NCBI RefSeq assembly: GCF_001956985.1
Contig: NZ_CP019082.1
Span: forward strand, 6,138,001 to 6,202,000
Reading direction: 5' to 3'
From: Paludisphaera borealis
GTDB taxonomy: Bacteria > Planctomycetota > Planctomycetia > Isosphaerales > Isosphaeraceae
Length of the DNA stretch: 64,000 nucleotides
The notes beneath the pieces were generated by a model, which saw only the letters and a list, made by a program, of their open reading frames with translations, was not told the DNA's origin and made no database searches. Below are positions 1 through 64,000 of the stretch, piece after piece; the stretch's first letter is position 1; each line of letters opens with the position of its first letter. The position numbers and the translations under genes are program-made.

Positions 1-315
1 CCCCAGACGGCGGCGGGCCTCGCAGAAGGTCGATCGCGGCGGGACGCCCCCCGGCCGATAGGGTTGGAGCCAGCGGAACACCTGGCGATAGCAATCGCGG
101 GAGAACAGCCCCAGAGCGACGACGAACCAGACCATGAACCACCCCGGAAGCCGCGAGCAGGGGGAGCGATCTTGGCCCGTCCGAGCGAGGATGTCTTCCA
201 CGCGGGCGCGGGGCAGGATACGTTTCAAGGCGCGGAGTCGGTCGTGAGTGGGCCACGACGCGAGAGCGTCGGCCTCCTTGCGGATGTCGATCACCGTAGC
301 CTCCTGACCAGTCAT
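1..315 (-). CDS. IS4-type transposase, N-terminal part (runs off the window)
   Basis: The minus strand is open from an ATG at 313-315 to the window edge, giving the first 105 residues. The layout matches the N-terminal domain of IS4-type DDE transposases: ILPRARVEDILARTG, then a short linker, RLPGWFMVWFVVALGLF, and a later STFCEARRRLG. The catalytic DDE part lies outside the window, so whether the element is intact cannot be judged. The ATG sits inside a short inverted repeat (GACCAG...CTGGTC, about 306-343), which may belong to the IS end or its promoter. The family call is from recall, not from a search. Confidence 0.7.
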   Translation of the reverse strand, partial: MTGQEATVIDIRKEADALASWPTHDRLRALKRILPRARVEDILARTGQDRSPCSRLPGWFMVWFVVALGLFSRDCYRQVFRWLQPYRPGGVPPRSTFCEARRRLG

Positions 316-450
316 GGAGTTGTGGCAAACCCATGCTGGTCAGAGGCTTTCAGTTTAGCAACGCCCGTTGAACGGTATTGGACCTAGACGCCATTCCAAG
401 TGGGCGGCGAACCACAGACGTCCGTCCCAGGCCAAGTTGGCTGGATCGCG

Positions 451-3400
451 TCAGTTCGTCGTTTCCGAGGCGACGTCGCGAACCACGCCCAAGCCTTGCC
501 ACGCCCCCGCGAGCCTTCGGCCGGAACGAGTCCATCCTGCTGGAAGCCTTCGCTGCACCATCAAGTTGGTTTGCGGCGTCGCCGACCACCAAGCCGGTCT
601 TCTCGACCCACTCATCGATCGGACGATGGAAGAAGTCGGAGCGGACGTCCCGCCGGTGGACGTCGCGTCGACGGCCGCAATCTGGGCGAACGCGTCGTTC
701 GTCGAAAGAGCGGAAGCAGCCGCAGTGTCCCCTCCGCCTTCCGACGTCGGCTCGGCGGCCACTCCCTCGACGCTCGATGCGTCGAGAAAGACCATGGAGG
801 ACGCCGGCGTATACGTCCCGACGGTGCTCGCCTCGTTGATGGCCAGGATCTTGACATTCGAGTTACTGGGGAGCGTTATCGAAACGACCACTTTGGCCGA
901 ATTGACCGTGAAGCTGTATCCATACACGTAGCTCGTCACGCCAATCTGAGAGCTTGTGGTCCCGTTATAGTAATTGTAGTGGCCGAGCGATTTGGCGATC
1001 GACTCGCCCGGCGCAGTCGCGCCCGTGTACGCGCCGTTGTAGCCCGAGACCCAGTCGCTGATGCTCTGCGTGAAGGTGTCGGAGGTGCCGCCTTCGTAGT
1101 TGACGGTGAACGTCTGGTTCAGCTGGGTCCCGTTGGTCGCCGCCCCCAGGATCATCAACTTGTTCATGTAGCCGTGAGGCAAGGCGACCGTCTGGCCCGT
1201 GGCCTTGATCACGTTGTTGTTCAACACCCCGCCGACATTGAAAACCTGACCGTTCCACGCGATGGTGTTGCCCAGCATCACAGCCGAATAGCTGTGCCCT
1301 CCGCCGTCGAGATCGGCATACTGGGCGCCGCCGTCGAGTGAGATGCCTACCTGGTTGAACCCGGCGCTGGTAGTGTCGGTGGCCACGCCCAGGTTCACCT
1401 GTGAGGGGGCCGAGACGAGGTCGAGCGCGAAGATCATCATGTTGTCGTTGTTGTTCAGCGACAGGGATTTCACCGTCTTGGTCGGGTCGAGCGTGAAGGT
1501 GTAGCCGTAGATATAAGAGTTGTCGAAAACCTGCCCCGTGCCGGCACGGTTGTATCTGGTTGGCTTGGCGGCGATCGACTCGCCAGGAGCCGTCGACCCC
1601 GGCGTGCCGTTGTAACCTGAGAGACGGTCACTGATGGTCTGGTTGAAGGTGACGCTGGTGCCGTCGTCGTAGATGACGGTGATGATGGCCGCCTGGGGCT
1701 GCTGCATGGCCGTGGCCAGCATCATGAGGCTCGTGTACTTGCTCCGCGGCAAGTCGATGAACTGGCCGCGGAAAGGGCTGACGTTGGGCTGCCCCGCCGG
1801 TCCGAGGTTGAAGGTCTGGCCTTTCCAGACGTACGCCTTCCCCGAAGTCCAATTGGCGGCGGTCGCCAGAGCATTGGCCGAGAAGGAGTCCTGCGTCGTG
1901 TTGAGGCGTCCAAGGTCGACGTTGTTGTCGGCGGTGATCCCCACCACGCTGAACGGGATTGAACGATTATCGCCGCTCGTCTGGTTGAGCAACGACCCGA
2001 GGTTGATCTGTGGGGGAGAGTTGACGAGGTCGAGCGCGAAGATCACCATGTTCTGGTTGTTGTTCAGCGACAAGTACTGCACGGTCTTGCTCGCGTCGAG
2101 CGGGAAGCTGTAGCCGTAAATGAAAGCCTTGGTGTTGTTGACCTGCCCCGTGCCGATGTGGTTGTAGTAGTTCGTCTGAACGGCGATCGACTCGCCTGGT
2201 GCGACCGTGTTGGCGCCGGTATAGCCGGTGAGGTGGTCGCTGATGGTCTGGTAGAACGTGACGCTGGAGCCGCCGACGTAATAGACCGTGATCGCCGCCG
2301 CCTGGGGCTGCGGCATGGCCGTGGCCAGCATCATGAGATGGGTGTAATTCCCCTTGGGCAAATCGAAGTTCTGGCCGCCGAAATAGGTAACGTCCTTGTA
2401 GCCCGCCGGTCCGAGGTTGAAGGTCTGGTTGTTCCAGACGCCAACCTTGCCTGAGGTCCAATTGGCGGCATTCGCCAGGGCAGTGGCGGAGAACGAATCC
2501 TGCGTCGCGTTGAGGCTCCCTACGTCGACGTTGTTGTCCTCTGTGATCCCCACCATATTGAAAGGCACCGGCTTGCCCCCGCTGGCGGGTTGATTGAGCG
2601 TCGCCCCCAGATTCACCTGAGGGGGCGCCGAGACGGCGTTGAGGGCGAGGATCTTGACCTTATTCTCGTTGGGAAGAACGAGATCCCGCATGATGCGCTT
2701 CGGGTCGACGGGGATCACGTAGCCGTAGACGTAGCGGGTGGCGGACGCTCCCGTCTGGGCGACCTCGACCCCGCCGCTGAAGTTGTTGTAAGACGGCAGG
2801 GTGGCGGCTATCCCCTCCCCGGGCGCCGTCGACCCGGCGGTGCCGTTGTAGCCGGTGCGCCAGTCGCTCACGCCGAGGATGAACTGGTCGGCGGAACCGT
2901 CCGTGTACTCGACGCGAAACGGTCCGCCGTAGGCCCGATCGAAGCCGGTCGACATCCCCAAGAGGTAGAGCGCCGAGTAGCTCCCTTGCGGGACGTAAAG
3001 GGATTGCCCTCTTGCATAGATCGCATCGTTCGCGCCGATCGGCCCGAGGTTGAAGGTCTGACCGTTCCAGACGTAGGCCTTCCCCGAAGTCCAATTGGCG
3101 GCGGTCGCCAGAGCCGTGGAGGAAAGGCTGTTGGCGTACTGATCGATGTTGCCCTGGACGCTCGTCGTCGGCTGCGTGATGCCGACCAAATTATAGTCGG
3201 CGCTCAGATCTACTTGCGGTCCTTGCTTGACGACGTTGAGGGCGAGGATCTTAATCTTCGTTTCGCTGGGGAGCGAGAGGCTCGCGACCGTTCGACTCGG
3301 ATCGACGGGGATCATGTAGCCGTAGACGTAGCGTACGCCGGCCTGGGCGACCTCCAAGTGGCTGGTGGAGTTGAAGTTGTTGTATCCATTTAGGGTGGCG

Positions 3401-6400
3401 GCTATCGCCTCCCCGGGGGCTGTCGTCCCGACGGTGCCGCCGCCGAGGTAGCCGTTCCCCCAGTCGCTGACACCCAAGGTGTACGTGTCGTGGGTGTTGT
3501 CCGTGTAATTGACTTGGAACACCTGCCCCATAGCCTGGTTGAAGCCCGTCGCCATCGCCAGGAGGTAGAGCGCCGAGTAGCTCGCCTGCGGAAGGTTCAA
3601 GACCTGGCCGCCCGCCGGGAGCATGTTCTTCGCATTGACTGGGCCGAGCTGGAAGGTCTGCCCGGCCCAAGAGATGGTGTTCCCGACCAGAGTCGTGGAG
3701 GAGAGGCTGTTCGCGTACTGGTCGGCGTTCCCTTGAACGCTCGATCCCGGCGACGTGATCCCAACGACGCCCCACTGGTTGAAGGCGGAACTCAGGTCGA
3801 CCTGGTTGGTGGAGGACGTCGAGCCGGACTGGTTGACGTTGAGGTTGTGCGCGTTGAAAGGCGCGTACTTCAAACGCAGGTCATTGCCCGGCGGATGCCA
3901 ATTACCAAGGATAGGATCAGTCCAGTTGATGTACGGGTAAGCGGTGGAAGGAGCGATGTTGCCGTTGATGACTCCGGAGTAAACCTGGCCGGTATTGCCC
4001 GTCAGCACCTGAGTTCCGCTGGGCGAGATGGTCTTCGCAACGTTGCGGTCGATCGTCAAATTGATTTGACGTGGGTCTATGTAACCGTTGAGATAACCGT
4101 TGGTGCTGTCGTACGTCAAGGGGACTCGGAAGTCTCCCGCGCTGAAGGCGTTCCCGACGGTAATCGACGGCGGAGTGGGATCGTCACCGGACCAGTTCGC
4201 ATAGTTCGTGCCGCCGCTCCCGGTCGGAATGCCGTAGAATTTCGTCGTGTCCGTCGTTGGCTTAGTGCTCCAGTCGGTCAGCCACTGCGACGTCCATTGG
4301 ATCGTATTGTTCTTAACGGTCGCCTTGACGTAGACCCGCCCCGTCGGGCCTTCGCCCTGGGTAATACCCCCGGTGACCAGGATCGGGTTCGGGAAGTTTT
4401 GGATCGTGTTCGAATCGACGATCACGTCGAAGCACGGGTCCAAGCTCCAGTACTTGGGCAGGGGAAAGTTACCAGAGTCGAGTTCCGATGGTCCAGGGGC
4501 CGCACCGATTGCGATCCCGGTCCCCGTCCATCTCCCCCAAACGCCGCCTCCGTAGACTTCGTTGCCCGCTACGAGCGTGCCGAACTGGGCTCCGGTGAGG
4601 ATGAAACCGTAGGAGATCGTGCCCTCGAGATGGAGCTTGTTGTTGAGGTATTGATCGTCGATGAAGGCGTTCGCGATGTTGATCGCATACGATCCGGCGG
4701 GAACCGGCGACGTCATGAGGAACGTCGGGGGCGAGTCGGCGAGTTTCTGGGCGATCACGAACCAGCGGCCGGCGTTCGGATTCGCTGCGTCCACGATCGA
4801 GACGACCATACCGGGCTTGCCCGGTGTCTGCCCTCTGTAAGGGACCGTCGACGACGGCGTGGGAAGCGTGATCACCCAGCCGTTGTCCAGAACGCTGCCG
4901 ATCGGTCCCTCATAGGCGACTTGGTAGCCTTCGGTCAGGACGACCTCTTGCGAGTTGCCTCCGTCGGCCTGCCCATTGACGACGGTTTCGCCCCCCGTGA
5001 ACTGATTGCCGCTCACGACGTTGTGATACGCGACATCGCCGACGCCGTTGAGGCCGAAATTGACTAATCGATGTATCAGGCCATTCGATTCCGGGTGCGC
5101 CGGATCCGTCACCACCTGCGACACAATATTGCCCACGAAATTGACGTCGTGCGGCTTTTGCACACCGACGAATCCTTGGCTCAACGTATGCGGTTGGGCG
5201 CCGTCGCTCTTATTGTCCCTGATCTCCCACGGGCCGCCTTGGAGCTCTATAGGTCCGCCCCTGAAAGTGCAGTTCATGATCGACCCGCTCGATTGCTCGT
5301 AACCCGCATAATTCGCGACACGCAACAGACTGACGGCCGATTGGAGCGAGGAGCCTGGCGAAACGGCCGGCGGGCCGGCGATGTTAACGCGCGACAGATT
5401 CAGGAAAACCGGGTTCCCGTTTTTCCCCGGACCGGTCGTCAGATCAATGACGGCTTCAGCACCGGTCCAAGCGGTGCTTGAAGCGGTGTCGAATGTGATG
5501 TTGAGATCGTCGAAGTCGACGGCCAGGTCCTGGTTCCAGACCATGGGATGCAGATTGGAGGGGTCGGAGTTTATGACGATCGCCCCACGCGTGTTGGTCC
5601 ATGACGCCTGAAACTTCAGCGTGGCGTTCCTTCCGATGATGTGTACGGGGTGGTTGATCTTGAGCGGTTGCGTCAGGATGATGGTCGCGTTGGGGGGCAA
5701 TCTGATCGTGTCGTGGGGTGTGGCTCCCGACTGCCAGTTCAGAGCTGCGGAGAGATCACTCGCAGTTGTTACGTCCCAGGGGCTGGCCTCGTTGTTGAAG
5801 AAGCTGTAGTCGAGTTTCGCTGCCAGTAGGCTGTGGTCCCACGGCCCGCCTGCAAACCTTGTGACGTACTTTTTCGTGTCACCGGTGAAAGTCAAGGTCA
5901 TTGCCATGTCGGTGGCCACGTCGACGCCCGGCGCGCACTTCGTCTCATCCCGCACGGGAGGAAAGTAAACGTCCGCAGTTGTGTTGTCTACGGATTGCAA
6001 GAACGCGACAGGATGATTCGCATCTGCAACCGCAGGATCTTCTTTTAGCCAGAAATTGCCGGCTTGATTGCTGATCGTTATCGTGTCGATCTTCTTGCTT
6101 AGTCCGGTGACCCTTAGATGAACCCACCCAAGCAAGCCGGAGTTACTGTTATCCTGGCCGCTGCGTGCGAACTGCGACCAGGAGACCTGGAACGCGTTGT
6201 CCACAACTGTAAGTGGAGTCGCCGCCGTGGTGTAGGAGAGGGGAGGATTGGCGAGGGACAGGGGTCCGCTTGCAGTAGAAGCCGTGTAGGGGTCGTAATG
6301 GGCACCAGATGAGCCGGCCTTGTAAAAATAAGTGACCGTCACCGAGAGCTGATCGGTGAGCGTGGGTTGAAAGGTCGTCAACGCTCCGGTGGACGCGCCC

Positions 6401-6861
6401 AGGCTTTGCGGGGATCCGCCGCCGCTCGACGCGCTGGCGACGACGGGGTTCAAGTAGAGGTCGCCCTGACCCCGATCGGGCTGGGTGAAGAAGAATTCGG
6501 CGTGCGACCATCCGGTTTGTTGATTCATCGCGTCGTCCCATCCATTGGACACCGCGTTGTTGTACTCCCACTTGAAGATCGTCTGCCCCTGGCTGCCAGG
6601 AGGTCCCGTGACTACGATCGACTGGATGATGTCTGCACCCGACGCCGTCAGCAAGCCGCTGAGATGCAAGCGGACGTCCGCGACCCCGTCGGGGCCGACG
6701 GACGAGTTCGGACCGACGAGGTCCACGAGGCTGGTCCCTTGCCCCATCCACTGGACGCTCAGCGCCAGGAGCCGACGCGCTTCCAGTTGACATAGGGACG
6801 GGACCTGCATTCGAAGTCGTCGTCTATGAGATCCCCGTCGCCGATTCCTGGATGCGCTCAT
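451..6861 (-). CDS. Giant secreted protein: beta-helix region plus five tandem ~200-residue modules
   Basis: The product is 2136 residues and starts at the ATG at 6859-6861. Its N-terminus is very basic and followed by LEARRLLA, the motif seen at the front of many planctomycete exported or surface proteins. Residues about 380-900 hold short beta-rich repeats (for example HIIGRNATLKF, LNLSRVNI, IMNCTFRGGPIEL) typical of right-handed parallel beta-helix proteins, which often bind or cleave polysaccharide. From about residue 1020 to 2020 there are five tandem modules of about 200 residues. Each opens with QVDLS or QVNLG, a NQVGI-like strand and later WNGQTFNLGP, a TAPGESIA loop and YVYGY. No catalytic site was recognised. 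The C-terminal ~100 residues are low complexity. The gene stands alone. A structural or carbohydrate-binding surface role is inference. Confidence 0.8.
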   Translation of the reverse strand: MSASRNRRRGSHRRRLRMQVPSLCQLEARRLLALSVQWMGQGTSLVDLVGPNSSVGPDGVADVRLHLSGLLTASGADIIQSIVVTGPPGSQGQTIFKWEYNNAVSNGWDDAMNQQTGWSHAEFFFTQPDRGQGDLYLNPVVASASSGGGSPQSLGASTGALTTFQPTLTDQLSVTVTYFYKAGSSGAHYDPYTASTASGPLSLANPPLSYTTAATPLTVVDNAFQVSWSQFARSGQDNSNSGLLGWVHLRVTGLSKKIDTITISNQAGNFWLKEDPAVADANHPVAFLQSVDNTTADVYFPPVRDETKCAPGVDVATDMAMTLTFTGDTKKYVTRFAGGPWDHSLLAAKLDYSFFNNEASPWDVTTASDLSAALNWQSGATPHDTIRLPPNATIILTQPLKINHPVHIIGRNATLKFQASWTNTRGAIVINSDPSNLHPMVWNQDLAVDFDDLNITFDTASSTAWTGAEAVIDLTTGPGKNGNPVFLNLSRVNIAGPPAVSPGSSLQSAVSLLRVANYAGYEQSSGSIMNCTFRGGPIELQGGPWEIRDNKSDGAQPHTLSQGFVGVQKPHDVNFVGNIVSQVVTDPAHPESNGLIHRLVNFGLNGVGDVAYHNVVSGNQFTGGETVVNGQADGGNSQEVVLTEGYQVAYEGPIGSVLDNGWVITLPTPSSTVPYRGQTPGKPGMVVSIVDAANPNAGRWFVIAQKLADSPPTFLMTSPVPAGSYAINIANAFIDDQYLNNKLHLEGTISYGFILTGAQFGTLVAGNEVYGGGVWGRWTGTGIAIGAAPGPSELDSGNFPLPKYWSLDPCFDVIVDSNTIQNFPNPILVTGGITQGEGPTGRVYVKATVKNNTIQWTSQWLTDWSTKPTTDTTKFYGIPTGSGGTNYANWSGDDPTPPSITVGNAFSAGDFRVPLTYDSTNGYLNGYIDPRQINLTIDRNVAKTISPSGTQVLTGNTGQVYSGVINGNIAPSTAYPYINWTDPILGNWHPPGNDLRLKYAPFNAHNLNVNQSGSTSSTNQVDLSSAFNQWGVVGITSPGSSVQGNADQYANSLSSTTLVGNTISWAGQTFQLGPVNAKNMLPAGGQVLNLPQASYSALYLLAMATGFNQAMGQVFQVNYTDNTHDTYTLGVSDWGNGYLGGGTVGTTAPGEAIAATLNGYNNFNSTSHLEVAQAGVRYVYGYMIPVDPSRTVASLSLPSETKIKILALNVVKQGPQVDLSADYNLVGITQPTTSVQGNIDQYANSLSSTALATAANWTSGKAYVWNGQTFNLGPIGANDAIYARGQSLYVPQGSYSALYLLGMSTGFDRAYGGPFRVEYTDGSADQFILGVSDWRTGYNGTAGSTAPGEGIAATLPSYNNFSGGVEVAQTGASATRYVYGYVIPVDPKRIMRDLVLPNENKVKILALNAVSAPPQVNLGATLNQPASGGKPVPFNMVGITEDNNVDVGSLNATQDSFSATALANAANWTSGKVGVWNNQTFNLGPAGYKDVTYFGGQNFDLPKGNYTHLMMLATAMPQPQAAAITVYYVGGSSVTFYQTISDHLTGYTGANTVAPGESIAVQTNYYNHIGTGQVNNTKAFIYGYSFPLDASKTVQYLSLNNNQNMVIFALDLVNSPPQINLGSLLNQTSGDNRSIPFSVVGITADNNVDLGRLNTTQDSFSANALATAANWTSGKAYVWKGQTFNLGPAGQPNVSPFRGQFIDLPRSKYTSLMMLATAMQQPQAAIITVIYDDGTSVTFNQTISDRLSGYNGTPGSTAPGESIAAKPTRYNRAGTGQVFDNSYIYGYTFTLDPTKTVKSLSLNNNDNMMIFALDLVSAPSQVNLGVATDTTSAGFNQVGISLDGGAQYADLDGGGHSYSAVMLGNTIAWNGQVFNVGGVLNNNVIKATGQTVALPHGYMNKLMILGAATNGTQLNQTFTVNYEGGTSDTFTQSISDWVSGYNGAYTGATAPGESIAKSLGHYNYYNGTTSSQIGVTSYVYGYSFTVNSAKVVVSITLPSNSNVKILAINEASTVGTYTPASSMVFLDASSVEGVAAEPTSEGGGDTAAASALSTNDAFAQIAAVDATSTGGTSAPTSSIVRSMSGSRRPAWWSATPQTNLMVQRRLPAGWTRSGRRLAGAWQGLGVVRDVASETTN

Positions 6862-7247
6862 CTATGTGGAGTCCTGGTGTCCGAGCGATCCTCGCTCAGC
6901 AGTTCGTCCCCTTCGTCCATCAGGGAGCGTGGCGTGATGCCCAAGCGTGTGTAGTCTTCGATGCGTGTCTCAATTGAGCCGGTCGAGCAAGGCTAACGAG
7001 TCACGCCCGTCGGATGCAAGGGGCACCTGAAAAAGCGCTAAGCCTCGCCCCGGGGCGATCGTCGGCGCAACCACTCTGGAAGAGGGGTTGTTACGACGGC
7101 GATTCACGAGGCTCTCGCTCCCACCGAAACATGCTTGGATCGTATTGACACCCGTCTGAACTTCGCTTAATTTTCAAAGCTCGCACGGGCCGACCTCGGT
7201 TTGGACGCCGAGGCCTGAGACGACAGAAGCACAGGGAAGGGACCATC
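6862..7247. other. Divergent intergenic region
   Basis: About 390 bases separate the giant minus-strand gene from the plus-strand PEP-CTERM gene and must hold both promoters. A purine-rich stretch (acagggaaggga) lies just upstream of the ATG at 7248 and fits a ribosome binding site. I see no RNA gene or clear operator. Confidence 0.5.
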
Positions 7248-8087
7248 ATGCTCACGCGATCGATGCGGAAAACTCCCGGAATCAGTCTCGGTCGGACCAT
7301 CCTTTTAGTCGCGAGGCAGGCATTGGCCATTGGGGTTTGCGTCGTGGCCGCGGGGCGGGCGGGGGCGTCGCCTTACATCGTCACGGATCTCGGCCGCGTT
7401 TCCGATATGCAGCAGAATGGGCAGAGCTTCGACAACACGAAGACAGGCGTCTCCTACGCCTTCCCCAACACGTTGAGGAACTTGACCGACGCGGAGATGG
7501 CGAATCTGCCGACATACTCGGCGACCATGAGACAGCCTCCCCCTCCCAATTGGGATAACTCCCCAAGTACAAAAATCGTCACGATGAACGCGTGGAGGAT
7601 AAACGACTCGGGGACGGTCATCGGCACCCTCGATAAGGTAGTCGATCGCTTCGGCAACCCAGTTAACAGCGATGTCGGGTATACCGTGAGGTCGCCTGAC
7701 GGCACCTATTCGCCGTTCGTGACGCTGTCCGCCTACCCCGCTTCCGCGTCCGCCCACTACTACCTGAGCCAAGCGAATCAGATCCTCATCACCGACCCAA
7801 CAGCGACCCGTCTTGTGGACCTGAACACCGGCAGATCGACTTCGATCGATCAATTGATTCCACAACAGCTCCTCCAGAACTATCCGGGAATTCCTTTCGT
7901 CCAGGGCATTGACGACCGGGGAGACATCGTTATTTATGCCGACAACCAATATACCGGGTCGGAAGCTTTCATGCTGACGCCGCCGGGCCTGGACCCGCCC
8001 CCGGTGCCGGAGCCGTCGACGCTGCTGATCTTCGCCGCAGCCGGCGCGCTGGTCGTCCGCACCGCCCGCCGTCGAAGGCTCGCCTAG
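7248..8087 (+). CDS. PEP-CTERM sorting domain protein
   Basis: The product is 279 residues. It has a basic N-terminus (MLTRSMRK), a hydrophobic stretch ending near GRAGAS, a likely signal peptidase site after about residue 38, and a central domain that resembles no enzyme I know. The C-terminus is a textbook PEP-CTERM signal: VPEPST, a hydrophobic helix (LLIFAAAGALVV) and a basic tail (RTARRRRLA). Such proteins are exported and processed at the C-terminus by an exosortase, usually encoded elsewhere; none is in this window. The GGGACC upstream of the ATG is a plausible ribosome binding site. The gene ends 24 bases before the start of the IS630 transposase reading frame. Confidence 0.85.
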   Translation: MLTRSMRKTPGISLGRTILLVARQALAIGVCVVAAGRAGASPYIVTDLGRVSDMQQNGQSFDNTKTGVSYAFPNTLRNLTDAEMANLPTYSATMRQPPPPNWDNSPSTKIVTMNAWRINDSGTVIGTLDKVVDRFGNPVNSDVGYTVRSPDGTYSPFVTLSAYPASASAHYYLSQANQILITDPTATRLVDLNTGRSTSIDQLIPQQLLQNYPGIPFVQGIDDRGDIVIYADNQYTGSEAFMLTPPGLDPPPVPEPSTLLIFAAAGALVVRTARRRRLA

Positions 8088-8110
8088 CTAACGAGAGGAT
8101 TCGTGAACGG

Positions 8111-9084
8111 ATGCTCGCGCTTTGGCTGCTGCACAACGGAGACACCCGACGAAGGGCGGCCGAAATCGTCGGGGTGGGTCGGGCCACCGTCCAGCGTTAT
8201 GTGGCCGCGTACCGCGACGGGGGGTTGGACGGCCTGCGACGATGGGACCCCAATCGCCCCGAGAGCGAGATGGCCGGCTATCGCGAGTTGATCCACGAGT
8301 CCCTCGAGAACCAACCCGTCCGCACCGTGGCCGAGGCGTGCGACCGGATCTTTCAACTGACCGGGCTGCGACGCGGTCCCAGCCAGGTGCGGAAGTTCCT
8401 CAAGGATCTGGGCCTGAAGTTCCAGCGGGTCCGCATGATCCCGGTTCCGCCCAAAAAAACTTGGCCGAGCACGTCGCGATCCAGGCCGAGTTTCTCGAAG
8501 CCGACTTGAAGCCCCGCCTGAACGCCGCCGGGGCGGGGCGGGGTCATGTGTTCTTCGTCGACGCGGCCCATTTCGTGTTCGGCACGTTCTTGTGCTGCCT
8601 GTGGTCGTTCACGCGGATCTTCGTCCGCGCGGCTTCGGGTCGTCAGCGATTCAACGTGCTGGGGGCGTGGAACGCAACGACGCGCGAGTTGATCGCCGTG
8701 ACCAACACCACGGTCGTCAACACCGAGACGATGTGCGAACTGGTGCGAAAGATCACCGCGTTGGGACTGGCCGGACCAATCACGCTGGTGCTCGACAACG
8801 CCCGCTATCAGCGCAACGCCGCCGTGCAGGCGTTGGCGGAGGAGTTGGAGATCACGCTCCTGTTCCTGCCGTCGTATTCGCCGAACCTGAATCTCATCGA
8901 GCGTCTGTGGAAGTTCATCAAACGCCGTGCGCTCTACGGCCGCTACCATCCGACGTTCGCCGATTTTCAAGCCGCCATCCGGGAGACCCTCGACGGCCTT
9001 CCGACCACCCACGCCGAGCCACTGAAGACCCTAATGACGCTCAACTTCCAGCAATTTGAAGATGTCTCGCTTATGGCCGCGTAA
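8111..9084 (+). pseudogene. IS630-family transposase, frameshifted at a run of seven A
   Basis: Two overlapping frames together encode one IS630/Tc1-type transposase. The first (8111 to about 8460) has an N-terminal helix-turn-helix (AAEIVGVGRATVQRYVAAYR) and the linker. The second (about 8455 to 9084) has the DDE core: VFFVDAAHFVFG (first D), LVLDNARYQRN (second D) and SPNLNLIERLWKFIKR (E). The switch falls at A7 (8453-8459). An eighth A would restore a single frame reading PPKKNLAEH, so either one base was lost, it is a sequencing error, or a -1 ribosomal slip is used. The frame is open upstream of 8111 into the preceding gene's end (LANERIRERM), so the 5' end may be truncated. Terminal repeats were not identified. 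Confidence 0.8.
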
Positions 9085-9655
9085 AGTATAGTGGGTGCAT
9101 GGCCCCGCCTGCCCGCCGCGATCCGCTCCGGCATGCTGGCGATCGCCCGCGAATGCAAGCAGTAGTCCGCCTCACAGGGCGCGGCCCTTCGCATCCGCTC
9201 TCGATAGGCGCTACCAGGGCGACCCGGCGGGGAGCTGCGCCCTACGTGTCCGATGCGTTACATGCGCCCTATGCCCGCTATGCGTCGCTCGCGCTTGGCC
9301 GAATACTAACAGAGTTGGGGTGCAGCGAACCTCGAAGCATCGGACACGAAGCGTGCGGTATGAATTGACTGATCCGTCCACCATAACCGCCGCGTCATAT
9401 TACACGGAATACAGCGACAAGGCGATTTGCGAAGCATAAGGTGACAAGGCGACCTTGTCTCTCGCTGACGAACTCGTAGCCGACCCGCATCTCGACGTGG
9501 GGAGCGCAGCCTCTGCCACGCCCGTCTTCTTTCTAGCCGTCGACCGCGGCGCAACCATGATCCACGTCGTCGTGGAACACGCAGGGATTAGTCTATTGTG
9601 AGGCGAGTGGTCCGAACTTCGACCTCCATGCCCTACGATCCCTGTTCGCAACGCA
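9085..9655. other. Decayed intergenic stretch, no intact gene
   Basis: This stretch holds only short open frames with no recognisable domain. Just after the IS630 gene a short in-frame peptide (LPAAIRSGMLAIARE) ending at a stop may be a fragment of a neighbouring mobile gene. Base composition is patchier and lower in GC than the surrounding genes, as expected for a zone of repeated insertions and deletions between two transposase remnants. Confidence 0.4.
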
Positions 9656-9739
9656 TTTTGACGCTGTGGGGATCGCCCCTACAGCGAGCAGCACCTCTTT
9701 TGACGCTGTGGGGATCACCCCTACAGCGAGCAGCACCTC
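9656..9739 (+). repeat. Two tandem 42-bp hairpin repeats
   Basis: Two adjacent 42-bp copies (9656-9697 and 9698-9739) differ at one base. Each contains GCTGTGGGG...CCCCTACAGC, which can fold into a stem of about nine pairs with one bulge and a four-base loop (ATCG or ATCA). They lie directly before the ISAs1 remnant, so they could be part of that element's end or an extragenic palindromic repeat. Confidence 0.75.
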
Positions 9740-9934
9740 ATGAGACATAGCACGTTGGACAACAGCCAGCACTGGAGCCTCGACTTCGTGATACACGAAA
9801 ACCTGTGCCGAGCCTGCCGCCGAGCTATGAACCTGATCCGCAAGGAAGCCTCCAAAACTGCCCGCTTCGAGATCAAGAGCCGCACCGCCGGTTGGACCGA
9901 TCAGCTCATGCTCCAAATCCTTACCGCGGGCTAA
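9740..9934 (+). pseudogene. ISAs1-family transposase, C-terminal remnant
   Basis: The frame reads RHSTLDNSQHWSLDF, then a shortened middle, ALNLIRK-like text (AMNLIRKEASK) and AGWTDQLMLQIL. This matches the tail of ISAs1 (H-repeat associated) transposases, where the order is IENSLHWVLDV, an ED..R block, a LALNLLK helix and AGWDDDYLLQVL. The ED..R block is missing or scrambled and there is no N-terminal part, so this is a relic. The family assignment is from recall of the pattern. Confidence 0.6.
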
Positions 9935-10068
9935 ACTCGAAGTAGGATTACCCGCCCTGGAGTTCTGCGTAGGATCGCTTGCGTTCACCCCTTGTTTGGT
10001 TGTCACTGTTCGCGGATGATGCCGTTAGTGCTTGTGCTTGACGATGATGTGAAGGGCGAAGCATAACG

Positions 10069-11976
10069 ATGAATCTGTCATGCCGACATTGGGCTGACGC
10101 GATCGGGCGGGCGACCTTCTCGGACTTACACGCCCATCGGGTCGTTTACCTCGCAATCGACAAAGAGGCGATCGGCAGGATCGGCAGGGAGTTCGATCTC
10201 GAGCCCGAAGCTTCCTATGAATCCTTCCGGGCCGCGGTGATCAGCGAGGTCCAATACGGCTGGCCCGATCCCTCGCTGCGCTTGAGACAGGGGCAATTCC
10301 CGCGTTACCTCACGGTCCTGGCGGCTCAGGTCGTCTCCGCCTTTCAGATGCACGACGATGAGTTGGCGGGTGCCAAGGCGTATTGGCGGAGACTCCGAGA
10401 GTTCCTCGGCCAAACATCCGAAGACAAGATGCCCGAAGGGCTCGTCGGCTGGCGGCATACAGCCCTTTGGAAAGGCCTCAGGCAGTGGGCTAACGAGGTA
10501 AATGGCGAACGTCTAGGACGCGTGCGCCTCGTAGAACAGGTCAGAGGGCATCATCTCGTCGCCGAGCCTCTCAGCCAATGCCTGCTGCGTAGGGCTGACC
10601 TGGAAAAATTCCGGCAACTGTTCGCAGAACGCGGGCGGCCGGACCGCGAACCCTTCCTCGGGGATAGGCTCAGGAACCTGGTGGACGAGGCACGACGGTT
10701 ACCTTCCGGGCGATACTTCACCAAGCACAGCGAGCGGATCCTGGACGACCCGCGTCGGAATAAAGAGGCTTGGGAGCAAATCGAGGCCGAGTTTAAGCGA
10801 TTCCTCACAGAGCCATGCCCCGAAGCCGCAGCCAGGTTGGACTCTCGGGCCGCCGGGGGACGACGGTGCCGTTCCGGTACTGCCGTACTCCTACAGCTTA
10901 ACAGGAGGGGTTTGAGCGGCGGGCTGTATGGCCTGGCGGACGGTCGGCGCACTCCTCTGGTCGCTGACCTCGGCGAAGTCCTGCGTCGATGCTACCTGCG
11001 GGCCGGCCGCGAGGGTTCAAGTCCACCGCATAAGCCCCCTCACGACAAGCACCTCCTGGCAGTCCGAGGCGACGAGTCCGGCCCGTTCACCGAGAGGGAC
11101 GGGTGTCGAGCCGGGGACGAGGTACTCCTGCTGGTCCCGGAACTATTCGGGAATGCTTGGCTCGATGACGCTGACCCTCGCCTGTTCGCCGAAGCCCCGC
11201 GGCGATACCAGCCATCGCTCCGGGCCAATCGGATCGGGTGGGTTCCCTTGGATGGCCTCCCTTTGGGTTGGCTCGCTCTGAGATTCAAGACCCACGAAGA
11301 CCTGACGGAAGCGACTTTGGAAGGCAAGTGGGTCGGGGTAGTGGACCGCCGCGCAACGGGCCTCCGAGCCTCAGGTGGATTGATTCTCCGACGCGGGGTG
11401 TGGATGCTCGGCGCGGGTCCGACAGTTCAAGTAGTCGGCCCCGGGAGTTACGATCACATCCTCGTCAATGGCGAGCCACGACCGCTCGACGCCGCTCGAT
11501 GTGCGACTCCTGACCTCGGCGTGGGCGAATACCGAATTCGCTTGCCGGGTCCGGAATCGACGGTGTTGAGGATTCAGATCCACGAGCCTCGACGCACCGC
11601 GCCTGGCGAGTCGGCGGGCTGGCATCGGGTCGAGTGTGGATGGCCGGCGTCGGACTCCGAGCGCCGCCAGATCGAGGTAGTCCCGGGGACGGAGACTTTA
11701 CATGGGGCGCGGCTCGTCGGAGATTGGCCTCCACAACGCGAGCTCGAGCCCGAGACGGCCGCTCCCGCACCACAGATCCCGCGTGAGATGATCTCAGAGG
11801 AGCTGGCGGCCATGTTGCTGGCCGTACGACTTCGCACGAGTAAGCGAGTTGGCCGTTCCCTCCCACGAAATGCCTCGGTCATGGTGACCGCGGCGGATCT
11901 AAGAGCGAATCCCCTTCTGCTTGGGATGCTCCACGCGAACTGCCCCGGCTTCTTGGTCGGAACTGATAAGACTTAA
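10069..11976 (+). CDS. Unknown 635-aa protein, first gene of a candidate defence operon
   Basis: I do not recognise an enzyme domain. The N-terminal third is helical with motifs such as FPRYLTVLAAQVVSA, AYWRRLREFLG, ALWKGLRQWAN and LSQCLLRRADLEKFRQLF. Residues about 205-245 (LRNLVDEARRLPSGRYF...) are charged and helical. The C-terminal half is beta-rich (GLYGLADGRRTPL, GDEVLLLVPELF, GVWMLGAGPTVQVVG). There is no signal peptide or membrane segment, so it should be cytoplasmic. It begins with ATG at 10069 after a weak GAAGGGCGAAG ribosome site. Four bases separate its stop from the next gene, so the two are surely cotranscribed. Its place ahead of a McrB-like protein and a giant helicase suggests a sensor or DNA-binding subunit; that is inference. 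Confidence 0.7.
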   Translation: MNLSCRHWADAIGRATFSDLHAHRVVYLAIDKEAIGRIGREFDLEPEASYESFRAAVISEVQYGWPDPSLRLRQGQFPRYLTVLAAQVVSAFQMHDDELAGAKAYWRRLREFLGQTSEDKMPEGLVGWRHTALWKGLRQWANEVNGERLGRVRLVEQVRGHHLVAEPLSQCLLRRADLEKFRQLFAERGRPDREPFLGDRLRNLVDEARRLPSGRYFTKHSERILDDPRRNKEAWEQIEAEFKRFLTEPCPEAAARLDSRAAGGRRCRSGTAVLLQLNRRGLSGGLYGLADGRRTPLVADLGEVLRRCYLRAGREGSSPPHKPPHDKHLLAVRGDESGPFTERDGCRAGDEVLLLVPELFGNAWLDDADPRLFAEAPRRYQPSLRANRIGWVPLDGLPLGWLALRFKTHEDLTEATLEGKWVGVVDRRATGLRASGGLILRRGVWMLGAGPTVQVVGPGSYDHILVNGEPRPLDAARCATPDLGVGEYRIRLPGPESTVLRIQIHEPRRTAPGESAGWHRVECGWPASDSERRQIEVVPGTETLHGARLVGDWPPQRELEPETAAPAPQIPREMISEELAAMLLAVRLRTSKRVGRSLPRNASVMVTAADLRANPLLLGMLHANCPGFLVGTDKT

Positions 11977-11980
11977 AATT

Positions 11981-14074
11981 ATGAGCAATTGCCACATTGG
12001 ATACGTACTCGGGTACGTCGATTTTATCCATGAGGCGGCTCTCTGGGGCCGTATCCGCCCGTTGGTGATGGTCAAAAAGCGAGCCGCCGACGGCGAATGG
12101 AAGGTCGACCGCTCCTGCGAGCCTGGAGAATTTGGAGCCACGCGCCTGGTCTTCTGGCCGGTGATTCCCCGCGAACAAGCCCATTTGGTCCACCGATACG
12201 TTCGGTTTAAGGTCGAGCCCAACGAGAAGCCCCGCGATCCTGAGCGCGAGCGTGACGAGTTCGTCGTGGCCGAGGAGCGGTGGAACGGAAGCATGCGTCG
12301 GGTTGTTTCGCCACTCGGCCTTACCATCCTTCCTGAAAACTCCATCATCGACTCCGAACGCGCCGTGGACCCGAGGTCCGGACTGCGATCTCAGTCGACT
12401 GTCTATCGGCGAAAGATGAATGGTACCTTGATCGACGGGCCTTGGCGAGTTGTCGATATCAGCGACCCGGCCCGTCTCTGCCTCCAGCCGAGAGAGGACG
12501 ATCACGTCGTGGAGTACACGCTAGGCCGGCTCAACCAGGAAACGTACCATGTCTGGGACGACGAATACGGCGTGAATCAGGCCGTCCTCCTGACCGAGCC
12601 CGCGAAAACGGATGGCCGGGTGATTGACCACCTGACCGAATCGGGCCTGGCCGATTGGCTGATCCGAGTGTTCAAACGCGACAAGCCCTTCCTGACCAGT
12701 CTCGACCGCGCCTCACCGGGTTGGAGGGGCCGTATCGGCGAACTCCTCGAGACCGCGACCGACCCCGTTCTGCGGAAGTTGAACGAGCAACGGTTCGCAC
12801 GCCTCGATTCGGCTCTGAAGGCGCTGGCCGTCGACGAGTCACGATCCGACGACCTGGTCGAGATGCCTCGATTCAAGGAGATCCTTGACGCCGCGATCAA
12901 CCGAAAGATCGCATCCGAGAGGGGGCAGATCGAAGCCGCGGCCCAAGAGCAGGCCTGCGACGCGCTTGGTCGACTGGGTCAGGAGCGTGAGCTGGCGGTT
13001 GCGCAGGCCGAGCGGGAGAAGCAGGCCATCCTTCGCGAACTGGATAAGATCCGCGCTGCGGTTGCCGACGCCGAACGTCTGCGAGATAACGCCCAGGCGG
13101 AGGCCCAACGGGACGAATCATCGATTCGCGCCGCGGCCAACCATCTGGTCGAGGCGCGAGAGCGGATCATCCGAGACTTCTCCGCGTTCCACGGGTTGAT
13201 CGAGAGTATGTGGACGAGCGGCGGTGGCTCGTCCGCTCGTCCGCTCGTCGCGAAAACTCTCAACGTACCCTCGTCGACCCGACCAACGGTTGTACCCGAA
13301 GGCCCGGCGATTGATGATCCGAACGTCTTCCTCGCTGACAGGCTTGGGCCGACGATGGGGTGGTGGGGGGCCGAAGCTACCCGGCTGCAAGTCAAAAGGT
13401 TGCACGCAGCCCTGGTGTCATGTCGATGGGTCGCCACTCCTTGCCCGTCGTGGGGCGTGGCCTACGCCGAGGCGATCGGGGCATGCGCCCGGCATCGGAT
13501 CGTAGCCGCCGAGCCCACCTGGCTGTCCTTCTCCGACGCCTGGGGTGGCGAAGTGGAGGACTTCTGGCGTGAGGCGGTCGAGCGGCACGACGAACTGCAC
13601 CTGCTGATTTTCGCTGATGCCGACCGTGCCCTCGTGCAATGCTGGGCGCGGCCCCTGCTCGATATCGTCTCCGGCCTCCGGAGCACGCTGCCTTCGGGAC
13701 TGGCATGGCCGGAGAACCTCCGACTCATTGCCTGCCCGTCGGCCGATGAGGCCGCCCTCCCCGTGCCCGATTGGGTCGTTGCACACTGGGCCGGCGTCAG
13801 GGCCGCACAGGGGACTCGCCCGGACGAGGCGATCACTCCCGGGCACGTCCCCTTCGCAGTCTGGTCACGATGGGGAATGGCCCAGAGGGGCTCCTCGCGC
13901 CTCTCGCCCGGACTCGGCGTAGCCGCACGATCCGCCGCGTTGGATCGCTCGGCCTTAACCGAAACGTTTCGTCGACTCGAACCCGACGACGACCCAGAAC
14001 AAGCCAAGCAAATCGCGCGGGAGATCCGCGAGGTCAATGCCCGGATGATCTTTGCAAGGGGGGCGCGGGCATGA
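11981..14074 (+). CDS. Coiled-coil protein with a degenerate McrB-like AAA domain
   Basis: The product is 697 residues when started at the ATG at 11981, four bases after the previous stop; the frame is open further upstream but that would overlap the first gene. The N-terminal ~300 residues are unrecognised. A long charged coiled coil covers about residues 300-405. The C-terminal part follows the order of McrB/dynein-type AAA domains: VEP-type strand then WLSFSDAWGG, FWREAVERHDELHLLIFADADRALVQ in the place of the Walker B strand, and NLRLIACPSADEA as the sensor strand. The Walker A position reads ATPCPSWG instead of GxxGxGKS, and Walker B has ADADRA instead of DEMN. It therefore probably cannot hydrolyse ATP and may be a scaffold. 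It overlaps the next gene by four bases. Confidence 0.7.
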   Translation: MSNCHIGYVLGYVDFIHEAALWGRIRPLVMVKKRAADGEWKVDRSCEPGEFGATRLVFWPVIPREQAHLVHRYVRFKVEPNEKPRDPERERDEFVVAEERWNGSMRRVVSPLGLTILPENSIIDSERAVDPRSGLRSQSTVYRRKMNGTLIDGPWRVVDISDPARLCLQPREDDHVVEYTLGRLNQETYHVWDDEYGVNQAVLLTEPAKTDGRVIDHLTESGLADWLIRVFKRDKPFLTSLDRASPGWRGRIGELLETATDPVLRKLNEQRFARLDSALKALAVDESRSDDLVEMPRFKEILDAAINRKIASERGQIEAAAQEQACDALGRLGQERELAVAQAEREKQAILRELDKIRAAVADAERLRDNAQAEAQRDESSIRAAANHLVEARERIIRDFSAFHGLIESMWTSGGGSSARPLVAKTLNVPSSTRPTVVPEGPAIDDPNVFLADRLGPTMGWWGAEATRLQVKRLHAALVSCRWVATPCPSWGVAYAEAIGACARHRIVAAEPTWLSFSDAWGGEVEDFWREAVERHDELHLLIFADADRALVQCWARPLLDIVSGLRSTLPSGLAWPENLRLIACPSADEAALPVPDWVVAHWAGVRAAQGTRPDEAITPGHVPFAVWSRWGMAQRGSSRLSPGLGVAARSAALDRSALTETFRRLEPDDDPEQAKQIAREIREVNARMIFARGARA

Positions 14075-15003
14075 CGGCTTCGGGAATCGATCCTCGGTCC
14101 TCGGACCGATTGCTCGCCTGGCTCTCAGCGCGGGGCCGGGTCTCGGCCCCAACGGCTGATCGCGCCTGTCTGGCGATCGCCGATCGCTTCGACTTAAACC
14201 TCGGGAGCGACCGCTCTCCGACCCATCGGTATCTCAATCCTTTGAGGCGACTCGGACACGTCGAAGCGGTTCGCGGAGGGTTCGCCGTCGTGCCGACCAC
14301 CTTCTGTTGGTCATGTCGAGCCGAGCGGGGCGTGTTCCTCGGTGGCCGTGACGGAGTCTTACTAGCCGAATTGAGCCGCCGTCTCGGGCCAGCTTTCGTC
14401 GCTTCCGTCTCCGACCATCCCTGGCCCGCAACCTGGAGAGGGCACGGTCGATCCGAGACGGTTGAGGCGTCGATCGAAGGACTCGGGGTCGCCGTAGTCC
14501 ACGAGCCAGGGATGAAGCTGCTCGCGTCGCTCCCCACTTTGGAGGACGCCATCGCCACGTGGACCGACGCCGGCCGGATCTCAGGCCTCACTCAATGGGA
14601 GGTCGCTGAGGTGCATGGTCGCGGGCGGTGGTCCCCGACCGACGGCATGGGAGTTGAAAACGGCCTGATCCGGCCGTCCGGGAAAGGGCGTCGTATCTGG
14701 AGGATTGTGAGGGACGGAGTCGGCAGATTCCTCGATTCGCCCGAGAAGCGGGCCGTAGCGTGGTGGGCCGAGCTGGCGCGGACAGTACAGCCCAACCTCG
14801 GCCTGGATCGCAAGGCCGACCGTCTCTTGCTGCCCGCGAGCAGATTGCCACCTCCCCTGATGGTCGAGAGGCCCCTTTTCTGGGCCTCGGGATCGCCGCC
14901 GTCGTGCGATTCGACCAAGAGGCATAGCTACGAGGCTATCGACCCCGGCCGGGCCGGCGAGGTCGCGAGAATCCTGGGGCTTTCGTTGGAGGACGCATCG
15001 TGA
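14071..15003 (+). CDS. Unknown 310-aa protein of the candidate defence operon
   Basis: The start is the ATG at 14071, which overlaps the previous stop (ATGA). A longer open frame upstream is only the shadow of the preceding gene. The N-terminal 75 residues (SDRLLAWLSARGRVSAPTAD..., THRYLNPLRRLGHVEAVRGGFAVV) look like a winged-helix fold. This is followed by TTFCWSC and a mixed alpha/beta domain with no known motif. The C-terminal ~30 residues are helical. The gene overlaps the helicase start by four bases, so translation of the two is coupled, as expected for subunits made in fixed proportion. The protein may bridge the helicase to DNA or to the partner proteins; this is inference from context. 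Confidence 0.65.
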   Translation: MTASGIDPRSSDRLLAWLSARGRVSAPTADRACLAIADRFDLNLGSDRSPTHRYLNPLRRLGHVEAVRGGFAVVPTTFCWSCRAERGVFLGGRDGVLLAELSRRLGPAFVASVSDHPWPATWRGHGRSETVEASIEGLGVAVVHEPGMKLLASLPTLEDAIATWTDAGRISGLTQWEVAEVHGRGRWSPTDGMGVENGLIRPSGKGRRIWRIVRDGVGRFLDSPEKRAVAWWAELARTVQPNLGLDRKADRLLLPASRLPPPLMVERPLFWASGSPPSCDSTKRHSYEAIDPGRAGEVARILGLSLEDAS

Positions 15004-18000
15004 ACGACCCGGTCGGAGTGGCGAGTGAGCTGCGATCGCTCTACGGCAAGTACTTGGATAGCGCCCAACCGCTCCGCCACGAAGGACTCATGCGCGAGCG
15101 AGCCGATCTGCTCGGTTGCGAGGGGACCCTGCACCGGGACCCTTTGATCGAGCCCGTGCCCCGATATGAGGAGGTCGGGACGTTGTCGGAGGCCTGCCGC
15201 GACCTGGGGCTCTCACCCGAGTTCGCCGACTTCTCGTCTCGGGGCGCGTTCTCGCCGGGCCGCAAGCTCTACTCCCACCAGTGGGAGGCGCTGAAGGAAG
15301 TCTGCGTCCGGGGACGGTCGATGGTGGTGACCACTGGCACCGGCTCGGGCAAGACCGAGTGCTTCCTCCTGCCTGTTATCGAGTCGCTTGTCCGTGAATC
15401 CGGCGGCTGGCTGGGACTCGATCGACCTAAGGCGGTCCGCGCCCTGATCCTCTACCCGCTCAACGCGCTGGTGGAAGACCAGATGAGCCGACTCCGCCGC
15501 TCGCTCGACGGCCCCGAGGCTCGCGAGTGGGTGGCGGCGAACCGCCGTGATCGGTTCACGTTCGGCCGCTACAACGGCCGGACGCCCATCTCCGGGGGCC
15601 GGACTCCGCAGAAGAAGGCAAAGTGGCAAGACGAGCTTCGGAAGCTGCAGAGGCGGGCCCGGTCGCTTTCCGGCCTGGGCGACGAAGTCCGACAGCAGTT
15701 TCCGAGCGTAGACCCCGACTCGGGAGAGCGATGGGATCGTTGGACGATTCAGGACAATCCGCCCGACGTGCTCGTGACGAACTACTCGATGCTCAACATC
15801 ATGCTCATGCGGGCGATCGAAGCCAACATCTTCGTGGCCACCCGCGTATGGCTGGAGTCCGATCGAGGCCGCGTGTTCCACCTGGTCGTGGACGAGCTGC
15901 ACACTTACCGCGGGACGCCCGGCAGCGAGGTCGCGTACCTTGTTCGCTTGCTCCTCGGCCGACTGGGCTTGAGCCCCGACTCGCCGCAGGTTCGATTCCT
16001 CGCCTCCAGCGCCTCGCTGGATTCGGGAGAGAAGGGTGCCCGTTATCTTGAGGGCTTCTTCGGATTGGCTGCGGCGAAGTTCGCCGTCCTTTCCGATTTT
16101 AAGGAGGTCGACCGGGACGCGCCCGTGGCCCCTCTGGCCCGGCACGCCTCGGCGTTCGCGGCGTTTTCCGGGGCGACGGACGAGGGAGTCGCGGCGCTGG
16201 CCGCGGGCCTGGGCGTGGCCCTCCCCGAGGCTCCTCCAACCGTCGCCCTATCGGGGCTCATCGAGGCGGTGAAGGGCGTCGATGCAGTCCGATCGATGGT
16301 ATCCCGACCGATGACTCCGACTGAGTGGGGTACCCAAGTCTTCGGGCTCTCCGGCGGCACCGGCAGGGAGGCCGCCGCCGGCCTGATGCGCGCCCTGGCT
16401 TCGGCCCGGACCGGCGGGTCGGATTTAGACCCGGCACCCCTTCCACTTCGGGCGCATCTGTTCTTCCGCAATCTGACGGGGCTCTGGGCCTGCGCCGACC
16501 CGGCTTGCAGCGAGGTGCCGAGCGTCCCGAGCCACACGCCTCGGCCGGTAGGCAAGCTCTACTCCCATCCCAAACTCCGATGCGACTGCGGCTCGACGGT
16601 GCTCGACGTGATCGTCTGCCAGGCGTGCGGAGAGGTTTACCTGGGGGGTACCGCGCTCGCGACGACCATAGCAGCTCCTCCTTCCGAATTGTGCATGATC
16701 AGCCCGACCTGGAACGCATCCCGAACCCGGCTCCGTTCAACAAAAGCTACGACGATTACGCCGTGTTCTGGCCGGTCGAGCGTGACGAGGACCGGCCGAC
16801 GCCTTCGACGTGGAAGCACAATCAGGTCGATCGTCGATGGGACGAGGGGTGGATGGATCTCGTCCTCGGCGAGGTCATGGAACTTCGGGACGACCACCGG
16901 GCCCGACGGGGTTATCTCTACCAAATCCCAAAGACTCCCGCCGGCTCGAAATTCTCGGCCTTTCCCACCACGTGCGCGCGCTGCGAAGCAGATTGGGGTC
17001 GGAGCGGCCAGGACGATGTCGGAGACGACCCGGGCCGATCGCCGCTTTCCCCCCACCGGACCGGGTTTCAGAAGGTCAATCAGGTCTTGGCCGACGGGCT
17101 GCTACGACAGATGCCCGACCCGAAAACCCGCAAGCTCGTGGTCTTCACCGACAGCCGCCAGGACGCCGCGAAGCTCTCCGCCGGGATCGAACTCGACCAC
17201 TACCGCGACCTCGTCCGGCAGTCGATGGTTCGGGGCTTCTCGCGGCTCGGGGGCGAGGTACGGGCGTTCCTCAAGTCGGTCGACGACCCGCGGAAGATGA
17301 GAGCTCTTACCCTGGAGGAGAAAGAAGCCCGCACTCGCTTCATCGACGCCAATACCGCTGCGGCCCGCGCCATGCAAGACTTGAAGGAGGGGGACGACTC
17401 GCTCGATATCGTCCGGATCGACGCTGAAGTTCGCGCCGGCGTCGACGGCCCGTATCGGCTCTCGCAAATCCACTCGGCTTTGATCGGCGACCTGCTACGC
17501 CTCGGCTGCAACCCCGCCGGCCCCCGGCCGAGCCACGCCAGCAGCGCCGAATTGAAGGTCGACCACTGGTCCGACCTCTACGAATGGGGAGCGGGCCCGG
17601 CCAGGGTCAAGGACGCCTCCAAACTGCTCGATGGGGCGAAGCAATTCGCCAAGGTCCTCGACGCCCAGTGCCTCAATGAGTGTGTCTTCACCCTCTTCGC
17701 CCACGCGCGGAAATCCGTGGAGGCGCTCCGGCTCGGGTGGGTCACATTCGACCCGAAGCTTGCCCCGCCGAGCGGTTTCGACCCCGAGCGATTCCGCCGA
17801 GCCGTCGAGGTCGCCATGCGACAGCTTGGTGAACGGCGACGGTTTCGGGGGTCGGACTACGCCTACACGGCGAAGAAACTCCCCAAGGTCTTCGGCGACT
17901 ACCTCAAGGCGGCACGCCTCGACGACCCCAAAGCGTGGGTATCCGCCGTCGAGGACTTCCTGATCACCAAGAAGATCACGAACGACGGGCTCTTGCTCGA

Positions 18001-20254
18001 CCCGTCGTCGCTCTGGTTTCGACCGGCCGCGACCGGGGCCGAATCCTGGACCTGCACGCGTTGCAGGGCAGTCCACCTCCATCGCGCCCTCGGCCGGTGC
18101 ATGAACTGCCACGACCCCTTGCCCGAGGCGGCCGACGCGGCCGGTCCTCGCGACGACGATTATTACTCCCACCTCGCTTCCGACGGCGCCTCGGCGTTTC
18201 GCCTGCGTTGCGAGGAGCTGACCGGACAGACGGACAAGGACGACGCCCAGGATCGCCAGCGGCTGTTCCGCGGGATCTGCCTGCCCGACGAGGTCCGGCT
18301 CGTTTCCGAGATCGACGTGTTGAGCGTGACCACCACGATGGAGGCGGGCGTCGACATCGGCGATCTTTTAGCCGTGATGATGGGCAACGTTCCGCCGCGT
18401 CGGTTCAATTACCAACAGCGGGTCGGCCGCGCTGGCCGTCGAGGCGCCGGTCTTTCGGTGGCACTCACGGTGGCTCGGGGCCGGAGTCACGACAACTTCC
18501 ACTTCGGCGACCCCGGGAGGATCACGTCCAATCCCCCGCCGCCGCCTTACGTCGACATGCGACGCCCCGAGATCCTCAAGAGGATGCTCGCCAAGGAGGT
18601 CCTCCGCCTCGCTCTCGCCACCGAGGAAGACGACGGCCCGGTCGCCCCCGACAGCGTTCACGGGGAATTCGGCCGCGCCGACGAGTGGTCCGGCCGCGCC
18701 GACCAGTTCCGTGAGTGGGTCGGCAAGAATGACGCGGTCATCGCAAGTGTCGTCGACTTGCTCCTCGTGGGGACCGGTCTAAAGCATCACCGTGAAGGAT
18801 TGATCGCCTACCCCGCGACTCTCCCCTCACGGATCGCCGAGATCGCCGACTCTCGCGAGTACTCGCAAGACGCCCTGAGCGAGCGACTGGCCAACGACGG
18901 TCTCCTGCCGATGTTCGGGTTCCCGACACGAGTCCGTTATCTCCATCACTCTCCTCCCACGGAGTTTCCCCCCAAGCAAGTCGTCGATCGCGACGACGGC
19001 GTCGCCATCGGCCAGTTCGCCCCGGGCAGTGAGACCGTGAAGGACAAGCTCGTCCATCGCGCGGTGGGGGTCGTCCTTTATGGCATCGGGAAGGCGGGAA
19101 AGATCGAGGAGCGTGATGGACGTGGGCGGATCGCCGAGATCGGGTCATGCTCGGCGTGCGGTGCGTTGTCGACCGACGAGTTAGGCAAGTCCGCCTGTCC
19201 GGTCTGCGGCATGGCCGAGCCCGAATTGTACCGCCGGATCGCGACTTGGGAACCCCTGGGTTACACCACCGAGCCGGAGGCTTCGAGGGACTTCCACGGC
19301 CGCTTCGACTGGTCGCCCCGCGCCGGCCACCCCCGGCTCGACTCCGACGGAGTGCCAGTCTCCGTCCTCGCGGGAACGAACGTGGCCTATGCACTGGACG
19401 AGAGGCAGGTGCTCCGCGTCAACGACAATAGCGAGAGGCTATTCGCCTTCCGCCAGGGACCCGGCATGCGCTGGGTCGTCGAGGACGAGTTGAGGGGCGT
19501 CTGGAGGTCCAAGGCGGCTGACGCTAAGACGGTCGAGGTCGCCCTGGCGTCGCGCAAGCAGACCGACATCCTCCGACTCCGTCCAGCGGTAATACCTGCC
19601 GGACTGCGGCTCAGCCCACCTCTCGCCATGAGCCCCTGGCCCGCTGAATCGTCCTTATACGCGCGGGCTGCCTTCTACTCCTGGGGCCACCTCCTTCGGC
19701 TTGCGGCTTGCGATCTCCTGGATGTCGAGTCGCGGGAGTTGGACGTAGCCGTCAGGCCGGTACGATCGCTGAGGGGCGAGCCGTCCTACGAAGTCGTCTT
19801 GATGGATACCCTGGAGAACGGCTCGGGCTATTGCCGTCACCTTTCCGAACCTGAGACACTCCGGGCGCTCCTCGCGTCGGTGACCGACCTTGACCGGGGC
19901 TGGGCGGCGAAGATCGCTGGAGACGAGCACGCTGCTCATTGCGACGGCTCCTGCTACGATTGCCTTCGCGACTACTCCAATGCCGATCTCCACGCCGTGC
20001 TCGACTGGCGGCTCGCGTTGGATCTCTTGGAGCTAGCGAGGGACGTCGACGCCGACCTCTCGGTCGACAACCCTCGCTGGGCCACCCTCGTCCGTCGAGC
20101 CGTGGAGACCCTTAGCGAAGTCGCCCCGGGTCGAACATTCCGGCTGATACACCCACTCCGAGGCGGAACCGAACCGGGGTCTGACGCCTGCAATGTTTTC
20201 GACGCGGTACGACGTCCCGGGCTCGTGGCCATGCGGCGCTCAGGAAATCACTGA
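15000..20254 (+). CDS. Giant DEAD-box helicase with DUF1998 domain, one-base frameshift in this sequence
   Basis: It starts at GTG 15000 (overlapping the previous stop) and ends at 20254. With one base restored it is about 1751 residues. Visible motifs are Walker [12 protein letters not shown] (residue ~110), [17 protein letters not shown] (~296), [10 protein letters not shown] (~715), [13 protein letters not shown] (~1105) and [11 protein letters not shown] (~1139). Cysteine pairs occur near residues 540, 1019 and 1383. The C-terminal [15 protein letters not shown] block is typical of DUF1998. The frame breaks at G6 (16643-16648): GEVYLGG in one frame continues as YRARDDHS in the other, and a seventh G would join them. 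The architecture and size fit the large helicases of Druantia (DruE) and DISARM-type defence systems. Its partners here differ from the known sets. Confidence 0.8.
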
Positions 20255-20465
20255 CTCCAGCGTGGCCAACGGGCCGAACCTTACAGACGATTCTGTTCGA
20301 CGGCCCGCCACGGGCCTTTCGATGCTATCCGACCTTGGCCAAGCCCTGAAGGCGGCGCGTCTCGTTCGAGTTCGGGTCTTGAACGTGCACCAGGAGGAGC
20401 TCGTACTCACAACCCGCGGCGGGCGCGTTCGGCGGGGATTCAGCCGGAACGACGGCGCGCCCGCG

Positions 20466-20476
20466 ATTAACGTTAA
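20466..20476. repeat. Dispersed palindrome, copy 1 (imperfect)
   Basis: ATTAACGTTAA flanked by GCG and ACGGCC. It is a one-mismatch version of the GATTAACGTTAATC element seen six more times. It lies between the convergent helicase operon and the ten-gene operon. Confidence 0.75.
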
Positions 20477-20570
20477 ACGGCCTCGCCGTCCTCCGTCGGA
20501 TTCGGCGTATTCCTGCTGCTCCCGCGGCGTCTCGCAGAGCCTCTTGAACGCCCCGCCGGCCGACGGCTAA

Positions 20571-20590
20571 GAAAAAGGGCTCGCGGAGCC
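20571..20590 (-). terminator. Intrinsic terminator of the ten-gene minus-strand operon
   Basis: Read on the minus strand the sequence is GGCTC-CGC-GAGCC followed by CTTTTTC. This is a five-pair GC stem with a U tract, 76 bases beyond the last small gene. Confidence 0.65.
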
Positions 20591-20665
20591 GACCCGTCGG
20601 GGGCCTGGGGCGTCGTCCCGCCCGCGCCGCGGCCCGGGAGGGCGCGAGGCGCGGGCGGGCGGCGG

Positions 20666-20839
20666 TCAGCGGCGGACGGGCTTGGGGCGGATGTCGCCGG
20701 CGTGGACGCCGTAGGCGACCGCGACGGCCAGGGCCGCGAGGAACACGGCCCAGCTCCGGGCGCCGAGGCCGATCACGGCCGCGACGACGAGGCAGCCGTT
20801 GAAATAGGCGACGTTCAACTTCGTCCGGGCGTTTCCCAT
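20666..20839 (-). CDS. Small membrane protein, 57 aa
   Basis: The ATG at 20837-20839 is preceded by GGAGAACGCC, a good ribosome binding site. The product is 57 residues with two hydrophobic stretches (YFNGCLVVAAVIGLG and SWAVFLAALAVAVAYG) separated by a short ARSW turn, and a basic tail ending KPVRR. It is probably an inner-membrane hairpin protein with no known function. It is the last gene before the terminator of the ten-gene operon. Confidence 0.6.
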   Translation of the reverse strand: MGNARTKLNVAYFNGCLVVAAVIGLGARSWAVFLAALAVAVAYGVHAGDIRPKPVRR

Positions 20840-20903
20840 GGCGTTCTCCGGGGGTCGAGGATGGGGATCGGACGTGGGACGCAGGTCGATCGAAGGTCGA
20901 ACG

Positions 20904-21467
20904 TCAGCGGTCGTCGGTCGGCTCGATCGCCAGGGCCTCGCGCTCGAGGCCGGTCGGTTCGTCGCCCAGCAGCGAGCCGACCTTCGTCCACAGCTGCTTG
21001 ATCTGGATCGGCGAGGTCGCCAGCCAGACCGTGTCGAGGAGGTTCTCGCGCTCGACCTCCCAGCGGGCGACCTCGCGGCCGATCGGGTCGGCGGCCAGCG
21101 CTTCCGCCTCGTGGAGGGCCTGGCGCTTCCTGACCGCCTCGGCCGCTTCGTGGGGCGGTTCGCCGCCGTAGCCGAGGTGCACGCCGTCGGCGACGTCCTC
21201 GATCGGGACGCCCCGCAAGGTCGCGAGCATCGCCCGTTTCGCCGACTTCCTGCGGCGGTCGAGCGATTCCTCCTCGGCCTGGATCGCCTCCTGTTCGGCG
21301 TACGCTTCGGCGAGGCCGAGCGACTCCAGCGCCCGGGCGCGCGCCTCGCGTTTCAATCGGTCGAACAGCGCCGGATGGCGGGCGTGGATCGCTTCGATCC
21401 GCTTGCCGATGCGCACGGCGATGCGGGTCTTCCAGAACTCCTTCTCGGTCATCGTCAATCCGGGCAT
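20904..21467 (-). CDS. Conserved-type helical hypothetical protein, 187 aa
   Basis: The protein is almost wholly alpha-helical and highly charged (RIGKRIEAIHARHPALFDRLKREARARALESLG, shown here only as its helix pattern from about residue 19). A DIADGVHLGYGG-type loop lies in the middle and a conserved-looking TVWLATSPIQIKQLW near the C-terminus. There is no signal peptide or catalytic motif. An internal ATG six residues in (MTEKEFW) is an alternative start. It belongs to the minus-strand operon with the AAA+ ATPase and clamp-like genes; its role is unknown. Confidence 0.65.
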   Translation of the reverse strand: MPGLTMTEKEFWKTRIAVRIGKRIEAIHARHPALFDRLKREARARALESLGLAEAYAEQEAIQAEEESLDRRRKSAKRAMLATLRGVPIEDVADGVHLGYGGEPPHEAAEAVRKRQALHEAEALAADPIGREVARWEVERENLLDTVWLATSPIQIKQLWTKVGSLLGDEPTGLEREALAIEPTDDR

Positions 21468-21534
21468 GGCGGACCCTTTCGTGGTCGGCGGACGGGTTCC
21501 TTGAATCGTGACGGGCGGGACGGCGGACGCGGGT

Positions 21535-21993
21535 TCAGGTCTCGCCGACGGCTTTGAGCCGGTCGATGAACCGGCTGGCGTCGGCCAGGGACAGGTCTTC
21601 GGGGCGGTCGACGCCGAACTCGTCGCGCAGCAGGCCCGCCAGGTCGGCGTCGCGCCATCGGGCCATCGTGACGATCGCGCGCACCTGGTTGGCCGAGGCC
21701 GGCTTGGAGGGGCGGCTCGCGAGGCGGTTCGATCCGGCGGTCCCGTTGCGGCGCGCCTCGCCGCCGTGGGACGCGACCGGCGGGGCCGGCCGCGCCTGGA
21801 GTCGGACCAGCTCGTCGTCGACCGCCTGACAAGCCGCCGTGAACGCGCCGCGGACCTGAGCGTGGAAGCCGTCCAGGTCCGACTGGAGCAGGCTCGAATC
21901 GAGTTCGACCTCCACGTTGCAGCTGGCGCCGACGCTGGAGAATTCGGGAAGGCCCAGCTTGCGGCTGACGCCGACGTTGAGTTTCAGGGGCAC
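21535..21993 (-). CDS. Hypothetical protein, 152 aa, GTG start
   Basis: The start was set at GTG 21991-21993 because GAGGAGG lies eight bases upstream and the N-terminus then reads MPLKLNVGVSRKLG, which I recall as the usual start of this planctomycete family. A longer open frame upstream is low-complexity shadow. The first 50 residues form a beta-rich domain (ASCNVEVELDSSLL). A helix follows (HAQVRGAFTAACQAVDDEL), then a proline/serine linker and a C-terminal helical region (VRAIVTMARWRDADLAGLLRDEFG) that could bind a partner. The function is unknown. It sits between the clamp-like gene and the 187-aa gene in one operon. Confidence 0.7.
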   Translation of the reverse strand: MPLKLNVGVSRKLGLPEFSSVGASCNVEVELDSSLLQSDLDGFHAQVRGAFTAACQAVDDELVRLQARPAPPVASHGGEARRNGTAGSNRLASRPSKPASANQVRAIVTMARWRDADLAGLLRDEFGVDRPEDLSLADASRFIDRLKAVGET

Positions 21994-22055
21994 GATGTCG
22001 CCTCCTCGTGAAGTTGAATGGGGATGGGTGAAACGTCGTGGAATCGGGTCGCGGC

Positions 22056-23486
22056 CTAGCCGACGACGTCCTGGAGCTTCAGCGCCCGCAGCGACGCCAG
22101 GGTCGCGTCCACGAGCCGTTCGCGGCGGCGGTGACGACGCAGCGCCGCGGCCAGCCGGGCGGCCCGCGCCCGGGTTTCGGTCAACGCCTGGTGCAGCGAT
22201 TCGGCCTCCCGGATCAAGGCCGCGAGCCCGGCGGGTTCTTGGGCCTCCGATGCGGCGGCGACGCGGATCGACTCGTGACGATCCGTGGATTCTGATTGTT
22301 CGCTCACGGTGGTCCTCATGGTGGTTGCGACGTCCGCTTCGACGGACGTCGAGGTGATGGAGGGGATGGATTCGACATGAGCGTCGTCGCCAGGCGTCGG
22401 CGCCTCGTCCTTCGAGAGGGGTTGCCAGCAGAAGACGAGGTCCCGGCCGCGGCAGACGACCGGAGACTCGGCGTCGACGATCTCGATCTCCGAGAAACCG
22501 AGCCGCAGCGCCCGCGACAGGAATTTCCGATTCGTATTGAGCCGGACCGGGGCGCCGCTGTAGGCGGAGCGAGCCAGGACCAGCTCGGTCGCCTGGGCCT
22601 GATCCGCCCCCCGGGCCCGGACCGCCGCCTTGCCGTTCAGCTCCAGCGCGACGGGCGCATGCGGCTCGGCGGCGCCGGGCAGCCGGTCGAGCGCCGCTTC
22701 CAGGAAGCGGGCGTCCTCGGGGTCGAGCGTCAGCCGCGTGGCGGCGGCCGCGGGGTCGGGGACGACGCGGCCGAGGTCCGGATACCGCCCCTCGGTCAGG
22801 ATCTCCAGGAAGAGGGTCCAGGGGCCGACCCTGAGCACGACGTGGGAGCTGGTCCGGCCGATCTCCAACGGCTGGTCGCGGGGCAGACCCGGGCAGGCGA
22901 AGAGGGGCGAGCGACGGATCAGGACCTCGTCGGTCCAGGGGAACCGGAAGCCGCCGTGGATCAGGAGCTGGCGGCCGTCGGTGGCGGCGACCGCGCCCGT
23001 TTCGCCGCCGAGCCGGATGCAGCCCAACGCGTAGCGGGCGGAATCCTCCGACGCCGTCTCGGACGCCTCCGCCAGGGTCTTCAGGATCTCGGCCGGGATC
23101 GTCGCCCAGCTCGTGGGCGGCTCGGGCGACGGCTCGATCGCGTCGAGCGACTGGACGGCGTATGCGCGCGACTGGGGGACGCCGCGATCGGTCCACCGGA
23201 CGCACGTCCGGTCGGGGGCGAGCGTCTCCAGCGTCACGGGCGAGTCGTCGCGGCCCTCGAACTCGGCCAGGGCGTCGAGCGGCAGGGCGATCGACTCGTG
23301 CGAGCCAGGAGCGATGGAGTCGACGAATTCGATCGCGACGGCGCCGCAACGATGAAACGCCCGCAGCTCCGCCCCCCGGGCGTGGAGCACGAAGGGCGAG
23401 ACGGGGCCTCGGTGGGGGATTCCCAGGGTATGGCGGCGCAGGACGCCGCGGAGCCGCCGGGCCTGGCGGCGGGTGATCGTGATCAT
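22056..23486 (-). CDS. DNA polymerase III beta-clamp-like protein
   Basis: The product is 476 residues from ATG 23484-23486, preceded by AGGAG. Residues about 1-390 resemble the sliding clamp fold: ELRAFHRCGAVAIEF, the clamp-typical GAVAATDGRQLLI near residue 180, and a later LSRALRLGFSEIEIV. The final ~80 residues form an added coiled coil (AALIREAESLHQALTETRA). Housekeeping DnaN is about 370 residues, so this is a longer, divergent paralogue. Sitting with an AAA+ ATPase in one operon, it might be a clamp or loader-like pair, or a decoy fold used for another purpose. The similarity is clear only at the central motif, so the assignment is tentative. Confidence 0.55.
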   Translation of the reverse strand: MITITRRQARRLRGVLRRHTLGIPHRGPVSPFVLHARGAELRAFHRCGAVAIEFVDSIAPGSHESIALPLDALAEFEGRDDSPVTLETLAPDRTCVRWTDRGVPQSRAYAVQSLDAIEPSPEPPTSWATIPAEILKTLAEASETASEDSARYALGCIRLGGETGAVAATDGRQLLIHGGFRFPWTDEVLIRRSPLFACPGLPRDQPLEIGRTSSHVVLRVGPWTLFLEILTEGRYPDLGRVVPDPAAAATRLTLDPEDARFLEAALDRLPGAAEPHAPVALELNGKAAVRARGADQAQATELVLARSAYSGAPVRLNTNRKFLSRALRLGFSEIEIVDAESPVVCRGRDLVFCWQPLSKDEAPTPGDDAHVESIPSITSTSVEADVATTMRTTVSEQSESTDRHESIRVAAASEAQEPAGLAALIREAESLHQALTETRARAARLAAALRRHRRRERLVDATLASLRALKLQDVVG

Positions 23487-23557
23487 GCGCGTCGACTCCT
23501 GAAGGTTGAGGAATGAGCCTGGGACGGCCGGATGTGTAGACGCACCTGGCGCGACGA

Positions 23558-23830
23558 TCAAACCGGCTCGCCGATCCGGATATCGTCGGGCCGGATCGCG
23601 AAGTAGAGGTCGCAAGGGAGGCATTCGGCCAGGTGCAGCAAGCCGTCGCGCCCCCGGCCGGGATAGGCGACCGGGCGGCGGCAGAGCGGGCAGTCGACCG
23701 CCAGGGCGAGGCCTTCGGGGGCGGGGCTCGGTGGGACGGGGGTCATGAGGCCGAAGCCTCGGTTCCGCACCATGGCGAGGGACTCGCCGGTGGCGTCGGC
23801 CACGGCGCCCTCGAGTTGACGTTGGGTCAT
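23558..23830 (-). CDS. Small zinc-ribbon-type protein, 90 aa
   Basis: The ATG at 23828-23830 has AAGGAG six bases upstream, which favours it over the in-frame ATGs further out. The N-terminal half (MTQRQLEGAVADATGES) is helical. The second half carries CPLCRRPV and CLPCDLYF, two CxxC pairs about 25 residues apart that could hold one zinc ion. It lies between the clamp-like gene and the 92-aa gene; its function is unknown. Confidence 0.65.
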   Translation of the reverse strand: MTQRQLEGAVADATGESLAMVRNRGFGLMTPVPPSPAPEGLALAVDCPLCRRPVAYPGRGRDGLLHLAECLPCDLYFAIRPDDIRIGEPV

Positions 23831-23929
23831 GGAACGCTCCTTCATCAAAGAAAAGAGTCGAGCCGCGCCCGCGCAGGCCCTCGGGCCCCGCGGGTCGCGA
23901 CGCGCGGGGTTCGAGGGTTTGAAGAGGAA

Positions 23930-24208
23930 TCAGGGCGACGCGGGCGAAAGCGGAGCGACCTCGCCGGACGAGCCGACGAGCCAGTGCTCCTCGATCCACG
24001 CCCGCTCGGCCTCCAGGGCCTCGCTGCGAGAATCGAACGGCCCGAGCACCGGCCCCTGGACGGGCCGGAGGTCGGCGCGCCATCGGCCGTCGGGGCCGGG
24101 CTCGACGTGGCTGGCGCGGCGGATCGCGGGACTCCCCAGCGACGACAGATCGATGACCTCGGAGTACAGGCAGCGGACGACGCCCGAGGTCGTGACGACG
24201 AGCCGCAT
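23930..24208 (-). CDS. Hypothetical protein, 92 aa
   Basis: The start codon overlaps the stop of the preceding gene (TGATG), so translation is coupled. The protein begins MRLVVTTSGVVRCLYSE, continues with a DGRWRADLRPV strand pair and ends in a helix with ERAWIEEHWL. It recalls a small family I associate with planctomycete operons of this type. No catalytic residues stand out. Confidence 0.65.
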   Translation of the reverse strand: MRLVVTTSGVVRCLYSEVIDLSSLGSPAIRRASHVEPGPDGRWRADLRPVQGPVLGPFDSRSEALEAERAWIEEHWLVGSSGEVAPLSPASP

Positions 24209-25176
24209 CACGACGCCTCCTTCGTCGCGGAGCCCCGCAGGATCCGCCGCCGCGGCCGGTCCACCAGCAGGTCGTCGAGCGTCGACTGCACCCGCGACAG
24301 CTCCGATGCGACGTGCCGCCGGAGCGATGCATCGTCCCTGAGATCCTGCGGCTCGACCCCGCGCACGATCCGCCGGGCCTCGGCCACCAGCGCGTCGAGC
24401 TGGGCGTCGGAGCGGACGTTGAGCCGCTGGAACCGATCGAAGAACTCCGTCAAGTTGCCGATCGCGCTGTCGCGGAAGACCTTGGTTTCGCCGTCGCCGC
24501 CGACCCCCGACAGCCGTTCCCCGAGGTGGCTCACGAGCCGGCCGAACTCGCTCAGGAACGCCTCCTCGGCCAGCCGCACCGCCTCCTCGAACCGTGACGA
24601 GACCCGGGCCTGCTCCTGCTCGTAGAGCCGCGGCGACAGCGCGACCAGGTAGTCGGGAGGCTCGACGCTCGGGAAGTCGCAGGCGACGTCGAAGAGGCCC
24701 TCCAGCGTCGCGGGGTAGTCGTCGGGGTTGAAGAGCGAGCCCAACCGCTGACGGGCCGCCCGCTTCAACTCGTCGAAATGCCGATCCAGCTCGGCGACCG
24801 CGTCGCGCAGCTCGATCCGGAGGTCGTCGATCTGAAGCGCGAACGGCTCGACCTGGTCCTGCTTGATCAGCCGCACGCCGGGCTCCGGGAACGGCAGGCT
24901 CTGCGACTTCCAGGACTGCTCGATCCCGCCCCGGATCGCGGTGACCGCGCGGAACGCCGGATGCTTCGTATCGATCAGCTTCTTGGCCGCCGAGAGGAAC
25001 CGGCCCTCGGCGTCGAAGCTTTCGGCGGCCTGCGCCTTCTGCTGCGGCGTGAGCGACTTCCGGACGCCGAACCAGGTGAACGAGACCCGGACGGCCGCCA
25101 TCGTGGTCCGGAGCCGGGCGCCGGCCGTGGTCGCGGATTGGGTCTCGATCCGGTCGAGCAAGCTCGCGGTGCTCAT
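24208..25176 (-). CDS. Hypothetical helical protein, ~322 aa, partner of the AAA+ ATPase
   Basis: Three ATGs in a row precede STASLLDRIE. GGAGG lies eight bases before the third and only two before the first, so the third (25174-25176) was chosen. The protein is alpha-helical throughout with a conserved-looking FTWFGVRKSLTPQQKAQ segment near residue 35, a central CDFPSVEPPDYLVALSPRLYEQE segment seen in part, and a long C-terminal helix bundle. It resembles DUF3150-type proteins in size and helical pattern, but this is a weak call. It directly follows the ATPase gene in transcription order. Confidence 0.6.
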   Translation of the reverse strand: MSTASLLDRIETQSATTAGARLRTTMAAVRVSFTWFGVRKSLTPQQKAQAAESFDAEGRFLSAAKKLIDTKHPAFRAVTAIRGGIEQSWKSQSLPFPEPGVRLIKQDQVEPFALQIDDLRIELRDAVAELDRHFDELKRAARQRLGSLFNPDDYPATLEGLFDVACDFPSVEPPDYLVALSPRLYEQEQARVSSRFEEAVRLAEEAFLSEFGRLVSHLGERLSGVGGDGETKVFRDSAIGNLTEFFDRFQRLNVRSDAQLDALVAEARRIVRGVEPQDLRDDASLRRHVASELSRVQSTLDDLLVDRPRRRILRGSATKEAS

Positions 25177-25286
25177 CATCATGACCTCCAGTGAGTAGGT
25201 GATTTGAAGTCAATGCGAAGAGGCCGACGAGGGAGGTCGATCTCCCCGCCGGCCCCGGTTGAGTGGATCGAGTCGTCGGATCTGGA

Positions 25287-26765
25287 TCAGTTGAGCGACG
25301 GATCGCTCCGGTCGACCTTGCGGCCGGTCCTGCCGGCGACTGCGCCGCGCGTGAACAGCCCCGGGCGATCGGCGCAGAGGCAGCGGCCCGACGCCCAGTT
25401 CCGAAGCCGCTCGATCGACTCGGCCGCCGTGACGGCGACCGGGACGATGTTCGCCGCCGCCTCGACCAGCGGGACGTCGAGCAACGACGCCAGACGGCAG
25501 CAGGCCTTGATCTCGGCTCCGGTCCACGAGTCGTCGCGCGGCCGGCGCTGGGCGGGGGCGAGCTCGAACGCCTGGACGTAGATCTCCCAGATCGCCCGCT
25601 TCTCGTCGCGGCCCGGCAGGTCGACGAAGAAGATCGCGTCGAGCCGCTCCGCGCGGGTGAACTCGGGCGGGAGTCTGCTGACGTCGTTGGCCGTGAAGAT
25701 GAAGAACGATTCGCCCGCGTGGTCGGACATGTGCGTGATCAGGCTGCCGAACTGGCCGGCGGCGACGCCGCCGTCGGACCGGCCGCCGGACTCGACGCCC
25801 GCGGCCGCCTTCTCGATCTCGTCGAAGAACGCGATGTTCCGCGCCGTGGCCGAGAGCTGCTGCAGCGCCTGGCGGGTCCGCCGCTCGCTCTCGCCCACGA
25901 GGCTCCCCTTCAGCCGCCCGAGGTCGACCAGGATCGTGGGCAGGCCCACCTCGTTGCCCAGCCGCTTGGCGAACTCGGACTTGCCCGTCCCCGGGACCCC
26001 CAGGATGAGGATCCCCCGCGGCTCGGCCCGCCGCGACCGGCTCTGCAGGGCGCGGAGGCAGAACGACTTCATATGTTCGAGCCCGCCCAGGCCGCGGAAC
26101 GTCTCGACCCCCCGGTGCATCTCCAGCAGGCCGGACTTCTTGAGCCCTTGCACCTTCATGTCCCAGATCACCTCGGGGACGACCCGGCCGCGCCGGACCA
26201 GAGCCAGGCTGAGGGCGTTCTCCGCCTCCATGCGGGTCATGCCGGCGGCTGCGGCGAGCGTCCGTTCCAGCTCGTCCCCTTCGGGCAGCTCGCCCGGCTC
26301 GACGGCGACGCCTTGGGCGATCCGGAGCAGCTGGTCGCGGTCGGGGAGCTCGTGCTCCACGACGACGAACTGCCGCTCCAGCTCGACCGGGATCTGGACG
26401 ACCGGCGCGAGGACGACGACGAACGTCCGGCTCCGTCTGCCGGCGTGGATCTGGGAGTCGAGGGCCTGGACGACCTCGACGGAGTTCAGGAACCGGTGGA
26501 AGTTCCTGAGCACGAGGAGCGCCGTCCCGTCGACGGCGGCCAGCCCGCCGAGGGCGCGGATCGCCGCCAACGGGTCGGTCGCGCTGGGATCGTCATGACC
26601 GGCCGAGGCCAGCCCACGATCGACGTCCCACACAGCCAGGCTCCAGCCCTCCCGGCGGCAGAGCCGGGCGATCTCGACGATCGCGTCGTCGTGCTCGAAC
26701 GACTGGACGTAGACGCCGCTGAACGCGGCGCGCACCAGCTCCTGCAAACGCTCGGCGAGCGTCAT
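25287..26765 (-). CDS. Ycf46-like AAA+ ATPase
   Basis: The product is 492 residues from ATG 26763-26765; the longer open frame upstream is shadow of the next gene. Residues about 1-190 form an N-terminal domain (GVYVQSFEHDDAIVEIARLC, VLRNFHRFL, FVVVLAPVVQIPVELE) like that of Ycf46 proteins. The AAA+ module follows: Walker A GVPGTGKS (~258), Walker B IAFFDEIEKA (~318), sensor 1 FIFTANDVSRLPPEF and an arginine-finger-like ERLDAIFFVDLPGR. Such ATPases remodel proteins as hexamers. With DUF1257 and DUF2997 genes upstream, the trio mirrors the Ycf46/Ycf35 gene association of cyanobacteria. The substrate is unknown. Confidence 0.8.
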   Translation of the reverse strand: MTLAERLQELVRAAFSGVYVQSFEHDDAIVEIARLCRREGWSLAVWDVDRGLASAGHDDPSATDPLAAIRALGGLAAVDGTALLVLRNFHRFLNSVEVVQALDSQIHAGRRSRTFVVVLAPVVQIPVELERQFVVVEHELPDRDQLLRIAQGVAVEPGELPEGDELERTLAAAAGMTRMEAENALSLALVRRGRVVPEVIWDMKVQGLKKSGLLEMHRGVETFRGLGGLEHMKSFCLRALQSRSRRAEPRGILILGVPGTGKSEFAKRLGNEVGLPTILVDLGRLKGSLVGESERRTRQALQQLSATARNIAFFDEIEKAAAGVESGGRSDGGVAAGQFGSLITHMSDHAGESFFIFTANDVSRLPPEFTRAERLDAIFFVDLPGRDEKRAIWEIYVQAFELAPAQRRPRDDSWTGAEIKACCRLASLLDVPLVEAAANIVPVAVTAAESIERLRNWASGRCLCADRPGLFTRGAVAGRTGRKVDRSDPSLN

Positions 26766-26877
26766 GCGAGTCTCCTGTGTGTGATGAGGTTCGAGACGTG
26801 ATCCGAGAAGGGGCAAGCGGACTCGATCACGGCGATTTGAAACGTGGGGACGACGAGCGCATCGTGACTCGACTCGC

Positions 26878-27072
26878 CTACTGGGGCTGCGACAGGGTCT
26901 GCTCCGGCTTCTGTTCCTGGTGGAACTCGGCGGTCCTGCGGTCGCCGGCGGCGACGCCGAGGGCCTGCTCCAGGAACCTGCTGGCCTGGAGGCAGTCGCC
27001 TCCGACGTAGCCCTTGGTCTGCACGGTCGCCTCGCCGCGCGGCGAGACCACGACCTCGATGATTCGAGACAT
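26878..27072 (-). CDS. DUF2997 family protein, 64 aa
   Basis: The short protein reads MSRIIEVVVSPRGEATVQT, then KGYVGGDCLQASRFLEQALG. This is the DUF2997 pattern: a beta hairpin ending in G...G..C, then a helix. The C-terminal tail is polar. Members are usually encoded beside DUF1257 proteins, as here. The conserved cysteine is present. The function is unknown. Confidence 0.8.
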   Translation of the reverse strand: MSRIIEVVVSPRGEATVQTKGYVGGDCLQASRFLEQALGVAAGDRRTAEFHQEQKPEQTLSQPQ

Positions 27073-27162
27073 GTTGGACGACTCCCGATGAGACTTGCAT
27101 GTAGTTTGGATGGGAGCGGAGTGGACTTCGACGGGAGACGATGGGCCGTCGCCCGAGGTGCT

Positions 27163-27525
27163 TCAACGAGCCTCGACGATCTCGACCCGGATGGAGCCGT
27201 CGTGGAGGGCCTGCTCGCTGACCGAGTAGCCTTTCCTCTTCGCTTCCAGCTTGGCCTTCTCGACGGCGTAGACTTGCAAGAAACGGTCGAGTTGCTTCGG
27301 GTCGCCCCAGCGGCCCTCGAAGTCGTCGTAAGCGACTCGACCGGTGGTCGTATCAACGACCACAGGATAAACCCAATCGGGCAGCCTGACGACCAACCCC
27401 GCGACCTCCCCGCTGAAGAGCTCGGCGGAGCCGTAGACCGGCTCGGCCAGGCCCAGCCGCCGACACGCGGCGGCGACGGCGACCGGATCCTGGACCTTCG
27501 TGGCGATGACGACGACGTGGCTCAT
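27163..27525 (-). CDS. DUF1257 (Ycf35-like) protein, 120 aa
   Basis: The ATG at 27523-27525 has AAGGAGG about nine bases upstream. The protein starts MSHVVVIATKVQDPVAVAAACRRLG, quoted only to residue 20 by pattern, with a middle VVRLPDWVYPVVVDTTTG strand and a C-terminal IRVEIVEAR. This fits DUF1257/Ycf35, a small alpha/beta family known from plastids, cyanobacteria and scattered bacteria. It is the first gene of the ten-gene operon, so the promoter should lie just upstream, between here and the CRISPR array. Confidence 0.8.
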   Translation of the reverse strand: MSHVVVIATKVQDPVAVAAACRRLGLAEPVYGSAELFSGEVAGLVVRLPDWVYPVVVDTTTGRVAYDDFEGRWGDPKQLDRFLQVYAVEKAKLEAKRKGYSVSEQALHDGSIRVEIVEAR

Positions 27526-28150
27526 GATCGATCCTCCTTCAAGGATAAGGAACGACGGACGACGCTGTGTTCGACGCAGTGGCCCGACGGCTAGTCGCAC
27601 CACTCGTTGGTGACGCGTTTTCGGCCGATATTCAGGAGGCGGCGCCGCGATCGAGTCGCTCGTCTCGATCGATCGAAGACGAGGAATCGCGGAACGCCCC
27701 GGCGCGACTCCTTCGGCGGCCGGCGTCGCCCACGTCACGGAACCGGGTTCGAAAGCCGGAAGCGTCGTATGCGCGCGCAGCGGAGCCTTGCGCGAACAGC
27801 CGCGACGATGAGGTGCGGAGATCAGGAGCCGAAATGGGCGGCGGCGGCGCCGAGCCGGCCTGGTCCGGAATCGAGCTCGACGGCCGGAGTCGGGCGAGGC
27901 CCCGAGGTCGATTAACGTTAATCGGCCTCGGTCGCCTCGACGGCGACGCCCCTCGCGCCGACGGCGGCGTCGGACCGACGTCCCTGGGGCGTGTCGCGGA
28001 CGTCGTCGGACCGTCGCGGCGGCGGCGTGAAGCTTGAAAACGTCGAAGTCGATCCAACTCGACTCGGCGGAGCGTCGGAGAGACGTTCGAATCGCGCGCG
28101 AGCCGTCGATGGGGCGCGCACCGTCCGACTGGACGCCGCCGCAGGATGAT
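27526..28150. other. Intergenic region between the ten-gene operon and the CRISPR array
   Basis: About 625 bases with no supported gene; the open frames are antisense or low-complexity arginine-rich shadows. It should contain the promoter of the DUF1257 operon and holds palindrome copy 2. It also forms the leader-distal flank of the CRISPR array. Confidence 0.5.
27910..27923. repeat. Dispersed palindrome, copy 2
   Basis: Perfect GATTAACGTTAATC. The flanks extend the symmetry (CGAGGtC on the left, GgCCTCG on the right). It is intergenic. Confidence 0.85.
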
Positions 28151-31100
28151 GTTTCAATCCGCGTCCCCGTGAGGGGACGAACGCGACGCAACGGCGGCGG
28201 AGATCCGCAGCCAGGTCGTTTCAATCCGCGTCCCCGAGAGGGGACGAACGCGATCTCGACGACGGGGACCCCTCGCAAGAGGAGGTTTCAATCCGCGTCC
28301 CCGTGAGGGGACGAACCAGTCGGGCCGCCCGTCTCTCTTGAAGTGCTCGGAGTTTCAATCCGCGTCCCCGTGAGGGGACGAACTCCGAGGCCGGCGGCTT
28401 ACGCCGTCTGAAGCAGCGTTTCAATCCGCGTCCCCGTGAGGGGACGAACTCGAGGGCTTTCTGCTTCACTTCGAAGGCCCGGTTTCAATCCGCGTCCCCG
28501 TGAGGGGACGAACGAATACTGGAGTCATCCCCGTCTCGCCGTCCCATGTTTCAATCCGCGTCCCCGTGAGGGGACGAACGCTGTTCCGGCCTTCGGGATC
28601 GCGCCCCAGTCGAGGTTTCAATCCGCGTCCCCGTGAGGGGACGAACATGTCGCCGGGAGTGATCTCATCCGACGCATGCTGTTTCAATCCGCGTCCCCGT
28701 GAGGGGACGAACCAGGCCGCGCAGGTCGATCGGCTCGGCGCACCGTAGGTTTCAATCCGCGTCCCCGTGAGGGGACGAACCGAGGGCTCTCCCGGACCCG
28801 ATCCCTTTTGGCCGGTTTCAATCCGCGTCCCCGTGAGGGGACGAACGCCCCACGTTTTGGCGTAGGTTCCGACGGTCTTGCGTTTCAATCCGCGTCCCCG
28901 TGAGGGGACGAACGGAGATCAGGCGATCCGGGCCGCCGGCCCTGATGGTTTCAATCCGCGTCCCCGTGAGGGGACGAACTGGGCTTCCCCCTCTCCCGTC
29001 GCGTCCCGCTTAATTGTTTCAATCCGCGTCCCCGTGAGGGGACGAACGGCGGCCTGGTTGATCAGCTCTTCGCGGTGGGCCAGTTTCAATCCGCGTCCCC
29101 GTGAGGGGACGAACTGGAGCTTGGCGTTCTGCTGCGCCTGACGCGCGGCGGTTTCAATCCGCATCCCCGTGAGGGGACGAACGCCGGAGGTCGTCGAGGG
29201 ATTTCTGCTTCACTTCGTTTCAATCCGCGTCCCCGTGAGGGGACGAACGAGGCACATGCCGGGGATCGACAGCACGCTCAGTTTCAATCCGCGTCCCCGT
29301 GAGGGGACGAACACGCCCAACGCCGCACCGACGGCGATCGGAAAGGTTTCAATCCGCGTCCCCGTGAGGGGACGAACAACGTCATGCTCACCGCCGCCAA
29401 GGTGAGCGAGGTTTCAATCCGCGTCCCCGTGAGGGGACGAACTGTGGGTCTGGGGTACTCAGTTGACCGAGGCTAAGTTTCAATCCGCGTCCCCGTGAGG
29501 GGACGAACGTGTACGTCATTACGCCGTCGATGATCATCTTGGCGTTTCAATCCGCGTCCCCGTGAGGGGACGAACGCGACCTGGCGGCCGTCAAGACGGT
29601 CCGCGACCCGGTTTCAATCCGCGTCCCCGTGAGGGGACGAACGCCTCGATCAGCTCGCCCTCGACCCGGTCGTACAGTTTCAATCCGCGTCCCCGTGAGG
29701 GGACGAACTGGAGTCACTGCCGCGATTCGCCGAAACGTAATATGTTTCAATCCGCGTCCCCGTGAGGGGACGAACTCGGCCCCACGTTCTTCCCCGACTT
29801 GTTCCCGATAGTTTCAATCCGCGTCCCCGTGAGGGGACGAACTCGATTGCAAACGGGGCGTAGAGCGATGTGCAGTCGGTTTCAATCCGCGTCCCCGTGA
29901 GGGGACGAACCTGAGCCGAGAAAGGGGTGAACGTGTCTCACGAGTTTCAATCCGCGTCCCCGTGAGGGGACGAACTCAGCCGATCCGTGATCGCGTCGTC
30001 GAGCCCATAGTTTCAATCCGCGTCCCCGTGAGGGGACGAACAACTCGCCGATCGAATCCGGACAGGCGGTTGGGTCGTTTCAATCCGCGTCCCCGTGAGG
30101 GGACGAACGACGAGGCCAATCCCATCAAGCGGGCCGTCTGCGAGTTTCAATCCGCGTCCCCGTGAGGGGACGAACCGCACAAGACTGGAGTGACATGGAC
30201 GACAGAGAGTTTCAATCCGCGTCCCCGTGAGGGGACGAACGTGTTTCAGGCCGTTTCTCCCGTGTTTTCGCGGGTTTCAATCCGCGTCCCCGTGAGGGGA
30301 CGAACGAAACCGGGGTTCAGTTGACTTTCTTGGCTTTGTAGTTTCAATCCGCGTCCCCGTGAGGGGACGAACCAGGAGCCCCGGAGCACCGCCGGGCCGA
30401 AACCCGGTTTCAATCCGCGTCCCCGTGAGGGGACGAACCTCGCGAAGGGCCTCAGTTCGGCCGCCTTGGCGTCGTTTCAATCCGCGTCCCCGTGAGGGGA
30501 CGAACCTGGCGAGATAGCCCGGCGGCCACCGCCAGGGCGTTTCAATCCGCGTCCCCGTGAGGGGACGAACGGTTGATCAGGCATCACCTGCGTCCTCTTC
30601 TAGTGGTTTCAATCCGCGTCCCCGTGAGGGGACGAACCCGAGTCCATTCCAGGCCGAGCGGACATGGTCGAGTTTCAATCCGCGTCCCCGTGAGGGGACG
30701 AACTCGATTTCCAGAACGCGGGTGGTGCCTGCGACGAGGTTTCAATCCGCGTCCCCGTGAGGGGACGAACGTCGGGATTGGCCTTGGTCAGGGCGCGGAT
30801 CGACGCGTTTCAATCCGCGTCCCCGTGAGGGGACGAACCCCCGACTGTCAGCGGACGCGATTCGATGGCCGTTTCAATCCGCGTCCCCGTGAGGGGACGA
30901 ACGCTCGATCAACTCGCGTCCTATCGCCAGAACCATGTTTCAATCCGCGTCCCCGTGAGGGGACGAACCGTAGCAGCAAAATCCTTATACCCGTGCGAGT
31001 AGAAGTTTCAATCCGCGTCCCCGTGAGGGGACGAACCTGGCGGTGAGGTTTTCCTCGGCGCCGCCGGCCGTTTCAATCCGCGTCCCCGTGAGGGGACGAA

Positions 31101-33175
31101 CGTTGAGTTCAAATGCGAGCGATGCGGAGAGACTGTTTCAATCCGCGTCCCCGTGAGGGGACGAACGAGGTCTGTTCGAGGAACCGACGAGTGTAGTCGG
31201 TGTTTCAATCCGCGTCCCCGTGAGGGGACGAACTTTGACGGGCGCCTTTTCGAACATCACGTTCAAGTTTCAATCCGCGTCCCCGTGAGGGGACGAACCT
31301 GTTACACGGACCTCAAGCTCCGGTCGGCCGCCGTTTCAATCCGCGTCCCCGTGAGGGGACGAACGGACGTCACCGATCTCGACTCCGTCGCCAACGAGTT
31401 TCAATCCGCGTCCCCGTGAGGGGACGAACTCGTCCGCCCCAGGATCAACGACGGGTCGTGATTGTTTCAATCCGCGTCCCCGTGAGGGGACGAACCGTGG
31501 CCACGTTGAGGTTCGACGTGATCGCCTTCGGGTTTCAATCCGCGTCCCCGTGAGGGGACGAACCTGGGACGCCACGGCGCGTTCGATGATCGCCGAGTCG
31601 TTTCAATCCGCGTCCCCGTGAGGGGACGAACGCCGCTCGGAGCTGTAGCCGTCGTAAAGCACTTTGTTTCAATCCGCGTCCCCGTGAGGGGACGAACACG
31701 TCTCGTCGTCGCGGCCCGGCAGCGTCTTGCGGTTTCAATCCGCGTCCCCGTGAGGGGACGAACCAGGTTCGACTCCTGGCCTACCCGCTCGACCGAGACG
31801 TTTCAATCCGCGTCCCCGTGAGGGGACGAACGCCTCATCGTGGCCCTGAAGGGTCTCAGGCCCGAGTTTCAATCCGCGTCCCCGTGAGGGGACGAACCCG
31901 AGCCTGACCCTGGCCCCTCCGCGCACGTCCAGTTTCAATCCGCGTCCCCGTGAGGGGACGAACATGCGTTGGTCGTCCAAGCCAAAGAGGCGGAACTGGT
32001 TTCAATCCGCGTCCCCGTGAGGGGACGAACCTGATCTGCCAGAGGCCGTTGGCGGCGGTGTTCCCGAGTTTCAATCCGCGTCCCCGTGAGGGGACGAACT
32101 ACTCCCCGATGCGATGGTCAGCACCACTTTCCCGGTTTCAATCCGCGTCCCCGTGAGGGGACGAACTCGCCGATCGTAAAGGTCTGCGACGAGCTGAACG
32201 TGTTTCAATCCGCGTCCCCGTGAGGGGACGAACTCGGTCGCGTCGCCCCGCTTGCCGCGCGGCTGGTCGTTTCAATCCGCGTCCCCGTGAGGGGACGAAC
32301 ATCGGCCCGTTGTGAGGGCATTTGCTTTCCTCCGTGTTTCAATCCGCGTCCCCGTGAGGGGACGAACGGGTCGCGTCGAGGTGGATCACGGTGATGTAGT
32401 GGTGTTTCAATCCGCGTCCCCGTGAGGGGACGAACCGTAGACGCGCCGGCCGATCATGATTTGGTCGGTGTTTCAATCCGCGTCCCCGTGAGGGGACGAA
32501 CATGTGATGCTTGATCCCTCGATCAACCTTCGGTGACGTTTCAATCCGCGTCCCCGTGAGGGGACGAACGGGTCGATGTCCTCGAAGTCGTCCGACTCGC
32601 CCCCGTTTCAATCCGCGTCCCCGTGAGGGGACGAACGTCGTATCGGACGTAGTCCTGGGACGTGGCGTCAGGTTTCAATCCGCGTCCCCGTGAGGGGACG
32701 AACGGGTTGGCCGACGCCGTCGTTCATGCCGATGCGTCGTCAGGTTTCAATCCGCGTCCCCGTGAGGGGACGAACCCGAGGAGCTGAAGTTTGCCGTGCG
32801 TGAGCAAGCAGTTTCAATCCGCGTCCCCGTGAGGGGACGAACTCGAGACGCTTCGAGATGCCCGTCTGAGCCACGGTCGTTTCAATCCGCGTCCCCGTGA
32901 GGGGACGAACTTGGTGGACGCATCGGCGTACCTGGAGCACATCGAGTTTCAATCCGCGTCCCCGTGAGGGGACGAACGATACTGTTCGTAGATAGCCTGA
33001 GCCTGATTACGGTTTCAATCCGCGTCCCCGTGAGGGGACGAACAATTGGGCGGATCTCATTTTCGCTCTGTGGTCCGGTTTCAATCCGCGTCCCCGTGAG
33101 GGGACGAACAAGTCGTCGCTTGTCGAGAGGTCGAGCCCGATATGTTTCAATCCGCGTCCCCGTGAGGGGACGAAC
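28151..33175 (-). CRISPR. Type I-C CRISPR array, 76 repeats and 75 spacers
   Basis: A 32-bp repeat (plus strand begins GTTTCAATCC and ends GGGGACGAAC, with the hairpin GTCCCC-GTGA-GGGGAC) occurs 76 times by my count, separated by spacers of 32-37 bases and one of 40. Read on the minus strand the repeat ends in ATTGAAAC, the usual 3' end of type I-C repeats, so the array is transcribed leftward. Repeat 2 (28218) has one changed base and repeat 16 (29151) another. The variant near 28.2 kb marks that end as leader-distal. The adjacent cas2 and the non-repeat sequence on the right mark the leader end. Cas5c is expected to process the transcript at the hairpin base. Confidence 0.98.
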
Positions 33176-33363
33176 GCCGCGGTTCCAACTGCTGTCGGAG
33201 GCGGCGGTTAGACGTCAGTTTTCGCGAACCGGGCTCGCGAGGCAAGGCCGGTTCGCTCCGCTTGGATATGGAATTCCGCAAAGCGAATTGACAAAGAGCT
33301 TTGCGCGGATCGCGAACCGGCCGGGGTTTTCGTGCGCGCCGGGGGATCGCGTCTGGGGCGGAG
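33176..33363 (-). promoter_or_regulatory. CRISPR leader
   Basis: This 188-bp stretch lies between the newest repeat and cas2. It contains a 10-bp direct repeat CGCGAACCGG at 33223-33232 and 33311-33320 and an imperfect inverted repeat (CCGCAAAGC ... GCTTTGCGCGG, about 33276-33309). It should carry the promoter for the pre-crRNA and the site that guides spacer insertion. The leader role is inferred from position and array polarity. Confidence 0.7.
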
Positions 33364-33654
33364 TCAGAGGATCAGCGGGCCTTCGATGTCGAGGCCGGGC
33401 TTCGCTCCGTGGTGTTCGACGCGCTGCTCCCAGTTCGTGCCGAGGTAATAGAAGCGGACGCTATCGACTTCGGGATCGATGATCCGGAGGAGTCGGTCCC
33501 TGCACTGGGCCCACTGGGCGGGGTCGACCTTCAACTCGAAGACGGAGTACTGGACGCGCTGGCCGAAGTCGAGACACGCTTTCGCGGCGTGGCGGAGGCG
33601 TCGCTTGCCGGCGGGCGTCAGGGTTTGAATGTCGTAGGTGACGAGGACGTACAT
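33364..33654 (-). CDS. cas2: CRISPR-associated protein Cas2 (type I-C)
   Basis: The 96-residue product starts [20 protein letters not shown], the Cas2 ferredoxin-fold first strand with the conserved aspartate, and continues with [10 protein letters not shown] and VRFYYLG. The ATG at 33652-33654 was preferred to an upstream start because it gives the standard Cas2 length. Cas2 forms the core of the Cas1-Cas2 spacer integrase. It lies 50 bases after cas1 and next to the leader. Confidence 0.95.
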
Positions 33655-33704
33655 GGCGGCCGGCGGGTCCGGGATGAGTTGAGGGTCGAACGAACGGCAG
33701 GCGG

Positions 33705-34748
33705 TCAGCCTTTCCAGAGGAACGGCGGATAGGCGTCTATGTCGCCGCGAATCCAACGCGCCATGAGCGCCGCCTGGAGATGAAGCAGCATCCCCACGGT
33801 CGTCGCTTCGTCGAGCACCGGGTGGGTGATCGTGTCGCGTTTGCGCTGTTGGTACGCGGCCAGGACCACCTTGCGGGTGCCGTCGTCCATCTCCACCGCG
33901 CCGTTGTCACGGACGACGAAGCCGCCGGCGGCGACCTGGCGGCGGTTGATCAACGAGAAGGCGAGCCGGTCGGCGAGGAAGGCGCGGACCTCTTCGATGA
34001 GGTCGAGGGCGAGGCTCGGCTTGCCGGGGCGGTCGGCGTGCAGGAACCCGACGGCCGGGTCGAGGCCGACCGACTCGCAGGCGGAGCGGGCGTCGTGGAG
34101 CAAGAGGGTGTAGAGGAACGAGATCAGAGCGTTGATCGGGTCGAGCGGCGGCCGGCGCGAACGTCGGACGAAGCGGAAGGCGTCGCGGTCGGGGACCGGG
34201 CTGAGCAGGGCGTCGAACGCGCCGAAATAGTGGGTTGCGGCCTCGCCCTCAAGACCCCGGACCTTGTTGACGGCGTCGGCCTGACGAAGCTCGTGGATCG
34301 ACGCTCCGAGCCGGCCGGCGGCGGAATCGAGGGGCGCGCCGCGGGGGTCGTCGGCGTCGCAGTCGCGGGCCGTGCGGAGCAGGACGGACCGCGAGTTGGC
34401 GACCTTGGCCATGACGATCCGGCGCGAGACGTCGAGCACGACGCCGGGGTCGTCGGCGATCTTGTACTGGGCGCGGCGGAGCAGAACGTTGCCGGACGTG
34501 AACCCGCGCACGCTGGCCAGGAAGCGGCCGCGCTCGGTCAGCAACGAGACCGCGACCCCCTTCTCGGCGCAGGCGCCCAGGAGTGCCGGCGAGCAGCCGA
34601 CCCGTCCGAAGCAGACGATGCCGGCGAGATTGTGCAGCGGCAGGTGGCCGAGCGTCTGCTTGCCGCAGCGGACCACCACCGCCTCGCCCTGCCGGCCGAG
34701 GTAGGCGCCCTGCGTCGTGATGTACAGGGTATTGAGATGGGTTTTCAT
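33705..34748 (-). CDS. cas1: CRISPR-associated endonuclease Cas1 (type I-C)
   Basis: The product is 347 residues, the normal length for I-C Cas1. Conserved metal-binding positions are visible: the glutamate in [13 protein letters not shown], the histidine in [17 protein letters not shown] and the aspartate/glutamate in the same block. The N-terminal beta domain begins [20 protein letters not shown]. Its start overlaps the cas4 stop by four bases. With Cas2 and Cas4 it captures and inserts new spacers. Confidence 0.95.
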
Positions 34749-35407
34749 GACGACGTCTCACCGGGGAAGGAAGGGCTGGCGAGGAGGGCGTCGATCTCGC
34801 GATCGAAGCTGTACGCTTTGCGCGCGACGCGACCTCCCAGACGCGGCAGGCAGAGCTCGCGAAGGGAGCAGCGATCGCATTTGGGGCCGGGATCGGCCGG
34901 GGGCGTCCGGCCACTTCGGACGAGGTCGTGGAGCCGGGCCGTCGCGTCGATTGTCGTCCGGCGCAGATCGGGCGTGAACTCGACGCGGACGCGGCGCTTG
35001 GTCTTGCCGTAGAAGATCTCGCCGAATGGGAGATCGCGGCCGTGCATCTCCTCCAGGCAAAGCGCCTGGGCGCAGAGCTGGACGCGGTCGCAGTCGTTCT
35101 TTTTGGGCCGGCCGCGCTTGTACTCGACGGGGACGATTGGGGCGTCGGCGCCCTTCTCGTAGCGGACGACGTCGGCGACGCCGAAGAGCCCCAGCGTCAA
35201 GCTCCGCACCGGCAGCCCGCGAGCCGAGCGCCCCGCCGGCCGCGTGTCGGACTTCCCCGAGTGCGCCCGGCGGTGGAGGATGCCCCCCTCGGCCGTGAAC
35301 CGATTCTCGGCCCACAGCCGCTCGACGTGGATCAGCGCGCACTGGCGATCGCAGTACAGCAGATGCTGAAGCGCCGAGATGGGGAGGAGGTTGTCTTCAG
35401 AAAACAT
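34745..35407 (-). CDS. cas4: CRISPR-associated exonuclease Cas4
   Basis: The product is 220 residues. An N-terminal cysteine (LLYCDRQC) and a C-terminal CDRCSLRELC block supply the four ligands of the Cas4 iron-sulfur cluster. The RecB-type nuclease core is visible as GVADVVR, VPVEYKRGRPKK and DRVQLCAQALCLEE. Cas4 trims prespacers and helps choose the PAM and orientation. It begins four bases after the cas7 stop and overlaps cas1. Confidence 0.93.
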   Translation of the reverse strand: MFSEDNLLPISALQHLLYCDRQCALIHVERLWAENRFTAEGGILHRRAHSGKSDTRPAGRSARGLPVRSLTLGLFGVADVVRYEKGADAPIVPVEYKRGRPKKNDCDRVQLCAQALCLEEMHGRDLPFGEIFYGKTKRRVRVEFTPDLRRTTIDATARLHDLVRSGRTPPADPGPKCDRCSLRELCLPRLGGRVARKAYSFDREIDALLASPSFPGETSS

Positions 35408-35410
35408 CGG

Positions 35411-36340
35411 TCACCGCCAGTCGATCCAATGTTCGATCGTCACGCCGGAGGGTAGATCCTGCTCATCGACCGTAAGCTCGTAATCACCGAACGACCGGGG
35501 CGGGCGTCCGTCACCATCGCCATTCTCCGCGCCAGGGAGGGGTTGCACGCCCTGCCTCGCGGTGCAGAGGACGCGAGAGAACAGCTTGTCCGCTCGGGCG
35601 TTGCCCAGCCGGCTCTCGTGTCGGAACGCAATGCAAGCCACGGGACGCATGTTGGCGCGTGCCGCGGATTTGTCGCTTTCGAACATCTGGTCTAGCGCTT
35701 GCCTGAACAGGCTCAAGTCGCTTTCGGAGAATCCCGTCCCGTTCGGATCGCCCGCGAGATTCGGATTCACGTAGCCGTGGACGCGGTAGAGCGCGTAGGG
35801 CACTGTGAACTTGCGGCCGATCGTGCGTTCCTTCTCCAGATCGCGCTCATTCGTCACGGCGCACCGCGTGACGGCGTGCTCCTGGGCGACGATCGGATGG
35901 AGCGAACGGGCGATGCCGAACTGGACAGGACCGCGGACCTGGCCGCAGTTCACTTCCGTGGTCATGACGGCTCCGAAGGCGCGGACGTCGAAGAAGTTGC
36001 CGCACATCCAGGCGGTCAGCTCACGAGCCTTCTTCTCGTCCTTGGGCAGCTTGTCCTTGTCCTTCGTCGCCTTCGGGTCGACCTTCTGCCATGCGCGGTC
36101 GTGCTGGCGGTTCAGGACGGCCCGCTCCTTGACGTAGATCTCGTACGGCGGCTGTTCGCCGTGCGCGAGGCCGACGTAGTTGCGGATCTTCCGCTTGAGG
36201 CAGACGTCGGTGACGAGCCCTTGGCCGGTCTCCGCGTCGATGCGCGGCAGGTTGCCGGCGTCGGGGTCGCCGTTGGGGTTGCCGTCGGTGATGTCGAAGA
36301 AATACGCGAAGTCGTAACGAGAGGACACGGGATTAGTCAT
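35411..36340 (-). CDS. cas7c: Cascade backbone protein Cas7c (Csd2)
   Basis: The product is 309 residues from ATG 36338-36340 ([20 protein letters not shown]). The Cas7/Csd2 family is evident from [37 protein letters not shown] and the later [17 protein letters not shown]. Cas7 subunits coat the crRNA spacer in the type I-C Cascade. Its start overlaps the cas8c stop by eight bases, which couples translation. Confidence 0.95.
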
Positions 36341-38513
36341 TGCTGGGCTCCTGCATCTCTTGGCTAAGGCTGTCTTCCTGATTGGAGAAATACGGTCGCA
36401 GAGCTTCGTGGACGACACGTTCGTTGTAGGCCCTGTCACGGAAATCCAGGACGATCAATCGACCCTCAGGGCCACCCTCCCGCGTGATGCCAAAGCGTTC
36501 GTATGCGTGTTGCTTGATATCCCATCTGTTGTTGTACTCAGGCGTATTCATACCGAGCACTTCGATGAACAAGTCCTTGCCGCGTCCTCGACGGACCACA
36601 AAATCCGGCCACCTCTCGCCTTCATCGAGAAGCGCGCGGGGCTCGTACATATAGACCAACTTGAACCGTTGGAGCGCTTCTGCGACCTTGACCTCCAGTT
36701 TGGAACGAGCCCACTCGCCTTGAGGAGTCCGCCATCGTTTATTCGCCTTCACCTGGCCTCCGGTGTAATCCAGGTACTGTAGCTGTTGGTAGAACCCAAG
36801 CGCAAACAGACTTTGTTGCCTCAAGGAGAGTCGTGATGGCACATCGTCCTGAAGCCTCACGTTGATATCCTTGAGCTCGTCGCGGACGAAGTCCGGGAGA
36901 TCGCCCTCGAGTTTTGGAATGTGTCCGATCTCCGCCGCACGTTGCAGACGGCCCAGCATCAGACCCGGCGTTGCCATCACACTTCCCAGGTTGCGGCGTA
37001 CGACTCCCCCATTGACCTTGCCGAGAGCCTGCTCCTGCGCGAACGCAAGAACGGCGAGGAGCCGACCACAGTGATAAGCTTTCTCCGGATGTTCCTTGTT
37101 GAGATAGACGTCCACATCAAAACTCCCTTCGCGTTTGAGAAAGGCCTTGAGGATTGATGCCCGTCGCCAGGACATCACGCCGTCGGAACGGATGCGTCGG
37201 ACGATTGAGTTGAGGAGCGCCTCCGGGAAGCGAGGAAGTCCCCCTAGGACGGCTCGCGCGATCTCACCGGCAAGTTGGGCGGCGTACCTCTTCTGGGAGT
37301 CTGACGTCATCTCCTGCGGCATGATCTCCGCCACCATTCCGCGGATGACGAGCGGCGGGGCGCCTGGGCGTGCGCCGGCGATTTCCAGATCCGCCGCGTG
37401 CCGCTCCAGGCGTTCCGCGAATTGCCGCACGGTGGTGGCCAGCCAGTAGCGGACGCTAAGCCGACTGGCGTTGGGTGAGAGCCCTAGCACGTAGAAGGGC
37501 GCTTCCGAGTCGGAGACGTGGTCCTCTAGCCGTCCCTGCCTGGCGGCCTTGAGGAATTCCCACAGGCGGCTGATCATCTTGCCGTCTTCGGCGGCGACAT
37601 CCTTGGCGACCGGCTCGATGAAGAACTGTTGCGCAATCTCTTCAGCGTCGGCCGCCTCGGCTCGATCCGACCAGAAGACGACTGTGGCGTCGCCGATCGA
37701 GACGCGGCGAGCCTTGTCCGCGAGGAGTCGATTCAAGGCCGTTGTGTAGCGGAACACGTCGACGGCGCCCACCGGGGCGTTGTAGCTTTGCGACTTGCCG
37801 TAGCTCTCGAATGAAGACGCGTTGAAAGAAACGATCGCCGCGCCCATCGTGTTGGCGCCGATCACGCCGCTGAGCAACGGATGGAGACGCGCGATCTCCT
37901 CGCGTTGGCCGCTGACGAGTGAAACCCCATGAACCCTGCCCTCGGTTTGATTGTCGGCGGCCTGCCGCCGCAACCAAGCCGCCTTGACCGTGTCGCTCTG
38001 GTGTACGAAGGCCGCATGACCGCGTACCTTGAAGACGACGTTCAGCCCCGCCGCCTCGCTCCAGGTCGACTCCGACTCTGCGCGGGCGGGATCCCACTTC
38101 TCCAGAAAGCGGCAGAGTGCGGCAAACGCCTGGTCGCCTCCCAATTCCTCGCGGAACGAGAGATGGAGGTCGCGGAAGGCGGCGAACATCTCTGCGGCCC
38201 GCTCGGGCTTCCCCTTGTTGTCGCGGCCGAGCGTGTATCCGGTGTTGTCCCAGCAGAAAAAGGGCTTGAGGCCGGTGCCGGACCGGCCGCCTCCGTCGGG
38301 GACGAGCCTGGATAGGGGAATCGGCTTGCCGCGGTCGCTTCGCTCGCGGATGTCGTCGAGCGAGACGAACGTGCCGTCGGATTCGAGTACCACCTGAAAG
38401 TGGATCTTCTCCAGGCTGAACCCGAAGCCGGCGACCATCTGGTTCGGGTCGGCTTCCAGCCGGTTGTAGTAGCTGATAAGCGCGGGGAGCGGGCTGCCGA
38501 GGGGCTGCGTCAT
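36333..38513 (-). CDS. cas8c: Cas8c (Csd1) with an extra C-terminal PD-(D/E)XK nuclease-like domain
   Basis: The product is 726 residues from ATG 38511-38513, which overlaps the cas5c stop; a longer frame upstream is shadow. Residues 1 to about 580 are typical Cas8c (ALISYYNRL near the start, [14 protein letters not shown], a conserved [14 protein letters not shown]-type block, ending [14 protein letters not shown]), the large subunit that recognises the PAM. Ordinary Cas8c ends near here at about 580-600 residues. This one continues ~130 residues with [11 protein letters not shown] (E607), PDFVV (D637) and FIEVLGMN (E651), then [15 protein letters not shown]. That order matches restriction-endonuclease-like domains whose motif is PDF...EHLGM. 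The catalytic lysine is not in the usual place, so nuclease activity is uncertain. Confidence 0.9.
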
Positions 38514-39166
38514 GACTTCACCCCTTTGCCGGTGAGCGGCGGCACCTCGATCACCCCGTCTCGCATGACCGCGCGGAAGAAATGCGGCGTCATGTCGTGG
38601 GCGAAATCGATGTCGTGCAACATGTAGCCCAGGTCGCGCTCGCCCATGAGTTCCGGGTCGACGGACGGCATCGCGTGGTCGTCTTCGACGAGGGCGAAAT
38701 CTGCGGCGAACTCCCGGCAGCCCAGGTACGGGCGCTGGAAACATCGGCCGTCGCGCGCCCGGCGATTGAACTGGTCGAGATGCTTGGCGACGTTCTCCTC
38801 GCCCGAGAGGATGTCGAACCGCGCCTCGATCACGTAGGACACGTCGCGGAGGATCGTCGCCGCCCGCTGCTGGCGGTCGTCTTCGATGTAAAGCCCCAGA
38901 CTCCCCCGCCCGTTCTTCATCGCCTTGGCGATACTCCCGGAGGGCGCCTTGCTGGCCACCTCGTTCCGCCGAAGGGACGTGAAGCGAATTGGCTTGATGA
39001 CATGAAGGCTTGTAACCTGCCAGCGGATCTGCGGCTTCCAGTAGACGGCCTCGACGAGGCCGCGCGCGGCCGACGGGGAGATCACGTCATAACTCACACG
39101 TTCGACCTTCATCTCGGGACGTGTAAAGCAGGCGAAGTCGCCCCAGACATGCAATTTAATACTCAT
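38510..39166 (-). CDS. cas5c: Cas5c, pre-crRNA endonuclease of type I-C
   Basis: The product is 218 residues: MSIKLHVWGDFACFTRPEMK, then VERVSYDVISPSAARGLVEAVYWKP, seen as the family signature around residues 20-45, and FQRPYLGCREFAADF. In type I-C, Cas5 replaces Cas6 and cleaves the pre-crRNA at the repeat hairpin. It overlaps cas8c by four bases. Confidence 0.95.
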   Translation of the reverse strand: MSIKLHVWGDFACFTRPEMKVERVSYDVISPSAARGLVEAVYWKPQIRWQVTSLHVIKPIRFTSLRRNEVASKAPSGSIAKAMKNGRGSLGLYIEDDRQQRAATILRDVSYVIEARFDILSGEENVAKHLDQFNRRARDGRCFQRPYLGCREFAADFALVEDDHAMPSVDPELMGERDLGYMLHDIDFAHDMTPHFFRAVMRDGVIEVPPLTGKGVKS

Positions 39167-39229
39167 TTCATTATCCTATGGGAGCCATTCGGTTTGCTGG
39201 CGGCCTCAAGGCCGACGGTCGTGATGGTG

Positions 39230-39255
39230 CCTTCTCCCCTGGTGGGGGGAGAAGG
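39230..39255. repeat. Extragenic hairpin repeat
   Basis: CCTTCTCCCC and GGGGAGAAGG form a perfect 10-bp stem with a six-base loop. A second small GGCC-rich palindrome follows at once. This is the common CCTTCTCC...GGAGAAGG type of interspersed element seen in many GC-rich genomes. It lies between cas5c and the small gene. Confidence 0.7.
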
Positions 39256-39310
39256 TGGCCGGTACGGCCGGATGAGGGGAGCGACAACCGATACTCGCAG
39301 TCCTGTCGCA

Positions 39311-39544
39311 CTACTCCTTGCGATCGGGATCGTGCGGACGTCGACGAGAGGAACCGACTAGGCCGCGCTTCCGGGCGTCGACCAGAGCCCACCAACAATC
39401 GTGTCGTGAGCAATCCCGACCGATCTCCTTGACGTAGCGGGCGTAAAGATCATCGAACGCCGGGGTGTACGGCAGACGGTCGAGCGGTAAAAGCGACTCG
39501 GCGGCAAGCCTAGCAGCGACATCGAGTCTGCGAGCTGAGGTCAT
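39311..39544 (-). CDS. Small protein encoded within the cas operon, 77 aa
   Basis: The ATG at 39542-39544 has AAAGGAGG six bases upstream, a very strong ribosome binding site. The product reads MTSARRLDVAARLAAESLLP, then a PAFDDLYARYV helix and RHDCWWALVDARKRGL. It has two cysteines, no membrane segment and no known domain. It lies between cas3 and cas5c in the same direction, so it may be an accessory CRISPR factor, a regulator or an unrelated passenger. I recall similar small proteins in planctomycetes but cannot confirm a link to CRISPR. Confidence 0.6.
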   Translation of the reverse strand: MTSARRLDVAARLAAESLLPLDRLPYTPAFDDLYARYVKEIGRDCSRHDCWWALVDARKRGLVGSSRRRPHDPDRKE

Positions 39545-39742
39545 GACTGCCTCCTTTGCGAAACTTAAGCATTCAGGCACACGAACGATTGCATCCGGGT
39601 TGTCCGGCCAGTATACTGAGCTTTAGAGTGAAATCAATCGTCGCTGCTCCGGAATCTCGGGATTCTTGCGTCAAGTGTGTCACTTGCGTCTCCGCAGGTG
39701 TGGGTTGAAACGTGTGACTGAATGCTTGTCGGCATTGATATA

Positions 39743-39772
39743 GAGGGCAAGCCTTCGGGCTCGCCCTCTTTT
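39743..39772 (+). terminator. Terminator-like hairpin between cas3 and the small gene
   Basis: GAGGGCaAGCC-TTCG-GGCTcGCCCTC followed by TTTT on the plus strand: an 11-pair stem with one mismatch and a UUCG-type loop. The T tract is on the strand opposite to the cas genes, so for cas transcription it is only a hairpin. It may reduce read-through from cas3 or stop antisense transcripts. Confidence 0.6.
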
Positions 39773-39801
39773 AATTCCCGGAAATCGAGTCCGTCTCCGA
39801 A

Positions 39802-42114
39802 TCACAGAGTCAACAGTTCGAGATCCAGCCCGACCGCCTCGAAGGTCAGGCCGAGCTTGGGGTCGTAGGCGATCGTGTTAGCCAGGTAGTAGCGGCCGTG
39901 GAAGTCGAGCAGCACCTGGTTGTTCAGCAGTTTGATCAATGCCTGGTCGTACACGGCGACGGTGTAGCGCTGGGCTTTGCGGTCGAACGCACGGAGCTCA
40001 CCTGGGGGGGGCTCGTCGGGCATCTGTTGCAGCTCGTGGATCAGCTCGCGACCGCGTTCGCTGTAGGGGACGAGGATTGGCGTCTGGGCATCGTCGATGA
40101 GGCGGTATGCATCAGCGGCTTCGCGGAACTGGTGGTGGGGCCAATCGCCGTTTTCGCCGCCGAAGCAGCGCATGACGCTGCGTCCTTCTCGCCCTCGATC
40201 CCAGCCGTGGCCGTCGTCACCGCCTTGATGCCAGTAGTGCAATCCGAAGTAGGCTTCTATCGCTTCCGGGGACAGCAGATCGTCCTGGTGTTCGGGCGTG
40301 ACTTCCCGGAAATGCATCGCGCCGATCTCGATCATTCGACTCGTTGGATACGCCTTGGCGTCGTAATCGAAGACGACGACCTGCCCGAGCCTGGGGCGGC
40401 CATTCGCGTCGAGCAACGTTCCTTCTCGATTCGCCCGACCGGCAGCTTGCGCAACGGAATCGAGCCCCGCCGCGGCGCGGGCGACGAACGGGAAATCGAC
40501 GTCCACGCCCGCTTCGATGACCTGAGTCGAGACGACTCGGCAGGGCGAGCCGCCTTTCAGCCTTAACCGGATCTCATTCAGGACGTCGCTCCGGTGGGCC
40601 GCGCATATGCCGGCGCTGAGATGCAGGGCGTCCGGATCGGCGAGCAGCTTGAGCAGATCGGCGGCGTGCTTGCGCGAGTTCACGATGCACAGACAACGCT
40701 CCTCGCGTCGGAGTCGTTCCACGAGCTGCTCGTTCGAGAGCTTGCCGACCGACGTCACTTCCGTCCGCCGCAACGCCTGGTGGAGTGTTCGGGGCTCGTC
40801 GATGATAGGTCTGACCCCGGCCAGGCCGATGGGGAACTGGTCGCGTTTCTCGATCGCCGGTTGCGTCGCCGTGCAAAGGAGCACGGTCACGCCGTAGTTC
40901 AGCACCAACTCCTCGAGTGCGGCCAGGGTCGGGGCGAGGAGATTCGGCGGCAACGCCTGCGCCTCGTCCAGGATGATCACGCTTCTCGCGAGCCGGTGGA
41001 GCTTTCGGCAGCGCGACGTCCGGCTCGCGAACAGCGACTCGAAAAGCTGCACGTTCGTCGTCACGATGAGGGGGGAGTCGAAATTCTCGGCGGCGAGGCG
41101 GGAGCGATCGGACTGCCGTTGCGGGTCGTCGGGTTCGAGGTTGCTGTGATGTTCCAGTACTTCGCTCTGTAGATCGTCGCCCAGCGCCTCGCGGAACGTG
41201 TCGGCGGTCTGCTCGATGATGCTCGTGAACGGGATCGCGTAGACCACGCGTCGCAAGTCGTGCTCGACGGCGTGCGTCAACGCGAACGCCAGCGAAGCCA
41301 AGGTCTTGCCGCCGCCGGTGGGGACGTTCAGCGAAAAGAATCCCGGAGCGAGCTTCGCCTTCTCGCGGCACGTCGCTTGCACCTGCCGTCGGTGCCGGTT
41401 GACGGTCGTGTCGCTCGCCTGGCTCTGTATCTTGTCAAGATGTTCGTCGAGGCGGGCGAGCAGTCGGGCCGGCGTCGCTCCCGCACCGGGCCGTTGCGAG
41501 GCGCGCTCGGTGTTCATGAACCACTCGGTCGCCAGGAAGTCGGCGTCGACCAGGCACGAGAAGAGCATGCGGGTGAAGAACCCCACGGCAAAGGCTTGGC
41601 GTTGCCTGCTGCCGGTGGTTCGGAGTTTCGGCGGCTGCGGCAAAGGTCTTGCAAGCAAGTCAGCCGGTGCCGCATCGGTGGGCTCGATACGTTTCTTCAG
41701 CCGCATTGACAGCCCAGCTTCGCCGCCCTCGTCGTCTGGAAGGCCCGCGTGGTGCCCCGCGATGCAATAAGCGATCAGGCGTCCCAGCGAACCCCGGCTC
41801 GCCGCATGCTGGGCCCCGGCGGTTGAATGATCGACCTTACCAGTCATCTCCGAGCCATGTACCGCGTCGCGCAGCCCCGCAGTCGCGCGGATGTAGTTCT
41901 GGAAAGGGATACTGTACTTCCCGAGGTCGTGCCATAAGCCGAGCAGTCGGCCCCATTCCGCGGCGTCGAAGGCTTCAGCGAAGTGCGAGGCGCCCGGGAG
42001 CTCGTCACCGTCGCCGTCAGCCACCCGGGCTAGGTGATCGGGTAGAGACTCCCAGTCTTCTCTGCTGCGGGGAGGAGGAAGAGAATGTGCATAGAAGTTG
42101 GGATCCGACGTCAC
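39802..42114 (-). CDS. cas3: CRISPR-associated helicase-nuclease Cas3 (type I-C)
   Basis: The product is 770 residues with a GTG start at 42112-42114 after GGAGGTGA. The N-terminal HD nuclease domain shows GLWHDLGKYS, SEMTGKVDHS and CIAGHHAGLPD. The SF2 helicase follows with Walker A NVPTGGGKTLAS, FTSIIEQTA, IILDEAQALPP, LLCTATQP and, in the second RecA domain, CIVNSRKHA, STQVIEAGVDVDFP and QAAGRANREG. Cas3 is recruited by Cascade to nick and degrade the target strand. The AT-rich stretch upstream (about 42180-42235) is the likely promoter of the operon. Confidence 0.97.
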   Translation of the reverse strand: MTSDPNFYAHSLPPPRSREDWESLPDHLARVADGDGDELPGASHFAEAFDAAEWGRLLGLWHDLGKYSIPFQNYIRATAGLRDAVHGSEMTGKVDHSTAGAQHAASRGSLGRLIAYCIAGHHAGLPDDEGGEAGLSMRLKKRIEPTDAAPADLLARPLPQPPKLRTTGSRQRQAFAVGFFTRMLFSCLVDADFLATEWFMNTERASQRPGAGATPARLLARLDEHLDKIQSQASDTTVNRHRRQVQATCREKAKLAPGFFSLNVPTGGGKTLASLAFALTHAVEHDLRRVVYAIPFTSIIEQTADTFREALGDDLQSEVLEHHSNLEPDDPQRQSDRSRLAAENFDSPLIVTTNVQLFESLFASRTSRCRKLHRLARSVIILDEAQALPPNLLAPTLAALEELVLNYGVTVLLCTATQPAIEKRDQFPIGLAGVRPIIDEPRTLHQALRRTEVTSVGKLSNEQLVERLRREERCLCIVNSRKHAADLLKLLADPDALHLSAGICAAHRSDVLNEIRLRLKGGSPCRVVSTQVIEAGVDVDFPFVARAAAGLDSVAQAAGRANREGTLLDANGRPRLGQVVVFDYDAKAYPTSRMIEIGAMHFREVTPEHQDDLLSPEAIEAYFGLHYWHQGGDDGHGWDRGREGRSVMRCFGGENGDWPHHQFREAADAYRLIDDAQTPILVPYSERGRELIHELQQMPDEPPPGELRAFDRKAQRYTVAVYDQALIKLLNNQVLLDFHGRYYLANTIAYDPKLGLTFEAVGLDLELLTL

Positions 42115-43050
42115 GGTTCACCTCCCTGATTCCTGACGAAGAGTGTCTGCTCGTGCCCTTCGCTTAACCTAAAGCGCCGTCGTTTGGCTTGAGAACTTTT
42201 CAGAAAAAATCTAGCGGGTTCGTCGTCTTTTGACTTCAGGACTCAGCAGATTAACCTCACCTGCCGCTGCAGGTTGACGATGCGAAGGACTCGGCGGTGC
42301 TGGACGCCGGCCGGCTCGCTCGCGAAATCCTTGCATCGGGCCGGCTCGTCAATTCACCAGGAGAAGTGGGTACCCGTCACGGTCTCCTGGGAACAGCCCG
42401 TTCCCGAAGTCGATCATCGGCCGCGGAGGCCAGCCTGAGGCGATTGCACGGCATGGGGGACTTTCGGATGAAGTGGATGCGGCCGCATGGGGCCGTTTAC
42501 CGCACGACGGCCGCGGACGCGAGCGATCTGATCGCGAAGATCGTTACGGGCCCCGACATACTGATCTCCGCCGGCGAGGGCCGTTCCATGCGCTCGTCGC
42601 CGCCCATCTTGGCTTGCGGGCTGATCCACCTGGTTCTCGCCTATTCGTTGCACGGCTAGCTCGTACAGGTCCGCCAGGACTTCTTCCGCGACCCGGGCAT
42701 GGACCATTTTCAGAACCGCATCATCGAGACGGAGATGCCCGCGATCCGCCAGGACTTCAGCCTGCGGCGCACGAACCACGCCGGCGCCGGCCCGGGCGAG
42801 ATCGGCGGGCGGGTGGAGAACTCGCGGCGGCAGGCCTGCTACGTGATGCCGCTGGGCAGGCCCCGACCTGCGTCTACGCGATCTCCCCCTCCGGCAAGCT
42901 GACGCAGCGCCGCATCGGCTTGCGCGGCGTGGGCTACGCCGGCGTCTTCGACTCCAGGCGCCACGCCTGGCGCGTCTGGTCCTCGTTGGCGTTCCGCGTC
43001 TGGGGGGAGACGACCTGGGCCAGGCCATATTCGACTGGATGTCGAGCGAC
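42115..43050. other. Decayed DNA upstream of cas3, no intact gene
   Basis: Open frames on the plus strand change frame repeatedly: 42297-42659 (RMKWMRPHGAVYRTTAADASD), 42699-42902 (MDHFQNRIIETEMPAIRQDF), and a fragment ending GDDLGQAIFDWMSSD at a stop at 43051. They look like pieces of one or more broken plus-strand genes of unknown family. The part next to 42115 must also hold the cas promoter. Confidence 0.4.
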
Positions 43051-43053
43051 TAG

Positions 43054-43593
43054 CGGGCGCGCGGAGCCGAGACGGCCGTCCTGCTTCGGCTCGACGGCGC
43101 GGTGCACGACCGGAGCTTTCGCTACGAGGCCCTCGAACGCCTCGTCACCGATCGCACGGGCGACGGCCAGACCTACGAGCTGCAGGGGGGAGGAGCACTG
43201 TTCGAGCGGCTGAAGGAGGAGCCCGGCCTGACGCGCCAAGGACTCCACCAGCGGCTGCTGAAGGTCGGCGACCAGGGGCTGGCCGAGTACTTCCACCGGC
43301 ACGAGATGCACCGGTGGTGGAACCGCCCCATCGCCGGCAAGAACCTCGGCCGCGCGACGCTCCGGTTCGACGGCCAAACGCCTTACGCGACCTGGTTCGA
43401 CGAGGAGGCCGGCGAGATCGGCGGCCTCCTCCGGCGGGTCGACCCGCCCGACCCACACTGCCCTCACTACGGGGACGACGTGGGCGGGCTGTTGAAGAGA
43501 GGCCGGTCCCGGCCGACGTCGATTAACGTTAATCGCCCCGGTCCCGACGAACGAGGGCTCGGAACGACCGAAGTCGGTCGCGATCGTCCATGA
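43054..43593 (+). pseudogene. Fragment of an unidentified gene
   Basis: The frame is open from a stop at 43051 to 43593. It reads LLRLDGAVHDRSFRYEALER, RLKEEPGLTRQGLHQRLLKV, FHRHEMHRWWNRPIAGKN and PHCPHYGDDVGGLLKRG, then runs through palindrome copy 3. The amino-acid pattern is protein-like up to about 43500, but there is no good start (GTG 43102 at best). I do not recognise it. It is probably the tail of a decayed gene. Confidence 0.4.
43521..43534. repeat. Dispersed palindrome, copy 3
   Basis: Perfect GATTAACGTTAATC inside CGATTAACGTTAATCG, with GC-rich flanks, in the non-coding stretch between cas3 and the UvrA2-like gene. Confidence 0.85.
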
Positions 43594-44075
43594 GGGATCA
43601 TCTCGCCGAGACGAAGGCGGATGCCGGCCTCGATGATCGGGCTGCGGATCGGCGAGATGGAGGGATTCGGCGGGGAGACGGACCGGCCGGCCTTGACCGC
43701 CCCCCTCGCTCCGTTCCCGTCTCGCCACGACGCGGGCGACGACTCGTCGCCGGGGGAGCGCCGGGCTGCTGCGGAACGTCTGGAAGTCGCGACGGCCGAC
43801 GTACGCCGCCGACTCGAGCTGCGAGACGGCCCGGGGGAGGAGCCGCTCGCCGAGCCGGCGGAGACGGCGGCGCTCGGCGAGCCGTTCGTGATCATGGGGT
43901 GGCGTCGGGGATTGGGACGGCGCGGTCGCCGTGCGACGGCCCCGGGCAAAGCGCGGCCCTGCGGGGAAGACGCCCGGAATTGAGACGGCCTGGTGCTTCG
44001 ATTGCCACCCCGACGCGACTCATGACGGGTAAGATGGAACGGGCCGAATCCGACGTTCCACTCGACACGACCCAT

Positions 44076-44203
44076 AGAGCAATTTTGCTTTGACCGTATC
44101 GGTTGACGGCCTGATCCCTGTCGTGTAGCTGAGGCGGAACTGGCCCGCCCGTAACGGTGCTGAGGCAAAACATCAAGCGATACGGTCAAAGCAAAACCGC
44201 TCT
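44076..44203. mobile_element. 128-bp MITE with TA target-site ends
   Basis: Two 33-bp inverted repeats (44076-44108 and 44171-44203) match at 29 positions. Both ends read AGAGC..TTTTGCTTTGACCG inward. The outermost base pairs with its neighbour as TA on each side (cca-TA-GAGC ... GCTC-TA-gcg), the target duplication expected of IS630/Tc1-type transposition. The inner 62 bases encode nothing, so this is a non-autonomous miniature element. It ends 20 bases before the UvrA2-like start codon. Confidence 0.85.
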
Positions 44204-44223
44204 AGCGACGGCGAGCCTCCCGC

Positions 44224-46764
44224 ATGGAAACCGACGGTCCAGGTCAGAGAGTGGCGAGTCCGGAGTTCACGGGCTTCGTCCGCGTGCGCGGGGCGAGGGA
44301 GCACAACCTCAAGAACGTCGATCTCGAGATTCCGCGGGACGCCCTCGTCGTCTTCACGGGCGTCTCCGGGTCGGGCAAGTCGTCGTTGGCGTTCGGCACG
44401 CTCTACGGGGAGGCGCAGCGGCGTTATCTCGAATCCGTCTCGCCCTACGCCCGGCGGCTTTTCCACCAACTCGGCGTCCCCGAGGTTGACGAGATCGACG
44501 GCCTGCCTCCCGCCGTTGCCCTGCAGCAGCAGCGTGGCTCGCCATCCACCCGATCTTCAGTCGGCAGCGTCACCACGCTCTCCAACCTGCTGCGGATGCT
44601 CTACTCGCGGGCCGGGGACTACCCTCCCGGGCAGTCGATCCTCTACGCCGAGTCGTTCTCGCCCAACACGCCCGAGGGCGCGTGCCCCGACTGCCACGGG
44701 CTGGGCCGGGTCTATGAGGTGACCGAGCGGTCAATGGTGCCGGACGACTCCCTGACGATCCGCGAGCGAGCCGTCGCCGCGTGGCCGACCGCATGGCACG
44801 GGCAAAACCTGCGCGAGATCCTGATGACGCTCGGCTACGACGTCGATCAACCCTGGCGCGACCTGCCGCAGGAGGATCGCGACTGGATCCTGTTCACCGA
44901 CGAGCAGCCGACCGTGCCCGTCTATTCGGGCTACACGGCGGAAGAGGTGAAGAGGGCCCTCAAGCGGAAGGATGAGCCGAGCTACCAGGGGACTTTCACG
45001 AGCGCCCGGCGGCACGTTCTGCATACATTCGCCACCACGCAGAGCCCGCTGATGAAGAAGCGGGCTATGCAGTACATGCTGAGCGGCGAATGCCCTCTTT
45101 GCCAAGGCAAGCGGCTCCGTTGCGAGTCGCTGGGCGTGAAGTTCGCCGGGCTCGATATAGCGGACATTTCCCGCGTCCCGCTGGCCCGGCTCGCGGACAT
45201 TCTGCGCCCGTACGCGGAGGGGACGGCCGCCGGACTGAAGAGGCTGGCGACGAAACACCCGGAGAAACTACTGGTCGTCCGGCGGATCGCCCAGGACCTC
45301 GCGGGGAGGCTCGCCGTTCTGAGCGACCTCGGGCTCGGCTATCTCTCGCTGGAACGGAGCACGCCTACGCTCTCGCCGGGCGAACTCCAGAGATTACGGC
45401 TGGCCACACAGGTCCGCTCCAACCTGTTCGGCGTGGTCTACGTCCTCGACGAGCCGTCGGCGGGGCTCCACCCGGCGGACACAGAGGCGCTCTTGCGGGC
45501 TCTTGATCGCCTGAAGGCCTCCGGGAACTCGTTGTTCGTCGTCGAGCACGATCTCGACGTGATACGCCATGCCGACTGGATCGTCGACGTAGGGCCCGCC
45601 GCGGGCGAACAGGGAGGTTTCGTGCTCTACAGCGGGCCGCCCGAAGGGCTGCGGAGCGTCGAGTCGTCCCAGACCCGCCGGCACCTCTTCGGCGGCGCCT
45701 CGCCGCTGCGACGGGAGCAGCGGACGCCGACGGGATGGTTGCGGCTGGCCGACGTGACCCGGAACAACCTGCACCGGGTGGAGGCCGCATTCCCTCTGGG
45801 CCTGTTCACGTGCGTGACCGGCGTCTCGGGCTCGGGCAAGTCGAGCCTGGTGAGTCAGGCGTTGGTCGAGCTCGTGGCGGAGCAGCTCGGCCATAAGCTC
45901 CCCATGGACGAGGAGGAGGGCTCGGAGCTGGAGCGCCCGGCGGCGGCCGCCCTCGACGGCCGGGTCACGGCCGGTATGGAAGGCGTTAAACGTCTAGTTC
46001 GGGTCGACCAGAAGCCGATCGGGCGCACGCCGCGCTCCAACCTGGCCACCTACACGGGTTTGTTCGACCACATCCGCAAGCTGTTCGCGGCGACCAAGGC
46101 GGCCAGGGCCCGTCACTACGACGCCGGGCGATTCTCGTTCAACGTCGCCAAGGGACGCTGCGAGAATTGCGAGGGAGAGGGCTTCGTGATGGTCGAGCTG
46201 CTCTTCCTGCCCAGCGTCTACGCGCCGTGCCCGGTCTGCCACGGAGCCCGTTACAACGCGGAGACGCTTGAGATCAGAGTCCGCGGCAAGAGCATCGCCG
46301 ACGTACTGGGGATGACGGTCGACGCTTCCTGCGATTTCTTCGCCGAGGAGCCGCAGGTGCTCCGCTCCCTCATCGTCCTGCGTGAGGTCGGGCTGGGCTA
46401 CATCCGACTCGGCCAGCCCGCGACCGAACTCTCCGGCGGCGAGGCGCAGCGGATCAAGCTCGCGACCGAACTGCAACGAATCCAGCGGGGCGACACGCTC
46501 TACGTCCTCGACGAGCCCACCACCGGACTCCATCCGGCGGACGTGGACAAGCTCATGGCGCAGCTCGACGGGCTGGTCGAGGCCGGCAACACGGTGATCG
46601 TAGTCGAGCATGAGATGAAGGTCGTCGCGGCGAGCGACTGGGTCGTCGACGTCGGCCCAGGCGCGGGCGACGAGGGCGGGCGCATCGTCGCCTTCGGGCC
46701 GCCCGCGGAGGTGGCCAAAGCGTCAAGTAGCCGGACCGGCTCCTATCTGGCCCGATTCTTGTAG
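44224..46764 (+). CDS. UvrA2-like (class II) excinuclease ABC subunit A paralogue
   Basis: The product is 846 residues, shorter than UvrA (about 940), as in class II UvrA2/DrrC-type proteins that lack the UvrB-binding region. Two ABC ATPase modules are complete: Walker A GVSGSGKSSL twice (residues ~52 and ~540), signature LSPGELQRLRLA in the first half and LSGGEAQRIKLA in the second, and Walker B VYVLDEPSAGLHP and LYVLDEPTTGLHP. Zinc-binding CxxC pairs are CPDCHG, CPLCQG, CENCEG and CPVCHG. It likely binds damaged DNA or drug adducts; such paralogues often give resistance to DNA-damaging compounds. No good ribosome binding site is seen, and the MITE occupies the promoter position. Confidence 0.88.
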   Translation: METDGPGQRVASPEFTGFVRVRGAREHNLKNVDLEIPRDALVVFTGVSGSGKSSLAFGTLYGEAQRRYLESVSPYARRLFHQLGVPEVDEIDGLPPAVALQQQRGSPSTRSSVGSVTTLSNLLRMLYSRAGDYPPGQSILYAESFSPNTPEGACPDCHGLGRVYEVTERSMVPDDSLTIRERAVAAWPTAWHGQNLREILMTLGYDVDQPWRDLPQEDRDWILFTDEQPTVPVYSGYTAEEVKRALKRKDEPSYQGTFTSARRHVLHTFATTQSPLMKKRAMQYMLSGECPLCQGKRLRCESLGVKFAGLDIADISRVPLARLADILRPYAEGTAAGLKRLATKHPEKLLVVRRIAQDLAGRLAVLSDLGLGYLSLERSTPTLSPGELQRLRLATQVRSNLFGVVYVLDEPSAGLHPADTEALLRALDRLKASGNSLFVVEHDLDVIRHADWIVDVGPAAGEQGGFVLYSGPPEGLRSVESSQTRRHLFGGASPLRREQRTPTGWLRLADVTRNNLHRVEAAFPLGLFTCVTGVSGSGKSSLVSQALVELVAEQLGHKLPMDEEEGSELERPAAAALDGRVTAGMEGVKRLVRVDQKPIGRTPRSNLATYTGLFDHIRKLFAATKAARARHYDAGRFSFNVAKGRCENCEGEGFVMVELLFLPSVYAPCPVCHGARYNAETLEIRVRGKSIADVLGMTVDASCDFFAEEPQVLRSLIVLREVGLGYIRLGQPATELSGGEAQRIKLATELQRIQRGDTLYVLDEPTTGLHPADVDKLMAQLDGLVEAGNTVIVVEHEMKVVAASDWVVDVGPGAGDEGGRIVAFGPPAEVAKASSSRTGSYLARFL

Positions 46765-47067
46765 GGCCCTTACGCCAGCCGAAGCGGACACGCTTGAGTT
46801 GCCCAATTGGCTCCTATGGGTCGTCGGCGTCGAGTCGGAAGCTGATGCCGGCGGCACCGGAGTCGTCACGTTCGACCAGGCTTGAGCTTGGACGAGCGAC
46901 GGCGAGTCGCTGTGGACGGGATGCCACTCGGCACCCTGGCTGTACAGCGTTGTCCGGCGGTCGAGCGACTGCAGCTCGGCAGGAACGGGAATGGACTGAA
47001 AAGCGGTGAAAATGGGGTTGGGCGCAACGGCGATGATGGTGGAATCCACTTGTTGGTTGACTTGCGA

Positions 47068-47099
47068 CCACGGCCCGGGCACCTCCGGCCGTGGTTTTT
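47068..47099 (+). terminator. Intrinsic terminator
   Basis: CCACGGCC, an 11-base loop, GGCCGTGG, then TTTTT. It lies 300 bases beyond the UvrA2-like stop, so it may end that transcript or a lost gene before it. Confidence 0.75.
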
Positions 47100-47138
47100 G
47101 ATTTGATGGAGATGTACGAAACGGCCGGGGGGACGGTC

Positions 47139-47152
47139 GATTAACGTTAGTC
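47139..47152. repeat. Dispersed palindrome, copy 4 (one mismatch)
   Basis: GATTAACGTTAGTC within a GC-rich context, between the UvrA2-like gene and the KilA-N remnant. Confidence 0.8.
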
Positions 47153-47565
47153 GCCCTGGTCAGGCGCGGAAGGGGCGGGATGTGTGATCAGGCGATTGCG
47201 GCGAGTCGAACGAACGGGCCGGTCGCCAGGGAACGGAGGTCTTGGGGATGCGCCCCCTTGGGACGTCCGTCATGTGGGGACGTTCGCCGTTTGGGCTCAA
47301 GTCCGCGTCGCGGCCACCGGCCACGGGCCGTCGGCCGCCGACGACTACGACACCCTGGGCGAGCTGGAAGTCCGGCTCGGCCGCGTCTCGTCGACCGTCC
47401 GGTCGCCGATCGCCAGTCCCATCGCGTCCTCCGACTGATCCTCGGGGCGGACGCAGCCTCCCAGGGTTTTCGGATCGGGTGGGTTTCTTCCCGGCCGCTT
47501 TCGAGCGGCTCCAAAGAATTCGGCCTTCTCGCCGATATCCAGAGGAACCGACTTCGAGCACCGAA

Positions 47566-48002
47566 CTCCGGGTCTCCTTCGTCCACGCTCACCGCTACAT
47601 CGCTCGGAACGAGGGCGGGCAGGTCAGCCTGACCGACCTCTGGAAGGCTGCGGGCGCCGACGCGTATTGCAAACCGGCCGAGTGGCGGTGGTAGCGGCTC
47701 AGCTCCGCGATCCTTCAGGTCGTCAACGCGTGCTTCGTGCGCTACGTAAAGGAAGTGCGCGACTCCGAACTCAAGGTCGAGCACGCCTTCAATTACTGGC
47801 GGGCGCGCGGCGAGGTCGAGGGCTGGATCGTGGAGCTCTATCGCGGCCTGCTCGACCGCCGCGTGCGGTCCGGCACGCTCGACGAGCGCGGTTGCAAGCG
47901 GCGCCCGTGGGACAACGCCGAGGCCAAGATCAGCGACATCGGCAACTTGGCGGCCCTCGGCAAGACGGCCAAGGAGTACAAGGCGGACGCGGACGAGAGG
48001 CC
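47566..48002 (+). pseudogene. Broken KilA-N/Bro-type phage protein gene
   Basis: The frame reads RYIARNEGGQVSLTDLWKAAG then KPAEWRW, the KilA-N pattern (VSLTDLWKAAG..KPSEW), and is cut by a TAG at 47692-47694. The same frame continues with VVNACFVRYVKEVRDSELKV, HAFNYWRARGEVEGWIVELY and ISDIGNLAALGKTAKEY. KilA-N proteins are typical of phages and mobile elements. The single in-frame stop and lack of a clear start make this a pseudogene. A block of repeated GGAGTCCC units (about 48010-48040) follows. Confidence 0.6.
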
Positions 48003-48216
48003 GGGACTTCGGGAGTCCCGGAGTCCCGTGAGTCCCGGGCAGTGGGAGGTCGGCGGGGAGACTCGCCATAGAGGGCGGAGGGGGCGTGCGTTGTGTGGAC
48101 GCCGCGGGGCGGGGCGCGTGGATAGACCTTGGGCGCCGCGTCCTCTCGTCGACGGCCCCGACCCGTCGAACGATCGCCTCTACTCGCCCGAAAACCGCCG
48201 ACTCGGTCCTAGGGCG

Positions 48217-50202
48217 CTAGTGCGAGGGGACGACGGGCAGTTCCACGAAGCTCATGCGGCCGAGTTCATGGAAGACCCGCTGGGTGGCCTTCGCGTAGTC
48301 CCGGGGCTGGGCCCAGAAGATGTTGGGCACGAAGGTCTGAGGGTTGCGGTCGTACAGCGGGAACCAGCTCGACTGGACCTGGACCATGAGCCGGTGCCCG
48401 GGCAGGAAGACGTGGTTCGCCGTGGGGAGGGCGAACCGGTAGGCGAGCGCCTGGTCCGGGGCGATGGGCTTCGCTGCCTCGAGGCTCTCGCGGTACCGGC
48501 CGCGGAAGATGTCCGCCGAGACCATGAGCTGATAGCCGCCCATCTCCGCCTGCCCGGCGACCTCGTCGGGGTAGACGTCGATCAGCTTGACCACCCAATC
48601 GGAGTCGCCGCCGCTCGTGGAGGCGACGAGGTTGGCGACGGGCTCGCCGGCGACCTTCACCGGCTTCGTGAGCACTTCGGAGACGAACGCCAGGACGTCC
48701 GGGCGCCCGGAGGCCTCGCGCTGGTCGTCGACGAGCCATCGCGACCACGTCTGCCCCTGCGCGTACCCCATCGGCAGGATCGGCCGCGCGCGGAACGGCA
48801 CCGGCTTGGCGGGATCGGACACGTATTCGTCGAACGCCGCGTCGCCGGCACCCGGCGCGTCGAAGCTCAGAGCCAGGCCCGAGCGGAGATAGAGACGCCT
48901 GGGCCCGCCCCCGTCCGCCTCTTCGGCCCTGGGCGGCCATGCGGACATGCGCCGCCACGAGTTCGTCCCGGTCTCGAACGCCGTCACCGGGGCGACATCG
49001 GCCTTCGGGGCGTCGTCCTTGAGGTGCTGGGCGAGGAACGGCGCCAGGATGTTGCGGCGGAACTCCCGCGCCGTGTCGGCGTGGAACTTCAGCGCCCCCA
49101 GCTCGCTTCCGTCCGCGATCTCCTGGCCGTGATACCAGGGGCCCATCACCAGGAAGACCTTGTCGTTGTCCACGTCCTTCGGCTCGATCGCCTTGTAGAC
49201 GGCCGGCGCGCCGTAGATGTCCTCCTGGTCCCAGAGGCTGTGCACGAGCATCACGGGCACCTTCAGCGGCCGCTTCGTCAGCAGCTTGTCCACCGCCTGC
49301 TCGCGCCAGAACGCGTCGTAGGCGGGGTGCTCGGTGAGCTTCCTCCAGAATCCGATCTGATCGAGTCCGCGCCGCCGCCCCAGCTCCCCGGCCGAGCCCG
49401 CCTGCATGAACATGTCGTAGACGTCGTGGTGGCTCGTCCACCACTTCGCCTCCCCTTTCCGCGTCGCGACCTGGTCGTAGATCCAGGTCACATTGAGCTG
49501 CCGGAACGCGCCGTTGTGGAACCAGTCGTCGCCGACCCAGCCGTCGACCATCGGGTTCATCGGCACGGACACCTTGAGCGCCGGGTGCGGATCGACGAGC
49601 CCCATCAGCGGCAGGAAGCCGTCGTACGAGATCCCGAGGATCCCGACCTTCCCGTTGCTCTCGGGCACGTTCTTCACCAGCCAGTCGATGGTGTCCCACG
49701 TGTCGGTCGCGTGATCGACGGGCGTCGAGTTCAGCGGCCCCCGAAGGGGCCGGTTCACGACATAATCGCCCTCCGAGCCGTGCTTGCCGCGCACGTCCTG
49801 GACGGCCCGCACGTAGCCCCCCTCGACGATCACGTCCATCGCATTGTCGTAGCCGTTCAGGACAGGGCCGAGATGCGCGCTCTCGGCGTGGCTCGTGAGC
49901 TTCTTGGCATCGTAGGGAGTCCGCGTGAGCAGGATCGGCGCGCCCTTCGCGCCCTTCGGGACCAGGAGCGCCGTATGGAGTTTCACGCCGTCCCGCATGG
50001 GGATCATCACCTCCCGTCTGACGTGGTCGAAGCCGTCGTTCGTCGGCTCGAACTTCGCGGGGGTCTCGCTCGGCAGGTCTTTATAAGTCGCGGGCGGCTT
50101 GGTCTCATCCTGCGCCGAGGCCGTCCCGGCCAGCGCGGCCAACCCGAGGAGGAACGCGCGAGAACAGGCGCCCGCCATGAACCGATCCCTCTCGGACCTC
50201 AT
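48217..50202 (-). CDS. Secreted CocE/NonD-family (peptidase S15-type) hydrolase
   Basis: The product is about 661 residues from the ATG at 50200-50202, chosen because GGAGAGG lies seven bases upstream; several in-frame ATGs occur up to 50274. A signal peptide is visible (basic start, SRAFLLGLAALAGTASA). The alpha/beta-hydrolase core shows MIPMRDGVKLHTALLVP, VRAVQDVRGKHGSEGDY, nucleophile GISYDGF (~194), LVHSLWDQEDIYG (acid, ~323) and MGPWYHGQ (histidine, ~356). A C-terminal jelly-roll domain follows (YVSDPAKPVPFRARP onward). This is the layout of alpha-amino-acid ester hydrolases and glutaryl-7-ACA-type acylases. The substrate is not known. It follows the nitrilase gene on the same strand. 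Confidence 0.85.
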   Translation of the reverse strand: MRSERDRFMAGACSRAFLLGLAALAGTASAQDETKPPATYKDLPSETPAKFEPTNDGFDHVRREVMIPMRDGVKLHTALLVPKGAKGAPILLTRTPYDAKKLTSHAESAHLGPVLNGYDNAMDVIVEGGYVRAVQDVRGKHGSEGDYVVNRPLRGPLNSTPVDHATDTWDTIDWLVKNVPESNGKVGILGISYDGFLPLMGLVDPHPALKVSVPMNPMVDGWVGDDWFHNGAFRQLNVTWIYDQVATRKGEAKWWTSHHDVYDMFMQAGSAGELGRRRGLDQIGFWRKLTEHPAYDAFWREQAVDKLLTKRPLKVPVMLVHSLWDQEDIYGAPAVYKAIEPKDVDNDKVFLVMGPWYHGQEIADGSELGALKFHADTAREFRRNILAPFLAQHLKDDAPKADVAPVTAFETGTNSWRRMSAWPPRAEEADGGGPRRLYLRSGLALSFDAPGAGDAAFDEYVSDPAKPVPFRARPILPMGYAQGQTWSRWLVDDQREASGRPDVLAFVSEVLTKPVKVAGEPVANLVASTSGGDSDWVVKLIDVYPDEVAGQAEMGGYQLMVSADIFRGRYRESLEAAKPIAPDQALAYRFALPTANHVFLPGHRLMVQVQSSWFPLYDRNPQTFVPNIFWAQPRDYAKATQRVFHELGRMSFVELPVVPSH

Positions 50203-50324
50203 GGTCTTGCCTCTCCGACTTCTCATGGGGGCACACTCCATCCGGGTAAGCTGGACCAGACGCCTGGGCATCACGGGGACCTCTTGCGGTCGTCTCGGAG
50301 CACGGTACGGCGGGCGACGTCGGA

Positions 50325-51716
50325 CTACCTGTCGGTTTCACCGGCTGCTGCGACCGGCCTGTGCCGGGGGATCTCGGCCTTGAAGTCGCCGAGGCTGACC
50401 CACTTCAGGCGCCTGTCCAGGTCCACCTCGGCGACCGCGACGGTGCCCCAGTCCTTCGCCTGGGCGATGACCTCGCCGGTGTGGTCGAAGACGGCCGAGA
50501 TCATCCAGTTGCGCGAGACGTCCTCGTACGTGCTGCTGACGACGTAGACGTGGTTCTCGCACGCCCGGGCGCGGGCGAGCAACGGGTTGCAACCCCAGAC
50601 CGGCCAGGCGATCACCTCGGCGCCGCGGTTGGTCAGCTCGCGGGCGACCTCGGGGAAGAAGCCGTCGTAGCAGACCATCATCCCGACCTTGCCGAAGCGG
50701 GTCGAGAAGACGGGATAGCTGGAGCCCGGCGCGATGCCCCCTTCGACCTCGCCGCGCGGGAGGCAGACCTTGCGGTACTTGCCGACGATCGCGCCATCGG
50801 GGCCGATGAGCACCGCGACGTTGTACACGAGGTTCCCGTCTCGCTCCAGCAGGCCGGCCACGATGTGGAGGTCGTGCCGCTTCGCGAGCCGGCCGAAGTA
50901 CTCGGTGGACGGGCCGGGGATGGGCTCGGCCACCTCGTGGTACTTCTTGCCCAGTCCCGGGTAGGTCAGCGTCTCGCCGAGCACCACGAGATCGGCCTTC
51001 TGGCGGGCGGCCTCGGCGATGAACGGCTCGTACAGCCGGCGGTTCTCCTCCGGCGTGTTGCCGCCCGACGGCTTGAAGTGGACGGTGGCGAGCCGCACCG
51101 TGCGCGGCGAAGGAGCCGTCGTTTCGCTCAGGGAAACGCCGCGCCATCGCACCTCGCCGCCCCGGGCCCATCGCAAGTGCAGCTCGACGACCGCCTGCGT
51201 GGCTCGCGAAGGGGCTCGGTAGGTGTCGGAAACCTCGGCCCAGCCCCGGACGTCGTCCCCCCGCGTCGCGGGGAATTCCGTCTCGGCCATCGGCGTCGCC
51301 CCCCGCAAGTAGCCGCTGACGGCCGGCTCATCGAGCGGGACGTGCCGCCCGTTCGCGTCTCTCCAGTGGAGCTCGGCCACGACGCTGCGTCGGGGGACCT
51401 CCACGCCCTTCGCCTGGTAGCGCGCGTCGAAGCGGTAATGGCGGCCCCCCTGCACCGGAAAAGCCTTCGTCCAGCAGCCGTCCACACCGTCGCGCGGCCC
51501 GGCCTTGATGATCAGCACCGCTGGACGGCCCGGCTCGTCGCCGGGCTCGCATGCGAATTCGGGCCGGATCTCGTCGCGCGGCGCGCCGGTCGACCAGCCC
51601 GCATCGTCTGGGACCTCGACAGCCGCGCTCGGCGGCGGCGCTGCGGCGATGCACGCGCCCACCAGCGCCGCCGCGAACAGGCGACCAGGAAGTCGGCCGC
51701 GCGTCATCGATCTCAT
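50325..51716 (-). CDS. Secreted carbon-nitrogen hydrolase (nitrilase family)
   Basis: The product is 463 residues with a signal peptide ([20 protein letters not shown]...SAAVE). Residues about 35-205 form a beta-rich carbohydrate-binding-like domain. The nitrilase domain from about 215 has the full triad: glutamate in [11 protein letters not shown] (~245), lysine in [12 protein letters not shown] (~312) and cysteine in [11 protein letters not shown] (~348). Such enzymes hydrolyse amides or nitriles. An exported member with an N-terminal beta domain suggests use of extracellular amides or modified sugars (inference). The gene lies 120 bases upstream of the CocE-type hydrolase on the same strand, so they may be cotranscribed. 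Confidence 0.87.
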
Positions 51717-52350
51717 CGTTCACCCCGCTGCTGATCGAGTTTTCGGTCGGGCTCCGATTCTCACCCCCTCCTACTCTATCAGCCGGAGCGATCCAAGGTA
51801 GACGCTGCTCGACCCGCTTTGGGATGGGTCGATCACACCAAGGTCCCGCCCCTGGAAGCACCGAACGGTCGCCGACCCGCCGCAGCCAGCCCGAGTCGAT
51901 CCGGGATCCCGAGAGGGCCGGTTTTCGATCAGCTGCGCACGACCTCCTCGACCAGGTGCGAAACAACGGGTCATGGGTCGAAGCCGGCGCGCAGACGGAT
52001 TGAACGAGCGGTTCGGGGAGGGATCGCGACAAGAGGATCTCGGTGGCTCGGCCGGACAAGCGGCTTTCTCCAACGGATGAAAGGCGGGCCCGCCGGGTCG
52101 ATTAACGTTAATCCAACCGGCCGGGTCGCCGGACGCCGACGGCGCGACGGGGGCCAGATGGTCGATGCCCGTAGGCTCCAGGTCGCGCGGCCGCTCGGGG
52201 CGACGTTCGATCGGATGGCGGCCCTGGGTTGCGAGTTCAGCTGGACCTGGGGCCGGCGCGGGACCCTGGAGATCGACCGGAAGATGAACCGGCTCGCGCA
52301 GGCCTTCCGGTGGAGGATGTCTCGAGTGCTGGAGCCCGAAGAGGATTGTC
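51717..52350. other. Intergenic region with palindrome copy 5
   Basis: Between the minus-strand nitrilase gene and the plus-strand small genes I see no supportable gene. Open frames are short and lack domains. The region must contain the nitrilase promoter, and palindrome copy 5 lies in its centre. Confidence 0.45.
52100..52113. repeat. Dispersed palindrome, copy 5
   Basis: Perfect GATTAACGTTAATC flanked by CGGGTC and CAACCGG; intergenic. Confidence 0.85.
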
Positions 52351-52557
52351 ATGACGATGCGCGAGCGCGACGAGCCGATGACCGACGAGGGATGCGTCGC
52401 GGCCGGAGGCGTGGTTCGTCCATCCTGCGGCGGTGATGCGGTCGAGGGCGGCCCAATCGACGTCGACGGGCCGCGCGCCACTCAGCAAGTCATCTGCGTG
52501 GTTTGCGAGAAAGCGTGGCGCTCCACGTACGAGCTCACCGGGTACAGCCCTGGCTGA
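52351..52557 (+). CDS. Small zinc-ribbon-like protein, 68 aa
   Basis: The ATG at 52351 follows GAGGATTGTC. The C-terminal part reads PSCGGDAVEGG, then ATQQVICVVCEKAW and a final YELTGYSPG. This matches small one-ribbon proteins with the pattern CPxCGSxxIEGG...A.QEV.C..C...W...Y.L.GY. The first cysteine of the usual pair is replaced, leaving three candidate ligands, so metal binding may be lost or altered. It precedes the next Cys-rich gene by 13 bases. Confidence 0.55.
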   Translation: MTMRERDEPMTDEGCVAAGGVVRPSCGGDAVEGGPIDVDGPRATQQVICVVCEKAWRSTYELTGYSPG

Positions 52558-52570
52558 CAAGAGGACGCCG

Positions 52571-52741
52571 ATGAGCGAAGTTCAACATCAGGTCTACAGT
52601 TGCTGCCGCGACGTGTTCGACTCCGACTCCGGCGGCGACGTCCGCTGGTGCGAAGTCTGCCGTGAATGGTTGTGCGAGGGTTGCAACGCTAAGGTGGATG
52701 AACTGACCGAAGACCCCGACGTCTGCCCATTCTGGAAGTAG
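52571..52741 (+). CDS. Small cysteine-rich protein, 56 aa
   Basis: It begins MSEVQHQVYSCCRDVFDSDS and continues WCEVCREWLCEGCNAK and DPDVCPFWK. Seven cysteines in 56 residues, mostly in CxxC spacing, suggest a small zinc-binding domain of RING or treble-clef type. No partner is known. It is close behind the zinc-ribbon gene and likely cotranscribed. Confidence 0.55.
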   Translation: MSEVQHQVYSCCRDVFDSDSGGDVRWCEVCREWLCEGCNAKVDELTEDPDVCPFWK

Positions 52742-53313
52742 TAGACAAAGTGCCTCCATCGTCGGAAATTGATCATCCGGCATCGCGATGCAACCGGACC
52801 AATGAGGGTTCATCATGTGTGCCCAAGTACGGACCCTCGCGTGGCGCCTACGCTGATCATCGCGGAAGCCGCAGAGATCGCGACTCCCAGCCGATGCTCA
52901 TACATCGAGAGCTGAGGAGGGGTGCCCTGATCGCTATGGAACGGGAAGAGGGATCCCTCGAGTGGGCTCGGACTCTTGCCGTTGCGGCTGCGTGCTTCCT
53001 CGCAGAAGGCCCCTTCGAGGTACGATGCGCGAACCAGTCATGCAAAGTTCGAGAACGCGTCGGTATGCCGGACCGAAGCATGTAGGTTGGTCCCCGACGG
53101 GATCACCAATCAGCGACTTTGGGCCGCCGTCGCCATCGCTTCCATCTGCCCCCGGGTGACGCCCTCTTCGCTGCGGCCGCGAATACTCTTTATGTTCGAT
53201 TGAGAAAAACTGTATTGATTAGCCTGATTGCAGCGCGCCCTGACCGGACGGATGTCGCATAAGTCGTCTTTAGTTTCCCGAGTTGCCTCGACCATCTCTT
53301 GACTTCCTAATTT
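52742..53313. other. Intergenic region without a supported gene
   Basis: Roughly 570 bases with only short open frames lacking domains. The AT-richer end (53180-53313) should hold the marR promoter. Confidence 0.45.
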
Positions 53314-53327
53314 GTTGCATATACAAC
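53314..53327. promoter_or_regulatory. Operator-like palindrome upstream of marR
   Basis: GTTGCATATACAAC: GTTG and CAAC arms around a near-symmetric AT centre, 21 bases before the marR ATG. A matching site lies before the reductase gene. This spacing and shape suit a MarR-family dimer. Confidence 0.65.
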
Positions 53328-53348
53328 TAGTCTAAAGGAGGAGGAGCC

Positions 53349-53810
53349 ATGTCGCGGACGAAGGACACCACACCGGCCGCCGAACTGATCGCGGGCGAGT
53401 GCTTGGGCGTCCGGGTGCGGACGCTCAACCGAGCCGTCACCGCACTCTACGACGAGGCCCTGCGGCCCCACGGGCTGAGGGCTGGGCAACTGAACCTCCT
53501 CGTTGCTGTTGCCAGGATGGAGCCCGCCAAGCCGAATGATCTTTGCCGCTTCCTCAGGATGGAGAAATCCACCCTCAGCCGAGACGTTGAGCTGATGCGG
53601 CGGAAGGGTTGGCTCGAAGTGGGTGATTCGGGGGACAAGCGAACCCGGCCTTTGAAGCTTTCGGCGGAGGGACGTGCTCTGATCGAATTGGTCGTCCCGG
53701 CTTGGCGGCATGCCCAGGAGCGAGTACGGGCGATGCTGGGGGGCGATGTGACCGCCTTTCTGGGGCGTGCCGTCGACCGCCTCTGGAAAGACGGGGCGAC
53801 CGGGCCGTGA
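53349..53810 (+). CDS. MarR-family transcriptional regulator
   Basis: The product is 153 residues; AAAGGAGGAGG precedes the ATG. The winged helix is visible: LRAGQLNLLVAVARMEPAKP, then NDLCRFLRMEKSTLSRDVELM (recognition helix region), RRKGWLEV and the wing GDSGDKRTRPLKLSAEG. The flanking helices form the dimer interface. MarR proteins repress themselves and nearby genes until a small ligand or oxidant is bound. The paired operators suggest control of itself and of the reductase gene 113 bases downstream. Confidence 0.88.
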   Translation: MSRTKDTTPAAELIAGECLGVRVRTLNRAVTALYDEALRPHGLRAGQLNLLVAVARMEPAKPNDLCRFLRMEKSTLSRDVELMRRKGWLEVGDSGDKRTRPLKLSAEGRALIELVVPAWRHAQERVRAMLGGDVTAFLGRAVDRLWKDGATGP

Positions 53811-53832
53811 GAGTCTCTCTTAAGGCCATTTT

Positions 53833-53846
53833 GTTGTAATTGCAAC
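53833..53846. promoter_or_regulatory. Operator-like palindrome upstream of the iron-sulfur reductase
   Basis: GTTGTAATTGCAAC shares the GTTG-N6-CAAC form of the site before marR. It lies between the marR stop and the reductase start, 77 bases before the latter. Confidence 0.65.
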
Positions 53847-53922
53847 GAAGCCGCTACGGGACCATCGCGACCAACGGTGTAGGCGGGCTCGGCTCGGCGA
53901 GAAACAGGACGAGGAGAGCATC

Positions 53923-55254
53923 ATGCCCAAGCTCGAAGACCATCCCAGCGTGGTCCGCTTCCGACAATCCGAAACCCGCACCGAACCGGGGCGTATCGAC
54001 ATCGAGAAGCTGCGGCGAATCTGCCTGGATGCCGGGGCCGACGACGTCGGCTTCGTGGCCATCGACCGCCAGGAACTCGACGACCAGCGGGCCGAGATCC
54101 TCGGCCTCTACCCGTGGACGAAGGGGCTCATCAGCATCGTATGCCGGATGAACCGCGAGCCGGTCCGTAGCCCGGCCCGGTCGGTCGCCAACCTGGAATT
54201 CCACAACACGGGCCACGAGGTCGACGCGGTCGCGAGCGGAATCGTCACCGCCCTAGAGGTCGAGGGGATCCGGGCGGTCAACCCGGCGATGGGCTTCCCG
54301 ATGGAGGTGGGCCGGTTCCCCGATAAGATCTGGGTCGTCTCGCACAAGCCGGTCGCCGTCGCGGCGGGACTCGGTCAGATGGGCATCCACCGCAATGTCA
54401 TCCACCCGAAGTTCGGCAACTTCATCCTCCTGGGCACGGTCCTCGTCGAGGCCGAAATCCCCGAGCAGTCGCGACCCATCGATTACAACCCGTGCTTGAG
54501 TTGCAAGCTGTGCGTGGCGGCTTGCCCGGTCGGGGCCATCGGCCCCGACGGCCACTTCGACTTCACGGCCTGCCTGACGCACAACTACCGGGAGTTCCTC
54601 GGGGGCTTCACCGACTGGGTCGAGCAGGTCGCCGACAGCAAGGACGCCCTCGACTATCGCCGCCGGGTCGAGGACTCCGAGACCGTCTCGGTGTGGCAGA
54701 GCTTGAGTTTTGGCCCGAACTACAAGGCGGCCTACTGCATGGCGGCTTGCCCGGCGGGCGACGACATCATCGGGCCGTTCTTGACCGACCGCAAGGGCTT
54801 CCTGAAGGAGGTTGTGACCCCCTTACAGGAGAAGGTTGAGCCGGTCTACGTCGTGCCGGGCTCGGACGCCGAGGCGTATGTCTCGAAGCGGTTCCCCCAC
54901 AAGCGGCCCAGGCGGGTCGGCGGAGGCCGACGGCTCAGGTCGATCCGGTCCTTCCTGTCCGCACTCCCCCACGCCTTCCAGCGGCACGCCTCGGAGGGGC
55001 TGGAGGCGACCTATCACTTCACGTTCACCGGCGAGGAGGCCGCCGAGGCCACGGTCGTCATCCGCGACAAAACGATCCGGGTCGAACCGGGGCACGTCGG
55101 CACCCCCAACCTCCGCATCGCCGCCGACAGCATGACCTGGCTCGGCTTCCTGGCGAAGGAGCGGAACCTCGCCTGGGCCTTGGTTCGGAGGAAGATACGC
55201 CTGAAGGGTTCCCCTCGGTTTCTAGTCGCCTTCGGGCGATGCTTCCCATCCTGA
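53923..55254 (+). CDS. 4Fe-4S reductase (QueG-like fold) fused to an SCP2-type lipid-binding domain
   Basis: The product is 443 residues. The N-terminal region (LRRICLDAGADDVGFVAIDRQ) and VAVAAGLGQMGIHRNVIHPKFGNFILLG match the cobalamin/Fe-S reductase fold of the epoxyqueuosine reductase family. CLSCKLCVAACPVGAI (~190) binds a 4Fe-4S cluster; a second group, YCMAACPAGDD (~271), may bind part of another. Residues about 345-435 (TYHFTFTGEEAAEATVVIRD, LRIAADSMTWLGFL) are an SCP2 sterol-carrier domain. It probably reduces a hydrophobic substrate held by the SCP2 domain; the substrate is unknown. The MarR gene upstream likely regulates it. The start ATG follows GAGGAGAGCATC. Confidence 0.82.
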   Translation: MPKLEDHPSVVRFRQSETRTEPGRIDIEKLRRICLDAGADDVGFVAIDRQELDDQRAEILGLYPWTKGLISIVCRMNREPVRSPARSVANLEFHNTGHEVDAVASGIVTALEVEGIRAVNPAMGFPMEVGRFPDKIWVVSHKPVAVAAGLGQMGIHRNVIHPKFGNFILLGTVLVEAEIPEQSRPIDYNPCLSCKLCVAACPVGAIGPDGHFDFTACLTHNYREFLGGFTDWVEQVADSKDALDYRRRVEDSETVSVWQSLSFGPNYKAAYCMAACPAGDDIIGPFLTDRKGFLKEVVTPLQEKVEPVYVVPGSDAEAYVSKRFPHKRPRRVGGGRRLRSIRSFLSALPHAFQRHASEGLEATYHFTFTGEEAAEATVVIRDKTIRVEPGHVGTPNLRIAADSMTWLGFLAKERNLAWALVRRKIRLKGSPRFLVAFGRCFPS

Positions 55255-55275
55255 AGGACCCCTCCGAGGGCTTTG

Positions 55276-55301
55276 CCCGAGATTATTCCCTTTATCTCGG
55301 G
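55276..55301 (+). terminator. Terminator-like hairpin after the reductase gene
   Basis: CCCGAGAT and ATCTCGGG form a perfect 8-bp stem around a 10-base loop, 20 bases past the stop. The following sequence is pyrimidine-rich (TCCCTCTT) but not a clean T tract. Confidence 0.55.
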
Positions 55302-55369
55302 TCCCTCTTGATGAGGACGAGCCAGCAGCCCTGATGACGGCGAAGCAAGCTTCGGTGTGGTCGACCGAT

Positions 55370-56101
55370 TCAACCGACGTCGGCGAACCGCCTTCGGCAG
55401 CACGGGCTCTCGCCGTCGATGCCCTTCAGGATGGCCGTAAAGGCCGTCGGCTGCGGCAGGGTCATGATGGCCCGGAAAGCCAGCGGGGCGCGATGGGCGT
55501 AGTGGCGGTAGGTGATCCCGCCGACCGAGTGGCCGAGGATCTCGATCGACGACTCGGGGACGTGCTCGTCATAGTAAGTGGTGCAGGTCTTCCGCGAATC
55601 CTTCAGCTCCCACGGTTCCTCCATGCCGGTCTCGACGTCCAGCCTCGGCTTGATTCCGGCGAGCGAACAGAGCGACTGGAAGCGTGCGTTTGGCCGGGCA
55701 CCGCCGCCGAGGAGTATCGGCGCGTCGGGTCGCGGGTCGGCCGGCATAATGTCCCTGAGGTGGGCGTGCACCACGCGGTTCATCGGGCGGCAGAACGCCT
55801 TGCCGGTCTTCATCCGGCGGTAGAACAGCCGGCCCCGGGGCGACTGCTCCTTGGCCTCGCGGTCGGGCGGACGACGGTCCCAGATGACGTGTCGCCGGAG
55901 GGTCGGCTCGTGAATGGACGTGGACTGCCAGACAGTCCCGGTGTCGACGCAATAGTTGAAGAAGACGACCAACGAGGCGCGCCGGTACCTCCCGACGGGG
56001 AAAGCGCCGTCTCAGCCACGCGGCCGCCCCATTTTGTAGGTAGCGAAGTAGAGGGCGTTGATCTCGGCCTTCGTCAGGTAATGTCGTCCCGCTACGTCGC
56101 G
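55370..56101 (-). pseudogene. Broken tyrosine recombinase/integrase gene
   Basis: Read on the minus strand, the fragment gives HYLTKAEINALYFATYKM, then RPRG, an in-frame TGA where WDG is expected, then FPVGRYRRASLVVFFNYCVDTG. The C-terminal part has WELKDSRKTCTTYYDEHV (arginine box region) and ILGHSVGGITYRHYAHRAP (tyrosine region). This matches planctomycete phage-type integrases. The stop codon, an upstream TAG at 56102-56104 and the missing N-terminal domain make it non-functional as written. It probably marks one end of the mobile element to the right. Confidence 0.7.
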
Positions 56102-56604
56102 CTAACCCACGTCCCCTACTATACGAATAATGATATGTTTATGTTCGGCGGGTCGCAGGACAGCCTGGCGAGCCAGCTCCGGCTCCGCCCCGACGTCTTC
56201 ACCCGGCTCGAAGAGGACGGCGAGCTCGACGGCCACGTCGACGTCATGCCCGGCCAGGGCGTGTCGCACGACATCCACGTCGACCCCGAGTCGGGCCTGT
56301 TCAAGCTCGACGTGAGCCGGGCGAGCCGCCCGCGACCACGCCCGCGAGGCGATGCTCGACGCGATGAAAGCTCGCCCGGTGATCTTGGACCGTGCGCTGG
56401 TCTTGCTTGCTGACTCCAGCATGGCCCAGGAAACAACCCGGCGGTCCGATCGTGGCATAGGCATGAGACCCATCGGAACAGCAGTAGAACTGGAACGCCG
56501 CCATCGCCCACGACTGGACCGCAATCCCCAGCGGCATCCCGCGCCCGGTCCTCGTCGCCCGCTTGATCCGCGGTTGGCGGGTCGACCAGGTCGAAGGATG
56601 CTCC

Positions 56605-57116
56605 CCCTCGTTCAGGTTCGACGCGGCCGGCGTGGGCCATGATGAAGAGCCGTTCCCGTCTGTGTGAGGCGCCGACTTCCTCCGCCGAGAACAGGCCCGC
56701 CGCAACTCGGTAGCCCATCGCTTGCAGGTCGTCGGCGACGGCCTCGAATCCCGGCGATATATGGCCGGGAACGTTCTCGAAGAAACAGACGCCGGGCCGG
56801 ACTTCGTCGACGATTCGGCTGATGGAGGGCCAGGGGTGGCGGGGTCAGCGTGGCCGAGTCGGATTCCGGCCGTTTTGAAAGGCCGACACGGGTATCTGCC
56901 GGCGACGCAATCCACGACGCGCCAAGGGCAGTCGTCGAAGAACCGCACGTCAGACGAGACAATAGCCTGATCCAAGGCGTGCGCTCCCATGCGGCGGACG
57001 AGGAGCGAGGCCGCATAGACTTCCCCCTCCACATGACAAATGCATCGGGCCGCCGGAACAGCGAGCCGGATTCCTAGGTCGAGTCCGCCGCCGGAGCAGA
57101 GTGAGAGGACGTGCAT
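56605..57116 (-). pseudogene. Broken C5-cytosine DNA methyltransferase gene
   Basis: From ATG 57114-57116 the frame reads MHVLSLCSGGGLDLGIRLAV (motif I) and GRYPCRPFKTAG in place of the PCQPFS catalytic loop. It shifts by one base near 56840 and continues in the next frame as SRIVDEVRPGVCFFENVPGH (motif VI ENV), MGYRVAAGLFSAEEVGA and HRRERLFIMAH. The recognition domain is missing or unreadable. It resembles phage-borne orphan methyltransferases. The catalytic cysteine remains but the frame is broken. Confidence 0.72.
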
Positions 57117-57439
57117 TGCGGGACGTACGGGCAGGACACGGGCGGTGTCCACTCCGCGGCGCGGGTTTGTCGGAAGCCGTGAGCCGCCGCAACGCCAGTC
57201 ACCGTGGTGGAGGAGACGTCGCACAGGGCGCACGCCGCCTTGAAGTTTTCAGCGGCCTGCTGACGGATGGCCGACTTGAGGATCGCGCCGCCGCCGAACA
57301 GGGCCGTGAGGAGCTGAAGGACGTCGGCCACGACAGCGGGCGAGTTGGGCAAGGCGACCGCCAGCACCGTCGACAGGATCGCCGCGACGGCCGACCAATT
57401 GGGGCGAAGGAACGAGATCAGCGAGGAGACGGTGGACAA
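57074..57439 (-). CDS. Small hydrophobic protein, possible holin-like, TTG start
   Basis: The reading frame has no ATG at its head. TTG at 57437-57439, after GAAAGG, gives 121 residues. Two hydrophobic helices are visible (WSAVAAILSTVLAVALP and VVADVLQLLTALFGGGAIL). They are followed by a helix (SAIRQQAAENFKAACALC) and a Ser/Pro-rich tail. It overlaps the start of the broken methyltransferase by about 40 bases. In a phage-like element such proteins can be holins, but this is only inference from shape. Confidence 0.45.
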   Translation of the reverse strand: MSTVSSLISFLRPNWSAVAAILSTVLAVALPNSPAVVADVLQLLTALFGGGAILKSAIRQQAAENFKAACALCDVSSTTVTGVAAAHGFRQTRAAEWTPPVSCPYVPQCTSSHSAPAADST

Positions 57440-57529
57440 GACCGGGAAGCCTTTCGGGGAAGGAATGTGTTCGATGCCCCGAGTGTGGCGCGGACGCGAC
57501 GAGCAGAGCGAATGCGGGGGAGGTCGGGC

Positions 57530-57543
57530 GATTAACGTTAATC
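57530..57543. repeat. Dispersed palindrome, copy 6
   Basis: Perfect GATTAACGTTAATC, within CGGGC...GCCCG flanks that extend the symmetry with one offset; between the holin-like gene and the iteron-like block. Confidence 0.85.
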
Positions 57544-57646
57544 CGCCCGGCCGCGGACCGAGAGCCAGGGGCACCCTCGCCTATGCCAAGTGGCTTTCGC
57601 CCCTGACTCAGACTCACAGAGCGGAAATTTCCGACAGCTGTTGCGG

Positions 57647-57818
57647 GACCAGTTCGTGACGCACCCGGCTACGTAGGATCAGTTACCAGGGGATCAGCTG
57701 ATGAGGCACCAGCTCACGAGACGGCGCCGGGACCAGCTCATGAGGCACCAGCTCATGAGTGGGCTGGTCGGGGACCAGGTCGACGGGGATCAGCTACCAG
57801 CGGAGCAGCTAGGTGACG
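57647..57818. repeat. Iteron-like degenerate direct repeats
   Basis: About nine imperfect copies of GAYCAGCTCATGAGGC follow each other at spacings of roughly 15-26 bases, for example GACCAGTTCGTGAC, GATCAGCTGATGAG, ACCAGCTCACGAG, GACCAGCTCATGAGGC, ACCAGCTCATGAG and GATCAGCTACCAG. No gene overlaps them. The block is downstream of the RepA-like gene and could be a replication-origin iteron set or a partition site. Confidence 0.65.
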
Positions 57819-58033
57819 GTTCGGCCGGGGGTGCCAACTGTCACCTGACAGCGAGCTGAACGGCGAGAAGTCCCGGGAGTCCCGGACGTGCCTGACGACC
57901 AGGCAACATCGAGTCAGGCTCTCTTGGTTTGAAGATCGGGCGGGATCTGTTGCGTCGATCTCACCGCGGATGAACGGGCGGAGGATGGGTGCCAAGTTGA
58001 CCCATCCTCCGCATTTTGCTACATCGGAGGCTG

Positions 58034-59161
58034 TCAGGCGGCTTCCGCGACGGACTCGGCGGGGGGGCGCCAGAGGACGATTTCCCTCCCCGGCGGACGC
58101 TCCGGAGCGGGCAGGGCGAGACGCTGTGGGGGACATAGAGCGCATAGCGGAGCGTCCCCTCTATGCAACGGAGCGTTCGCGGGCGGCACCCATTCGATGT
58201 GCGAGCCGGGACCGAAGCCGACTCGCTTGCTCTGAGCCCCCAGCTTGAGTTTGGCCCCTTTGAGCTGGTCTTCGGACAAGCCCACAGCGGCGCCCCGAGC
58301 AAAGACCTCGGTCGCCGATACGGAGCCCCCGGCCAAAAGGTCCGCCAGCCAAACGACCACCGGCGATGCTACGTCCTCGCTGCGCTCGTCGATCTCGTCC
58401 AGCCAAACGAGCGCGGCGGCCTTGTCGCCGGGGTCGATCCGGTAGGCTAGGGGGCGCGGGGCCGCCAGGTTACAACCCACGTCCGTCATGACGCCGCCCC
58501 CGTCGGCCGGCTCGAAAATGAAATTCGACCGGGCGACTCCGGCCAAACCGATCGAGCCAATGATGCGATTTTTGGCGCTCGACTGGGGTCTCTTGGTCAG
58601 GTGCGTCACCACAACCACCGCAGCGTTCACGTCTTCGGCGATTTTCTTAAGCGGCATCAGTATCCGCCGCAACGCCCCGTTCTCGGTCGCGCCCCGGGGC
58701 AGGTAGGCGCTGATCGGGTCGATCACGACCAGCCCGGCCCCCACCGACTCGACCTTTTCGGCCAGCAATGCGACGTCGCGGCCGAGATCGAATGGCGACG
58801 CGGGATCGTCGTCGCCGCGATGGACTGCCTGCACTTGATGGACTCGGGCCATGTCGGCACCCGCGGCTTCAAGCCGGGGCCGCACCACGCTCGCCGAGTG
58901 GTCCTCCGCGTTCAGAAGGACTACGTCCCGGGCTTCGCCCGGCGGCGTGAGGGGCTGAGGTCTGCCGCGGCTGAGCGCGGCGGCGATCGCGAGCGTGGCG
59001 AGGGACTTCCCGGACTTGGGCTCGCCCGCGAACACGGTCAGCATTCCGTAGGGAACGCGCTCGTCCAGCAACCAACCCACCTCCTCGCCGACGACCTCGC
59101 TGAACGGGCGCGTCACGAGCTTGGCTGTGTGGTCCGGCGGGCGTTTGGTCGTGCGCGTCAT
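58034..59161 (-). CDS. RepA-like AAA ATPase (RecA-fold, DnaB-type helicase family)
   Basis: The product is 375 residues from ATG 59159-59161, preceded by GAGGAAGG; the frame is open further upstream without a ribosome site. The RecA-fold motifs are Walker A GEPKSGKSLATLAIA (~47), LLNAEDHSASVVRPRLEAAG, Walker B GLVVIDPISAYLP (~142) and VVVVTHLTKR. This is the layout of plasmid RepA and phage hexameric ATPases. The C-terminal ~100 residues (VFARGAAVGLSEDQLKGAKLKLG) resemble a small winged-helix-like unit common in this family. It likely acts in replication of the mobile element. Confidence 0.8.
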   Translation of the reverse strand: MTRTTKRPPDHTAKLVTRPFSEVVGEEVGWLLDERVPYGMLTVFAGEPKSGKSLATLAIAAALSRGRPQPLTPPGEARDVVLLNAEDHSASVVRPRLEAAGADMARVHQVQAVHRGDDDPASPFDLGRDVALLAEKVESVGAGLVVIDPISAYLPRGATENGALRRILMPLKKIAEDVNAAVVVVTHLTKRPQSSAKNRIIGSIGLAGVARSNFIFEPADGGGVMTDVGCNLAAPRPLAYRIDPGDKAAALVWLDEIDERSEDVASPVVVWLADLLAGGSVSATEVFARGAAVGLSEDQLKGAKLKLGAQSKRVGFGPGSHIEWVPPANAPLHRGDAPLCALCPPQRLALPAPERPPGREIVLWRPPAESVAEAA

Positions 59162-59657
59162 GCGCGACCGCCTTCCTCGATCCCACGGTGGATCCATGAG
59201 TGCGCCCTGCGGGATGCTATCTTGCCGGCATGGAGGGCGGGCTGGGGGAGTCTGCCGGCGGACCAAATCCGCCCCGGGGCGCGACGGCTGGCAGCCAGGG
59301 TCGCGATGGACGAGAGCGTTTCGAGAGGCGGACGTTCGGGGCCGGTTTCAGGAAGCGAGGCTGTCGCGGCTTGTTGCGCGGGGCGGGGGAGGGGCATGCT
59401 ACTCGGCATGCGGGGCCTTTCGTGATGTTCAACGAGGTCCACGTGCGGGCTTGATCGTGTTACGGCGAAAATACGAGCGGCCGGGGGTGGGGGTGGCACC
59501 CCGATCAAGCCTGCGATCCCGGGCATATTGAAACGAAGGGCGAGCGAACTGACAAGGAGGGCACCTACGGATGGACACCCGGGCGGGTCTCATGTTTCAA
59601 AAAAGAATCATGAGACCCCCAGGGCGCCGACAAGGTGCCAACCAGCACGCCGTCGAA
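59162..59657. other. Intergenic region between two minus-strand element genes
   Basis: About 500 bases with no supportable gene. It contains the promoter side of the RepA-like gene and the perfect inverted repeat at 59585-59618. Confidence 0.45.
59585..59618. repeat. Perfect 10-bp inverted repeat around an A-rich loop
   Basis: GGGTCTCATG and CATGAGACCC enclose TTTCAAAAAAGAAT. A related TGTTTCAAAAAAGCATCA occurs at 60782-60799 with a different, shorter stem. It may be a protein-binding or structured DNA site of the element. Confidence 0.7.
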
Positions 59658-60191
59658 TCAGCCCACGAGTCGAATCGTGCAACCGGGGCTGTGAGGAATG
59701 ACGTAGATTCGCTCCGCCATCGGAACGTCGGTCGTGGTCCCGGCTTCGTCGTCGGCTTCGCCGGCGTCGGTCGGGCCCCAGTCGGCTTCGTCGTCGGCGT
59801 CGTCGAAGAGGCCGGCGAAGGGGTCGTCACCACCTAGAGCCGCGTCCCGCGCGGCCCGGATCTCGGCGGCCGTGCGGGCGGTTCGGCGGACTTCCCGCCA
59901 GGCTTCAGTCGTCGCGTCGAACGATTCGGCGGGACCGGAGACGCCGCACCACGCGCAGGCGAGCGTGTTGGCAGGGTCGACCGGCGGCGAGAAGAGGTAG
60001 CGGCACGGCTTGCCCGATTCGTTGTGCCATCGCCAGCGGCGGTGGGAAAAGAAGGCGACGCACCGTTGCTGACTGTCGGTGCAGTGCGGACACTGAGTCG
60101 TGGATTCGGGGAAGCGGGAAAGGGCGGCCTTCAACGTGAGTCCGGGCGCGGAACCGGCGCGGGGCGTCGGCGGGGGAATCATGATTGGCAT
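59658..60191 (-). CDS. Zinc-finger-type protein of the mobile element, 177 aa
   Basis: The start at ATG 60189-60191 (MPIMIPPPTPRAGS) was chosen because GAAGGCAGCACC precedes it and the same start context recurs at 63499. CPHCTDSQQRC and a later CAWCGVSG supply two cysteine pairs about 45 residues apart. Between them are basic and aromatic residues (FFSHRRWRWHNESGKPCRYLF). The C-terminal half is acidic (FAGLFDDADDEADWG). It may bind nucleic acid; its function is unknown. It is divergent from the plus-strand genes starting at 60911. Confidence 0.65.
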   Translation of the reverse strand: MPIMIPPPTPRAGSAPGLTLKAALSRFPESTTQCPHCTDSQQRCVAFFSHRRWRWHNESGKPCRYLFSPPVDPANTLACAWCGVSGPAESFDATTEAWREVRRTARTAAEIRAARDAALGGDDPFAGLFDDADDEADWGPTDAGEADDEAGTTTDVPMAERIYVIPHSPGCTIRLVG

Positions 60192-60290
60192 GGTGCTGCC
60201 TTCGGATGAGGCGTTCGTGTTGCATGCCGCGGGTGCCCCAGGGCGGGGCGGTCGCGTATATCCGGGAAATCCGGTCGCAGGGGCTACCGT
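60192..60290 (-). promoter_or_regulatory. Duplicated 5' leader, copy A
   Basis: Read on the minus strand this ~95-bp segment runs into the ATG of the zinc-finger gene. It matches 63402-63498 upstream of the excisionase-like gene at about 85% by eye, with shared blocks such as TTCCCGGATATACGCGACCG, CGCGGCATGC and GAAGGCAGCA. It likely carries the promoter and ribosome site. The identity stops soon after the start codon. Confidence 0.7.
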
Positions 60291-60357
60291 CGTGGGAGGA
60301 CGGGCCTGTACTGCTACCAGCATAGTAGGCCGACCAGCCCCGACGGCAAGGGGGCGA

Positions 60358-60412
60358 CCAGTCGGCGGATGAGGTGGGGTGAGCTGGTGAGGCGGCCAGT
60401 CGGCGGATGAGG
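60358..60412. repeat. Two 17-bp direct repeats CCAGTCGGCGGATGAGG
   Basis: Exact copies at 60358-60374 and 60396-60412, separated by 21 bases that contain a related GAGCTGGTGAGG. They resemble the iteron-like units at 57.7 kb and lie in the divergent promoter region of the element. Confidence 0.7.
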
Positions 60413-60459
60413 GCGATATATCTGACCGGGCGAATCCATCGAAATTCCTGCGTTTTCAC

Positions 60460-60642
60460 CAGAGACACCAGAAACAACAGTCTCTCCACGAATCTCCAGT
60501 CTCTTCAGTATCTCTAGTCTTTCCAGGAATCTCCATGAGCCAACAGATTGATTTATCGATTCGCGGTTCGCCTTCGGCTCATCCGCGAATCGATGTTCGC
60601 TTCGCTCTTCCAGGGGCTGCCGCCCCTGGACCCCGCTTGTAC
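60460..60642. repeat. Pyrimidine-rich repeats and a GC hairpin
   Basis: At 60460-60535 short units of the type CTCCAGTCTCTTCAGTATCTC recur imperfectly (TCTCTCCA, TCTCCAGTCTC, TCTCTAGTC, TTTCCAG). At 60610-60629 CCAGGGGC-TGCC-GCCCCTGG forms a perfect 8-bp hairpin, a sequence type common between genes of GC-rich bacteria. No gene is supported here. Confidence 0.55.
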
Positions 60643-60726
60643 GTGGTTCGACGTGGTTCGATGGCGACGTGGTTCGATGGCGACGTGGTTCGATGGCGAC
60701 GTGGTTCGATGGCGACGTGGTTCGAC
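60643..60726. repeat. Tandem 16-bp repeat GTGGTTCGATGGCGAC
   Basis: Four exact units (60653-60716) with partial units at both sides. Because 16 is not a multiple of three it shifts frame each unit, so the repetitive peptides in open frames across it are artefacts. Confidence 0.85.
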
Positions 60727-60910
60727 GTCCGCGCCGCGTGCAGCGAAGGTCCGGGCGAGCTGCCCAGCACGTTGGGCCGCGTGTTTCAAAAAAGCATCAC
60801 GGCAGCGATTTTCTTCGATTGATATTGTTGTTGCAATCTCGCAGCCTATGGCAGCATCAGGTCTGGGGAGCGAACATCCGCTCCGCCGGTCTTCTCAGGA
60901 ATGCTCAACG

Positions 60911-61129
60911 ATGCCCACCCAGACCCCGACCATCATCCCGACCCAGCAACGCCGCGCCGTGGGTTCCCGTCGCGCCACGTTCGGCTTCGCGCTCGCCCGG
61001 GACGAGATGCCGATGCTCGACCTCCTGCTGGCGAGCCTGCCCCCGCGCACAACCGTGAGCGCCGCCATCCGCACACTGCTGTATGCAGAGGTCGCCCGCC
61101 TTGAAGCCGCCGCCACGCTCGCCGACTGA
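60911..61129 (+). CDS. Small ribbon-helix-helix-like protein, 72 aa
   Basis: The ATG at 60911 follows AGGAATGCTCAACG; upstream in-frame extension runs through the 16-bp tandem repeats and is rejected. The protein has a polar start (MPTQTPTIIPTQQRRAVGSR), a strand-like ATFGFALARDEMP and two helices (MLDLLLASLPPRTTVSAAIR and LLYAEVARLEAAA). The order strand-helix-helix suits a small DNA-binding repressor. It is the first plus-strand gene of the element's right arm. Confidence 0.55.
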   Translation: MPTQTPTIIPTQQRRAVGSRRATFGFALARDEMPMLDLLLASLPPRTTVSAAIRTLLYAEVARLEAAATLAD

Positions 61130-61247
61130 CGGCTGCACCCGGTCGCGCGCACCGGCCCATCCCCGCGCGCCCCTCACTTCCTCATCCCGGCCCAGCCCCA
61201 ATGCGAAAGGACCGAGGCGGGTGCAACCGCCGCGGTCCCGGAGTTCC

Positions 61248-62924
61248 ATGAGCAGCATCGATACTACGCCAGCCGTCGCGCCGAGCAACACCGATTCCGA
61301 CCTATCCGACGCCGCCCGTTTCATCCGCAAGGCGGAAGAGATCCACGCCGCGGTCGACCCGCGTATTCCGGATTACAGAGCCGCCTTCAAGCTCGCCCGC
61401 GCGCTCAGGGGCGTCAGCGCCGACCCAACCCCCTTGGCGCCCGCCGCGGCTCACTTTTGCGTACTTCAAGGCCGGGATTTCGATAACTTCTACGGCGGGT
61501 ACTTCCTCCGCGCGTTCGCCCTGGTGCGCTTCCCGGGCGACACCAACCCCCTGGCGCTCGCATGGATCGTGGGCGAAGTGACTCCGTATCCGTGCCTGGA
61601 CCTGACTCCCAAGTACAAACGCTTTGTCTCGATGTGTTACTTGTTGAGTCGCGGGAACCCGGGGCGGACGTTCTTCGTCGCGCGGACACAGTTGGAGCAA
61701 CTGTCCGGCTTGAAGTCGAACACCGTGACGCAATTCTTGCGGTGGATGGGCGACGAAAGACTGATCGTCTGCGTTTCGGACGACTACACGTTCCACCCTC
61801 GAAAGGGCGATCTCGCCAAGTCCAAGGAATACAAGTTCGTCGGCCCGGACCTGCCACCCGCGCCGTCCGACGAACCCGACGCCCCTGCTGGCTGGCCGCT
61901 CTATCTCGACGACGTGGTTTACCCAGACGAATCCGATCCCACGTCCGCGCCCGTTGCCCTGGACGTCGCGCCCGAACCCGACCAGGTCGTCCGCGACCAG
62001 CTCGTCGCGGAGAAGCCCGCGCACGTCGTGGAACCGACGCCGGCACCGGAGTACGAAGACGACCCGAGGGACGGCGATCCGTGGCCTTTCGGCGACGACG
62101 AGCCCTCGCCGCCCCCGCCCGCCCCGATCGCTACGCCGCGGAATCCGAGTGAAAAATGGGAGGAGGTGCGCCGCCGGGCCGAGACCCTCGCGCGGACGCC
62201 GACCTTCCTGCGGCGTTTCGAGGACAACCTGTCCAACCTGGAGGACAAGGCGGTATCCGCCGTGCTCCAGCTGACCAAGCTCGGGACGATCCAGGAAGTG
62301 CGCGCCGAGGGGGCCAAGAGTCGCGAAGGCAACCTGGCCAGCTTCGACGACTTCCATCGCATCCATCGCGACTTCCCTGTCCGGCTCTCCGTCGGGCGGT
62401 ACGTGTTCCACTACGACGACGTCGCCACTAACCTGCTCAACGACGTGACGTCGTCCTCGATGTACTCCGCTTGGATCGACCTGCGTTCGCGATACCCGCA
62501 CGAGAAGCGGCTGGGCGTCATCTTCCCCTGGTCGCGGGTCAAGACGGGCGTACGCGGCTGCGGGAGTTTCTGCGTCCTCCACAACCATCACAGCGACGTG
62601 GCGCAGCGGGACCGGAGCTTCCGGATCTCGTTCGCGCTCAAGTCCGGCCTCCTGCTCCACCTGGAGCCGCTGCCGGCGTTCGTCGCTTCTCTCGCGGTGT
62701 CGGCCGCCTGCCCTCCCGTTCCCGAGCCAGCCCCCGCCGCCGCGCCCGTCGGCCCCGCGCCCGCCGGCCCTGAGAGCTGGTCGCTCGATCGCGACGACGT
62801 GATGCCCGCCGACGAATCCGCGCCCGAGCCCGTTTTTCCGGACGATGCGCCCGAGTCTGGGTCTGTCAGGAAGCCGATGAGACCCGCCTGGTTCGTCGCC
62901 GCGCGGGCCGCCTTATCTTCCTGA
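61248..62924 (+). CDS. Unknown 558-aa protein of the mobile element
   Basis: The ATG at 61248 has GGAG five bases before it; the frame continues upstream only as arginine-rich shadow. Residues about 20-215 form a folded domain (AARFIRKAEEIHAAVD, GGYFLRAFALVRFPGDTNPLALAWIVGEVTPYP, FFVARTQLEQLSGLKSNTV, FLRWMGDERLIV), quoted here as landmarks. This part includes a winged-helix-like region typical of replication initiators. A long acidic, proline-rich linker (residues ~220-300) and a second alpha/beta domain (~300-490) follow. The tail is low complexity. A role in initiating element replication is a guess from context. Confidence 0.6.
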   Translation: MSSIDTTPAVAPSNTDSDLSDAARFIRKAEEIHAAVDPRIPDYRAAFKLARALRGVSADPTPLAPAAAHFCVLQGRDFDNFYGGYFLRAFALVRFPGDTNPLALAWIVGEVTPYPCLDLTPKYKRFVSMCYLLSRGNPGRTFFVARTQLEQLSGLKSNTVTQFLRWMGDERLIVCVSDDYTFHPRKGDLAKSKEYKFVGPDLPPAPSDEPDAPAGWPLYLDDVVYPDESDPTSAPVALDVAPEPDQVVRDQLVAEKPAHVVEPTPAPEYEDDPRDGDPWPFGDDEPSPPPPAPIATPRNPSEKWEEVRRRAETLARTPTFLRRFEDNLSNLEDKAVSAVLQLTKLGTIQEVRAEGAKSREGNLASFDDFHRIHRDFPVRLSVGRYVFHYDDVATNLLNDVTSSSMYSAWIDLRSRYPHEKRLGVIFPWSRVKTGVRGCGSFCVLHNHHSDVAQRDRSFRISFALKSGLLLHLEPLPAFVASLAVSAACPPVPEPAPAAAPVGPAPAGPESWSLDRDDVMPADESAPEPVFPDDAPESGSVRKPMRPAWFVAARAALSS

Positions 62925-62959
62925 ATCCCCGACCCTTCTCCCTCCGGAATCCACCGCCT

Positions 62960-63205
62960 TGTCCGAACCATCTCCCGAAGTCTGGAACCCCGCCTGCGCC
63001 GTTCGACCACGCCTACTCGGTCTCGACCTGGGGCCGCTCCGCCCATGGCGAGAAGAACAGCTGCGCCAAGCTCACCGACGCCGACGTCGCGACTATCCGA
63101 TCGCTGGTTGGCGAACTTACACAGAAAGTGATCGCTTCGCGGTTCGGGATCGCCCCTCAGACCGTCTCAAACATAGTCACCCGGCGCACCTGGTCCCACA
63201 TCTGA
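62960..63205 (+). CDS. Helix-turn-helix protein, start unclear (possibly broken)
   Basis: The frame ending at TGA 63203-63205 encodes HGEKNSCAKLTDADVATIRS, then VIASRFGIAPQTVSNIVTRR and TWSHI. This is the helix-turn-helix unit often found at the C-terminus of phage HNH endonucleases and small phage regulators. No ATG, GTG or TTG lies in frame upstream before the start of similarity, although a TTG in the adjacent frame (62959) gives MSEPSPEVWNPACA. A frameshift near 62990-63000 or decay is therefore likely. Confidence 0.5.
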   Translation, partial: CPNHLPKSGTPPAPFDHAYSVSTWGRSAHGEKNSCAKLTDADVATIRSLVGELTQKVIASRFGIAPQTVSNIVTRRTWSHI

Positions 63206-63215
63206 CCAGCTGGGC

Positions 63216-63229
63216 GATTAACGTTAATC
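63216..63229. repeat. Dispersed palindrome, copy 7
   Basis: Perfect GATTAACGTTAATC inside GCGATTAACGTTAATCGC, starting 11 bases after the HTH stop codon. Confidence 0.85.
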
Positions 63230-63401
63230 GCCGGCCCTAAACCATTACGAAAATGGGATTTGCAACGCGACTCGGCCCTTTCCGCGATCTTCCCCTAGAC
63301 CGCTGGCAGGGCTTTTTTTCTCGATTTCTCCACTACCCCCCTTGCCGCCGTAATCGATCGCCCTAAGCATTTCAACAGAGACCAGGCCCCTCCCTGCGCG
63401 T

Positions 63402-63498
63402 TGGGGCCCCTCGACCGGACTTCCCGGATATACGCGACCGCTCCGCCCTGGAGCACACGCGGCATGCCCCGCAAACGCCTCATCTTGAAGGCAGCAAC
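63402..63498 (+). promoter_or_regulatory. Duplicated 5' leader, copy B
   Basis: This segment runs into the ATG at 63499 and matches the reverse complement of 60192-60290 at about 85% by eye. The ribosome site GAAGGCAGCA and the first codons ATGCCAATCAT are common to both. Confidence 0.7.
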
Positions 63499-63726
63499 AT
63501 GCCAATCATTCTTCCTCCAACGGCGCCCCGCGCCAGCTCCACGCCCACTCTCGCCCCGCTTCTCTCCATCACGGACCTGGCGCAGCACCTATCGTGCAGT
63601 CGCCGCGTAGTCGAACGACTTCGGGCCGCAGGTAAACTGCCCCGGCCCGACCTGCACGTCGGGAAAATGCCGCGGTGGCGGGTCGAGACGATTCGCACCT
63701 TCATCGAGAATGGCGGCCGCCCATGA
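63499..63726 (+). CDS. Excisionase/AlpA-type helix-turn-helix protein, 75 aa
   Basis: After a short Pro/Ser-rich start (MPIILPPTAPRASSTPT) the protein has LLSITDLAQHLSCSRRVVER, LRAAGKLPRPDLHVG and MPRWRVETIRTFIENG. This is the MerR-like winged helix of excisionases and AlpA regulators: helix-turn-helix, wing with GK.PRPD, then a PRW..E.I..F helix. It likely binds DNA at the element's ends or promoters. It overlaps the next gene by four bases (ATGA). Confidence 0.75.
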   Translation: MPIILPPTAPRASSTPTLAPLLSITDLAQHLSCSRRVVERLRAAGKLPRPDLHVGKMPRWRVETIRTFIENGGRP

Positions 63727-64000
63727 CGGACGCCCCAGCCTCCTCTTCCTCGTTCCCGGGGGCCGACCAGCCCCCGGGAGTCCGGGAGTCTCGGACTTCT
63801 CCGGGCGCGAATCTTCGATTGATCACGGGCTATGAGCCCGAAGCCCCGGCTTCCGCAGCCGGACTACGGCCCGACCGGATGATCCTCCCGTGGGACCACG
63901 ACGCCGCCGTCGCCGCTGACAGTGCCATGAGCGCCCTGGAGGCCGCGCCCGATCTTTATCTGCAAGGCGGCAAGCTGGTCGAGTTCACGCCGACAAGCGA
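63723..64000 (+). CDS. Start of a further element gene, possibly a primase/helicase (cut by the window edge)
   Basis: The ATG at 63723 overlaps the previous stop. The 92 visible residues have a disordered start, then RMILPWDHDAAVAADSAMSA and LEAAPDLYLQGGKLVEFTP. The LEAAPDLYQRGGKLV-type phrase is one I associate with phage and plasmid primase/NTPase proteins. The defining domains lie beyond the window. Repeated GGAGTCCGGGAGTC-type sequence lies within its first codons. Confidence 0.5.
   Translation, partial: MTDAPASSSSFPGADQPPGVRESRTSPGANLRLITGYEPEAPASAAGLRPDRMILPWDHDAAVAADSAMSALEAAPDLYLQGGKLVEFTPTS

Follow-up and report, generated by a model that had tools for sequence, protein, structure and literature searches.

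The closest described systems are the Druantia types. PMC8565338 describes type IV Druantia as composed of DruE, DruF and DruL and lacking DruG. Type II comprises DruM, DruF, DruG and DruE, and type I comprises DruA-DruB-DruC-DruD-DruE. According to PMC12458937, homologues of the GTPase CnuB are encoded in Druantia I and II in an inactivated form, and these two types correspond there to Type IV CoCoNuT. CnuB is described with a coiled coil ahead of its GTPase domain in PMC11090510, and PMC13192584 reports that the DruE of Druantia III favours 3'-tailed DNA.

We analysed a stretch of 64,000 nucleotides (hereafter the window) that contains a four-gene operon. With a probability of about 0.8, this operon encodes a Druantia antiphage system whose DruE is of the type IV lineage, with the gene order DruF-DruG-DruL-DruE. 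The type II marker DruG and the type IV marker DruL are present together in it. We found no description of these two together in the papers searched, and none of the PADLOC types, as PMC8565338 describes them, has this combination. The operon looks like a rare variant that combines components of two recognised subtypes and helps to clarify the relationship between them, and not like an entirely new system.

Organization of the operon and its surroundings

The operon starts with gene 1 (635 aa, DruF-like; 10069..11976, plus strand, as are all the operon features described below). It is followed by gene 2 (697 aa counted from its ATG, a remote DruG; 11981..14074), gene 3 (310 aa, DruL; 14071..15003) and the helicase. 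These genes were defined as ORFs, to which a PADLOC DruF4 match (gene 1) or family-profile comparisons (genes 2 and 3) gave the names. The initial annotation had proposed that the four genes form one operon, and the junctions confirmed this: a 4-base gap separates genes 1 and 2 (11976/11981), an ATGA overlap at 14071 joins genes 2 and 3, and a GTGA overlap at 15000 joins gene 3 to the helicase. The arrangement is not due to chance, since the same order with overlapping genes was found again in another planctomycete, G205, and a more diverged four-gene operon was found in L042 (GC 0.34).

The proposal that the operon sits in accessory DNA of the defence-island kind was borne out in part, by an upstream transposase ORF having a DDE_3 domain (8122-9084), overlapped by an HTH frame (8111-8509), and by defence genes nearby, namely a type I-C CRISPR-Cas locus downstream. 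A scan for promoters and terminators was uninformative (1 found against a shuffle mean of 1.1, and 10 against a shuffle mean of 7.4).

Gene 1 matches DruF directly and gene 3 matches DruL through relatives

The N-terminal third of the gene 1 protein (residues 6-233) directly matched the PADLOC model DruF4 (PDLC00054) with an E value of 2.3e-17, and the protein alone scored 97.9 in hhalign over residues 7-194 against a set of four DruF proteins. By these matches, gene 1 is DruF. Its homologue in G205 matched PADLOC DruF2 (3.6e-15). The first genes of two other carriers, G230 and G286, are not clearly DruF; this pair and the window/G205 pair matched each other weakly (10.3; reversed, 0.2). The first gene of G286 has an N-terminal DruB1 match (2.2e-10); the first slot would hold DruF in the window and G205, and in G286 a protein whose N-terminal zinc finger is DruB-like.

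Neither gene 2 nor gene 3 of the window matched DruG, DruL or any other PADLOC model at E 0.001, and both assignments run through relatives. A four-member gene 3 family scored 99.1 against the DruL reference set (hhalign; reversed control, 1.4). The gene 3 profile matched the corresponding genes of L025 (7.7e-23) and L030 (1.3e-11), and these reference proteins in turn matched PADLOC DruL4 at 2.4e-27 and 5.6e-23, respectively. Through this profile link, gene 3 is assigned to DruL. Searches of solved-structure sequences with the gene 1, gene 2 and gene 3 families gave 0 hits, 9 hits (E 0.15 or worse) and 8 hits (E 0.14 or worse), respectively, none of them useful.

Gene 2 resembles a remote DruG having an inactivated AAA+ domain

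Gene 2 matched no PADLOC, Pfam or NCBIfam family at E 0.01 or better. The profile of its family, however, scored 97.7 in hhalign over the whole length against five type II DruG proteins, and its C-terminal part alone scored 72.5 (reversed control, 0.1). When 220 ORFs were scanned with this C-terminal part, all six DruG proteins were among the first seven hits outside the gene 2 family, with one unrelated ORF (6.4) ranking among them. Scores of individual DruG proteins against the C-terminal part were just 2.0 to 50.2, and a single DruG was above noise against the N-terminal part (6.6).

An AlphaFold model of residues 440-697 was compared with known structures. McrB was the first match both in Foldseek (6hz4_D, E 8.9e-4) and in VIA (6ut6_A, Z 11.3, rmsd 3.2, 152 aligned residues), with dynein and ClpA entries coming within 1 Z of it in VIA. 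On this model the AAA+ fold (residues about 440-610; 13298..13810) is firm, and McrB kinship is favoured. The Walker A pattern is missing from all the gene 2 proteins (5/5) and all the DruG proteins (6/6); the suspicion in the initial annotation of a degenerate partner was thus correct for gene 2. The full-length model was too poor to use (mean pLDDT 41.6) and was discarded; its best-scored stretch was a predicted long helix or coiled coil at residues about 296-412 (12866..13216). Taken together, the profile comparisons and the model make gene 2 look like a remote DruG, in which a coiled coil precedes an AAA+ domain without Walker A.

The search with gene 2 gave 7/392 matches; G101, G190 and G338 were left out of the counts (E 5e-4 to 7e-4, in coiled-coil columns). 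A 924-aa protein of L046 that matched the gene 2 profile (6.7e-4) was likewise taken as a coiled coil, its C-terminal part having no match (0.0). Scanning genome contigs with a single gene 2 peptide pattern gave two loci, taken as G286 and G230. Gene 2 was not found in the viral contigs or plasmids searched, nor in the five other genomes listed from the same genus. The L042 homologue found only L042 itself in the viral contigs and nothing in the plasmids and phages searched.

The helicase is of the DruE type and is broken in the assembly

The operon has the feature that marks Druantia of any type, a very large YprA-family helicase having an MrfA Zn-binding/DUF1998 region, although it is frame-broken in the assembly. 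The initial annotation had treated it as a single giant gene; it lies in two frames. The N-terminal part, containing the TGTGSGKT and DELH motifs, occupies 15000..16649 in the first frame (ORF 15000-17300), and the C-terminal part, containing Helicase_C and the MrfA Zn-binding/DUF1998 region, occupies 16643..20254 in the second (ORF 16325-20254), as delimited from the alignment of relatives. PADLOC DruE4 matched ORF 15000-17300 at 5.3e-167 and the C-terminal part at 4.8e-302. The latter also matched Pfam Helicase_C (3.9e-7) and MZB (6.3e-5; 24.0 bits, just below the cut-off of 24.2). The initial reading of a Druantia-type helicase with a C-terminal cysteine block was correct; the block CDGSCYDC is present.

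The break is located at a run of six G residues (16643..16648). In all three relatives tested (G205, G161 and Nostoc) the alignment switches frame at 16643-16649, and the run is missing at the matching site in the four relatives examined. Programmed frameshifting was therefore judged unlikely. Either the lesion is genuine or the assembly is wrong at this point, and assembly errors are common in homopolymers. Unless the assembly is at fault here, the window copy may consequently be inactive. In G205 the helicase is unbroken and the operon intact; the helicase of G230 has an in-frame TAG.

The window DruE belongs to the type IV lineage

The DruE proteins of the window, G205, G230 and L042 formed one clade (support 98/99) within the type IV branch. 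Placement of the window DruE in the type II clade was rejected in an AU test (p 3.6e-54, for a group named after the tree was seen). The window DruE thus belongs to the type IV lineage and stands apart from type II. The gene families, the absence of Walker A and the DruE clade are all computational findings.

Comparison with the described systems

The operon resembles type IV Druantia in the branch of its DruE, in having DruF first and in the position of DruL immediately before DruE, which L025 and L030 share, but differs from it by the DruG-like pseudo-GTPase gene between DruF and DruL. With type II it shares the remote DruG-like inactivated McrB/CnuB homologue; however, its DruE is in a different clade and its DruL is encoded separately. 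No DruM methyltransferase gene was found in the operon or among the subset of neighbouring ORFs scanned. The C-terminal part of type II DruF resembles DruL (hhalign 88.9; reversed, 0.2), and types II and IV therefore seem to draw on one shared set of modules.

In type I (for example, L035) the accessory genes that precede DruE are laid out similarly, but the window operon lacks DruA and its DruE is in another clade. Collinearity with type I, in which gene 2 would be DruC and gene 3 DruD, was rejected on scores of 0.2 to 0.6 for DruC and 0.2 to 0.7 for DruD, which leaves a likeness of layout only. Like McrB/CnuB GTPases, gene 2 has a coiled coil ahead of a C-terminal domain whose first structural match is McrB; unlike them, it lacks Walker A, and other AAA+ proteins match nearly equally. 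As in Type IV CoCoNuT, a YprA-type helicase is paired with a CnuB/McrB-like GTPase that is inactivated. DISARM was rejected, as its DUF1998 module is a separate gene (DrmB) accompanied by a methylase. The MZB match of the window lies within the helicase ORF, and PADLOC, Pfam and NCBIfam identified no methylase among the operon proteins.

Alternative explanations

The type IV placement of DruE, the DruG-free description of type IV in PMC8565338 and the failure of PADLOC to assign gene 2 would all suit a plain DruF-DruL-DruE system into which an unrelated coiled-coil gene had been inserted. We consider this improbable, since gene 2 lies between genes 1 and 3 in five loci (window, G205, G230, G286 and L042), where the genes overlap or are no more than 4 bases apart, the four carriers that have DruE form one clade, and gene 2 resembles a known Druantia component. 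The proposal in the initial annotation of a new defence system, whose partners match no known set, is more improbable still: the unmatched genes 2 and 3 and a DruG-DruL combination that fits no single type in PMC8565338 speak for it, but the DruE lies inside the Druantia tree and all four genes fall in Druantia families. A match of all four genes to a named system, which that annotation had set against novelty, was thus found at the family level, though not for the combination.

That the window copy is a decaying, non-functional remnant is a serious possibility, somewhat short of even odds, and is compatible with the Druantia assignment. The frame break, the upstream transposase in overlapping frames and the restriction of gene 2 to this genome among the listed members of the genus point to decay, while the open frames of genes 1 to 3, the motifs retained in both helicase parts, the homopolymer at the break and the unbroken G205 copy argue against it.

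Returning to the Druantia assignment, we tentatively propose, though we regard it as rather more doubtful than not, that DruF-DruG-DruL-DruE is a distinct subtype extending beyond Planctomycetota. It would retain the unfused set of four modules that gave rise to type II (DruF and DruL fused, DruG retained) and type IV (DruG lost), with an exchangeable recognition part in the first slot. The odds of this proposal were lowered by L042, whose second gene matched gene 2 but not the DruG set (0.2). The other partner genes of L042 also weigh against the Druantia assignment itself: the third was at noise level against DruL (1.8), and the first matched DruF weakly (12.8 to 14.1).

A possible mechanism and its implications

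By analogy with its family, the operon would have antiphage activity, and we infer that its products may act as a complex. The YprA-family helicase DruE would load where 3' single strands are exposed in phage DNA that is invading or replicating, and would unwind or hold this DNA. DruG, as a pseudo-GTPase of the McrB/CnuB line, could link DruF and DruL to DruE through its long coiled coil, its inactivated AAA+ domain serving as a docking or oligomerising part and not as a motor. DruF and DruL would supply recognition and licensing, and phage replication would be blocked.

The operon connects two Druantia types whose descriptions rest on different sets of partners. From it DruL appears to be a general module, encoded on its own in type IV and as part of DruF in type II, and some systems of the type IV lineage seem to include a pseudo-GTPase of the McrB/CnuB line. 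As the PADLOC models miss two of the four window genes, counts of systems of this kind may be too low. With the compact, unbroken operon of G205, the contribution of each of DruF, DruG and DruL can be tested separately.

Gene layout and assignment of DruF, DruL and DruE

The operon begins with three genes on the forward strand, gene 1 (10069..11976, 635 aa), gene 2 (11981..14074, 697 aa) and gene 3 (14071..15003, 310 aa), and our ORF and junction check confirmed these genes and their junctions (11976/11981, ATGA at 14071, GTGA at 15000) as proposed in the initial annotation. The helicase had been read there as a single gene, which is contradicted in this sequence by a frame switch at 16643-16649; it occupies two forward frames (15000..16649 and 16643..20254). 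All three relatives aligned to it follow one frame until 16649 and the other from 16643. The switch coincides with a run of six G that is absent from the matching site in all four relatives inspected, and both parts retain motifs (37 protein letters, not shown).

The two helicase pieces match PADLOC DruE4 (5.3e-167 and 4.8e-302). Residues 6-233 of gene 1 match PADLOC DruF (2.3e-17) and, judged from this sequence match, gene 1 is DruF. Gene 3 alone had no DruL match in PADLOC. A profile of its four family members (the window and the Planctomycetota genomes G205, G230 and G286) found the DruE-adjoining genes of two reference loci, L025 (7.7e-23) and L030 (1.3e-11), which themselves match PADLOC DruL4 (2.4e-27 and 5.6e-23, respectively). 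Against the DruL reference set (n=4), this family scored an hhalign probability of 99.1 (reversed control 1.4). Within the family, the window and G205 matched G230 and G286 at 98.7 (reversed 0.1).

Gene 2 resembles DruG of type II Druantia

For gene 2, searches of PADLOC, Pfam and NCBIfam gave no family with an E of 0.01 or lower. Its four-member profile matched a set of five type II DruG proteins with an hhalign probability of 97.7; against single proteins the values were 87.1 (L032) and 51.8 (L034), and against type I DruC only 0.2. As coiled coils can inflate profile scores, we compared the parts of gene 2 separately, and obtained 72.5 for the C-terminal part, 78.8 for the coil and 19.2 for the N-terminal part (reversed controls 0.1 to 0.8). 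When 220 ORFs were scanned with the C-terminal part, all six DruG proteins were among the first seven matches outside the gene 2 family, at single probabilities of 2.0 to 50.2 with one unrelated ORF (6.4) interspersed. With the N-terminal part, one DruG stood above the rest (L034, 6.6). Among these DruG loci, PADLOC labels L034 (3.3e-17) and L037 (2e-13) as DruG2, L036 weakly (2.3e-4) and L032 not at all; L036 to L039 were taken as DruG because they match L034, and L032 because it matches L039 (2.6e-9). An annotated methyltransferase adjoins the operon in L032 and L036, and one lies downstream of DruE in L039 (Roseomonas); for L034, L037 and L038, records without a gene table there, 'type II' is a label by gene order.

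Modelling the whole gene 2 protein gave a poor structure (mean pLDDT 41.6). When residues 440-697 were modelled from five sequences, the mean was 57.3, and blocks within the first 150 residues averaged 58 to 87. McrB was the top PDB match in Foldseek (6hz4_D, E 8.9e-4, the only hit among 667 to reach 0.001) and the top match in VIA-align (6ut6_A, Z 11.3, rmsd 3.2, 152 aligned); in VIA-align the AAA+ domains of dynein and ClpA tie with McrB within 1 Z unit. The model thus firmly predicts a C-terminal AAA+ domain, for which a specific kinship to McrB is favoured but unproven. None of the five gene 2 proteins and none of the six DruG has the Walker A pattern, in agreement with a passage of PMC12458937 that describes the CnuB homologues encoded by Druantia I and II as inactivated.

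Distribution of the operon

DruE matches at E 1e-100 or better occur in 7 of 392 Planctomycetota genomes (the window, G205, G230, G161, G042, G178 and G352), and the gene 2 family in 4 (the window, G205, G230 and G286), three coiled-coil matches having been removed from the seven at E 0.001. The four genes of G205 overlap, and its DruE frame is free of internal stops. DruE of G230 is interrupted by an in-frame TAG, and the first gene of this operon has no PADLOC match; in G286 the contig stops before DruE, and the first gene matches DruB1 in its N-terminal part (2.2e-10). Between the first genes of the window and G205 and those of G230 and G286 there is only a weak match (10.3; reversed 0.2). 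Long proteins of 1527 or 2056 aa with a weak AAA ATPase match, each followed by a protein of 427 or 384 aa, adjoin the Druantia genes of G230 and G286 (L008 1887-7591 and L010 4606-11822). These neighbour pairs, in opposite relative orientations and without a PADLOC match, are possibly another defence pair. The G205 operon (L009) is flanked by a NERD-helicase match (1673-3364; RTasNERD-Hel, 5.8e-49) and a phage-type integrase (14606-15880; 2.1e-13).

Among 297 genomes of the class, gene 2 is limited to the window and G205, and it was not found in the five other same-genus genomes listed; this pattern fits horizontal acquisition. Third-position GC, 0.70 to 0.82 in the operon and 0.87 to 0.95 in several neighbours, is a weak sign of such acquisition, because other window genes also fall at 0.71 to 0.83.

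A further operon was observed in L042, a viral_contigs record (locus GC 0.34) with four overlapping genes, the last of which is DruE (DruE4, 1223.9 bits). The second of these genes has a match to the gene 2 family (2.6e-9; window protein 4e-7; C-terminal part 92.9) and none to the DruG set (0.2). The first gene weakly resembles that of G205 (0.0018), and the third (278 aa) occupies the DruL slot with no detectable similarity to DruL (1.8). The gene immediately 3' of DruE (15136-16128) shows a weak, nuclease-like similarity to PBECR3 that stays under the cut-off (0.0013).

Relation to the known Druantia types

A 24-row DruE tree places the window, G205, G230 and L042 in one clade (98/99). This clade lies inside a branch (95/92) with systems that carry either DruF and DruL or a fusion of the two; the six type II rows group apart, in a clade of their own (100/98). 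In a tree without L042, whose long branch has an odd composition, the other three still group (99/99), and the wider branch stands at 87/87. A single clade of the window, G205, G230 and L042 with the six type II rows, a group named after the tree was seen, was rejected (p 3.6e-54). Since the tree separates these four from type II, DruG either was present early and then lost in DruF-DruL-DruE systems, or was gained twice. In type II DruF, the C-terminal part (positions 545-849 of 884) matches the DruL set (hhalign 88.9, reversed control 0.2), and the two PADLOC DruF2 models (1011 and 1030 positions) likewise end in a DruL-like part. Because of this shared end, type II and the window operon appear to carry the same modules, fused or separate.

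Type IV is described in a passage of PMC8565338 as DruE, DruF and DruL, without DruM and DruG, which belong to type II. Among the openly licensed papers listed in our searches, supplements excluded, we found no description of DruG and DruL in one operon; prior notice is possible, because PMC12458937 notes that diversity within types I and II has been unappreciated. Druantia III DruE favours 3'-tailed DNA, according to PMC13192584. The solved helicase 9wae is close to L034 DruE (1577.5 bits) and clearly related to G205 DruE (1.1e-145). In the operon, DruE would be the part acting on DNA, DruG would serve as a scaffold resembling an inactive GTPase, and recognition or licensing may fall to DruF and DruL.

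Other features of the window

A Type I-C CRISPR-Cas locus (28120 to about 33175 and 33364-42114) comprises 68 copies of one repeat family, with ORFs that match Cas2c, Cas1c, Cas4c, Cas7c, Cas8c and Cas3c. Residues 633-766 of the Cas8c ORF, mostly past the Cas8c match, also match PADLOC PDC-S68 (7.9e-19). A very long ORF on the reverse strand (451-6861, 2136 aa) has no Pfam match at E 0.01, and the protein at 7248-8087 carries a terminal PEP-CTERM motif (1.3e-4).
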